IMG/VR virus record: IMGVR_UViG_3300031250_000171
Location: 1-37,238 of that record
Direction: 5' to 3' (one strand)
Origin: a virus
DNA length: 37,238 bases
Positions 1 through 37,238 of this stretch are shown in pieces; the stretch's first letter is position 1, and every line of letters begins with the position of its first letter. The position numbers and the translations under genes are program-made. The notes below the pieces were generated by a model that saw only the letters and a program-made list of their open reading frames with translations, was not told the origin of the DNA and did no database searches.

Positions 1-119
1 TCTCCACGGGTTCCTACACGCCACAGGGACGATCAGCCTCGGAGCGGTCACCTGCCCCAAGACTGATCGCACAAATCACTGGTCCGCGCACCTCCGGCCG
101 TTTTCATCCCCGGTGGCGC

Positions 120-252
120 AGCGGCCCCGCCGATGCGGGGCGTCTCTCCTGGTCGTCGCCGTCGGCCAGCACACCTCGCGGTCGCCCGCGGCACTCGGCA
201 CCACCAGATTGGTCGCGACGACGGTCTTGCCGGCGCCACCCTTGATTCCGCG
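120..252 (-). pseudogene. ParA-like ATPase fragment, frameshifted
   Basis: Read on the minus strand, one frame gives a deviant Walker A segment (GIKGGAGKT, about 249-223) followed by VVATNLVV, as in ParA/Soj partition ATPases. Around 172-180 the likeness moves to another frame, which gives VLADGDDQ, like the ParA motif that follows the first helix. No frame holds the rest of a ParA protein of about 200-260 residues and no proper start is visible. I infer a decayed remnant of a host or plasmid parA gene lying outside the prophage. The family call rests on about 40 residues. Confidence 0.5.
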
Positions 253-438
253 AGCGTGGGTCCGACTCCGTCCCAGACCGGTATTGAGCGAGTATGGAGG
301 GCGTATAGGATCGGGCCAATCTTCCATTGGCCGAGCCGCGACGATGCCTTCAGCATAGGCATTGGGCGGTCCGGCGTATCCCTGTCCGCCTACCCGAAGC
401 CTGCGCTACCGCCCCATCACATCCTGCCGCCAATTATT

Positions 439-481
439 GTACCCCCAATATATCGTTGACCGGGATATTTTCTGGGGGTAC
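439..481. promoter_or_regulatory. Inverted repeat upstream of brnTA (candidate operator)
   Basis: GTACCCCC (439-446) and GGGGGTAC (474-481) form perfect 8-bp arms around an AT-rich centre, with further partial symmetry (AATATATC against GATATTTT). The right arm ends 8 bases before the brnT ATG. BrnTA operons are known to be autorepressed by the BrnA-containing complex, so this is the natural operator and promoter region. A TTGACC hexamer lies inside (455-460), but I see no convincing -10 at the right spacing. Confidence 0.55.
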
Positions 482-489
482 GTTTCTTC

Positions 490-756
490 ATGGCGACCGA
501 ATTCGATGCCACCAAGAACGCCCTCACCATCGCCAAGCACGGCGTCGATTTCGCCATGGTTGACGCCTTTGAATGGGACAGCGCCCTGGTGGTCGAAGAC
601 ACCCGCAGGGACTACGGCGAAATGCGATTGATCGCCCTGGGATACATCGGCAACCGCCTGCACGTTCTGGCCTTCACCATCCGCGACGAGCGCATTCGCC
701 CGATCTCTTTGCGCAAGGCCAACAAACGGGAGATCAAACGCTATGCCGAAGCTTAA
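490..756 (+). CDS. brnT: BrnT-family toxin (type II TA ribonuclease)
   Basis: This 88-residue protein has the BrnT/DUF497 pattern: FDATKNALTIAKHGVDF near the N-terminus, a central VVEDTRRDYGEMRLIALGYIGNRLHVLAFT strand region, and the C-terminal RPISLRKANKREIKRYAE, which holds the usual RxISxRxA-R/K-E signature. Characterised BrnT proteins are RelE-fold ribonucleases that inhibit translation. The length is normal for the family. The gene overlaps the downstream brnA by 14 nt, the usual toxin-first order. It appears intact. It lies left of the probable phage end, so it is likely a host gene next to the insertion site. Confidence 0.88.
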   Translation: MATEFDATKNALTIAKHGVDFAMVDAFEWDSALVVEDTRRDYGEMRLIALGYIGNRLHVLAFTIRDERIRPISLRKANKREIKRYAEA

Positions 757-1069
757 GCCCTCGACCATCCAGCCGACGGACGCGGAAGACGCCGCGATCA
801 CCGCCGCGAGCAAGACCGACGCGGATGTGCCCGAACTGACCGACGCCGATTTCGCCGGCGCCCGTCCGGCCGCCGAGGTGCTTGCCAAACATCTGAGCGC
901 CACGGGGGCTGAGGCGCTGTTGCGTCCGCGTGGCCGTCCGGCCAAAGCCGACCGCAAGGTCGGCGTCAAACTCCGCATTGATCCCGATGTGGTGGAGGCT
1001 CTGCGGTCCAGCGGCAAAGGCTGGCAGACCCGCGCCAACGCGATCTTGCGCAAAGGGGTGGGGCTGTAG
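743..1069 (+). CDS. brnA: BrnA-family antitoxin
   Basis: This 108-residue protein has a disordered, acidic N-terminus and a C-terminal ribbon-helix-helix-like segment (GRPAKADRKVGVKLRIDPDVVEALRSSGKGWQTRANAILRK), the arrangement of BrnA antitoxins, whose C-terminus binds DNA. It overlaps brnT by 14 nt and is surely co-transcribed. It should neutralise BrnT and repress the operon through the inverted repeat at 439-481. The stop codon lies within about 10-15 bp of the inferred left end of the prophage, so the insertion apparently left the gene whole. Confidence 0.85.
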   Translation: MPKLKPSTIQPTDAEDAAITAASKTDADVPELTDADFAGARPAAEVLAKHLSATGAEALLRPRGRPAKADRKVGVKLRIDPDVVEALRSSGKGWQTRANAILRKGVGL

Positions 1070-1076
1070 GCGAGGA

Positions 1077-1247
1077 TGTGCATGTCGGTGCCCAGTATGG
1101 GGAGGTGACCGTTTTGGCACGGCGCTTTGACGCCACCGGAGGGCCGAAGACCAAGCGATCCAAGGGGTTGAGGCCGGAAGCGCTGACCGGGGGATTTGGC
1201 CCGGAATGGTCGGAAATGGCCGGAATGGGCGGGAGATTTGGCACCGG
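1077..1247. other. Probable left end of the prophage (attL) with MuA-type binding repeats
   Basis: Two candidate TGT ends lie just after brnA (1077 and 1083). Three related elements follow in the same orientation: TTTTGGCACGG (1112-1122), ATTTGGCCCGG (1194-1204) and ATTTGGCACCGG (1236-1247). The second and third also share the preceding GGGxGA context. Their spacing is about 82 bp and 42 bp. In phage Mu the left end also has three transposase sites, with L1 set apart and L2-L3 about 40 bp apart, and it lies just beyond the 3' end of the repressor gene, as here. The exact terminus and the 5-bp target duplication cannot be fixed without the right end. Confidence 0.5.
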
Positions 1248-1273
1248 ATCGGTCGCGGACGGAACGGGATCGA

Positions 1274-1299
1274 CGGTATGCACATTGGGCGGCATACCG
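1274..1299. repeat. 8-bp inverted repeat near the repressor 3' end
   Basis: CGGTATGC (1274-1281) and GCATACCG (1292-1299) form a perfect stem with a 10-nt loop, 50 bp downstream of the repressor stop on the minus strand. No T-run follows in either direction, so it is not a typical intrinsic terminator. It could slow transcription leaving the repressor gene or bind a protein at the phage end. Confidence 0.3.
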
Positions 1300-1348
1300 A
1301 CCTTCCGATCTATGCGGTAAGTTGGGCGCGCAGCGGTGTGGACGGCCC

Positions 1349-1852
1349 TCAGGCCCGGGATTTGGTTGTGGCGGCGCTGGCGGGATCGGTGATGGCGGCG
1401 CGGAGCTGGCGGCGCAGCTGGGCGACGGCACCCTTGAGGCCGATCAGCTTGTCATCCCAGGTGGGGAAGTCGGGGCCTGCGAGATCGGCAGCGATTTCGG
1501 CCGCCTTGGCGCCGAGGTGGCGCAGGGCGACGGAATAGCCACACTCCTTGTAAACCGCGGAAACCTGCTCCAGAGCGAGCCCGACCAGGGCGCCGTCGAC
1601 CTCGGCCGCCGAACCGGCCGGCGCTGGCGGCGGCGCGGCCTCTCCGACCCGCATCGGCCCCTCTCCGGTCAGAAGCCACTGTCCAGAGAAACCAAGATCA
1701 ACAAGCCGTTGAAGAACCTTCACTTTCGGCTCTGACGCGCCGGTTTCGTACCCCTGGTAGGTTCGGTATGAGGTGTCGAGGCGCGCTGCCATGTCTTCCT
1801 GGCTGTCACCGTAAAAATTGCGTGCCATTTTCAGGCGGTCAGGCCACGTCAT
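1349..1852 (-). CDS. Prophage repressor, XRE-type HTH (c-like)
   Basis: The 167-residue protein starts at the ATG reading MTWPDRLKMARN. An N-terminal XRE/Cro-type helix-turn-helix is clear: RLKMARNFYGDSQEDMAARLDTSYRTYQGYETGASEPKVKVLQRLVDLGFSGQWLLTGEGPM. A low-complexity Ala/Pro linker and a helical C-terminal domain (about 85-167) follow. No LexA-type peptidase motif is visible. Its place at the left end, divergent from the Ner-like gene across a repeat-rich operator region, is that of the Mu c repressor, though its DNA-binding domain is of the lambda-CI type. An upstream extension to 1951 stays open but would run through the operators, so I reject it. Confidence 0.8.
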   Translation of the reverse strand: MTWPDRLKMARNFYGDSQEDMAARLDTSYRTYQGYETGASEPKVKVLQRLVDLGFSGQWLLTGEGPMRVGEAAPPPAPAGSAAEVDGALVGLALEQVSAVYKECGYSVALRHLGAKAAEIAADLAGPDFPTWDDKLIGLKGAVAQLRRQLRAAITDPASAATTKSRA

Positions 1853-1853
1853 G

Positions 1854-1987
1854 GCATCCGACCTGTGGCCGTTAGGTCGGATGCTTGGCATCCGGGCTGC
1901 TCGCCGCATCCGACTTCCAAAAACGTCATAAAATGCAATGGGTTGCGCCATGCCGCAGAAATATGCGCGCCGCCACAGGTCGGATGC
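1854..1987. promoter_or_regulatory. Early operator region with repeated GCATCCGAC elements
   Basis: The same 16-bp element lies at both edges in opposite orientation: GCATCCGACCTGTGGC (1854-1869) and GCCACAGGTCGGATGC (1972-1987). Shorter copies lie between: AGGTCGGATGC (1874-1884), inverted against the first to form a palindrome, plus GCATCCGGG (1888-1896) and GCATCCGAC (1906-1914). This is what an operator array for the divergent repressor and Ner-like genes should look like. The leftmost element starts one base upstream of the repressor ATG, so repressor binding there could limit its own expression. Confidence 0.65.
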
Positions 1988-1999
1988 GCGAAAATCACG

Positions 2000-2028
2000 T
2001 TGACCACGCAGATTTCACGTCCTATAAC
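2000..2028 (+). promoter_or_regulatory. Rightward early promoter (Pe)
   Basis: TTGACC (2000-2005) and TATAAC (2023-2028) are separated by exactly 17 bp, a near-consensus sigma70-type promoter. CACGT is directly repeated 20 bp apart at 1996-2000 and 2016-2020, overlapping the promoter, and could bind Ner. The expected start point (about 2035-2036) coincides with the ATG of the Ner-like gene. Confidence 0.7.
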
Positions 2029-2035
2029 CACCGTC

Positions 2036-2359
2036 ATGACGATAGACGTAACCACCGTGAACATCCCCGAAAAACCCGCCGAGCGGCGGGTGTGGATCGT
2101 GGGCCAACTGCGCCTGCGGGGAACGTCTCTCCGCAGGCTGGCGGCCCAGGAAAAGGTGTGCCAGCAGGCCATGAGCAACGCGCTCAACCATTCCAGTTCG
2201 TACCTGGAAGAGGTCATCGCGCAGGCGCTCGACCTGACGGTCCAGCAGCTGTTTCCCGAGCGCTTCGACGACCGGGGGAACCGCCTGAGCTGGACCCGCG
2301 AACAACAGCGTAGCACGCGCGGCATCCCGCGCAATGTCGAAGAGGAGCGCGCGGCATGA
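2036..2359 (+). CDS. Ner-like early transcription regulator
   Basis: The core (about residues 15-85: RRVWIVGQLRLRGTSLRR, then LAAQEKVCQQAMSNALNH and VIAQALDLTVQQLFPERF) matches the Mu Ner/Nlp helix-turn-helix family in order and spacing, including the ending LFPERF, which corresponds to the WPSRY end of Ner. Mu Ner is about 75 residues; this protein has 107. Ner proteins dampen both early and repressor transcription during lytic growth. Two starts are possible. The ATG at 2036 has no Shine-Dalgarno sequence and sits at the predicted transcription start, so it would be leaderless. A GTG at 2057 would give 100 residues. The gene opens the early region. Confidence 0.75.
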   Translation: MTIDVTTVNIPEKPAERRVWIVGQLRLRGTSLRRLAAQEKVCQQAMSNALNHSSSYLEEVIAQALDLTVQQLFPERFDDRGNRLSWTREQQRSTRGIPRNVEEERAA

Positions 2360-2458
2360 ACAGCAAGCGCGCCGCCCCCAACCGCGTCTCCTGGGGCATC
2401 TTCGAGGCGGCCGAAGGCGGCGCTGGGGGCGGAGGAAAATCCGCGAAGGGCAGTCCCG
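2356..2458 (+). other. Possible gene fragment coupled to the Ner-like gene
   Basis: An ATG overlaps the Ner-like stop by 4 nt (ATGA) and opens a frame beginning MNSKRAAPNRVSWGIFEAAEGG. The frame stays open to 2721, but from 2459 on it runs antisense to a convincing minus-strand gene and stops looking like a protein. It may be the start of an early gene cut by insertion of that gene, or chance. I recognise no family. Confidence 0.25.
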
Positions 2459-2860
2459 TCAATGCACCTTGCCGCCGCTCGTTTTCTGTAACGATGCAAG
2501 TGCCGTGGACCATGTGCGAACAAGGTTCGCCACTTCCTCAAGGGGAAGCTGGTAATCGATCCAGCCAAGGCCGGGATGGCGAAGGGCAAGCGACATATTC
2601 TCTGACCTGGTATCAACCTGAGTTTTATAGATCGGGTCAGGGATCACCAGCACCGGCCCGTCGGCGCTTCTCCGTACTTCTGGGTGCATGTCGGCGCGTG
2701 CTCGGACGAGGGCATCGATGAATCCCGCAACGTGCTCCGCCTCAAGCATGACGACCATGTGCGGCCCCTCCGCCGCACCGAAGGACAGCTTGGCCGTCTT
2801 CCTGTCGTCTGACAGGTCGATGGCAAAGGCGGCGGGTTTCTTCTCCATTTCCATTTCCAT
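2459..2860 (-). CDS. Hypothetical protein, minus-strand accessory gene (moron)
   Basis: This 133-residue protein is encoded against the early operon. The sequence looks genuine (FAIDLSDDRKTAKLSFGAAEG, VVMLEAEHVAGFIDALVRARADMHPEV, GLGWIDYQLPLEEVANLVRTW), with alternating strands and a helix, and no signal peptide or membrane segment. A GAGGGG Shine-Dalgarno sequence lies just upstream of the ATG at 2860. The start is a short tandem repeat encoding MEMEMEK, so three in-frame ATGs could serve. An inverted repeat just upstream (2866-2913) may be its operator. The setting suggests a gene expressed in the lysogen, but I recognise no family. Confidence 0.6.
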   Translation of the reverse strand: MEMEMEKKPAAFAIDLSDDRKTAKLSFGAAEGPHMVVMLEAEHVAGFIDALVRARADMHPEVRRSADGPVLVIPDPIYKTQVDTRSENMSLALRHPGLGWIDYQLPLEEVANLVRTWSTALASLQKTSGGKVH

Positions 2861-2865
2861 TTCAG

Positions 2866-2913
2866 TTTCCCCTCATGGTTCGTGTGTCTTGACCACCACA
2901 ACCATAGGGGAAA
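2866..2913. promoter_or_regulatory. Inverted repeat upstream of the minus-strand gene
   Basis: TTTCCCCTCATGGTT (2866-2880) and AACCATAGGGGAAA (2900-2913) are reverse complements apart from one bulged base, with a 19-nt centre that contains TTGACC. One arm holds the Shine-Dalgarno sequence of the gene starting at 2860. It could be an operator or an mRNA hairpin that hides the ribosome-binding site. Confidence 0.45.
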
Positions 2914-3003
2914 GCCGGCCGGCCGTCATTGGTCATCCCCTGAGCAGGGCGGCCGGCCGTTCCATCCCTGGCGCCGTGGGTAACGGCGCACCGCGCAACT
3001 TGA

Positions 3004-3046
3004 AGGCCGGACGTGGCGGTGCACAGAGCCCGTCCGGCCTCTTTTT
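3004..3046 (+). terminator. Intrinsic terminator inside the early region
   Basis: AGGCCGGACG (3004-3013) and CGTCCGGCCT (3031-3040) form a perfect 10-bp GC-rich stem with a 17-nt loop, followed at once by CTTTTT. This is a rightward rho-independent terminator in form. It lies between the Ner-like gene and the transposition genes, 35 bp before the next start codon. It may terminate or attenuate the early transcript. Confidence 0.7.
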
Positions 3047-3080
3047 GCCCGGAATCAACGACAACAATCGAGAGGCCAAC

Positions 3081-3581
3081 ATGACCAGAAAAGCCCTTAA
3101 GGGCCGGTCGGCCGATCCACGGCAGACCGATTTCCTTGCCCTGCTGGAAGGCGCGATCGACTTTCCCGCGACGGCCCCCGAGCCCCGGCACGATGCCGGT
3201 GCGCTGGACCTCGACCAGCGCCTGCGGGTTCTGCTCAATGCGGCGATCAAGGCCGGCCCCTTCTCCGACCGCGACGCCCTGGCCGACGCCGTCAGCTTCC
3301 ATGCCGGCCGGCGGGTCACCAAGGCGATGATCGACAGCTGGACCGGGGCCAGCCGCCCGCACGCGCTGCCGGCGCATCTGGTCCCGTCATTCTGCGCGGC
3401 GCTGGGCAACACCATCCTGCTGCAGGGCGTGGCAGAGCATGCCGGTTGCGCGGTCACCGAGAGCGCCGAGCTGATTCGGTCGCGCCTCGACCGGCTGGCG
3501 CTGTTCATCCGCTTCGCCAAGGCCGAGCAGCGTCGCCTGATCGATGGCTCGCCGCTGTTCCGGCGGGAGGCGCGGTCATGA
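3081..3581 (+). CDS. Hypothetical early phage protein upstream of transposase A
   Basis: This 166-residue protein starts MTRKALKGRS after a GAGAGG Shine-Dalgarno sequence. It is mostly helical, with a middle segment (SDRDALADAVSFHAGRRVTKAMIDSWTGASRPHALPAHLVPSFCAALGN) that resembles a Cro/XRE-like DNA-binding fold. Similar proteins commonly precede the transposase gene in Mu-like prophages of Proteobacteria, which supports a place in the early operon. The exact role is unknown. It is the first gene after the terminator at 3004-3046. Confidence 0.65.
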   Translation: MTRKALKGRSADPRQTDFLALLEGAIDFPATAPEPRHDAGALDLDQRLRVLLNAAIKAGPFSDRDALADAVSFHAGRRVTKAMIDSWTGASRPHALPAHLVPSFCAALGNTILLQGVAEHAGCAVTESAELIRSRLDRLALFIRFAKAEQRRLIDGSPLFRREARS

Positions 3582-3589
3582 CCGGCCAA

Positions 3590-4090
3590 TCAGAAATCAC
3601 TGAAACGATCAATCCTGGGCGCGGCCATCGCCTCCATCTTGATGTCATTCGGCACCTGGATCTCCGCTCCGCAGAGCGGGCACTTGTAGCGGTCAACGTG
3701 GAAGTCGCGCTTCTGAATCTGGAACACCGCGTATTTGCCTGCCTCGAAGCATGTCTGGCAAAGCCATGGTCCGCCCTTATCCGCCTCACCCGCGTCACTG
3801 CGTACATACGCAAACGCGCCGACTCCGATTTTAGTAAGCGAATGGGCTTCGCGCTGAGCGATGCGGTGTTCCAATTCCTTGATCCTCTCGACCATCTCCG
3901 CGACCGTGTCCTTCAGCGCGAATATCGTGTCCTTGGCCGCATAGAGCGCGTCCTTCACTTGAAACATCTGCTCGTTTGCCGCCGCGATCTCCTCCGGCTT
4001 TGCGCCGCGCAGGGCCTTGATGAACCCGACTATCTTGCCGGCGGTATCGATCCCTGCGCCGACCAGGGAAATGGACTGAGCAACATCCAT
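3590..4090 (-). CDS. Zinc-ribbon and coiled-coil protein, minus-strand accessory gene
   Basis: This 166-residue protein lies antisense between the early gene ending at 3581 and transposase A. The N-terminus is a short apolar stretch (VAQSISLVGAGIDTAGKIVGFIKAL), followed by a long helix likely to form a coiled coil (about 30-82). The C-terminus holds a zinc ribbon with C111-x2-C114 and C137-x2-C140 (LCQTCFEAGKYAVFQ, YKCPLCGAEI). A GGGAGGA Shine-Dalgarno sequence precedes the ATG. Its function is unknown; the layout suggests a sensor or scaffold. It shares a 56-bp divergent intergenic region with transposase A, where the two ribosome-binding sites form an inverted repeat (4098-4105 and 4133-4140). 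Confidence 0.7.
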   Translation of the reverse strand: MDVAQSISLVGAGIDTAGKIVGFIKALRGAKPEEIAAANEQMFQVKDALYAAKDTIFALKDTVAEMVERIKELEHRIAQREAHSLTKIGVGAFAYVRSDAGEADKGGPWLCQTCFEAGKYAVFQIQKRDFHVDRYKCPLCGAEIQVPNDIKMEAMAAPRIDRFSDF

Positions 4091-4146
4091 GGCAAATCCT
4101 CCCGCGCCGTTTCGACGCAGGGTAGCAGCGATGCGGGAGGGCGGCC

Positions 4147-6243
4147 ATGACCGAGGAATGGAAGAGCGCCCAGGGCTGGGCCGACGCGGCCAAGGCCGCC
4201 GGCATCGACCGCAAGGTGATGCCGCATTCGGAGCGGAACGTGCGGGACAAGGCTACCCGTGAGTCGTGGTCCTTTCGTGATCGCGATGCCGGTGGCGGCG
4301 GGCGCGAATACCACGTCTCGGCGCTGCCGGCGGCATTCCGCAAGGCGCTGACCCACCAGGCGGTCAAGGCGCCGTCCCGCGCCCCGGTCCAGCTGTCGCT
4401 CGATCTGCCGCGGATCGAGGACATGAAGACCTATCAGCGCGGCCCGCTGGAGGCCCGCGCCGCCCTGCTGGCGGAGATCGACCGGCTGGTGCTGACCGGC
4501 CACACCGTCACCCACGCCATCGCCGCCGTGGTCGATGCGGCGGCCACCGGCGCGTTGCCGCCCGAGCTGCAACGACTGGTGCCGATCGCCAACGCCAGGG
4601 GCGGCGCCAGCGGATCGCGCACCCTGTCGGAGCGGTCGCTGAAGCGCTGGCGGGCGGCGGTTCGCCAGGCCGATGGCCAGGTGGCGGCGCTGGCGCCGAC
4701 GGCGGTGCCGGAAAGCCCGATCCCCGCCTGGGCGCCGACCTTCATGCAGCTGTATGCGCGGCCGACCAAGCCGGGCATCCCCGAGGTGCTGGAGGGCTGG
4801 CCGGCGGGCGAGGACAGGCCGAGCTACGACCAGGCCAAGCGGTTCCTCAAGCGGGTCGACGCCATCACCCGCAACATGGGCCGGATGGGCGCCCGCGCCC
4901 TGAAGTCGATCAAGGCCTACGTGGCGCGTGACTTTTCCGAGCTGTGGCCGGGAGCGGTGTTCATCGGCGACGGCCATACCTACAAGCAGGAGGTCGCCCA
5001 TCCCGTCCACGGCGGCCCGTTCCGGCCGGAAATCACCGCCATCCTGGACGTCTACACCCGCAAATGGGTGGGGTGGTCGGCGGCGCTGGCCGAGAACACC
5101 TGGTCGGTGGCCGACGCCGTCCGCCATGCGGCGACCACGGCGACCCAGTGCGCCATCCTGTATTACGACAACGGCGCCGGCGCGAAAAACAACACCTGGG
5201 ACGACGACGTGGCCGGCCTGGCGGCGCGGCTGTCGATGACCAAGCTGCACAGCGCGCCGTGGTCGAGCCAGGCGCGCGGCGTGATCGAGCGCTTCAACAG
5301 CTCGGTGCTGCATAAGGCGGCGCGCGCCCGGCCGACCTATGTCGGCCAGCGCATGGACCAGGATGCGCGGCGCTCGGCCTTCAAGATCACCCGCGCCGAA
5401 ATCAAGGCCGCCGGCACGTCCCGCCTGCTGACGTCGTGGGCCGATTTCATCGCCGACATCGACGCGGCCATGGTGGCATACAATGCCCGGCCGCATTCCT
5501 CCCTGCCCAAGATCATCGATCCCGCCACCACCCGGCGCCGTCACATGACTCCGGCCGAGGCCTGGGACAAGGCGATCGCCGACGGCTGGCAGCCCGATCC
5601 GATCCCCGCCGACGAGGCGCGGACCCTGTTCCGTCCGGCGGTGCGCCGGGCGGTACGGCGCGGCCTGATCGCCTGGATCGGCAACGAGTACTTCGCCCCC
5701 GAGCTGGAGTCCCTGCACGGCGAGGAGGTGATGGTTTCCTACGACCTGCACGACGCCGGCAGCGTGCTGGTATCGCTGCTCGACGGCCGCTTCGTCTGCG
5801 AAGCCAAGTGGAACGGCCACAAGCGGTCCTATGTGCCGGTGTCCTTCGCCCGGCGCGCCGAGGAACAGCGGGTGGCCGGCAAGATCGCCCGGCTGGAGTC
5901 CCACAAGCAGGTGGCGCTGGCCGAGTTGCACCCCGGCACCCTGATCGAGCACCAGCCGGCCGAGGTCATCACCCCCGAGCAGTTCCAGGCGGCCGAGGCG
6001 GAATACGCCCGGCTGGAGACCCGGAACGCGGAAGCGGTTCCGGCGGTTGCCGCGACCCTTCCGGGCGAGCGGCCGATCTTCGCCGACGACACATCGTGGG
6101 CCGGATGGGTGCTGGCCAATCCAGGCGCGGCGCTGGACGAGGACATCGCCCTGCTGCGCCGCAAGCTGAGGGACCGAAATTTCAGGATGTTGCTGGAAAT
6201 GCAAGGGCTGGACGTTGGCGCGCTCTCAGCCCTTGCCGCTTAA
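4147..6243 (+). CDS. A: Mu-type DDE transposase (MuA homologue)
   Basis: At 698 residues this is close to MuA (663). An N-terminal Mu-type winged-helix DNA-binding domain (about 1-75) ends in REYHVSALPAAFRKAL. A helical site-specific binding region (about 95-240) follows. The rve-type catalytic core has likely acidic residues D275 (FIGDGHTYKQ), D341 (YYDNGAGAKN) and E381 (RGVIERFNSS). A Mu-transposase C-terminal beta domain (about 490-590) includes RRGLIAWIGNEYFAPELE, and a charged tail probably contacts B. It catalyses strand transfer for integration and replicative transposition by acting on the phage ends. The D-E spacing of 39 is shorter than in MuA, so E381 is the best candidate rather than proven. 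A GCGGGAGG ribosome-binding site precedes the ATG. Confidence 0.95.
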   Translation: MTEEWKSAQGWADAAKAAGIDRKVMPHSERNVRDKATRESWSFRDRDAGGGGREYHVSALPAAFRKALTHQAVKAPSRAPVQLSLDLPRIEDMKTYQRGPLEARAALLAEIDRLVLTGHTVTHAIAAVVDAAATGALPPELQRLVPIANARGGASGSRTLSERSLKRWRAAVRQADGQVAALAPTAVPESPIPAWAPTFMQLYARPTKPGIPEVLEGWPAGEDRPSYDQAKRFLKRVDAITRNMGRMGARALKSIKAYVARDFSELWPGAVFIGDGHTYKQEVAHPVHGGPFRPEITAILDVYTRKWVGWSAALAENTWSVADAVRHAATTATQCAILYYDNGAGAKNNTWDDDVAGLAARLSMTKLHSAPWSSQARGVIERFNSSVLHKAARARPTYVGQRMDQDARRSAFKITRAEIKAAGTSRLLTSWADFIADIDAAMVAYNARPHSSLPKIIDPATTRRRHMTPAEAWDKAIADGWQPDPIPADEARTLFRPAVRRAVRRGLIAWIGNEYFAPELESLHGEEVMVSYDLHDAGSVLVSLLDGRFVCEAKWNGHKRSYVPVSFARRAEEQRVAGKIARLESHKQVALAELHPGTLIEHQPAEVITPEQFQAAEAEYARLETRNAEAVPAVAATLPGERPIFADDTSWAGWVLANPGAALDEDIALLRRKLRDRNFRMLLEMQGLDVGALSALAA

Positions 6244-6276
6244 GCGTTCACTTCCAAACAGGGGAAACCTATCACC

Positions 6277-7038
6277 ATGCGACCCACCTTCGTCAAGACC
6301 GAGAATTTCACCCGCTTCCTGTCCGGGTTGCTGACGCTGGCCGACCGCGGCGCCTCGGAAGCGTGCTTCCTGGTGGTCGACGGCGAGCCCGGCCTGGGCA
6401 AGACCACCATCGTCTACCGCTGGGTATGCCAGGAAGGCTGCGTCTACCTGCGCGCCAAGAAGGAATGGACGCCGGGCTGGATGCTGCGCGAGCTGCTGGG
6501 CCTGCTCAAGGTCACCCCGGAATACAGCTTCGAGCGCATGTACCGCCAGGCGCTGGCGGCCCTGGCCGAGCAGGCCAAGGCGGCGGCGCGCGAGGGCAAC
6601 ACCTTCGCGGTGGTGGTCGACGAGGCCGACCACATCAGCCGCAAGGAAAACATGCTGGAGACGCTACGCGATCTCAGCGACATGCTGGAAATCCCCTTCG
6701 TGCTGGTCGGCATGGGGCGCATCCGCAACAACCTGACCCGCTTCAAGCAGATTTCGTCCCGCGTCGGCCAGCCGGTCGAGTTCAGGCCGTGCTCGCTGGC
6801 CGACGTCGCCGCCCTGGTCAACGGGCTGTGCGAGGTGCCGGTGGCCGACGACCTGGTGGCGCTGCTGCACAAGGAATCCGGGGGCTATACCCGCGAGGTC
6901 AAGGAAGGCATCGCCTCGATCGAGCGGTTCGGCAAGCGCAGCCCGGGCAAGACCATCGACTGCACCCTGATGGACGGCCAGCCGCTGCTGATCGACCGGC
7001 GCAGCGGCAATCCGATCCGCGTGCGGGCGGAGCGTTAG
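6277..7038 (+). CDS. B: Transposition ATPase, AAA+ (MuB homologue)
   Basis: This 253-residue AAA+ ATPase has Walker A GEPGLGKTT (residues 36-44) and Walker B AVVVDEAD (D115/E116), followed by a sensor-like VLVGMGRIRNN. MuB binds target DNA as an ATP-dependent filament, activates the transposase and gives target immunity. MuB has 312 residues with an N-terminal helix-turn-helix region. This version starts almost at the ATPase core and lacks that region, as do several B proteins in non-Mu transposable phages. It follows A with a 33-bp gap and an AGGGGA ribosome-binding site. Confidence 0.9.
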   Translation: MRPTFVKTENFTRFLSGLLTLADRGASEACFLVVDGEPGLGKTTIVYRWVCQEGCVYLRAKKEWTPGWMLRELLGLLKVTPEYSFERMYRQALAALAEQAKAAAREGNTFAVVVDEADHISRKENMLETLRDLSDMLEIPFVLVGMGRIRNNLTRFKQISSRVGQPVEFRPCSLADVAALVNGLCEVPVADDLVALLHKESGGYTREVKEGIASIERFGKRSPGKTIDCTLMDGQPLLIDRRSGNPIRVRAER

Positions 7039-7039
7039 G

Positions 7040-7615
7040 ATGTCGGGCGAAACTGGACACCAGACATTGCTGCTTAACGCCTTGGCGGATGGCGGCTGCC
7101 TGACCCTCGACCGGCTGGCCGAGACCCTCGGCCTGACCCGGCGCCAGGTGAGCAACGCCGCCGCCCGGATGATCGGCCGGGGCCTGGTGGTGCGGATCGA
7201 GGCCGGCTGCTTCCGCGCCACCGAAGACGGCGTGGCCGCCCAGGCGCAGGGCGTCGTGATCAAGTCCGGCCCGCGCGGTCCGATGGAGCGCAGGCGCCCG
7301 GTGCGCAACAGCCTCAATGCGCGGCTGTGGCGGGCGATGCGGCTCAAGGGCAAATTCACCATTCCGGCCCTGCTGGAGCTGGCCGCCCGCGACGAGAAGA
7401 ATCCTCGCCATGGGGCCGAGAAGCTCCTGCGCGCCCTGGAACGGGCCGGCTATGTGACCCGCCTGGCGCGCCGCGAGCCCGGCACCAGCCCGACCAGCAA
7501 CGGCCATGTGCGATGGTCATTGATCAATGACACCGGCAGCCTGCCGCCGATGCCGCGCCGCGACGGCACCGTGTTCGACCCGAACACCGGCGAGGTGGCG
7601 TCATGCATTGGTTGA
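7040..7615 (+). CDS. Winged-helix early protein (hypothetical)
   Basis: This 191-residue protein starts one base after the B stop. The first 60 residues form a clear winged helix-turn-helix (LLLNALADGGCLTLDRLAE, TLGLTRRQVSNAAARMIGRG, LVVRIEAGCFRATEDG). A second, similar unit lies at about 95-140 (SLNARLWRAMRLKGKFTIPALLELAAR and RALERAGYVTRLAR). Tandem winged helices suggest DNA binding. Such proteins are common beside A and B in alphaproteobacterial Mu-like phages, and their role is not established. The 3' end overlaps the next gene by 13 nt. Confidence 0.75.
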   Translation: MSGETGHQTLLLNALADGGCLTLDRLAETLGLTRRQVSNAAARMIGRGLVVRIEAGCFRATEDGVAAQAQGVVIKSGPRGPMERRRPVRNSLNARLWRAMRLKGKFTIPALLELAARDEKNPRHGAEKLLRALERAGYVTRLARREPGTSPTSNGHVRWSLINDTGSLPPMPRRDGTVFDPNTGEVASCIG

Positions 7616-7926
7616 CCCTGCTGGCCGAGGACGTGGCGCGCAGCGGCAGCCGGGCGGCGACGGCGCGGCGGATCGGGATATCGCGCGCCGCGGTGTCGCT
7701 GCTGCTGTCCGGCCGCTATCCGGGCAGCACCGACAAGATGGCTGCCAAGGTGCTGGCTGCGTTGGCCGGCCGGGTGCCGTGCCCGCACGACGGCGCCGAC
7801 ATCGCGCGCGCCGCCTGCGCCGACCGCGCCGCCTCCGCCATGCCGATGTCCAGCCCGGCGGCCCTGCGCGCCTGGATGGCTTGCCGCCGTTGCCCCCACC
7901 GGCCGAAGGAGGCCTCCGATGCTTAG
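7603..7926 (+). CDS. Small HTH protein with C-terminal cysteine cluster
   Basis: This protein has 107 residues. The N-terminal 60 form a Cro/LacI-like helix-turn-helix (AATARRIGISRAAVSLLLSGRYPGSTDKMAAKVLAAL). The C-terminal half has four cysteines (VPCPH, RAAC, ACRRC) that may bind metal. It overlaps both neighbours, by 13 and 8 nt, so it belongs to one translationally coupled early operon. It may regulate early functions. The specific role is unknown. Confidence 0.75.
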   Translation: MHWLTLLAEDVARSGSRAATARRIGISRAAVSLLLSGRYPGSTDKMAAKVLAALAGRVPCPHDGADIARAACADRAASAMPMSSPAALRAWMACRRCPHRPKEASDA

Positions 7927-8185
7927 CCACGATCTCAAGAACCTCGGCAGCGCCCTGCGGCTGGCCTCCTGTGCCGGGATACTTTCTCCGGAAATGGCGG
8001 AGGCAGCTGCCGAGGAACTCTTCAGCCACGCCGCCGCCGCCCAGCGCCTGGAATCTCTGCCGGTCCCCGGGGCCGCTCGAACCGACCTCGCCCGCCTGCC
8101 GCCGGACGTGTTGGCGATCGCCAGGAAGACCGCCGCCAAGGGTGCGTGCGTCAGCGCCCCGTCGAAGGAGGGAAATCGGCGATGA
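7919..8185 (+). CDS. Hypothetical early protein
   Basis: This 88-residue protein overlaps the upstream gene by 8 nt and the downstream gene by 4 nt. It is predicted helical (LSHDLKNLGSALRLASCAGILSPEMAEAAAEELFSHAAAAQRLE), with a basic C-terminus and no membrane segment. I recognise no family. Tight packing and codon use like its neighbours support a real gene. Confidence 0.6.
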   Translation: MLSHDLKNLGSALRLASCAGILSPEMAEAAAEELFSHAAAAQRLESLPVPGAARTDLARLPPDVLAIARKTAAKGACVSAPSKEGNRR

Positions 8186-8508
8186 GCGCGCTTCCCTTCA
8201 CCGGCAACACCGTCTTCCGCTGGCAGCAGGATGGCGAGGAGATCGCCGCCACGATGGTGGCCACGGTGGCGGTCAAGGCCGGCTTCCGGGTCGTGCTGCT
8301 GGATACCGCCGACCGTTACCATCTGGTCGAAGTGGCGCGGGACGGCGGCATCGCCCGCGCCATCATCGGGCCGGTCACCGGCACCGAGGCGCTGCAGGCG
8401 ACCGAGCGCGCGATCGCCGGCGTCGATCACGGTTCCGTGGCCCGCCAGGTCGCGGTACTGGCCATCGCCACGGTCGCAGGCCTCGTCGCCGAATGGAGGG
8501 TGGCATGA
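8182..8508 (+). CDS. Hypothetical early protein
   Basis: This 108-residue protein starts at an ATG overlapping the upstream stop by 4 nt and ends overlapping the next start by 4 nt. The sequence alternates strands and helices (FTGNTVFRWQQDGEEIAATM, VVLLDTADRYHLVEVARDGG) and ends in a moderately apolar helix (VARQVAVLAIATVAGLVAEW), which may be amphipathic or membrane-touching. I recognise no family. An open frame extends upstream to 8146, but the coupled ATG fits the operon better. Confidence 0.6.
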   Translation: MSALPFTGNTVFRWQQDGEEIAATMVATVAVKAGFRVVLLDTADRYHLVEVARDGGIARAIIGPVTGTEALQATERAIAGVDHGSVARQVAVLAIATVAGLVAEWRVA

Positions 8509-9002
8509 GCCCCCAGGCCCATCCGGCGCTCACCGTGGCGTTGATCCAGCAGGTCGTCGCCGACCACTACGCCATCCCCGTCGAGCGCCTGCGCGGCCAG
8601 CGGCGGCACACCCGGTTCGCGCGCCCGCGCCATGTCGCCATGTACCTGGCGGCCCAACTGCTGCCCTTGCGCTCGTTTCCGACGCTCGGACGGCAGTTCG
8701 GACGCGACCACACCACCGTCATGTACGCGGTGAAGCGGGTCGGAGAGCGCATCGAGACCGATTCCGATCTGGCACGGGACGTCTCGCTGCTGACCGGCGC
8801 AATCAAGGCAGCCGCCAGGCCGGACATTGTGCGCGAGACAGCCGAATGCCTGGCCGAGGACATCGCGTTCGGCCTGCGTCGCGCCATGCTGGACATGGCC
8901 GCCGCTGACCCATCGGCGTTCATCCGGCGCCTCGCCGTCGCCTTCGGCCAGCCCGAACGGGCGCGCAATCAGGTCGAGGAGGATGCCCCATGCGCGGGTT
9001 GA
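8505..9002 (+). CDS. DnaA domain IV-like DNA-binding protein
   Basis: Of 165 residues, the first 85 resemble the DnaA C-terminal DNA-binding domain: LIQQVVADHYAIPVERLRGQ, RHVAMYLAAQLLPLRSFPTL, then GRQFGRDHTTVMYAVKRV, which matches the DnaA signature (FGxRDHTTV). There is no AAA+ ATPase domain. The C-terminal half is helical and unrelated to DnaA as far as I can see. In DnaA this domain reads 9-mer DnaA boxes. A stand-alone copy in a transposable phage could bind such boxes in host or phage DNA; that is inference. The gene is coupled to both neighbours (ATGA upstream; the downstream ATG overlaps by 13 nt). Confidence 0.8.
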   Translation: MSPQAHPALTVALIQQVVADHYAIPVERLRGQRRHTRFARPRHVAMYLAAQLLPLRSFPTLGRQFGRDHTTVMYAVKRVGERIETDSDLARDVSLLTGAIKAAARPDIVRETAECLAEDIAFGLRRAMLDMAAADPSAFIRRLAVAFGQPERARNQVEEDAPCAG

Positions 9003-9124
9003 TCCTCTCGGTCGCCTTCCTGCTCGGCGCCCTGTTCGCCGACGCGGCGCCGCTGGCTGACGGCCTGGCCGACGTTGCCGCGCCGACGGTGATCGGCACC
9101 GACTTCATCCCACCCCAGCCGTAG
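8990..9124 (+). CDS. Small secreted or membrane protein (44 aa)
   Basis: A strong GAGGAGG ribosome-binding site precedes the ATG at 8990. The product starts MRGLILSVAFLLGALFADAAPLADGL, a good signal peptide or single membrane segment with a possible cleavage after ADA, and a short tail ends at PPQP. It overlaps the 3' end of the DnaA-like gene by 13 nt and lies 8 nt before the next gene. The function is unknown. Codon use and spacing support it despite its size. Confidence 0.55.
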   Translation: MRGLILSVAFLLGALFADAAPLADGLADVAAPTVIGTDFIPPQP

Positions 9125-9132
9125 AGGCCGTC

Positions 9133-9813
9133 ATGAACGATTTCATCCACGATATCCCCGGCGCCGTCGAAATCCACGGCGTCTATCACCTCCGCGATCC
9201 CAAGGGGCGCCTGGTGCCGATCGACCTGGTCCGCGCCCCCGATCTGCTGGAAGACCAGCTTGTCCGCAAGGTTCTCGACTTCGCCGACGATCTCAGCCAG
9301 CGGATCGCCCGCTTCAAGGGCCACACCTTCGACGACGTCGGCGCCTTCCTTGATCTGCTGGGCGAGAAATACGACTACAAGCCGCGTGAGGGCGCCAAGG
9401 GCAACATGACCTTCACCAGCTTCGACGGCTGCCTGAAGGTGCAGGTGGCGGTCGCCGACACCCTGGTATTCGGGCCGGAGCTGCAGATCGCCAAGGGCCT
9501 GATCGACGACTGCATCGCCGAATGGTCCGAAGGGACGCGCTCGGAAATCCGTGCCCTGGTCGAGCACGCCTTCCGCACCGACAAGCAGGGTGAAGTCAGC
9601 CGCGAAGCCATCTTCAGCTTGCGCCGCATCGACATCGACGACCCGCGCTGGCGCTCGGCGGTGGTGGCGATCAACGATTCCATCCGCATCCAGGGTTCGA
9701 AGACGTACCTGCGCTTCTACCGCCGGACGCGCCCGACCGACGGCTGGGAGGCCGTCACCATCGACCTGGCCTCGGCCGCGCTGCCGGCGGCGCCGGCTGC
9801 GGTCGCCGCATGA
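9133..9813 (+). CDS. DUF3164 family early phage protein
   Basis: This 226-residue protein matches DUF3164 of Mu-like phages: an N-terminal stretch with the VYHLRDPKGRLVPIDLVRAPDLLEDQLVRKVLDFA pattern, a middle SFDGCLKVQVAVADTLVFGPELQIAKGLIDDCIAEW, and a C-terminal region ending in a run of Ala/Pro. Members sit in the early operon of transposable phages between B and gemA, as here. The biochemical role is not established. It appears full length. Confidence 0.85.
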   Translation: MNDFIHDIPGAVEIHGVYHLRDPKGRLVPIDLVRAPDLLEDQLVRKVLDFADDLSQRIARFKGHTFDDVGAFLDLLGEKYDYKPREGAKGNMTFTSFDGCLKVQVAVADTLVFGPELQIAKGLIDDCIAEWSEGTRSEIRALVEHAFRTDKQGEVSREAIFSLRRIDIDDPRWRSAVVAINDSIRIQGSKTYLRFYRRTRPTDGWEAVTIDLASAALPAAPAAVAA

Positions 9814-9824
9814 GGGAGGGCGAC

Positions 9825-10151
9825 ATGGAAAGCGTCTACGCAATCGAGGCCGTCCAATACCCGGACGGCATGCCGGACGGCACGATCGAGGATCTGATGG
9901 CGGTGCTGTCCGAGGTCGCCGACGAGCGGCACGGGCTGGACCGGGACGTCGGCCGGCAGCAGCTGTGCCAACTGCCCGAGACCGAGTTCTATTCCGCCCT
10001 TTACGCCCGGGTCGACCGCCTGGTGGACTGTGTCTGCCAGCCCACTGCGGACTATCGCCGCCATCTCCTGGAAGTGGCTGCCACCGCCGTCGCCGCCATC
10101 CAGGCCTGGGACCACACCCAGGCGGCGAATGCCCAGCTGGTGAAGGCCTAG
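9825..10151 (+). CDS. Hypothetical helical early protein
   Basis: The preferred ATG (9825) follows a GGGAGGG ribosome-binding site. An alternative ATG 15 nt upstream overlaps the DUF3164 stop. The 108-residue product is helical, with EDLMAVLSEVADERHGLDRD and YRRHLLEVAATAVAAIQAWD. This pattern is weakly like small helical proteins with a MazG-like fold found in alphaproteobacterial phages, but the metal-binding EExxE motif is not visible, so I make no functional claim. Confidence 0.6.
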   Translation: MESVYAIEAVQYPDGMPDGTIEDLMAVLSEVADERHGLDRDVGRQQLCQLPETEFYSALYARVDRLVDCVCQPTADYRRHLLEVAATAVAAIQAWDHTQAANAQLVKA

Positions 10152-10154
10152 GCC

Positions 10155-10466
10155 ATGGGCTTTCCCATCCAGCCGCGCTCCGTGGCCGAAGTCGAAGGCC
10201 TCGGCGAAATCTCCACCTCCGGCGTGCGCACGGGCTTCCAGCTCTACGGCGCGCCGAAGCCCGATTGCACCGGCGCCGTGTGGACGCTCGACGGCGCGCT
10301 GCGTTGGCTCGATCGCCAAGGCTTCGCCATTGATGACCATGGCGATCGGTGGGTAGTCGACGGCCGGGCGCTGGGCTGTCGCGGCCTGCTGGTCGCCTTC
10401 ATCAACGAGGTGCGGTCGCGGGTAAGCCGCGGGGGCGGGCAGGATTCCGCCATCCGGCTGGGCTGA
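10155..10466 (+). CDS. Hypothetical early protein
   Basis: This 103-residue protein starts 4 nt after the upstream stop and overlaps the next ATG by one base (TGATG). It is mixed alpha/beta (SGVRTGFQLYGAPKPDCTGAVWTLDGALRWLDRQGFAIDDHGDRWVVDGRALG) with a basic C-terminal helix. I recognise no family. Packing and composition support a real gene. Confidence 0.55.
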   Translation: MGFPIQPRSVAEVEGLGEISTSGVRTGFQLYGAPKPDCTGAVWTLDGALRWLDRQGFAIDDHGDRWVVDGRALGCRGLLVAFINEVRSRVSRGGGQDSAIRLG

Positions 10467-10747
10467 TGGCGATGCACTCTCTGGTCACCGCCGCCCTCGA
10501 TTTCGACGTCGCCCTGCGCGCCTGGTGCCACAGCCCGGGGAAGGCCAACGCCCAGGCGCTGGCGGCCTCCGGGGCGGCGCTGCGCCGCTACGCCTGCGGC
10601 CGGGCGCTGGCCGCCGAGACCACCAATCCCGACCCCGCGGCCGACTTCGCCCGCGTCGTCGACCTGGCGATCGCCGCCGGCCTCGGCTGGCCCGAGGTCG
10701 CCGCCATCGTCAACCGCGCCGCCGAGCGCAATCCGGGGAGGGCCTGA
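10466..10747 (+). CDS. Hypothetical early protein
   Basis: This 93-residue protein begins MAMHSLVTAALDFDVALRAWCHSPGK, coupled to the upstream gene by TGATG and ending 2 nt before the next start. It is alanine-rich and helical throughout, with an HTH-like end (DLAIAAGLGWPEVAAIVNRAAERNPG). No family is recognised. Confidence 0.55.
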   Translation: MAMHSLVTAALDFDVALRAWCHSPGKANAQALAASGAALRRYACGRALAAETTNPDPAADFARVVDLAIAAGLGWPEVAAIVNRAAERNPGRA

Positions 10748-10749
10748 CA

Positions 10750-11361
10750 ATGGCCGCGCTCTCCCCCGCCGCCCTCCGCTGGGCCGCCTGGCGCTGCCTC
10801 TGGCACCGCTACCGCACCGCCGCCGGAATTACCGCCGTGGTGGCCGAGCCGGACGAAATCTTGAACGGCTGGCGCCTCGGCCGCCCCGACGACGCGCTGC
10901 TGCTCGACCGTTTCCAGTGGATCGTCGGCAATGCGCTCCCCATGGGCCAACCGCGCGATCCCGCCGGCTTCAACATCGACGTGCGGACCAACCGCGGCCC
11001 CATCGAGCTATGGGCCGGCTGGGATGAGACCCGCCCCTTCGACACCCGCAAGGCCGACGTCGTCGGTGCCGACCTGGTGGCGCTGCTGCGCGCCCTGATC
11101 GCCGCCGAGACTCCGCCGCTGGCGCCAATCCGCGGCCCATGCCCGGTGTGCGGCGGCAAGGGCACCTTCGGCCCGGTGCACGTCAACACCGGACGCCAGC
11201 CCCACCGCCGGATGACGGTGCCCTGCCAAGCTTGCCAGGGCGATGCCGTCGATCCCGACGCGCGGCTGATCCAGGCGCCGGCCGAGGAATTCAAGGCGGC
11301 CCAGGCTGCGCGCCAGCCCACACCCGCAAAGCCCGCGCCCCAGGGGAGCCTGTTCGGATGA
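10750..11361 (+). CDS. Hypothetical protein with DnaJ-like zinc motif
   Basis: This 203-residue protein carries two CxxC pairs, C131/C134 (CPVCGGKGTFG) and C159/C162 (CQACQGDAV), in the style of DnaJ CxxCxGxG zinc repeats. The N-terminal 120 residues form an unrecognised domain rich in Trp (WAAWRCLWHRYRTAAG, IELWAGWDETRPFDTRK). The tail is Pro/Ala-rich and ends GSLFG. It overlaps the methyltransferase start by 4 nt, so the two are co-translated. It may be a nucleic-acid or protein-binding partner; this is speculative. Confidence 0.6.
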   Translation: MAALSPAALRWAAWRCLWHRYRTAAGITAVVAEPDEILNGWRLGRPDDALLLDRFQWIVGNALPMGQPRDPAGFNIDVRTNRGPIELWAGWDETRPFDTRKADVVGADLVALLRALIAAETPPLAPIRGPCPVCGGKGTFGPVHVNTGRQPHRRMTVPCQACQGDAVDPDARLIQAPAEEFKAAQAARQPTPAKPAPQGSLFG

Positions 11362-11924
11362 CCTGGCCCTTCGCCCCCCTGCGCCCGCTGTCCTACGGCG
11401 CCATTCTCGCGGATCCGCCGTGGGCCTATGAGCTGCGCTCGGCCGCCGGGGAGTCAAAGGCGCCCCAGGCCCAATACGCGTGTATGGACATCGACGCCAT
11501 CAAGGCGCTGCCGGTGTCGCACCTGGCCCGTGGCGACTGCCTGCTGGTGATGTGGGCGACCGCCCCCATGCTGCCGCAGGGCATCGCGACCATGGCCGCC
11601 TGGGGCTTCCGCTTCGTCACCGCGGGGGCCTGGGCGAAGCAGTCCAAGACCGGCCGGAAATGGGCGTTCGGCACCGGCTATGTGATGCGCTCGGCGGCTG
11701 AATTCTTCCTGGTTGGAGCCTTGGGCGAGCCGGACTACCAGGTCCGCAACATCCGCAATCTGCTGGTCGCGCCGGTGCGCGAGCATTCGCGCAAACCCGA
11801 CGCCATGCACGACCTGGTCGAGACCCTGGTACCCGGCCCCTATGTCGAGCTATTCGGCCGCCAGCAGCGCTCCGGCTGGGATGTCTGGGGCAACGAAACC
11901 GCCAAATTCGGAGACGCAGCATGA
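11358..11924 (+). CDS. MT-A70 family adenine N6-methyltransferase
   Basis: This 188-residue protein has the DPPW catalytic motif at residues 19-22 (AILADPPWAY), followed by LPVSHLARGDCLLVMWATAPML, FRFVTAGAWAKQSKTG, the SAM-site segment RNLLVAPVREHSRKPDAM and YVELFGRQQRSGWDVWGNE, all typical of prokaryotic MT-A70 proteins. These methylate adenine N6, in phages most likely on DNA. No restriction partner is visible, so it probably protects phage DNA or alters gene expression. In Mu the DNA-modification function is mom, which lies at the other end and is unrelated. It is coupled by 4-nt overlaps on both sides. Confidence 0.9.
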   Translation: MTWPFAPLRPLSYGAILADPPWAYELRSAAGESKAPQAQYACMDIDAIKALPVSHLARGDCLLVMWATAPMLPQGIATMAAWGFRFVTAGAWAKQSKTGRKWAFGTGYVMRSAAEFFLVGALGEPDYQVRNIRNLLVAPVREHSRKPDAMHDLVETLVPGPYVELFGRQQRSGWDVWGNETAKFGDAA

Positions 11925-12280
11925 CCGCCGCCGACGATCTTCGCCGCGCCCTGGAAAAGGCCACCAAAGCTGACCTAGTCGCGTTGCTGATCGATGATAA
12001 CGGCTATTCCGCCAAAGCGGGCCTATGGCTGCAATGGCGCATGGCCGTCCTGGTGCGGGATCGGGCGTGGGCGGAACGCGATGCCGCTTTCGAGGTACGA
12101 ACGCAGGCCTTTGATTTCTGGACCCAGGCCAAGGGAGCACGCGCCCAAGCGGAAGCGCAGGTGCGGCACGCCGCCGCCGGCCTCCGCGTCGCCCAGGCGG
12201 AGGAGAAGGTTCTGGCCGCGCAAACGGCCGTCGATCGGCTGGGGTGCCGGCTGGATCTGGAGGGGGGCATCAATGGCTGA
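11921..12280 (+). CDS. Hypothetical coiled-coil protein
   Basis: This 119-residue protein overlaps the methyltransferase stop by 4 nt and gemA by 8 nt. After about 40 residues with a short helical repeat (LRRALEKATKADLVALLID), the rest is a long Ala/Gln/Arg-rich helix (AWAERDAAFEVRTQAFDFW, QVRHAAAGLRVAQAEEKVLA) that should form a coiled coil. No family is recognised. Confidence 0.55.
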   Translation: MTAADDLRRALEKATKADLVALLIDDNGYSAKAGLWLQWRMAVLVRDRAWAERDAAFEVRTQAFDFWTQAKGARAQAEAQVRHAAAGLRVAQAEEKVLAAQTAVDRLGCRLDLEGGING

Positions 12281-12944
12281 TTTCCCCGACCGCAAGGCGA
12301 TGCTGGGCAAGGTGCATCTGGCCAAGAAGGACCTCGGCCTCGACGATGAGTCTTATCGCGACGTCGTTGCCCGGATCACCGGCAAGGACTCGTCGTCCAA
12401 ATGCACTCGCCCGCAGTTGGTCGACCTGCTGGCCGAGTGCAAGCGTCTGGGCTGGGTGGCGTCGAAGCCCAAGCGCGCCGGTACGCGCTCCATGGCAGCC
12501 GACCCGCAGTCGGCCAAGATGCGGGCATTGTGGCTGGCCCTCTATCACCTCGGCGCCGTGCGCGACCCGGCGGAAGCGGCGCTGACCGCTTTCGCCAAGA
12601 GAATGACCAGAGTCTCGGCACTGCAATGGCTCGACGCTGGCCAGGGCAACCGGGTGATCGAGTCCCTGAAGGACTGGTGCGCCCGCGAAGGCTTCGCGCC
12701 GTCACGCGACGGCACCGTGTCCAAGCAGCTGCTGCTCCATGCCCTGTGGGGCAAGCTCGCCGCCATGGGCGCCGTGCGGATCGCCGATACCGCCGCGTTG
12801 AACAACTGGCTGACGACCGCCCGGATATCGCCACACACCACGGCGGTGTCATTGCTTGTTGACGCCCAGCTTGACCAGGCCGCTGAAACGCTGGGCGCCT
12901 GGGTGCGCCAGTCCAAGGCGAAGGCGGAGGGCGCCGGATCATGA
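12273..12944 (+). CDS. gemA: GemA-like protein (DUF1018, Mu gp16)
   Basis: This 223-residue protein shows the GemA/DUF1018 pattern: an N-terminal KVHLAKKDLGLDDESYRDVVARITGKDSSSKC motif, PQLVDLLAECKRLGW, then MRALWLALYHLGAVRD and a helical C-terminal part (LQWLDAGQGNRVIESLKDWCARE). In Mu, GemA affects host gene expression and DNA supercoiling. It is a reliable marker of the end of the early region in Mu-like phages. The ATG follows a GGAGGGGGG ribosome-binding site and overlaps the upstream gene. Confidence 0.85.
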   Translation: MADFPDRKAMLGKVHLAKKDLGLDDESYRDVVARITGKDSSSKCTRPQLVDLLAECKRLGWVASKPKRAGTRSMAADPQSAKMRALWLALYHLGAVRDPAEAALTAFAKRMTRVSALQWLDAGQGNRVIESLKDWCAREGFAPSRDGTVSKQLLLHALWGKLAAMGAVRIADTAALNNWLTTARISPHTTAVSLLVDAQLDQAAETLGAWVRQSKAKAEGAGS

Positions 12945-13534
12945 CCCTGTACGGCTACGCCCGCGTTTCCTCGGACCACCAGGACACCGCGCTCCAGCTC
13001 GACGCACTGGTGGCCGCTGGCGTCCGGGAGGAGGACATCTTCCGCGACGTCATGTCCGGCGCCCGCGATGATCGCGAGGGATTGGCCGACGCCATCGCTG
13101 CGATCGGGCCGGGCGATAAGCTGGTGGTGTGGCGGATCGACCGCCTGAGCCGGAGCCTCCGCCACCTCCTCGACGTGGCCGAGGAAATCCATGCCAATGG
13201 CGGCGCGCTGGTGTCCTTGTGCGAGGGCATCGACCTCGGCACTCCGGCCGGCCGCATGGTGTTCGGCATCCTCGGGGCCATTGCCCAATTCGAACGCGAC
13301 ATCATCCGCGAGCGCACCAAGGCCGGCCTGGCCGCCGCCAAGAAACGCGGCGTCAAGCTTGGGGCCAAGCCCGCGCTGGAGGGCGAGCGCCTCGACCAGG
13401 TCAAGGCCCTGCTCATCCGCGGCGTCGCCGGACATCGGATCGCCCGCCAGTTCGAAATCAGCGAGGCCACCATCTACAAGCACTTTCCAGGAGGCCGCCG
13501 CGCGTTGCTGGCCGCCATGGAGGCCGCGGCATGA
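12941..13534 (+). CDS. Serine recombinase (resolvase/invertase)
   Basis: This 197-residue small serine recombinase has catalytic S10 in YGYARVSS, the arginine motif VVWRIDRLSRS (R65, R68, R71), the segment GRMVFGILGAIAQFERDIIRERTKAGL, and a C-terminal Hin-type HTH (RIARQFEISEATIYKHF). It is complete. Such enzymes invert or resolve DNA between paired sites. In Mu the related Gin flips the tail-fibre segment and lies near the right end. Here the gene is coupled by 4 nt to gemA and no invertible segment is evident. Possible roles are cointegrate resolution or action on sites outside the window. Confidence 0.93.
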   Translation: MTLYGYARVSSDHQDTALQLDALVAAGVREEDIFRDVMSGARDDREGLADAIAAIGPGDKLVVWRIDRLSRSLRHLLDVAEEIHANGGALVSLCEGIDLGTPAGRMVFGILGAIAQFERDIIRERTKAGLAAAKKRGVKLGAKPALEGERLDQVKALLIRGVAGHRIARQFEISEATIYKHFPGGRRALLAAMEAAA

Positions 13535-13665
13535 TGTGGTCGCTGTGGCGCATCTGGCTGCTGCTCAAGTCGTCAGCGTGGTCGAAGCTGTCGTCGCAAG
13601 TTCCTGCGTGCACATGGATAAGCGCCCACGCCGATGCTGCCAAGAAACGCGCGAATACTCTTTGA
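13531..13665 (+). CDS. Possible small protein downstream of the recombinase
   Basis: A 44-residue frame starts at an ATG overlapping the recombinase stop (MMWSLWRIWLLLKSSAWSKL). Its N-terminus is short, apolar and tryptophan-rich; the rest is polar with no recognisable motif. It ends just where base composition changes towards the accessory block. It may be a real coupled small protein or the cut end of a longer gene. Confidence 0.3.
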   Translation: MMWSLWRIWLLLKSSAWSKLSSQVPACTWISAHADAAKKRANTL

Positions 13666-13690
13666 AACCTCGGATTATAGGGCTGAACTC

Positions 13691-14791
13691 GTGAATACCT
13701 CCCGCGACCAGCATGATATGCCCCTCGCCGTAGTTTCGATCTCAGGCGGCAAAGACAGCACCGCCACGGCGATACTCGCAATCGAGCGGTACGGCCGCGA
13801 GAACTGCCGCTTCGTCACGGCCGATACCGGACATGAGCACGAGGTGACGATCGACTATGTCACCAACTACCTGCCTGCGGCGCTGGGGGTAACGATCGAC
13901 GTGGTGAAGGCGGATTTCACTGTCGACATTGCGCGGAAGCGTAGGTTCGTCGCCGAGAAGTGGGCGCCTGATCTGATTTCCGGACGACGCGGAAAATGGG
14001 TCCGGGTGGCGGCCGATGTCAAAACGCCGATGCCGGCACCCCCAGCAGACCCGTACCGCGGCTCAAAGGCTGACGGCTGGGTGTGGTCTCCGGCCCGGCG
14101 TCCGATGGCGCCCGCGGAAGCCGAGGCGATCGTCGTTCGGGCGCTGGGGGCGCTTCATCCGACCGGCATTCCCTTCCTCGATCTGTGCTTGATGAAGGGG
14201 CGCTTCCCGTCCCGGAAGGCCCAGTTCTGCACCGAATTTTTGAAGCGTAAACCCCTCGACGCATACCTCAAGGCGCTGCTCGATCAGGGATACGAGGCCG
14301 AAAGCTGGCAGGGCGTGCGGCGCGACGAGAGCCTTTCCCGCCGCCACGTACTCGACCGGGAATACCGGCCCGAGGGATGGTGGATCGAGCGGCCAATTGC
14401 CTCATGGACGGCTGACCAGGTCTTCGCGCTGATGACGGCGCACGGGATCAAGCCGAACCCGCTGTACCGATGGGGGTGCAAGCGGGTGGGCTGCTGGACC
14501 TGCATCAACTGCGGGAAGGACGAAGTGGGCGTCTTGGGCCAGCGCACGCCGCTGCATGTCGTCCGCATTCGGACTTGGGAGCGGCTGGTTGGGGCGGCCT
14601 CGAAGCGCGGCTTTTCCGCCCTCCTGCACCACGCCGATGGTGAGGGCGGTGACGCCGAGTTCGCTTACCAGCACTGCAACATCGACTCAATGATCGCATG
14701 GGCGAAGACGTCTCGCGGCGGCCGCCAGTTCGACATGCTGCGCACCGCTCCACCGCCTGCCTGCACGTCCGTTTACGGGCTGTGTGAATGA
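13691..14791 (+). CDS. PAPS-reductase-like PP-loop protein
   Basis: The PP-loop SISGGKDSTA (13735-13764) places this in the adenylyl-PPi hydrolase/PAPS reductase family. Further family blocks are LDLCLMKGRFPSRKAQFCTEFLKRKP, QGVRRDESLSRR, PIASWTADQVFALMTAHGIKPNPLYRWGCKRVGC and the cysteine cluster CWTCINCGK. Phage members of this group are widespread; their substrate is unproven, with proposals including sulfur-dependent DNA modification (DndC is a relative). The start is uncertain. GTG 13691 has an AGGG 8 nt upstream (366 residues); ATG 13718 lacks a ribosome-binding site; a frame is open from 13634. It opens an accessory block. Confidence 0.85.
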   Translation: MNTSRDQHDMPLAVVSISGGKDSTATAILAIERYGRENCRFVTADTGHEHEVTIDYVTNYLPAALGVTIDVVKADFTVDIARKRRFVAEKWAPDLISGRRGKWVRVAADVKTPMPAPPADPYRGSKADGWVWSPARRPMAPAEAEAIVVRALGALHPTGIPFLDLCLMKGRFPSRKAQFCTEFLKRKPLDAYLKALLDQGYEAESWQGVRRDESLSRRHVLDREYRPEGWWIERPIASWTADQVFALMTAHGIKPNPLYRWGCKRVGCWTCINCGKDEVGVLGQRTPLHVVRIRTWERLVGAASKRGFSALLHHADGEGGDAEFAYQHCNIDSMIAWAKTSRGGRQFDMLRTAPPPACTSVYGLCE

Positions 14792-14858
14792 CCACAGCCA
14801 CAACCCTGAACACCTCGGTTACACGGTGACGTTGCGTAACCATAAAAGGACCCGTTAC

Positions 14859-15146
14859 ATGGACCTTTTCAACGATCGCGTACTTCTCGATCTCGCTTCC
14901 AAGGCCACCGCCGACGCCATGAGCGCCATTCGGCGGACCATAGATTTGGCCGACAACGTCGACCATTGGGCAGCGATCTACCTTTACGTGGCCGGCGCGG
15001 TGATAGCCGCTGCGGGCGGAACTTTCGCAGCGGCCCAAGACATCGACAAAGAAGAGGCGACCGAAGCCGTGCTTTCTCTTCTCCACGACCTGATGACAGA
15101 CAATACCGGCGTGTTCGATCGGATCAAAGCCATGGCGGAGGCGTGA
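14859..15146 (+). CDS. Hypothetical protein with possible membrane segment
   Basis: The ATG at 14859 follows AAAGGA at good spacing; an upstream in-frame ATG at 14784 overlaps the preceding gene but has no clear ribosome-binding site. The 95-residue product is helical (LLDLASKATADAMSAIRRTIDLADNVDHWAAIYLYVAGAVIAAAGG), with an apolar Ala-rich stretch that may be a membrane helix, and ends in an acidic helix. No family is recognised. A small inverted repeat (GGTTAC 14817-14822, GTAACC 14836-14841) lies just upstream. Confidence 0.5.
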   Translation: MDLFNDRVLLDLASKATADAMSAIRRTIDLADNVDHWAAIYLYVAGAVIAAAGGTFAAAQDIDKEEATEAVLSLLHDLMTDNTGVFDRIKAMAEA

Positions 15147-15259
15147 CGAAGCACTGGAGCAGTCTGATCAATTTCACTGACCTCGGTCTAGTTGACCCGA
15201 TGCGGAACTATGAAGCGGAGCATTTTGCGGAAGATGCAAATTGCTCGGAGGAAATCGAA

Positions 15260-15514
15260 ATGTTGACGACCGAAGATATCAAAATAGATCGCGCCACGGC
15301 GCCGGGCCGGGCCGCCAGGGCGGAGGCCGAAGTCGAGCGGCTGCGTGTCGACGCAGGCCGGTACCGGTGGCTCCGGTCGAGGAACGCGGACACGATCGAC
15401 CGGGGCGGGGTATTCGCCGGCAAGACGCCGGATAACCTGATCCTGACCGAGGTCGACCTCGACCAAGCGATCGACGCGGCCATGGCGCAGACGTCCGAGC
15501 CGGTGGGGGCGTGA
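15260..15514 (+). CDS. Small conserved phage protein (DxxRYRWLR type)
   Basis: The ATG at 15260 has a strong GGAGG 8 nt upstream; a GTG at 15143 in the same frame would add 39 residues that look less protein-like. The 84-residue product contains RLRVDAGRYRWLRSRNADTIDRGGVF and ends LTEVDLDQAIDAAMAQ. This pattern is common in small hypothetical proteins of proteobacterial phages and prophages. The function is unknown. Confidence 0.65.
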   Translation: MLTTEDIKIDRATAPGRAARAEAEVERLRVDAGRYRWLRSRNADTIDRGGVFAGKTPDNLILTEVDLDQAIDAAMAQTSEPVGA

Positions 15515-15516
15515 CG

Positions 15517-16044
15517 ATGAACATTCCTCGCCTCGCCCTCAGCGTCCGCCAGCCGTGGGCCTGGGCTATCGCCGCTGGTCACAAGGACGTGGAGAACCGC
15601 TCGACCTTCGCCGTCAGTAAGGCCGGCTTCGACGCCCGGCCGGTGGCGATCCACGCGGCCAAGGGCATGACCATCGACGAGTACGACGACGCGGCTGAAT
15701 TCATGCAGCGCCTCGGCGTCGATTGCCCCCGGCCGGACGCCCTGGTGCGCGGGGCGATCATCGGCGCCGCCATGGTGACGGCCGTCGTGCGCGAGTGCGA
15801 CAGCCCGTGGTTTTTCGGCCCGCGCGGATTGCTGCTTGCCGACCGCCGCCAGGTATCTCCGATCCCTGCCGTTGGGGCGCTGGGCTACTTCGAGTGGCGC
15901 GCGAGCGGCCAGGTCGCCGACCCGCTGCCGTGGATGGTGGCGTGGCCGGACGAGCACCGGAGAGCACGGCGCGCGGTCGCTGATCTCCCCAAGCCGGCGG
16001 CCGACGTCCCGTTGCTCGACCGCCTTAATGATAAATCCTGCTGA
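15517..16044 (+). CDS. ASCH domain protein
   Basis: The N-terminus ALSVRQPWAWAIAAGHKDVENRS is the typical ASCH signature. It is followed by PVAIHAAKGM, GAIIGAAMVTAVVRE and WFFGPRGLLLADRRQV, which fit the PUA-like beta barrel. ASCH domains bind RNA or modified nucleotides, and some members hydrolyse N4-acetylcytidine or act as ribonucleases. The protein has 175 residues, with a polar C-terminal tail. An in-frame GTG start 6 nt upstream overlaps the previous stop. It closes the rightward accessory block. Confidence 0.85.
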   Translation: MNIPRLALSVRQPWAWAIAAGHKDVENRSTFAVSKAGFDARPVAIHAAKGMTIDEYDDAAEFMQRLGVDCPRPDALVRGAIIGAAMVTAVVRECDSPWFFGPRGLLLADRRQVSPIPAVGALGYFEWRASGQVADPLPWMVAWPDEHRRARRAVADLPKPAADVPLLDRLNDKSC

Positions 16045-16075
16045 ACTTGGTCAAATGGAGACCAATGTTATGACG

Positions 16076-16483
16076 CTATTGCCGCGGTTGCGCCTCGGTG
16101 CGCTCGGAACTGACGCCGGATGCGGCACCCATGCCGGTACCCATGGTGCTGGCGCTCGCGGAATAATTCTTCAGCTTGCCATCCTTGCCGAACATCAGGG
16201 AGACGCCATTCGATTTGATGTCGGCGCCGCCTACGAACACGCCGACGAACGGGATGAAAGTTTCCGGCCGGGTGGTGACCTGGGCATACGAATACGTCGC
16301 CATCCGGGTCCCCTGGGATGTGACAGTGGACGACGTCGGCTGGCCGAGAAGGGCTACCATGTCGCTCCAGGTTGTTTCACCGACCTTCAACTGTGCGATC
16401 TGCTGTTCGGTCACCTTGGCTCCGGAGGTGGCGCAGCCGACGAGAATGGCGGCGGCAAGTGCAGCAATCAGAACGTGACGCAT
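16076..16483 (-). CDS. BamE/SmpA-like lipoprotein, minus-strand moron
   Basis: This 135-residue protein has a lipoprotein signal peptide with lipobox LVGC (MRHVLIAALAAAILVGCATSG; lipidated C17). The mature part has the SmpA/BamE-like pattern QQIAQLKVGETTWSDMVALLGQPTSSTVTSQGTRMATYSYAQV, then beta strands and a Ser/Gly-rich tail. The outer or inner membrane is the expected place. It is transcribed against the phage operons, between the accessory block and the late activator, which is typical of a gene expressed in the lysogen. Known phage lipoproteins of this sort include exclusion and serum-resistance factors; the role here is unproven. Confidence 0.8.
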   Translation of the reverse strand: MRHVLIAALAAAILVGCATSGAKVTEQQIAQLKVGETTWSDMVALLGQPTSSTVTSQGTRMATYSYAQVTTRPETFIPFVGVFVGGADIKSNGVSLMFGKDGKLKNYSASASTMGTGMGAASGVSSERTEAQPRQ

Positions 16484-16557
16484 GGTGACCCCCTGTCGAT
16501 GGACGCCGGAACAATGCGCGTTTTGCGGGCGCCCGTCGAGTCGTTCGTGAGGTGCTC

Positions 16558-16956
16558 ATGACCGAATTCGATACCCGCCACCTGCCCGGCATCCTGGGCG
16601 AGCTGGCCCGGCGGGGCCATGGCGGCGCCGCCCTCGTTCTTGCGCACAGGTGGGGCGGGACCAAGCGTTACATTTCGGCGCGGCCGGGATCGGCTCTGGT
16701 CGACCTCATCGGGGCCAAGGCAGCCGCCATCGTCGCCGTTCTCTGCGGCGGCGGCGATCACGACATTCCGCGCGCGGCGGTGTTGGACGAATTGAAGACG
16801 AAGATCCTGACCCATCCCGGCACCACCCGCGAAACCGCCATTGCCTTGGGCTGCCATGAGCGGTATGTCCGGATGGTGCGCAATTCTGGCGGCGGCATTC
16901 CTGCTCCCCGTCAGCGCCCGGTCGACACGCGCCAGCTGTCGCTGCTCGACCTCTAG
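16558..16956 (+). CDS. Probable Mor/C-like late transcription activator
   Basis: This 132-residue protein ends in a helix-turn-helix (TRETAIALGCHERYVRMVRN). Before it lies a GGTKRYISARPGSALVDLIGAKAAAIVAVLCGGGDHDIPRA segment that follows the Mor/C dimerisation-domain pattern, with its G-G-x-x-Y-I and I-P motifs. In Mu, Mor and C activate the middle and late promoters. Position supports the call: it is the last gene before the lysis cassette, and a palindromic element overlaps its stop and recurs at 25098. The start ATG follows GAGG; a GTG lies 6 nt upstream. Likeness is moderate. Confidence 0.6.
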   Translation: MTEFDTRHLPGILGELARRGHGGAALVLAHRWGGTKRYISARPGSALVDLIGAKAAAIVAVLCGGGDHDIPRAAVLDELKTKILTHPGTTRETAIALGCHERYVRMVRNSGGGIPAPRQRPVDTRQLSLLDL

Positions 16957-16979
16957 CGGAACCCGTTCCGCGCGGACCC
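16956..16979 (+). promoter_or_regulatory. Candidate late promoter/activator site 1
   Basis: GCGGAACCCGTTCCGC (16956-16971) is a perfect palindrome with 7-bp arms. It is followed by GCGGACCC. The same 24-nt unit recurs at 25098-25121 with one mismatch. It overlaps the stop of the activator-like gene and lies 57 bp before the endolysin start. TACCCT at 16996-17001 could be the -10. I infer a binding site for the Mor/C-like protein. Confidence 0.6.
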
Positions 16980-17035
16980 AATCCCTGGCCACCCCTACCC
17001 TCGGCGCAGTCAATTCCGACGGTCGAGGGTTTCCC

Positions 17036-17527
17036 GTGCCTGCATCATCCGTTTCTGAGAACCCGCGCATCGTCGCCCAGACCCTGTGGGGAGAGGCCCG
17101 CGGCGAGGGCGATGCCGGCATTGCGGCAGTCGCCGCGGTGATCGCCAACCGCGCCACCGCCGCCGCCCGCTACCACGCGCGCTACAACCATTTTCACCCG
17201 CTCTATGGCGATGGCACCCTTGCCGCCGCCTGCCTGGTCAACTTCCACAGCACCTGGCAATTCACCTGCTGGTCGCCCGACGACCCCAACCGCGCCAAGC
17301 TCGACGCGGTGACCGAGGCCGACCCGACCTTCGCCCACTGCCTGGTCGTCGCAGAGGCAGCCATCGCCGGCAAGATCGCCGACCCCACCGGCGGAGCGGT
17401 CAACTACCTCGATCCGGTCGCCACCCAGAAGCTGTATGGCCACCTTCCCGGTTGGACCGCGTCGATGCGCGAGACCGCCCGCATCGGCCGGCACGTCTTC
17501 TATGCCGACAAGGGGCGCCCGGCATGA
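17036..17527 (+). CDS. Cell wall hydrolase (SleB/hydrolase_2 type), endolysin
   Basis: This 163-residue protein matches the cell-wall hydrolase family: RIVAQTLWGEARGEGDAGIAAVAAVIANRA, then FHSTWQFTCWSPDDPNRAKL, GGAVNYLDPVATQKLYGHLPGW and IGRHVFYAD. The probable catalytic glutamate is in WGEARGEG. The GTG at 17036 follows GAGGG at good spacing and is chosen over upstream starts that lie within the preceding gene. It degrades peptidoglycan at lysis. There is no signal peptide, so it needs a holin. It opens the lysis cassette downstream of late site 1. Confidence 0.85.
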   Translation: MPASSVSENPRIVAQTLWGEARGEGDAGIAAVAAVIANRATAAARYHARYNHFHPLYGDGTLAAACLVNFHSTWQFTCWSPDDPNRAKLDAVTEADPTFAHCLVVAEAAIAGKIADPTGGAVNYLDPVATQKLYGHLPGWTASMRETARIGRHVFYADKGRPA

Positions 17528-17607
17528 CGGCCCTGCTGATCCTGCTCGCCGCCCTTGTCATCTACAGCGGCCTGGCGCCGCTGGCGATCCGTTCCAACCG
17601 CCCGTAA
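17524..17607 (+). CDS. Tiny membrane protein (27 aa)
   Basis: An ATG overlaps the endolysin stop by 4 nt and encodes MTALLILLAALVIYSGLAPL plus a short basic tail: one membrane helix and little else. It ends 12 nt before the next gene. Its place between endolysin and the holin-like gene suggests a lysis role, which is inference. Confidence 0.4.
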   Translation: MTALLILLAALVIYSGLAPLAIRSNRP

Positions 17608-17619
17608 GGAGCCCGTCAG

Positions 17620-18168
17620 ATGCCGCTCAAAGGCTACCGGACCCTGCTGTTCAACCTGGTTCTCGCCATCGGCGCCATCGCCGGCCATGCCATCGCCCCC
17701 GACCAGGCCGCCCATGCGGTCGACCTGGCGCTGATGCTCGGCGGCGCCGCCGGCAACATCGGCCTGCGCCTGATCACCACCACGCCGTTCGGCAAGGCGG
17801 TGGTCGACTCGGCCGAGCGCTTCATCCAGTTGCGTCCCGACGCAGTCGAGGAGATCAACGACGCCGTCACCGCCGCGTTTGCCGCCCACGGCACGCCGCT
17901 GGTGGCCATGCCGGCGGGGGCGCCCGATACCGACCTGGTCGCGCTGGCTCAGTCGATCACCGGCATGCGGGCCACCATCGAGGGCGTGCACGCCCAGATG
18001 GCCGGCGCGCTCACCGCCGCCCAGGCGCAGGTCGCCGCCGCCATGCCGGCGCTTCCCAATACCCCCCGAGAGCAAACCCAGGGGGCGGCTGCGATCCTGC
18101 AGCCGCCCCAGCCGGAGCCCGGGCCGTCCGCTTCCCCGCCGGCCGCAGTGGTCGTCGTCCAGCCCTAG
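17620..18168 (+). CDS. Holin-like membrane protein
   Basis: This 182-residue protein has two N-terminal apolar segments (LLFNLVLAIGAIAGHAIA and AVDLALMLGGAAGNIGLRLI), followed by helical regions and a proline-rich C-terminus. Its position right after the endolysin supports a holin or holin-associated role. The long soluble tail is unusual for a holin. AAGGAG lies upstream of the ATG. Confidence 0.6.
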   Translation: MPLKGYRTLLFNLVLAIGAIAGHAIAPDQAAHAVDLALMLGGAAGNIGLRLITTTPFGKAVVDSAERFIQLRPDAVEEINDAVTAAFAAHGTPLVAMPAGAPDTDLVALAQSITGMRATIEGVHAQMAGALTAAQAQVAAAMPALPNTPREQTQGAAAILQPPQPEPGPSASPPAAVVVVQP

Positions 18169-18176
18169 GAGCCGCC

Positions 18177-18635
18177 ATGTCGCGCTTTTTCGCCCTCGCC
18201 CTTTGCGTAGTCCTCGCCTCCTCCCTGCTCGCCGCCTGCGCCTCGCCGCCGGCCGGCGCGCCGCCGCCCTCGGCCAAGGCCATCCTGTTCGATGTCGAGG
18301 CCGGGTTCACCGGCGCCGCGGTTACGGCCGCCGCCTACGTCTCGCTCCCGTCCTGCGACGGGCCGGCGGCGCCGAAGGTGTGCAAGGATTCCGCCATCGC
18401 AGCCAAGGTCGCCCTCGGCATCGATTCCGCCAAGGCAGCGCTGAGCACCGCCGAGACGCTGGTTCTCGGATGTTCCGCCGTCCAGTACGTCGCCGCCACG
18501 GCGACGCCGCCGGCTGCATCCTGCGGCCAGCCGGTGGCCGACCAGACCGCCCAGAACCAGGCGATCACCGCGGCCCAGGCCGCGATCGACGCCCTGCAGG
18601 CGGCACTCCCGATCCTCCAGAAAGTGGAGAACTGA
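18177..18635 (+). CDS. Lysis-cassette lipoprotein
   Basis: This 152-residue protein has a lipoprotein signal peptide (FALALCVVLASSLLAACASPP; lipobox LAAC). The mature part is Ala-rich and helical, with four further cysteines, two of them in LPSCDGPAAPKVCKDS. Its place between a holin-like gene and another small membrane protein suggests an outer-membrane spanin role, but it is longer than Rz1-type spanins and lacks the proline-rich form. An AGGAG ribosome-binding site precedes the ATG. Confidence 0.6.
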   Translation: MSRFFALALCVVLASSLLAACASPPAGAPPPSAKAILFDVEAGFTGAAVTAAAYVSLPSCDGPAAPKVCKDSAIAAKVALGIDSAKAALSTAETLVLGCSAVQYVAATATPPAASCGQPVADQTAQNQAITAAQAAIDALQAALPILQKVEN

Positions 18636-18637
18636 TC

Positions 18638-18868
18638 ATGTTGGCATTCCTGGCGGCAATCGCCGCGATCGTCCAGACCCTGTCCCCTCTGATCCCGACG
18701 GTGGTCGGCGTCGCCGGCACCATCAAGCAGCTGTTCGACCTCGGCAGCCAGGTGGTGGCGTCCGGCGCGGACCCCAGCCACGACCAGTGGGCGGCCCTGG
18801 TGGCGCTCCAGACCAACGCCCTGGCTCAGGTCCATGCGGGCGGCAATCAGCCGGTGGCCGGTGCCTGA
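18638..18868 (+). CDS. Small membrane protein of the lysis region
   Basis: This 76-residue protein begins MLAFLAAIAAIVQTLSPLIP, with a further apolar stretch (TVVGVAGTIKQLFDLGSQVV) and a polar C-terminal helix. It starts 2 nt after the lipoprotein stop and overlaps the next gene by 8 nt. It may work with the lysis proteins. No family is recognised. Confidence 0.55.
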   Translation: MLAFLAAIAAIVQTLSPLIPTVVGVAGTIKQLFDLGSQVVASGADPSHDQWAALVALQTNALAQVHAGGNQPVAGA

Positions 18869-19070
18869 CTTCGTCGACCACGCGGCCGAGCGGGAACAGG
18901 CGGACCGGGATGATGCCCTGGCCCGCCACCGCGCCCGGCCGCGCCCGGCAGGCGACAGCGCCTATTCCTGCCGCTCGTGCGGCGAACGCATTCCCGAGGC
19001 GCGCCGCCAGGCGGTGCCGGGGACAAATGTCTGCGGGTTCTGCGCCCGCCAGCTGACGGGGCCAAGATGA
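18861..19070 (+). CDS. TraR/DksA-type zinc-finger protein
   Basis: This 69-residue protein starts at a GTG (MPDFVDHAAEREQADRDDALARHR) and carries a complete DksA/TraR zinc finger: C37-x2-C40 and C58-x2-C61 with the usual CGERIPEARRQAVPG linker. TraR-like proteins bind the RNA polymerase secondary channel and mimic ppGpp/DksA. Short phage versions are common in this position of Mu-like genomes. The N-terminal helix keeps an acidic DxxDxA-like stretch (ADRDDALA). Confidence 0.85.
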   Translation: MPDFVDHAAEREQADRDDALARHRARPRPAGDSAYSCRSCGERIPEARRQAVPGTNVCGFCARQLTGPR

Positions 19071-19450
19071 CGCACGCGGAACTGATCGAACTGGCCAGGC
19101 TAGCGCTGGAATTCCTCGGTGCCCTGTCCGCCGTGGCGCTGGCCTTCCTCGGCGTCGCCCACCGCTCGCTGTTGCGGGAGGTGGCCACCAAGGCCGAGTT
19201 GGAGAAATTCAAGGTCGAGCACGGCGTGGAACACGACAATCTCGTCACGCGGCTTGCGGAGGGGGAATCCCGCTTCGCCCGCATGGAAATCCTGCTGGGC
19301 AACATGCCGACCAAGGATGAAGTGGCACAGCTCAAGATCCAGATGGAGCGCCTCACCGGCGACATCCGTGTGGCCGCCGCCATCCTCCAGCGGGTCGAGC
19401 AGCCGATGCGGGCCATCACCGAGGGCGCCCTGGCAGAGGTGATGAAATGA
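19067..19450 (+). CDS. DUF2730 family phage protein
   Basis: This 127-residue protein has an N-terminal membrane helix (ALEFLGALSAVALAFLGVAH) and then a coiled-coil body with the MPTKDEVAQLKIQMERLTGDIRVAAAILQRVEQPM pattern of DUF2730, the Mu gp25-like family. It lies in the conserved order before the gp26-like and DUF1804 genes. The molecular role is unknown. It is coupled by 4-nt overlaps on both sides. Confidence 0.8.
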   Translation: MTHAELIELARLALEFLGALSAVALAFLGVAHRSLLREVATKAELEKFKVEHGVEHDNLVTRLAEGESRFARMEILLGNMPTKDEVAQLKIQMERLTGDIRVAAAILQRVEQPMRAITEGALAEVMK

Positions 19451-19794
19451 CCAACACCCGCACCATCCTAGAGGAATCGATCCGCCTGGCGATGTTGAGG
19501 TTCCTGGTTGAGGACGCCGACTACTCGCACAACACCAGTGTCCTTCAGGATCTGCTGGAGACCATCGGCTTCGCCATGAGCCGCGACCAAGTCGACACCC
19601 TGTGCGCCTGGCTGGCCGAACAGGGCCTGGTCACCGTGGAACTGGTCGGCAAGGTCAAGGTGGCGAAGTTGACCAACCGCGGCGCCGACGTCGCCTTGGG
19701 GCGCGCCCGGGTTCCCGGCGTTAAACGGCCGTCGCCCTCCGAGATCATGGCCGCCGCTTCTAACGCGGCGCTCGGCATTCTCGGCGGCGGCTGA
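19447..19794 (+). CDS. Mu gp26-like protein
   Basis: This 115-residue protein contains a winged-helix-like region: ESIRLAMLRFLVEDADY and LLETIGFAMSRDQVDTLCAWLAEQGLVTVE. It is typical of the small protein between DUF2730 and DUF1804 in Mu-like phages. The C-terminus is Gly/Ala-rich. Its role is unknown, possibly in DNA packaging or regulation. Confidence 0.75.
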   Translation: MTNTRTILEESIRLAMLRFLVEDADYSHNTSVLQDLLETIGFAMSRDQVDTLCAWLAEQGLVTVELVGKVKVAKLTNRGADVALGRARVPGVKRPSPSEIMAAASNAALGILGGG

Positions 19795-19797
19795 TCC

Positions 19798-20298
19798 ATG
19801 GCCCACCCGCCGGAAACCAAGACTGCGGTGCGCACCGCCTATGTCAGGGAACGCCTGCCCCTGGACGAGGCCGCAACGCGGTCGGGAGTGCCGGTCGATA
19901 CGGCACGCAAGTGGAAGCGCGCGGCCGAGTCCGGCGGCGATGACTGGGACAAGGCGCGGGCCGCCCACTCGCTCACCCAGGCCGGCACCGGCGCGATCGT
20001 TCAGCTGGTTCTCGCCGATTACCTTGCACTGCACCAGGCCACCGTCGAGGGCTTGAGGGAAGACGCATCCATCCCGGCGCTGTCGCGCGCCGAGGCGATG
20101 AGCCGCCTGGCCGACGCTTTCACCAAGACCATGGCCGCCGCTGCCAAGGCAGCCCCCGAACTGGGCCGCTTCGCCGTCGCCAGCGAATTGCTGGCCGACC
20201 TGGCCGGCTTCGTGCGCAACCGCTTCCCCGCCCATGCCGGCGCCTTGGCCGAAATCCTGGAGCCGTTCGCTCTGGAGATGGCCCGGAAATACGGATAG
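19798..20298 (+). CDS. DUF1804 protein, probable small terminase subunit (Mu gp27)
   Basis: This 166-residue protein starts with an HTH (KTAVRTAYVRERLPLDEAATRSGVPVDTARKWKR) and continues with the GDDWDKARAAHSLTQAG motif typical of DUF1804, then helices. In Mu the corresponding gene lies just before the large terminase gene, as here, and is taken as the small terminase that recognises phage DNA for headful packaging. Confidence 0.85.
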   Translation: MAHPPETKTAVRTAYVRERLPLDEAATRSGVPVDTARKWKRAAESGGDDWDKARAAHSLTQAGTGAIVQLVLADYLALHQATVEGLREDASIPALSRAEAMSRLADAFTKTMAAAAKAAPELGRFAVASELLADLAGFVRNRFPAHAGALAEILEPFALEMARKYG

Positions 20299-20302
20299 GC
20301 CG

Positions 20303-21931
20303 ATGGCGGCGGCGAAGAAGGACAAGAAGGCCGACTTCCTGAAGGCGATCGGCGAGGTTGCCGCCGATCTCAAGGCCTATATCGAGGCCGCGGTCGATGG
20401 CTTCTCCACCGATGCCGTCGCCTCGGCCGAACGCAGGGCCAAGGCGGGTGACGACTTCGGCTTCTTCGCCCGCACCTACTTCCCCCATTACGTCTCCACG
20501 ACGGCCAGCGTCTTCCACCGCTTCCTGTTCCGCCGCCTGCCCGAAATCGCCGCCGCCGGCGAAGGGGTGCGCGAGGCCATCGCCGCGCCGCGCGGCAACG
20601 CCAAGACCACTTATGGTCAGATCTATCACCTCTGGCTCGATCTGACCGACCGCAAGCACTTCATGTGCCTGATGGCCGATTCCTTCGACCAGGCCGCGGA
20701 AATGCTGGAGGGCATCAAGGCGGAGCTGGAGGTCAACCCGCGCCTCGCAGCCGACTTCCCCGACCGCGTCGGCAAGGGCCGGGCATGGAAGGTGGGGGTG
20801 ATCATCACCAATGGCGGGCACAAGATCCAGGCGTTCGGTTCGGGCAAGCGGCTGCGCGGCGTTCGCCATGGCGCCCGCCGTCCCGACCTGGTGTGGCTCG
20901 ACGACATCGAGAACGACGAAAACGTGCGCAGCCCCGAGCAGCGCGACAAGCTTGAGGCGTGGATCGATAAGGCGGTCGACCCGCTGGGGCCGCCCGACGG
21001 CTCGATGGACATCGTCTATGTCGGCACCATCCTGCATTACGATTCGGTGCTGGCGCGCAAGCTTAAGAACCCGATGTGGAACGCCACCCGGTTCAAGGCG
21101 GTGATCCGATGGCCCGACCGCATGGATCTGTGGGACCGCTTCGAAGAGATCATGCGCAACGACGGCCGCCCCGCCGCCGACGCGTTCTATGCCCAGCACC
21201 TGGCAGAAATGCTGGCCGGCGGCGAAGTGCTGTGGCCGGCGGTGCAGCCGTTCAAGCGGCTGATGGAGATCCGCATCCGCGTCGGCCGGGCGGCCTTCGA
21301 CAGCGAGTACATGAACGATCCCATCAGCGACGCCGACGCCATGTTCGCGCGGGTGACGTTCTGGGTGGACCGGCTGCGCCTGTGGGTCTTCCTCGGCGTC
21401 TGCGATCCCAGCCTGGGCAAGAAGTCGCGGCGCAACGATCCCTCCGCCATCCTGGTGGGTGGTCTCAACCGCGAGACCGGGGTGCTCGACGTGGTCGAGG
21501 CGGCGATCCGCCGCCGCCTGCCCGACAGGATCATTTCCGACATCATCGCCCTGCACCAGGAATACCGCTGCCTGCGCTGGGGCATCGAGAGCGTGCAGTT
21601 TCAGGAATTCTTTCGCACCGAACTGGTGCGGCGCTCGGCCGCCATGGGCTGCCCGGTTCCCGCGGTGCCGCTGTTGAACAGCGACGACAAGGATCTTCGC
21701 ATCGAAAGCGTACAGCCCCACGTCGCCAACGGATTGATCCGCTTCAGCCCCAACCACGCCACGCTGCTGGAGCAGCTGCGCCACTGGCCGCACGCCGATC
21801 ACGACGACGGCCCCGACGCCCTGGAAATGCTGTGGCGCCTGTGCCAGGCCGCAGGGACGTCCGCGAGCGTGCGCACCAGCGGCATCCGGGCTGCGGCCGG
21901 CGGTGGGTACCGCGACTTCGTTGGAGGATAG
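20303..21931 (+). CDS. Large terminase subunit (Mu gp28-like)
   Basis: This 542-residue protein has an N-terminal ATPase with a Walker A-like motif AAPRGNAKTT (residues 94-103) and Walker B LVWLDDIEND (D200/D201). The C-terminal RNase H-like nuclease has D368 (GVCDPSLGKKS) and a terminal acidic cluster DDGPDALEM (501-508). It drives headful packaging and cuts the concatemer or flanking host DNA. The length is normal, and it lies between the small terminase and portal as in Mu. Confidence 0.93.
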   Translation: MAAAKKDKKADFLKAIGEVAADLKAYIEAAVDGFSTDAVASAERRAKAGDDFGFFARTYFPHYVSTTASVFHRFLFRRLPEIAAAGEGVREAIAAPRGNAKTTYGQIYHLWLDLTDRKHFMCLMADSFDQAAEMLEGIKAELEVNPRLAADFPDRVGKGRAWKVGVIITNGGHKIQAFGSGKRLRGVRHGARRPDLVWLDDIENDENVRSPEQRDKLEAWIDKAVDPLGPPDGSMDIVYVGTILHYDSVLARKLKNPMWNATRFKAVIRWPDRMDLWDRFEEIMRNDGRPAADAFYAQHLAEMLAGGEVLWPAVQPFKRLMEIRIRVGRAAFDSEYMNDPISDADAMFARVTFWVDRLRLWVFLGVCDPSLGKKSRRNDPSAILVGGLNRETGVLDVVEAAIRRRLPDRIISDIIALHQEYRCLRWGIESVQFQEFFRTELVRRSAAMGCPVPAVPLLNSDDKDLRIESVQPHVANGLIRFSPNHATLLEQLRHWPHADHDDGPDALEMLWRLCQAAGTSASVRTSGIRAAAGGGYRDFVGG

Positions 21932-21935
21932 GGCC

Positions 21936-23507
21936 GTGAGCGATACCAAGAAAGCCGTGCCGGCGGAGCTGCGCCAGGAGATCGCCGGCGCCGATCGTGA
22001 CGTCTTCCACCTGCTGTTCGCCCACATGATGCGGTCGCAGGATGAAATCCTGCTGACGCGGGGCGGCGGTCGCGGCCTCAAGATCTACGACGAAATCTCG
22101 CGCGACCCGCTGGTCGGCGCCCTGCTGCGCAAGCGATATGCCGCCGTGGTGGCGCGGTCGTGGACGGTGACGCCGGCAAGCTCGGCGCGGATCGACCGCA
22201 AGGCAGCCGATCTGGTCGAACGGGTGCTGAAGGGAGAGTGGGGATTCCGCTACGACCGCATCTGCTGCGAACAGCTCGACGCCACCCTCAAGGGCTATGC
22301 CGTCGGCGAGGTGATGTGGGCGCGGCGTTCCGAGGATTTCCTTGTTCCCGTCGACGTCAAGCCCAAGGATCAGCGCCGCTTCGTCTTCGACGACAAACAA
22401 CAGCTGCGCATGCTGACCTTGCGGGACATGATGCGCGGCGACGAGTTGCCCGCGAAGAAGTTCCTGGTCCATCGCTTCGGCGACAAGACCGGCGATCCCT
22501 ACGGACTCGGCCTGGGCAACACGCTGTTCTGGCCGGCTTACTTCAAGCGCCAGGGCATCACCTTCTGGCTCACCTTCGCCGAGAAGTTCGGCTCGCCGAC
22601 CGTCGTCGGCGAGTATCCCGACGGGATGCTCGATGCCGAACAGGACAAGCTGCTGAACGTGCTGGCCGGGATCGCCCAGCGCTCGGCCCTGGTGGTGCCC
22701 AACGGCACGGTGGTGAAGCTGTTGGAGGGGGTGCGCTCCGGCAACATCAACACCTACGAGGAACTGTGCCGGTACATGGACGAGATGATCACGCTCGCCA
22801 TCCTGGGCGAGACGCTGACCTCGTCGGTCCGCGGCGGCGGCTCGCGCGCCGCCTCCGAGACCCACAACGTCATCCGGGAAGAGCTGGCCGATTCCGACGC
22901 CGACCTTCTGTGCGCCGCTCATACCGAACAGCTGGTGCAATGGATCGTCGCCCTGAACTATCCCGAGGCCCAGCCGCCGGTGCTGTCGCGTCCGCGCATG
23001 GCCCGGGAAGAAGAAGAGGCGGTGCGCGACCAGAAGAAGATCCAGGCGCGCCAGATGGCGCTGGCATATATCACCACCGCCCGCCAGGCCGGGTGGGTGC
23101 CGGCCGACCCGGCGGCCGACATCGACGAGCAGTGGAAGGGTAAATGGGTCTACGTCGGGACACCGAGCGGCCCCGCGGCGCCAGGGGTGGCGGTAACCCC
23201 GCAGACCGAGCAGGCCGACAGCGAATTCGCCGGCGGCGATCGCCACCTCCAGCTGGGCGACACCACGCCGAGGGACGCGGCCGACGACATTGCCGACCAG
23301 TTGGTCCAGGCGGCGGCGCCGGCGATGGCCGACCTGATCGGACGCGTCCGCAGCCTGGTCGGTTCCTGCAGCAGCATCGGCGAGCTGGCGGACGAACTGG
23401 TGCGGCTGTACCCGAAGCTCGATGCCGCCGACCTGGCGCTGGCGCTGTCGCAGGCATTGCAGGTGGCGGAGCTGACCGGGCGGGCCGAGATCGCCGATGT
23501 CCGCTGA
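21936..23507 (+). CDS. Portal protein (DUF935, Mu gp29)
   Basis: This 523-residue DUF935 protein shows IYDEISRDPLVGALLRKRYAAVV, then CCEQLDATLKGYAVGEVMWAR, FLVHRFGDKTGDPYGLGLG, TFAEKFGSPTVVGEYPDG and ITLAILGETLTSSVRGGGSRAASETHNVIREE. The GTG start follows GGAGG. The portal forms the dodecameric entry ring at one capsid vertex. An acidic, Ala-rich tail (about 430-523) follows the conserved core. It overlaps the F-like gene by 11 nt. Confidence 0.92.
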   Translation: MSDTKKAVPAELRQEIAGADRDVFHLLFAHMMRSQDEILLTRGGGRGLKIYDEISRDPLVGALLRKRYAAVVARSWTVTPASSARIDRKAADLVERVLKGEWGFRYDRICCEQLDATLKGYAVGEVMWARRSEDFLVPVDVKPKDQRRFVFDDKQQLRMLTLRDMMRGDELPAKKFLVHRFGDKTGDPYGLGLGNTLFWPAYFKRQGITFWLTFAEKFGSPTVVGEYPDGMLDAEQDKLLNVLAGIAQRSALVVPNGTVVKLLEGVRSGNINTYEELCRYMDEMITLAILGETLTSSVRGGGSRAASETHNVIREELADSDADLLCAAHTEQLVQWIVALNYPEAQPPVLSRPRMAREEEEAVRDQKKIQARQMALAYITTARQAGWVPADPAADIDEQWKGKWVYVGTPSGPAAPGVAVTPQTEQADSEFAGGDRHLQLGDTTPRDAADDIADQLVQAAAPAMADLIGRVRSLVGSCSSIGELADELVRLYPKLDAADLALALSQALQVAELTGRAEIADVR

Positions 23508-24810
23508 CGCCTTCAATCTGCCTTTCGCCGAAGCGATCGCGTATCTCGGGCGCAAGCTGGACGTCCCCACCGCGAGTTGGACCGACATCCGCGAGGCCAT
23601 GCATGCCCGCGCCTTCGTCGTTGCCGGGGCGATCAAGGGCCAGCTGATCGCCGACTTCCACGACGCAATCAACCGGGCCATTGCCGAGGGCCGCACGCTC
23701 GCCGATTTCCGCCGCGACTTCGACGCCATCGTCGCCAGGCACGGCTGGGACTACAACGGGTCGCGCAACTGGCGTTCAGCGGTCATCTACAACACCAACA
23801 TGCGCATGGCGGTGGCCGCCGGCCGGTGGGCGCAGGGCATGCGCCTGGCCGATGGCGGCGGCAAGGTCTACATCCGCTACACCGCCATCCTCGATTCCCG
23901 CACCCGGCCGCTGCACCGACAGTGGCATGGGATCATCCTGCCGGTCGACCACCCCTTCTGGGATACACATTATCCGCCCAACGGGTGGAACTGCCGCTGC
24001 TCGATCCAGTTCCTTACCCATGACGAGCTGGCTCATTACGGCTGGCAGGTGACGGCCGACGCGGACATTCCGGCCGTCCTATGGGAAATGCGTCCGCTCA
24101 AGACCCCCGACGGGGTCGAGATGGTGAACGTGCCTGAGGGCATCGACACCGGCTTCGGCTACAACGTCGGCAAGGCTGCGTGGGGACGCGGCGCCGACCG
24201 CGTGGCGATCGAGCGGCACGGCCCATGGAACGAGCTGACGGTTCCGGCCGGCATCCGCCAGGCGGCGACGCCGCTGCAACCGGTGGCCACCGACATTGTG
24301 CCTGCGCCCCCCGTCGCGCGGATATTGGGCACGCAGGCGCCCGGGATCGGGCACCCCCCGGCGGCAGTGGCGCCGGAAACGGTGGACGCGCTGCGGGCGG
24401 CGCTGCGCCAGGCGCTCGGCGCCGACGAGGCGATCCTGACCGATCCGGCCGGCGAGGCGATCTCGCTCGGCCAGGCCATCGTCGACCACATGATCACGGA
24501 CGCGGCCCGGATCGACGGGCGCGAGAGCTATTTCCCCTTCCTCGCCGACCTGATCACCGCTCCCCAGGAGATCTGGGTGGGCTTCGCCGAAGACGAGGCG
24601 TCAGGGCAGGTGTCGCTGCGCCGGCGCTACGTGAAGTACTTCCTGATCGGCAAGCGCCGGGTGCTCGGCCTGATCGCCGATTCCGACGGCAACCGCTGGT
24701 CGGGGATGACCTTCTTCCGGGGGACGACGGGTGCCCTCAAAAACCTGCGCACCGGCCTTCGGGTCTACCGCGCCGAGGCGGAGGAGGCGACGGATGCTGC
24801 GGTGGAGTGA
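23497..24810 (+). CDS. Mu F-like head morphogenesis protein with PBECR-like nuclease domain
   Basis: Of 437 residues, the first 220 match the Mu F/SPP1 gp7 head family: LADFRRDFDAIVARHGWDYNG, NTNMRMAVAAGRW, YTAILDSRTRPLHRQWHG, PFWDTHYPPNGWNCRC. The C-terminal about 120 residues (LGQAIVDHMI, ITAPQEIWVGFAEDEASGQVSLRRRYVKYFLIGKRRVL, GNRWSGMTFF) fit the phage Barnase-EndoU-ColicinE5/D-RelE-like (PBECR) nuclease group. That group is found fused to phage head proteins and could be delivered into cells with the DNA. Likely nuclease residues are the H of DHMI and the RRRY/R cluster. The fusion is clear by family pattern; activity is untested. Confidence 0.88.
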   Translation: MSADAFNLPFAEAIAYLGRKLDVPTASWTDIREAMHARAFVVAGAIKGQLIADFHDAINRAIAEGRTLADFRRDFDAIVARHGWDYNGSRNWRSAVIYNTNMRMAVAAGRWAQGMRLADGGGKVYIRYTAILDSRTRPLHRQWHGIILPVDHPFWDTHYPPNGWNCRCSIQFLTHDELAHYGWQVTADADIPAVLWEMRPLKTPDGVEMVNVPEGIDTGFGYNVGKAAWGRGADRVAIERHGPWNELTVPAGIRQAATPLQPVATDIVPAPPVARILGTQAPGIGHPPAAVAPETVDALRAALRQALGADEAILTDPAGEAISLGQAIVDHMITDAARIDGRESYFPFLADLITAPQEIWVGFAEDEASGQVSLRRRYVKYFLIGKRRVLGLIADSDGNRWSGMTFFRGTTGALKNLRTGLRVYRAEAEEATDAAVE

Positions 24811-25173
24811 GACCATGGTCCGCGCACCGGCCACGTCGGCCGCCGCCCGGGATCGGGGGTGCGCCCCACCGGACGGCTGCAAAGCGAATCATAGCACGGA
24901 CCCCAAGGTGCCGGGTAGTCCTGCCGGAGGGCCATCGCAAGCGCCGGAAGACCCGTGGGGGTCCCGGTGTGCCCGCCGAACCACTTCGGGGCGCCCAATC
25001 CGCGTTAGACATGCGTTAACGACGATGTTTCGGCCGCCCCCTTGTCTTGGTTGCCGATCGCGGGCAGCATGGGGCCATCCCTCCATCGCGGCACCCGGCG
25101 GAAACCGTTCCGCGCGGACCCCGTTCGGCCAGCCGACGATGATCGCCTCGACCTTCATCAGGCAGGCGATCCC
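24811..25173. other. Gap between head genes with late-promoter element and an ambiguous ORF
   Basis: No recognisable gene lies in these 363 bases, an exception in a tightly packed late region. The gap begins with the palindrome GACCATGGTC (24811-24820). A frame from ATG 24815 (after GGAG) stays open to 25177 and would overlap the protease GTG by 4 nt (120 residues, five cysteines). Its codon use (AGA, TTA, CGA, AGT, CCT) is unlike the neighbours and it matches no family I know. GGACCCC (24899-24905) can pair with GGGGTCC (24958-24965 region). TGCTATGAT on the minus strand (24896-24888) looks like an extended -10. The right part holds late site 2. Confidence 0.45.
25098..25121 (+). promoter_or_regulatory. 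Candidate late promoter/activator site 2
   Basis: GCGGAAACCGTTCCGC (25098-25113) followed by GCGGACCC matches site 1 (16956-16979) at 23 of 24 positions; the mismatch breaks one palindrome pair. It lies 53 bp before the protease GTG. GATGAT (25138-25143) sits at the position of the proposed -10 of site 1. It should drive the protease, scaffold and capsid genes. Confidence 0.6.
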
Positions 25174-26331
25174 GTGACCGCGTCCAAGCCCACCAAGACG
25201 ATCGAGATCTTCCGGCCCGGCACCTTCACCACAAGGGCCGGCGACGAAATCACTTTTTCCGCCGCCGACCTGGTGGCCGTTGCCGGCGCCTACGATCCGG
25301 CGCTGCACCAGGCGCCGTTGGTGGCTGGGCACCCCAAGCACGACGATCCGGCCCAAGGCTGGGTGCAGCGCGTCGAATTCGTTGACGGTCGGCTGGTGGC
25401 CGAGGTCGACCAAGTCAATCCGCAATTCGCCGCCGCCGTCGGGCGGGGCGAATACAAGCGGGTCTCCGCCGCCTTCTATCCGCCGGCCTCGAAAGCCAAC
25501 CCGAAACCGGGCCAGTACTATCTGCGCCACGTCGGCTGCCTGGGCGCCATTCCCCCCGCTGTGTCCGGACTCAAGCCGCTGCAATTTTCCGCCGGCGACA
25601 CCGACTTCGTCGAGTTCGGCCAGGACGACATGCCGCTGGGGCCGGTCTTCCGCCAATTGCGCGACTGGCTGATCGGCAAGTTCGGGCTGGCGGACGCCGA
25701 CCAGGCGCTGCCCGGCTGGATCGTCTCCCAGGCGGAAGACGCCGACCGTGAAGAGACCGAGGACACTGCCGACGGCGCCTGCGGTTCCTGCGGGTCGGCC
25801 TCCTTTTCCAACCACGACCAAGGAGTCGACATGACCACGAAGCCCGATCAGGCCGCGCTCGACAAGCGCGCGGCCGAGTTGGAAGCCCAGGCCCAGGCCT
25901 TCGCAAAGAAGGAGATCGCCTTCGCCGAATTGGAACGCGGCCAACGCCGGAAGGACGACGAGGGTTTCCTCGAAGGGCTTATCGCGAAGGGCCAGTTCCT
26001 GCCGGCACAGAAGGCCAACACGCTCGCCTTCATGGAAAGCGTGGCTGAAACCGACCAGGTCATCGAGTTCGCCGAGGGCGACGGCACGAAGGCGAAGGTT
26101 TCGCTGCGCGACGCCTTCCGGCGCCATCTGTCGGCGATTCCGAAGATGGTGGAGTTCGGGGAGATCGCCCCCGGCGACGGCTCCGGCGCCACCTCGGTCG
26201 AGTTCGCCGCGCCGGCCGGCGCCATCGTCGACCCCGAGCGGCTCCGGCTGCACGGCATGGCGCTCGCCTATCAGCGCCAGCACCCCGACCAGTCCTATAT
26301 CCAGGCCGTCAAGGCCGTAGCCAAGGAGTGA
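25174..26331 (+). CDS. Head maturation protease with scaffold domain (Mu gpI-like)
   Basis: This 385-residue protein starts at GTG 25174 (TASKPTKTIEIFRPGTFTTRAGDEITFS). The N-terminal half is a Mu I-type protease: LVAGHPKHDDPAQGWVQRVEFVDGRLVAEVDQVNPQFAAAVGRGEYKRVSAAFYPP, then YYLRHVGCLGAIPPAVSGL. The H of GHP and the S of RVSAAF are plausible catalytic residues. A Cys-containing acidic linker leads to a helical scaffold part (about 220-385). In Mu, gpI cleaves scaffold and itself during head assembly. Upstream in-frame ATGs would precede the late promoter element and are rejected. A weak AGGCAGG ribosome-binding site is present. Confidence 0.85.
   Translation: MTASKPTKTIEIFRPGTFTTRAGDEITFSAADLVAVAGAYDPALHQAPLVAGHPKHDDPAQGWVQRVEFVDGRLVAEVDQVNPQFAAAVGRGEYKRVSAAFYPPASKANPKPGQYYLRHVGCLGAIPPAVSGLKPLQFSAGDTDFVEFGQDDMPLGPVFRQLRDWLIGKFGLADADQALPGWIVSQAEDADREETEDTADGACGSCGSASFSNHDQGVDMTTKPDQAALDKRAAELEAQAQAFAKKEIAFAELERGQRRKDDEGFLEGLIAKGQFLPAQKANTLAFMESVAETDQVIEFAEGDGTKAKVSLRDAFRRHLSAIPKMVEFGEIAPGDGSGATSVEFAAPAGAIVDPERLRLHGMALAYQRQHPDQSYIQAVKAVAKE
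25831..26331 (+). CDS. Nested in-frame scaffold protein (Mu gpZ-like)
   Basis: An ATG inside the protease gene, in the same frame, has a perfect AAGGAG ribosome-binding site 5 nt upstream (25820-25825). It would give a 166-residue scaffold: MTTKPDQAALDKRAAELEAQ, a coiled coil and a C-terminal helix (LHGMALAYQRQHPDQSYIQAVKAVAKE) likely to bind capsid. Mu and lambda use the same device (I/Z and C/Nu3), with protease and scaffold sharing a C-terminus. Confidence 0.75.
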   Translation: MTTKPDQAALDKRAAELEAQAQAFAKKEIAFAELERGQRRKDDEGFLEGLIAKGQFLPAQKANTLAFMESVAETDQVIEFAEGDGTKAKVSLRDAFRRHLSAIPKMVEFGEIAPGDGSGATSVEFAAPAGAIVDPERLRLHGMALAYQRQHPDQSYIQAVKAVAKE

Positions 26332-26335
26332 CGCC

Positions 26336-26752
26336 GTGAGCAAGACCGGCAACAGCCTTCTCTCCCTCACCGCCGTCGCGGGGGGCGTCATCGCAGCCAA
26401 CCGCTTCGTCGGCTTCGACGACAACCAGGCCAGCGCCCAGGGCCAGAAGGTCAAGGGCGTCGCCGAATACGCTGCCACCGCCGCCGGACAGGCCATCGCG
26501 GTCACCGCCAAGGGAACCGCCGTCGTCGAGTCCGGGGGCGCCTTCGCTGTCGGCGACGCGATCATCTCCGACAGCCAGGGTCGCGCCATCGTCGGCGCGT
26601 CGCTGGCCGTCGCCGCGGGTGCCACGGCGGTGACCAGTTCCGCCGCCAACGGCTCAATCCTCGTCGGCTCGGGTGGACCGGACTTCCTGGTCGGCCATGC
26701 CTTGCAGGCGGCATCCGCCGCCGGCCAATTCGTCGAAATCCTGCTGAAATAA
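26336..26752 (+). CDS. Capsid decoration-like protein (DUF2190 type)
   Basis: This 138-residue protein starts at GTG 26336 after AAGGAG. It is Gly/Ala/Val-rich and beta, with VIAANRFVGFDDNQASAQGQ, KGVAEYAATAAGQAIAVTAKGTAVVESGGAFAVGDAI and a matching terminal strand. This is the pattern of the DUF2190/capsid-cement family found between scaffold and major capsid genes. It should bind the outside of the expanded head. Confidence 0.75.
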   Translation: MSKTGNSLLSLTAVAGGVIAANRFVGFDDNQASAQGQKVKGVAEYAATAAGQAIAVTAKGTAVVESGGAFAVGDAIISDSQGRAIVGASLAVAAGATAVTSSAANGSILVGSGGPDFLVGHALQAASAAGQFVEILLK

Positions 26753-26765
26753 GGGGCCCTCCACC

Positions 26766-27695
26766 ATGACGATGAATTCCGGTCAGGTCAGGGTCATCGA
26801 CCCGATCCTCTCCAATATTGCGCTGGGCTACAAGAACGCCGAATTCATCGGCTTGATCGTCTGCCCGCGCGTCCCGGTGCAGATTTCCGGCGGCCAGGTG
26901 CTCCAGTTCGGCAAGGAAGCCTTCATGGCGCAGAACCTGCGCCGCGCCCCCGGTGCCCGCATGCACCGCATCGACCTCGGCTATCTGGGCGAGAAGTACG
27001 CCCTGGTCCAGGACGGCGTCGAGGGCAAGGTGCCGTTCGAATGGCTGCGCGACGCCTCCATCGTGCCGGGTATCGACCTCGGCACGCGGGCGGTCAACCT
27101 GACCATGCGTGTCCTCACGCTCGGGTTGGAGATCGAGCAGGCCGGGCTGGTCACCAACCCGGGCGCCTACGATTCCAACCACACCGTGGTGTTGTCGGGT
27201 ACCTCGAAGTGGTCGGACTACGTCAACTCCAACCCGGTGGGCGACGTCGACGCAGCCAAGGAAGCCATCCGCTCCTCGGTCGGTATCTACCCCAACCTGC
27301 TGACGCTGGGGCCGAAGGTCTTCAATACCCTGAAGAACCATCCGAAGATCAAGGACCAGTTCAAGTACACCTCCGCCGACAGCATCACCGAAGCAATGCT
27401 CGCCACCTATTTCGGCGTGGCCAAGGTGGTGGTCGGGCGCGCCGTCAGCGCCGATGACCAGGGCACCATGAGCGACGTGTGGGGCAACATGGCGCTGCTG
27501 TCCTATTCGCCCGATCTGCCCTCGGGGATGGAAGAGCCCAGCTTTTCCTTCACGTACACCATGGACGGCAATCCGCACGTCGAGCAGCCCTACGTCGAGC
27601 GCCAGGTGCGCTCGTGGCTCTACCCGACAGTCTACGAACGCGCGCCGGTGATCACCTGTGCCCAGGCCGCCTTCCTGATCCAGAGCCCGGTGTAG
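26766..27695 (+). CDS. Major capsid protein
   Basis: This 309-residue protein follows the decoration gene. Characteristic stretches are VRVIDPILSNIALGYKNAEFIGLIVCPRVPV, FEWLRDASIVPGIDLGTRAVNLTMRVLTLGLE, SKWSDYVNSNPVGDVDAAKEAIR, NLLTLGPKVFNTLKNHPKIKDQFKYTS and a C-terminal beta-rich half. This is the HK97-fold major head protein type of B3-like transposable phages. No N-terminal delta domain is obvious, in keeping with a separate scaffold. Confidence 0.88.
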   Translation: MTMNSGQVRVIDPILSNIALGYKNAEFIGLIVCPRVPVQISGGQVLQFGKEAFMAQNLRRAPGARMHRIDLGYLGEKYALVQDGVEGKVPFEWLRDASIVPGIDLGTRAVNLTMRVLTLGLEIEQAGLVTNPGAYDSNHTVVLSGTSKWSDYVNSNPVGDVDAAKEAIRSSVGIYPNLLTLGPKVFNTLKNHPKIKDQFKYTSADSITEAMLATYFGVAKVVVGRAVSADDQGTMSDVWGNMALLSYSPDLPSGMEEPSFSFTYTMDGNPHVEQPYVERQVRSWLYPTVYERAPVITCAQAAFLIQSPV

Positions 27696-27705
27696 GAGAA
27701 CGACC

Positions 27706-27888
27706 ATGGCCAAAGCGAATCCGACCCTGCCGCGCAAGCCCTACCGGGCGCTCCGGCCGCTCCGCCACGATGGCGACGATATCGCCGTCGGCGCGACGGT
27801 GCAGCTCACCGACGACCAGGCGGTAGAACTGGCCGCGCTGGGCGCCGTCGACCCGAAGCCGGTGCCCGATCCCGCCCCGGCGGCTTGA
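27706..27888 (+). CDS. Small hypothetical head-region protein
   Basis: This 60-residue protein (LPRKPYRALRPLRHDGDDIAVGATVQLTDDQAVELAALGAV) resembles the small SH3-like proteins that follow capsid genes in many phages (DUF7210-like). The tail is Pro/Ala-rich. GGAG lies upstream of the ATG. It ends 12 nt before a perfect hairpin. The role is unknown. Confidence 0.6.
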   Translation: MAKANPTLPRKPYRALRPLRHDGDDIAVGATVQLTDDQAVELAALGAVDPKPVPDPAPAA

Positions 27889-27900
27889 GCGATCAACCAA

Positions 27901-27938
27901 GCCCCCGGGTTCGACGTGACAGCGTCGAACCCGGGGGC
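27901..27938 (+). terminator. Perfect 16-bp hairpin between head and head-completion genes
   Basis: GCCCCCGGGTTCGACG (27901-27916) and CGTCGAACCCGGGGGC (27923-27938) are exact reverse complements with a 6-nt loop (TGACAG). This is a very stable stem 12 nt after one gene and 22 nt before the next. No T-run follows, so it may be a rho-independent-like pause, a processing site or an mRNA stabiliser that raises capsid expression over the tail genes. Confidence 0.55.
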
Positions 27939-27960
27939 ACCTTGTGGGAATTTCTAACTC

Positions 27961-28371
27961 ATGGCTTATGCCCTCCTCCAGGATCTGATCGACCGCTTCG
28001 GCAGCGCCGAGCTGGTGGACCTGACCGGCGGCGACGTGATCGACCAGACCAGGGTCGACGGACGCCTGGCGGACGCCTCGGCCCTGGTGGACGGCTACGC
28101 CAACGCGCGCTATCGGCTGCCGCTCGATCCGGTGCCGGCTTCCATCGTCGGCCTGGTCTGCGACATCGCGCGGTTCATGCTCTACAAGGACGAGGCGCCC
28201 GCGGCCGTCGTTAGCGCCTACACCAACGCCCTGCGAACGCTCCGGGACGTGGCCAGCGGGGCCTTCCGCCTGGAGGCCTCCGGGGTCGAAGACGGCGGTT
28301 CTCCCAACCGGATCGCCGCTATCGTCCCGGCGACGGTGTTCTGGGCTGACGGCCGCGGGGGCTGGTCATGA
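27961..28371 (+). CDS. Head-tail connector protein (DUF1320, Mu gp36)
   Basis: This 136-residue DUF1320 protein shows YALLQDLIDRFGSAELVDLTG, VDGRLADASALVDGYANARYRLPLDPVP, CDIARFMLYKDEAP and AYTNALRTLRDVASGAFRL. Mu gp36 and its relatives form the ring below the portal. The ribosome-binding site is weak (GGGAA), and the hairpin at 27901-27938 lies just upstream. Confidence 0.88.
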   Translation: MAYALLQDLIDRFGSAELVDLTGGDVIDQTRVDGRLADASALVDGYANARYRLPLDPVPASIVGLVCDIARFMLYKDEAPAAVVSAYTNALRTLRDVASGAFRLEASGVEDGGSPNRIAAIVPATVFWADGRGGWS

Positions 28372-28985
28372 GCGGTTGGGGCATCAAGTTCGAGGTTAAC
28401 GACGAAGCCGTCCGCCGTCGCCTGATGGGCCACGCCCTGGCGGCGCGCGACCTGACACCGGCGATGGAGAAGATCGGCAACTCCGGCATGGTATCCACCG
28501 ACCTGCGCTTCGAGCGCGAGGTGGGGCCGGATGGGCAGGCCTGGGCGGCGCTGGCTCCCAGCACCATCAAGAAGAAGGCCAAGGCCGGCCATGAGCGCAA
28601 GCTGCAGTGGTCGGGCCGGCTGCGGGGCTCGTTCACCCGTCTGGTCGGATCCACCAGCGTCAGCTGGGGCACCAAGGTTGCCTATGCGTCGGCGCACCAG
28701 TATGGCGCCGACATCAGCCGCTATGCGCAGACGGTGCTGAACTCGCGCCTGTCGCTGCGCCGGGCCAAGCGGTCGGTCACCCGCAAGGACGGCACCGTGG
28801 TCACCTATTCGGGGATGCTGTTCGCCAAGGCCGGCGACAAGCGCGTGGTCGCCATGGCGCGACGTGTCGTTGGCGAGGGCCGCATCGTCATCCCGGCGCG
28901 CCCCTTCGCCGGCATTAATGACGAGGAGCGCCGCCTCTACGTCACCATCGTGCGGGAACACGTGCTGGGCAAGGAGCCGTCATGA
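28368..28985 (+). CDS. Phage virion morphogenesis protein (Mu gpG-like)
   Basis: This 205-residue protein overlaps the DUF1320 gene by 4 nt. LTPAMEKIGNSGMVSTDLRFEREVGPDGQAWAALAPSTIKKKAKAG, LQWSGRLRGSF and KVAYASAHQYGADI match the phage virion morphogenesis (gpG/S-type tail completion) family. It takes part in head-tail joining. An insert of basic residues (RRAKRSVTRKDGTVVTYSGMLFAKAGDKR) precedes the conserved end PARPFAGINDEERRLY. Confidence 0.9.
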   Translation: MSGWGIKFEVNDEAVRRRLMGHALAARDLTPAMEKIGNSGMVSTDLRFEREVGPDGQAWAALAPSTIKKKAKAGHERKLQWSGRLRGSFTRLVGSTSVSWGTKVAYASAHQYGADISRYAQTVLNSRLSLRRAKRSVTRKDGTVVTYSGMLFAKAGDKRVVAMARRVVGEGRIVIPARPFAGINDEERRLYVTIVREHVLGKEPS

Positions 28986-29434
28986 TCGAGCTGAAGCCGG
29001 TCATCCTGCGCCTGCAGGCGGCGGCCAAGACCGATGGCGCCAAGCTGTTCCGGCTGGTCGGCGGCGCGATCAGCTACGGCGCAGCCACCAAGCCGGGCCA
29101 TGCGTTGGGCGACGGTCCCAACGCCTACGTGCTGCCGGTGGCCGACATGCCGTCGGCTCCGCTGGCCGATGGCGGCCCCCAAGTCGTGCAGTCCGAATTC
29201 ATGGTCCAGATCTTCATGCGCCTGCACGGCGATGCCGCCGGCTTCGCCAAGGAGACCGAGCTATTGGCGCTGGAAGACCAGGTGCTGAAGACGCTGCTGG
29301 GCTGGCGGCCGGCCCCCTATCTCGGCCGGCTCGGCCTGTCGCGTGCCGCATTGAGCGATTTCCGGGATCAGGAGCTGTGGTGGGGCATGGTCTTCCGCAC
29401 CACCTACGGCCTCTCCCCGGCCAACCTGGCGTAG
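28982..29434 (+). CDS. Tail terminator-like protein (Mu gp37-like)
   Basis: This 150-residue protein overlaps gpG by 4 nt. It has KPVILRLQAAAKTDGAKLFRLVGGAISYGAA, YVLPVADMPSAPL, VVQSEFMVQIFMRLHGDAAGFAKE and WWGMVFRTTYGLSPANL, the pattern of minor tail/terminator proteins at this position in B3-like phages. It likely caps the tail tube where it meets the head. Confidence 0.75.
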   Translation: MIELKPVILRLQAAAKTDGAKLFRLVGGAISYGAATKPGHALGDGPNAYVLPVADMPSAPLADGGPQVVQSEFMVQIFMRLHGDAAGFAKETELLALEDQVLKTLLGWRPAPYLGRLGLSRAALSDFRDQELWWGMVFRTTYGLSPANLA

Positions 29435-29444
29435 GAGACCGGTC

Positions 29445-29639
29445 GTGAGCAACGATTCCGAAGAGCACCAGGAAGACGCCCCGTGCCGCGCCGCCCGTGC
29501 AGTCGCCGCCCTCGACGCGTTGTGGACCACCCACGTCGCCGATTCGGCGGTCAGCCGCAACACCCGTCTCCACAACCTGGCCTTCGAGGCCAAGGAGACG
29601 CTGAAGACCTTCCTCGCCCGCCTCGACGACATGGAGTAA
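29445..29639 (+). CDS. Small hypothetical tail-region protein
   Basis: This 64-residue helical protein starts at GTG 29445 after AGGAG (SNDSEEHQEDAPCRAARAVA and NTRLHNLAFEAKETLKTFLA). It ends 4 nt before the tail tube gene. No family is recognised. Spacing and codon use support it. Confidence 0.55.
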   Translation: MSNDSEEHQEDAPCRAARAVAALDALWTTHVADSAVSRNTRLHNLAFEAKETLKTFLARLDDME

Positions 29640-29643
29640 GCGT

Positions 29644-30417
29644 ATGTCCATCTCCCGCTACAAATTCGGCATCGGCTCGGTCTACGCCTTCCGCACCGAT
29701 GTCGCCAACGCCACCCCGATCAAGATCTGCGACATCCAGGAAGCCTCGGTCGCCATCAAGGCCAAGCTCGTCAAGGGCCGGGGCCAGAAGCTGTACGCGG
29801 TCGCGCTGGGCCGCTCCGAAGAGGACATGACCGGCAAGATCAAGTTCCTCCGCCAGGACATCCGCATCGCTTCGGACCTGTTCCACGGCGTCGCCCTTTC
29901 CTCGGGCAAGACCACGCTGGCCGACGGCGAATCCGCCGTCGCCGCCGCCCTGGTGACGCCGGCGAACCAGGCCACCTTTCTCTACGATGAGGGCGTCGTC
30001 AACGAGTTGAACGGCGCCTCCTTCACCCGCGTCAACTACGTCTCGGGAAGCCTTCCGGCCGTCAGCCAATATTCGGTCGACCCGACCGGCAAGTATTTGT
30101 TCAGCGCCGCCGACACCACCGCCGAAGTACCGGTGCTGATCTCCTACGGCTTCCAGGTCGCCGGCAGCGGTCTCGGCTATGAGGTCGCCAATCAGCAGGC
30201 CGGCACCTCGCCGGTGTTCAAGCTGCACCTGCAGAACGCCTACAACTCGCCGACCGGACTCCAGACCGAGGACATGGTGATCTACGCGGTGCAGGCGTCC
30301 AGCTATTCCGAGGGCGGCAAGATCGGCGAATTCTGCACGCCCGAGATGGACTGGGAAGCCCAGGAAGGCCCGAGCGGCAAGATTTACGGCCGCTGGATCA
30401 ACGGAGCGGCGGTCTGA
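29644..30417 (+). CDS. Major tail tube protein
   Basis: This 257-residue protein has RYKFGIGSVYAFRTDVANATPIKICDIQEASVAIKAKLVKGRGQKLYAVALGRSEEDMTGKIKFLRQDIRI, then strands and a C-terminal PEMDWEAQEGPSGKIYGRW. It has the beta-sandwich composition of siphovirus tube subunits and lies before the chaperone and tape-measure genes. It forms the stacked hexamers of the non-contractile tail, so this phage differs from the contractile Mu. Confidence 0.85.
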   Translation: MSISRYKFGIGSVYAFRTDVANATPIKICDIQEASVAIKAKLVKGRGQKLYAVALGRSEEDMTGKIKFLRQDIRIASDLFHGVALSSGKTTLADGESAVAAALVTPANQATFLYDEGVVNELNGASFTRVNYVSGSLPAVSQYSVDPTGKYLFSAADTTAEVPVLISYGFQVAGSGLGYEVANQQAGTSPVFKLHLQNAYNSPTGLQTEDMVIYAVQASSYSEGGKIGEFCTPEMDWEAQEGPSGKIYGRWINGAAV

Positions 30418-30785
30418 TGGCCGGTCGGGAAATCCACTTCGGCGGCAAGACCTGGACGGTCGGCCCGCTCAACTGGGAACAGCTGTCCCGAATCTATCCC
30501 GATCTGGGATCGCTGCACCGGATCGGGGGCGCCGAGCAGGTGATCACCCGCCTGCGCGTCATCGTCGCGGCCCTCGTTGGCCAGGCGCCCGAAGCCGAGC
30601 TGCGGAGCCTTCCCACCGACCTGGCCGAGATCTACGCGGCCTCGGAAATCATCGGTGATCTGAGCGGGTTCGTGCGCCTGGGGGAACTGGTGGCGGAGAG
30701 GGCGAGGTCGTCGACGACTGGGACACCCTCTTCGCCGCCGCCTGCGCCCATTCCGGCTGGAGCCGACGCGACGTCGGACAGCTGA
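30417..30785 (+). CDS. Tail assembly chaperone, upstream frame (G-like)
   Basis: The 122-residue product overlaps the tube gene stop by one base (TGATGG). The N-terminal 85 residues (REIHFGGKTWTVGPLNWEQLSRIYPDLGSL, QVITRLRVIVAALVGQAPEAELRSLP) form the chaperone domain. After about residue 90 the sequence becomes a low-complexity Ser/Thr/Pro tail, while the -1 frame carries a convincing protein. As in lambda G/GT, a fraction of ribosomes probably shifts -1 near GGGGGAA (30680-30686). The chaperone coats the tape measure during tail assembly. Confidence 0.8.
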   Translation: MAGREIHFGGKTWTVGPLNWEQLSRIYPDLGSLHRIGGAEQVITRLRVIVAALVGQAPEAELRSLPTDLAEIYAASEIIGDLSGFVRLGELVAERARSSTTGTPSSPPPAPIPAGADATSDS

Positions 30786-30886
30786 CCTTCCCTTTGTGGG
30801 AGGCTCTGTGCCGGCAGTGGGAGAAGGTTCCTCCGCTGCCGGTGTCCCTTGCCCTGTTCTTACGCGCCAATGAGATCCTGGAGTAG
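30686..30886 (+). CDS. Tail chaperone T-extension in the -1 frame
   Basis: From about 30686 the -1 frame reads through to TAG at 30884-30886: EVVDDWDTLFAAACAHSGW, RRDVGQLTFPLWEALCRQWEKVP and LALFLRANEILE. That is a typical chaperone T domain. It has no start codon or ribosome-binding site of its own, so it must be made by -1 frameshifting from the gene at 30417, giving a fusion of about 156 residues. It ends 2 nt before the tape-measure gene. Confidence 0.75.
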   Translation, partial: TGGGEGEVVDDWDTLFAAACAHSGWSRRDVGQLTFPLWEALCRQWEKVPPLPVSLALFLRANEILE

Positions 30887-30888
30887 GC

Positions 30889-33800
30889 ATGGCGACAACG
30901 GATGACGTCAGCGTAAGGGTATCCGCCGATGTCGCCGATTTCGAAGGCGGCATCAAGAAGACGGTCAGCGGCGTCGACACCATGGCGGAGTCGTCGCGCC
31001 AGCTGACCGATGCCCTGGCGTCCACCAATGCCGCGTCCCACGACGTCGACGCCCTGTTCAAGCAGGTCACCGGCTCGTGCAAGACGATGGTGGATGCCAC
31101 CAAGCGGCTGAACGAGAGCTTCCGGGAAGGCATCATCCCGGTTTCCGACCTCAATGCGCTTCACGAGCGCCTGCGCGCCCATTTCACCGGCGTGGCCGGC
31201 GCCGCCAAGGAAGCCGGGGCGGCGATCAAGGAGGTCGGCGCCAGTGGCGCCGCGCTTGCCGCCGTCAACGACAATGCCGCCAGGGCTGCCGGTGCCATGG
31301 GCGAGGTCGGCACCATGACGGTGGGCGCCAAGCGCGAGTTGATCGTGCTGGCGCACGAGGCGATGAGCGGCAACTTCTCGCGGATGCCCGGGTCGCTGAT
31401 GGTGCTGGCCGAGCGCTTCGGCACTATCGGCATGGCGGCGCTGCGGGTGGCGGGGCCGCTGGCCGCGGTGGGCTTCGTCACCTATGAAATCGCCGCGCGC
31501 GCCGAGGCAGCCGCCCAGGCGCTGGCCAGGACCGAGACCTTCCTGGCCCTGTCCGGCCAGGCGGCGCTGTTCACCCGCGACGGCCTGGAGGCCACGGTCA
31601 ATCAGCTGTCGCGCATGCACGGCATCAGCAAGGAAGCGGCCGAAGGGGTGGTCGGCGAGTTCGCCCGCATCCGCTCGGCGACGCCGCAGATCATGGCCGA
31701 TCTGGCGCGTGGGATGGAAGGCTGGGTGATGGTCACCGGCGAGTCGGCGCCAGCGGCGGCCCGCAAGCTCGGCCAATCCATTGCCGACCCGCTGAAGTTC
31801 CTGGAGGAATTGGAGAAGCAGACCCACGCCGTCTCGGCCGAGACGATCAGGATGGCCGAGAGCCTCGTGGATTCCGGCCATGTCATGGAGGCCAAGGCAC
31901 TGGTCTCCCGCGAATTCGGCGACGTCATGGAGCGGACGGCGCAGCAGATGAAGACGCCGTTCCAACAGGCGGCGCAGGAGGCGGCCAACAATCTGCGGGC
32001 GCTCGCCGAAGCCATGGGCGGCACCGGCAGCCACGGCGAGGTGCTGGCCCAGGTGATGCGCGATATCGCCGCCGCGTTGGAGGCAATGCGGACGCCTGCG
32101 GCCATCGTCGGCAAGGCCTTCTGGAATCTGATCGACGTCGTTGAGATGATGATCCACACCTTCGGCTATCTTGAGGCCTCCATGCGGGCCGTCGCCGGGC
32201 CGGTGGCCGCCCTGGTGGTCGATTCGATCCACGCCATCTCGCTGGCCGCCAAGGGCGACTTCGCCCAGGCCAGCGATCTCCTCAAGCGGATGCCGGGCGA
32301 GATCGCCCAGGAATGGCAGACCCACACCGCCGAAATGATGCGGCAGATGGCAGCGGTGCGAGTCGCCGCCAAGGACATCGGGACGCCGTATCTGCCCGCG
32401 GCGCAGCCGAAGCCGGAAGGCCCGGGGCATGACACCGCCGCCAAGCCGGGCGGGGGCGAGAATGACGCCGACCGCGCCAAGGACGTGCTGGCCATCCTCG
32501 ACCGCACCCTGACCACCCAACGCGAACTGCACCGGATCGAGGGCGAGAAGCGGTTGCTGACCGAGCAGCAGGCGCGGCTGGAGCACGACCTGGCCGCCGC
32601 GCCCGATGCCCAGCGCCAGAAGATCCAGGCGCAGATCGCCGACATCAAGGAAGCGATCCGGCTCGAAGACGAACGCGCCGCCAACCTGCAGAAGAAAAGC
32701 GGCGGCGAGTCGGTGATGGAGGGCTATCGCCGCGAGCTGGCCGAGATCCAGGCGGCCGACAAGCGGTCGCTGGACGAGCGCAAGGCCGACGACCTGAAGT
32801 TCTGGCAGGAGAAGGCCGCGCACCTGAAGGAGGGGACCAAGGACTACGCCCAGGTCTTCATGGAAATTCGCCGGCTGGAGAAGACCATCGCCGCCGACGC
32901 CCATGCCGAGCAGCTCGCCGACCTGGAGCGCCAGCGCGCTGCGGCGGCCAAGGGGTCGGAACAGCGCGTCGCCATCGCGCGGGCCGAGGCCGAAGAGGTC
33001 AAGCGCTATGCCGGCGAGCATTCAAAGGCCTATCAGGAGGCCTTGAAGCGCATCCAGGAGATGGAGAAGGAACACCAGAAGGAGCTGGACCGGATCGAGG
33101 CCGAGGGCCTCGACGCGCGCACGTCGGCAAAGAAGGCCGACGTGGAGATCGACGCCGAGAACCTGCGGTTCCTGCGCGATATGGGGGTGCTCGACAACAG
33201 CGACGCGCTCGCCCGGCTGCGCCAGCTCAAGGCGACGGAATACCAGATCGAGCGGGACGCGCTGAACGAGAAGTTGAAGCTGAAGAGCCTGGAGGCGGTC
33301 GAGCGCGACCGCATCAACAAGCAGCTCGTCCAGCTCGACCAGAATTACCGCGCCCAGGATCTGGCGGCCGGCCACCAGCAGACGCTGCAGGTGCTGCACG
33401 ATTGGCAGACCGCGTCGTCGGGGATCGGCGCGGCCTTCGGGGGCGCCATCAAGGGCATGATCATCCAGGGGCAGAGCTTCCAGCAGGCCGAGCGCAGCCT
33501 TGCGATGGGGCTGGCCAACGTTTTCGCCGATCTGGCGCTCCAGCGTGTCGGCAAGTGGATCTGGTCGGAAACGGTGATGAAGGCGTGGTCGCGCCTCACC
33601 GGCCAGGAGGAGGTGGTCGAAACCGCAGGCCGCGAGGGGGCCAAGACTGGCGCCGTGATCGCCGGACAGCAGGCCCGCACCGGCGCGACGATCGGGGGCG
33701 CCGCCACCCGCACCGCCGCCGAGGGCACCGAGCACGCCAGCTTCCTCGCGCGGATCGGCGAACAGCTTGCCCAATGGCTGGGCCTGGAGACGGCCAAGAC

Positions 33801-34425
33801 GGGCGAGACGGTGACCGAGGCCGCCGCCAGAACCGGTGCCGAAGCCGCATCGACCATCGCCGCCATCGCCGCCGCCAAGGCCGAGGCGGCCGGAGAGATC
33901 CCGGCCTATGCGGCGATCGCCGCCGCCGGCGCCATGTCGTCGGTCGCCTGCATCCCCTTCGTCGGCTGGGCCATGGCGCCCGCGGTCGGCGAGGAGACCT
34001 ATGCCGATGCCATGTCCTTTCTGCCGATGGCCTCGGCCGAGGGCGGTTGGGAGCGTGTGCCGGCGGACGGGATGATCACCGAACTGCACAAGGACGAGAA
34101 GGTGTTGTCGGCGCCGTTCTCCAACCGCCTCGACAAGCTGATGAACAATGTCGAGATGATGCAGGCCCCGGCCGCCGCCATGCCGAGCATCGGCCTGCCG
34201 CGCATGGCCCAGCCGGCCAACGTCAACGCTCCGTCGCCGACCGGCAGCGGCTCGGGGCGCATGGCAAAGCGCGGCGGCAAGGGCGGCGAGGTCCACTACC
34301 ACAACCACATCACCAGCCCCGACGCAGCCTCGGTCGCCAACCTGTTCACCCGCAACGGGTCGGCCCTGGTCACCGCGCTGAACCGCCAGGTCAGCCTGGG
34401 CGCCAAGATCGCCGGGAGGTCGTGA
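30889..34425 (+). CDS. Tape measure protein
   Basis: At 1178 residues this is the longest gene, set directly after the chaperone pair. The N-terminus (VSVRVSADVADFEGGIKKTVSGVDTMAESSRQL) is of the tail-length family type. An apolar region (about 160-205), a long charged coiled coil (about 530-830) and a second apolar region (about 1000-1045, AYAAIAAAGAMSSVACIPFVGWAMAPAVG) follow. The C-terminus has ADGMITELHKDEKVLSAPF and the HYHNHITSPDA motif typical of lambda-like tape measures. It sets tail length and may help DNA cross the inner membrane. From about 1.5 angstroms per residue the tail would be roughly 170-180 nm, an estimate from general knowledge. Confidence 0.92.
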   Translation: MATTDDVSVRVSADVADFEGGIKKTVSGVDTMAESSRQLTDALASTNAASHDVDALFKQVTGSCKTMVDATKRLNESFREGIIPVSDLNALHERLRAHFTGVAGAAKEAGAAIKEVGASGAALAAVNDNAARAAGAMGEVGTMTVGAKRELIVLAHEAMSGNFSRMPGSLMVLAERFGTIGMAALRVAGPLAAVGFVTYEIAARAEAAAQALARTETFLALSGQAALFTRDGLEATVNQLSRMHGISKEAAEGVVGEFARIRSATPQIMADLARGMEGWVMVTGESAPAAARKLGQSIADPLKFLEELEKQTHAVSAETIRMAESLVDSGHVMEAKALVSREFGDVMERTAQQMKTPFQQAAQEAANNLRALAEAMGGTGSHGEVLAQVMRDIAAALEAMRTPAAIVGKAFWNLIDVVEMMIHTFGYLEASMRAVAGPVAALVVDSIHAISLAAKGDFAQASDLLKRMPGEIAQEWQTHTAEMMRQMAAVRVAAKDIGTPYLPAAQPKPEGPGHDTAAKPGGGENDADRAKDVLAILDRTLTTQRELHRIEGEKRLLTEQQARLEHDLAAAPDAQRQKIQAQIADIKEAIRLEDERAANLQKKSGGESVMEGYRRELAEIQAADKRSLDERKADDLKFWQEKAAHLKEGTKDYAQVFMEIRRLEKTIAADAHAEQLADLERQRAAAAKGSEQRVAIARAEAEEVKRYAGEHSKAYQEALKRIQEMEKEHQKELDRIEAEGLDARTSAKKADVEIDAENLRFLRDMGVLDNSDALARLRQLKATEYQIERDALNEKLKLKSLEAVERDRINKQLVQLDQNYRAQDLAAGHQQTLQVLHDWQTASSGIGAAFGGAIKGMIIQGQSFQQAERSLAMGLANVFADLALQRVGKWIWSETVMKAWSRLTGQEEVVETAGREGAKTGAVIAGQQARTGATIGGAATRTAAEGTEHASFLARIGEQLAQWLGLETAKTGETVTEAAARTGAEAASTIAAIAAAKAEAAGEIPAYAAIAAAGAMSSVACIPFVGWAMAPAVGEETYADAMSFLPMASAEGGWERVPADGMITELHKDEKVLSAPFSNRLDKLMNNVEMMQAPAAAMPSIGLPRMAQPANVNAPSPTGSGSGRMAKRGGKGGEVHYHNHITSPDAASVANLFTRNGSALVTALNRQVSLGAKIAGRS

Positions 34426-34429
34426 GGCG

Positions 34430-35032
34430 ATGACCACGCCCGTCTTTCCCGATCTGGCCGGCATCGGCTGGGACATCCCGAAGACCGTCGAGTTCTCGAC
34501 CACCGTACAGACGGCGCGCTCGGGCAAGGAGACGCGCATCGGCAACTGGACCTACCCGATCTACCATTGGGAACTGGTCTTCGAATTCCTTCGCGCCTCG
34601 CCGGATACGCCGGAAGTTCAGCAACTGACGGCGTTCTTCAAGACGGCGATGGCCCAGCTCGGCAACTTCCTCTACCGCGATCCCGACGACAACCAGGTCA
34701 CCGATCAGCCGATCGGGCGCGGGGATGGGGGCACCACCACCTTCCAGCTGGTGCGCGATTGCGGCGGCTACGTCGAGCCGATCTGGGCGCCGCACGTGGT
34801 GTCGGCGATCAGGATCGGCGGCGCGACCGCCACCGGCTGGACGGTGGCGCCGTTCGACAGCACCACCCCGGGCCTGGTCACCTTTGCCGCGGCACCGTCG
34901 GCCGGGGACCTCGTCGTCGCCGATTTCACCTTCTATTTCCCCTGCCGATTCGAGGACGACAAGCTCGACATGAAGCTGTTCCTGACCGCGCTCTATTCGG
35001 CCGACAAGGTGCCGATCCGGTCGGTGAAGTGA
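34430..35032 (+). CDS. Distal tail protein (DUF2460, GTA gp12-like)
   Basis: This 200-residue DUF2460 protein shows FPDLAGIGWDIPKTVEFSTTVQTARSGKETRIGNWTYPIYHWELVFEFLR, FFKTAMAQLGNFLYRDPDDN and the C-terminal FYFPCRFEDDKLDMKLFL. It is the distal-tail subunit of GTA-like siphovirus tail tips. It begins 4 nt after the tape-measure stop. Confidence 0.9.
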   Translation: MTTPVFPDLAGIGWDIPKTVEFSTTVQTARSGKETRIGNWTYPIYHWELVFEFLRASPDTPEVQQLTAFFKTAMAQLGNFLYRDPDDNQVTDQPIGRGDGGTTTFQLVRDCGGYVEPIWAPHVVSAIRIGGATATGWTVAPFDSTTPGLVTFAAAPSAGDLVVADFTFYFPCRFEDDKLDMKLFLTALYSADKVPIRSVK

Positions 35033-35039
35033 GGGCGCC

Positions 35040-35924
35040 ATGACTCCCGAGCTTCAAGCCCTTCTCGACGGCCGTCAGTTCGTCGGCATCGACCTCTACA
35101 TCGTCACCCTGGCCGATGGCACGGAGCTGCGGTGGTCGGGCGGGGATGCCGATATCCTCGACGATGGCGTGCGCTATCCCTGCGGCGGCTGGACCGGCCC
35201 CTATTGGGGGCTGATGGGCGACAATTCCCAGTGCCATTGGAAGCTGGGAACCGACGTCCAGACGTTGACCGTCAGCGTGCTGCCCGGCGCCGGCCAGATT
35301 CAGGGGGTTCCCTTCGCCGACGCCATCGCTGCCGGCGCATTCGACGGCGCCTGGCTGGAATACCGCCGCGCCTATCTGCCGCTGGTGACTTCGGCACAAT
35401 ACTGGCCGCTGCCGGCGACGGGGAGCGAGGAGAAGTTCACCGGGCGGATCGGTGACATCAGCCCGGCCGGCGGCTCGGTGATCACGCTGTGCGTCAATTC
35501 CATCGCCGAGATCCTGCAGCAGCCGTGGCCGCACGAGGTCTATCAGCCCGGCTGTCTCAATCTGCTGGGCGACCAGTCCTGCGGCATCGATCTGGCCACC
35601 TGGGCGATCACCGGCAGCGCGGCGGCGGGGTCGACGGCGCTGGCCATCGAAACGGCGCTCACACAGGCCGATGGGTGGTTCGACATCGGCGACATCGGCT
35701 TCACCAGCGGCGCCCTGGCCGGGCAGTCGCGCTCGATCCGCAGCCACGCAGCCGGCATCCTCACGCTGATGACGCCGTTTCCGCAGGCCCCGGCCGCCGG
35801 CGACGCCTTCGTGGCCCACCCGGGCTGCGACGGCACCATGGATGCCAAGGGCTGCCCGAAGTTCAACAACCTGGCCAACTTCCGTGGCCATCCCAACGTC
35901 CCCCCACCCTCGACGGCGAACTGA
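35040..35924 (+). CDS. Baseplate hub protein (DUF2163/BR0599, GTA gp13-like)
   Basis: This 294-residue protein shows LTPELQALLDG-like opening residues, LYIVTLADGTELRWSGGDAD and the conserved C-terminal half: YQPGCLNLLGDQSCGIDL and HPGCDGTMDAKGCPKFNNLANFRGHPNVP. The four C-terminal cysteines match GTA gp13-type hubs, whose relatives bind an iron-sulfur cluster. It follows DUF2460 and precedes the peptidase, the same order as in GTAs. Confidence 0.9.
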   Translation: MTPELQALLDGRQFVGIDLYIVTLADGTELRWSGGDADILDDGVRYPCGGWTGPYWGLMGDNSQCHWKLGTDVQTLTVSVLPGAGQIQGVPFADAIAAGAFDGAWLEYRRAYLPLVTSAQYWPLPATGSEEKFTGRIGDISPAGGSVITLCVNSIAEILQQPWPHEVYQPGCLNLLGDQSCGIDLATWAITGSAAAGSTALAIETALTQADGWFDIGDIGFTSGALAGQSRSIRSHAAGILTLMTPFPQAPAAGDAFVAHPGCDGTMDAKGCPKFNNLANFRGHPNVPPPSTAN

Positions 35925-35926
35925 CC

Positions 35927-36433
35927 ATGGACGAGATTGAGCGGCGGCAGCGGGCAATGGTGGTGGCGGAGGCGCGGACCTGGCTGCGCACGCCCTACCA
36001 TCACAATCAGCGCCTCAAGGGCGCCGGGGTCGATTGCGCCAACCTGCCGGCCGCCGTCTACGCGGCCGTCGGCCTGATTCCCGAGATCCCGCCGGAGGAG
36101 TATCCGGCCCAGTGGCACCTCCACCGCGACCAGGAACGCTACCTGGGCCGCGTGCTCGATCATGCCACCGAGTTCGCCGGGCCGCCCGACGCCGGGGCCG
36201 GTAATCCAAACGAAATGGGCGCCTGCGCGCCCGGACCTGGCGACTTCGTCCTCTGGAAGGTGGGCCGCTGCTGGGCACACGGCGCCATCGTGATCGAGTG
36301 GCCGGTGATCATCCACGCCGCCGCCAGGGCCGGTGCGGTCATCCTCGGCGATGCGCTCCGCGACGCGTTCGACAAGAAGCTGCTGACCGACCGCGAGCCG
36401 CGCTATTTCACCCTGTGGGGGGGCGCGCGCTAG
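35927..36433 (+). CDS. Tail-tip NlpC/P60 peptidase (GTA gp14-like)
   Basis: This 168-residue cysteine peptidase has the catalytic cysteine C37 in GAGVDCANLPAAVYAAVG and a likely histidine at H118 (RCWAHGAIVI), with H130 nearby (VIIHA). NlpC/P60 proteins at this position cut peptidoglycan peptides so the tail can cross the cell wall during entry. The ATG is 2 nt after the DUF2163 stop. Confidence 0.88.
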   Translation: MDEIERRQRAMVVAEARTWLRTPYHHNQRLKGAGVDCANLPAAVYAAVGLIPEIPPEEYPAQWHLHRDQERYLGRVLDHATEFAGPPDAGAGNPNEMGACAPGPGDFVLWKVGRCWAHGAIVIEWPVIIHAAARAGAVILGDALRDAFDKKLLTDREPRYFTLWGGAR

Positions 36434-36434
36434 C

Positions 36435-37184
36435 ATGGCCTCCCTGTTCGGATCATCCCAGCCCAAGCAGCCGCAGGCGCAGCAGCCCGCGGCGGCGGCC
36501 GGGGTCTCCATCCAGACCAGCTGCTACGACAAGGTCATCCCGGTGGTGATCGGCACCGCCAAGGTGGCGCCCAACCTGCTCGACTATGGGAACTTCCAGA
36601 GCAAGTCCACCAGCTCGGGTGGTGGCGGCGGCGGTGGTGGCGGCAAGGGCGGCGGCGGCGGCGATAGCGGCGGCGGCACCACGACCACCACCTATTCGGC
36701 CATGTTCGTGTTCGGCCTGTGCCACGGGCCGATAGCCGGCGTCGGCACGGTGTGGTCGGCCAAGACGGAGACCGACGCCGCCGCGCTGGGCCTGACCGTC
36801 TTCGACGGCGCCCAGGCCCAGGCACCGTGGGGGTGGCTCACCGGCCAGACGGTGGTGCCGGAACAGCACACCATCCCTCTGGTCGCGCCCTTCGAGGTCA
36901 CCGTGGACTGGCCGGGAAGCCCGGTGACGAATTACGGCGTGGTCGACGCCGAAACGGGAGAGACCTGGACCGTCTCGGCCAGCGGGCCGACGGCAGCCCA
37001 ATACCGCGTCAGCGGGGGCACCTACACCTTCGCCGGCGCCGATGCCGGCGTCACCGTCACCATCAATTATACCTCCGGCAACCAACAGCCTCCGTCGCGC
37101 GGCCTGACCTATGAGCTGGCCCCGTCGGGCTGGACAGGAAATGGGCCTTCGTTGGCTCTGGCCGATCCCGTTGGGGTGGGGTGA
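36435..37184 (+). CDS. Tail-tip/host-specificity protein (J-like), probably truncated
   Basis: The 249-residue product has the N-terminal pattern of phage tail-tip J-like proteins: QTSCYDKVIPVVIGTAKVAPNLLDYGNF, a long glycine run (about 60-80), YSAMFVFGLCHGPIAGVGTVWSAK and GGTYTFAGADAGVTVTINYTSG. J-like proteins are usually about 1000 residues or more. This one stops at 37182-37184, after the likeness to the family seems to end near 37115. It may be cut by an insertion or mutation, or the fibre may be split among several genes. It begins one base after the peptidase stop. Confidence 0.75.
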   Translation: MASLFGSSQPKQPQAQQPAAAAGVSIQTSCYDKVIPVVIGTAKVAPNLLDYGNFQSKSTSSGGGGGGGGGKGGGGGDSGGGTTTTTYSAMFVFGLCHGPIAGVGTVWSAKTETDAAALGLTVFDGAQAQAPWGWLTGQTVVPEQHTIPLVAPFEVTVDWPGSPVTNYGVVDAETGETWTVSASGPTAAQYRVSGGTYTFAGADAGVTVTINYTSGNQQPPSRGLTYELAPSGWTGNGPSLALADPVGVG

Positions 37185-37186
37185 TT

Positions 37187-37238
37187 ATGTTGGCATGGGT
37201 TCCTGCGTCAACAGTTGTGATGGCAGCAGATCGTCCAC
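37187..37238 (+). CDS. Possible start of a further gene (partial, runs off the window)
   Basis: An ATG two bases after the J-like stop, preceded by GGGGTGGGG, opens MLAWVPASTVVMAADRP, which is still open at the window end. Seventeen residues are too few to identify. It may be the rest of a split tail-tip gene or new sequence beyond a junction. Confidence 0.2.
   Translation, partial: MLAWVPASTVVMAADRP

Follow-up and report, generated by a model that had tools for sequence, protein, structure and literature searches.

In phage Mu, a dimer of the activator Mor occupies a 16-bp element at the promoter Pm that is centred at -43.5 and replaces the -35 element (PMC4390567), and the polymerase steps vary between the Mu late promoters (PMC4461284). 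At each of the four Mu late promoters compared here (Plys, PI, PP and Pmom), 24 bp separate the end of the half-site from the -10 element. Here we describe two 24-nt elements in a single IMG/VR virus record (37,238 bases; the whole stretch of DNA analysed, hereafter the window). We predict, with a probability that we place at about 90%, that the phage's one Mor/C-family activator binds these elements at two late promoters, and the operators are regarded as a variant of the known Mor/C late promoter. A literature search, with most subscription journals outside its coverage, returned no description of these operators or of a Mor/C helix-operator rule.

The gene order of the window is Mu-like. 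A repressor-like gene precedes the MuA-type transposase (4147-6243), after which come a MuB-like ATPase (6277-7038), early genes and the 132-aa late activator (16558..16956, + strand). The activator gene starts with ATG, and an in-frame GTG is also present ahead of it at 16552. The first late operon opens with an endolysin (cell wall hydrolase; 17036..17527, + strand; PF07486, E=7.3e-12; phrog_938 endolysin) and continues with terminase, portal and a gpF-like protein that ends at 24810. The second opens with a Mu gpI-like head maturation protease (25174..26331, + strand; phrog_976, E=2.1e-110), downstream of which lie the major head protein (26766-27695) and the tape measure protein (30889-34425). 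The early region of this transposable phage also includes a 491-aa ORF (7527-9002) with a DnaA C-terminal HTH domain (PF08299, E=2.5e-23) and cargo-like genes within 11139-14791, among them a DNA methyltransferase (11139-11924), a DNA invertase-like gene (12941-13534) and a phosphoadenosine phosphosulfate reductase-like gene (13634-14791). A small lipoprotein-like gene (phrog_3135; 16076-16483, minus strand) sits directly upstream of the activator, and a minus-strand gene likewise occupies the place just upstream of the activator in Rhizobium phage RR1-B.

Judged from its amino acid sequence, the 132-aa protein is a member of the Mor/C activator family (PF08765, phrog_836, phrog_532). It matches phrog_836, 'late transcriptional activator', with E=1.2e-9, a profile also matched by Mu C (2e-11) and Mor (1e-10). 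PF08765 (Pfam Mor) was matched by 8 of 15 relatives and gave no match to the window activator itself. Comparison with Mu C/Mor in hhalign was weak (probability 55%, from an alignment of two rows), a fold search ranked Mu Mor (1rr7) first without significance (E=1.6, TM 0.24), and Mor was absent from the results of a PDB profile search. An HTH was modelled at residues 74-110 using a model built from the 15 relatives, and its last confident helix, residues 101-110 near the C-terminus, is the predicted recognition helix HERYVRMVRN. No second Mor/C-type protein was found in the window, even at E values up to 10. In several phages of the group the activator gene is annotated merely as 'hypothetical protein' or 'late transcriptional activator', without a site.

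The first element, GCGGAACCCGTTCCGCGCGGACCC, lies at 16956-16979 and the second, GCGGAAACCGTTCCGCGCGGACCC, at 25098-25121, both on the + strand; they are identical at 23 of 24 positions, as a first-pass annotation of this DNA had reported. Each contains the palindrome CGGAA-N4-TTCCG (CGGAACCCGTTCCG at 16957-16970 and CGGAAACCGTTCCG at 25099-25112), extended by a sixth G/C pair to the 16-bp dyad GCGGAA-N4-TTCCGC at 16956-16971 and 25098-25113. The former is the predicted activator site of a lysis/packaging promoter and the latter that of a protease/capsid promoter. The placement given in that annotation was also accurate: the activator gene ends on the first site, the last base of its TAG stop codon (16954-16956) being the first base of the site, and the sites lie 57 bp before the endolysin GTG (17036) and 53 bp before the protease GTG (25174). 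No third match to the 24-nt element with three or fewer mismatches was found in the 37,238-base window, and 100 dinucleotide shuffles gave no match at all, so that none is expected by chance. The stretch GCGGACCC that follows the palindrome had been counted as part of the site, and this stood in part, as GCGG is retained in the close subfamily and the stretch is absent from the family-wide motif. A role for GCGGACCC as a third half-site was set aside, given that the close subfamily retains GCGG alone.

A third perfect CGGAA-N4-TTCCG is present at 6029-6042 within the transposase gene. It has no GCGGACCC tail, and was set aside as a third promoter on the grounds that it has no -10 at the right distance and no counterpart in relatives. 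Scanning the window with one half-site mismatch allowed and a -10 required gave a sole extra match at 18416, which is at chance level. Further copies had been anticipated before the tail and right-end operons, and none occurred in the 37-kb record or in the whole contigs of close relatives. What holds of the earlier proposal that the palindromes mark late-operon starts is that the two elements appear to control late operons, with the neighbouring Mor/C-type activator as their most likely reader; the extra copies are absent.

Downstream of each dyad, a predicted -10 hexamer on the + strand begins 32 bp from the dyad centre. At the first promoter it is TACCCT (16996..17001), with a predicted transcript start at about 17008 and a leader of about 28 nt before the GTG codon; at the second it is GATGAT (25138..25143), with a predicted start at about 25150 and a leader of about 24 nt. 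GATGAT is a poor -10, although its two strongest positions are occupied by A and T.

When viral contigs were scanned for exact occurrences of a 22-nt core, the hits were L008, which is a near-identical copy of the protease-promoter region, and L009 and L010, both unrelated; exact patterns therefore fail to reach relatives. In relatives from viral contigs whose activators are 77, 65, 53 and 50% identical, and in Magnetospirillum and Rhodospirillaceae MAGs, GGAA-N3..5-TTCC palindromes were found just past the activator stop codon, with a second palindrome 7-9 kb downstream, ahead of the protease, wherever the relatives' contigs were long enough. Across their full length, the contigs of the first relatives contained almost no such palindromes apart from this pair, and the arrangement (one after the activator, one before the protease) is kept in relatives down to 33-40% identity. 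One locus departs from this layout: L021 has two palindromes just upstream of the activator's own start, and its activator (2165-2764) has a C-terminal extension resembling a second HTH; this activator is possibly self-regulated. In L007, tandem palindromes follow the activator at 3956 and 4019, each accompanied by a -10-like hexamer at a distance of 24-25 bp.

From 317 genomes of one order, 385 genomes of one class and the earlier loci, a set of 80 activator loci without duplicates was assembled, each spanning about 13 kb if the contig allowed. A blind search, run on 70 loci, ignored both the protein and the -10, and required a perfect 6+6 palindrome within 230 bp past the activator stop codon that recurred 6.6-8.7 kb downstream. 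Recurring palindromes were present in 27 of 70 loci and in 0 of 210 shuffled loci. When sites from the blind search were aligned on their dyad centres (n=54), xAxxxT, representing the two strongest -10 positions, started at 32 bp in 36 sites, 31 bp in 12 and 33 bp in 3, and at other distances or on the mirrored side of the dyads the counts were 0-4 with no peak. By this geometry, a 16-bp inverted repeat near -44 appears to stand in place of a -35 element, as in Mor/C promoters. In a looser search that included the -10 in its score, 44 of 79 loci exceeded the 95% shuffle level; the automatic procedure gave no site above that level in the other 35, some of them because the contig ends or because a GC-rich chance palindrome outscored the site. 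A gpI-type protease followed the second site within 260 bp in 29 of 35 loci.

Half-site classes were taken from the 35 best loci and compared with the helix motif R-x-V-x. Activators with RYVR or RWVR were paired with CGGAA, those with RTVRRH or RHVRR with CGGAC, those with RYVY or RRVY with CTGAA, and those with RTVY, RHIY or RTVS with CTGAC; RTVE occurred with CCGAC or GCGAC, RTVK with GTGAC and R[ST]VQYW with GCGCAA. Exceptions to these classes are L108 (RTVRRM with CTGAC) and L107 (RHVRG with CGGAA). Across 25 clusters below 60% identity, a clustering that controls in part for common ancestry, and with the wrong automatic calls at L025 (off register) and L072 (a GC-rich chance match) kept in the counts, the residue after V was associated with half-site base 2 (0.60 bits above shuffles, p=0.001), and base 5 was associated with both the residue before V (0.53 bits, p=0.002) and the residue two after V (0.60 bits, p=0.001). 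Since the half-site changes together with the recognition helix, the operator target is partly predictable from the activator sequence. Applied to Mu C and Mor, the helix code yielded no clear pairing.

Named phages outside the training set were examined after the pairings had been set. As tblastn with the window activator returned no matches among named phages, more distant members were used as queries instead. All four phages with callable sites fit the pairings. Rhizobium phage RR1-B (NC_021557), for which RWVR predicts CGGAA, carries CCGGAACCGAGTTCCGG twice, 1 bp past the activator stop codon and before the protease; Ochrobactrum phage POA1180 (RSAY) has CTGACACTGTCAG after its activator; and EBPR siphovirus 4 (RHVRR) has CGGACCAATGTCCG. 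Alteromonadaceae phage B23 (RRVW) has a non-adjacent activator, and CTGAA-N4-TTCAG occurs there exactly twice in 19 kb (0.07 expected), once before the lysis genes, followed by TAATCT at the right distance, and once before the I protein. The more distant phages TJ1 and Suso had no callable site.

Palindromes of such size are typical of many dimeric regulators, and the sites might be read by another protein, either a repressor or a host factor, with the activator acting elsewhere. This is improbable, as the half-sites track the activator's own recognition helix across the 25 diverged clusters and the four further phages, and the geometry is that of Mor/C promoters. Still less credible is a role of the palindromes as intrinsic terminators or RNA hairpins at the ends of the activator and gpF operons. 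In its favour, the first site is directly past a stop codon, RNA from a GC-rich inverted repeat can fold, and T-rich stretches follow the palindromes in some relatives (for example L104 and L070). Neither window site, however, is followed by a U tract, and the stability of the folds is no better than that of shuffles (z of -0.31 and -0.12), on which grounds this reading was rejected; it also leaves unexplained the fixed, one-sided -10 distance and the covariation with the activator helix.

An apparent natural exchange is seen in two loci, L065 and L081. A 494-bp stretch that begins just beyond the first operator and runs into the lysis gene is 84% identical between them in DNA sequence, yet the identity of the two activators is 36%; the helices are RWVRM and RHVRR, respectively, and both promoters have CGGAA in L065 and CGGAC in L081. 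Approximately 7935-8130 bases past its activator stop codon, L065 has a CGGAA site, a CGGAC palindrome 102 bp further on and then the protease start, together with a duplicated ATGACCGACGCC start. The CGGAC palindrome of L065, a single case, is possibly a remnant of an earlier specificity or of operator exchange. That the repeats are themselves recombination or module-exchange boundaries and not promoters is the least plausible explanation, for although they flank the lysis-to-gpF block and the duplicated operator-plus-start segment of L065 resembles a past exchange, neither the -10 peak nor the helix covariation would be accounted for, and operator exchange may still occur as a by-product.

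By analogy with Mor at Pm, the 16-bp dyad GCGGAA-N4-TTCCGC, centred at about -44, would take the place of a -35 element and be bound by a dimer of the activator, whose last HTH helix (HERYVRMVRN) would read the half-site CGGAA. The bound dimer would direct a host sigma-70-type RNA polymerase to the -10 hexamer, which begins 32 bp away from the dyad centre. Promoter 1, from about 17008, would serve the lysis, terminase, portal and gpF genes, and promoter 2, from about 25150, the protease and capsid genes; the tail genes are probably reached by read-through from the protease promoter. A broader hypothesis, which we hold at somewhat better than even odds, is that the Mor/C activators of this transposable-phage group follow a readable code (residue after V and base 2: R-G, Y/S/K-T, E-C; residue before V and base 5: Y/W-A, T-C), that phages with the same geometry and gene order exchange the activator together with both operators as a matched set, and that a single activator replaces the Mor-then-C cascade. 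A two-copy repeat becomes a testable regulatory map in which one protein would act at two promoters, each with a predicted transcript start. The pairings suggest that the activator helix could help to locate late promoters in many Mu-like prophages, and the natural helix-operator pairs offer a resource for studying joint change in an activator and its dispersed operators.

Among isolated phages, RR1-B has the same layout and the CGGAA half-site, differing in its spacer of 5 as against 4 in the window; its record carries no annotated promoters or sites. Like the Mu C gene, which lies directly before Plys with a second promoter before protease I, the activator gene here directly precedes the first of two predicted late promoters. 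The first-pass annotation had called the site unlike that of Mu C, which is right for the half-site (CGGAA/TTCCG here, TTAT/ATAA in Mu) and not for the layout of C gene, Plys and PI or for the spacing: from the end of the 16-bp dyad to the -10 is 24 bp here, and because the Mu distance is also 24 bp at four late promoters, the site resembles Mu's in geometry and differs in sequence. A Mu C regulon proper, with four TTAT/ATAA promoters and C expressed from a Mor-driven middle operon, was not found in the window, where there are two predicted late promoters and no equivalents of PP and Pmom, and where the separate Mor and middle operon of Mu were not seen; the activator matches phrog_836, while Mu C belongs to phrog_532. 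The distance from dyad centre to -10 is 31 bp in Pm and 32 bp here, and Mor follows GemA, as does the single activator in RR1-B and near-neighbours. In Mu, Mor acts at one middle promoter, from which C is made, whereas the activator described here appears to serve the late promoters directly. Given a single activator and no PP or Pmom equivalents, the comparison suggests an early-to-late circuit that runs without the middle tier of Mu.
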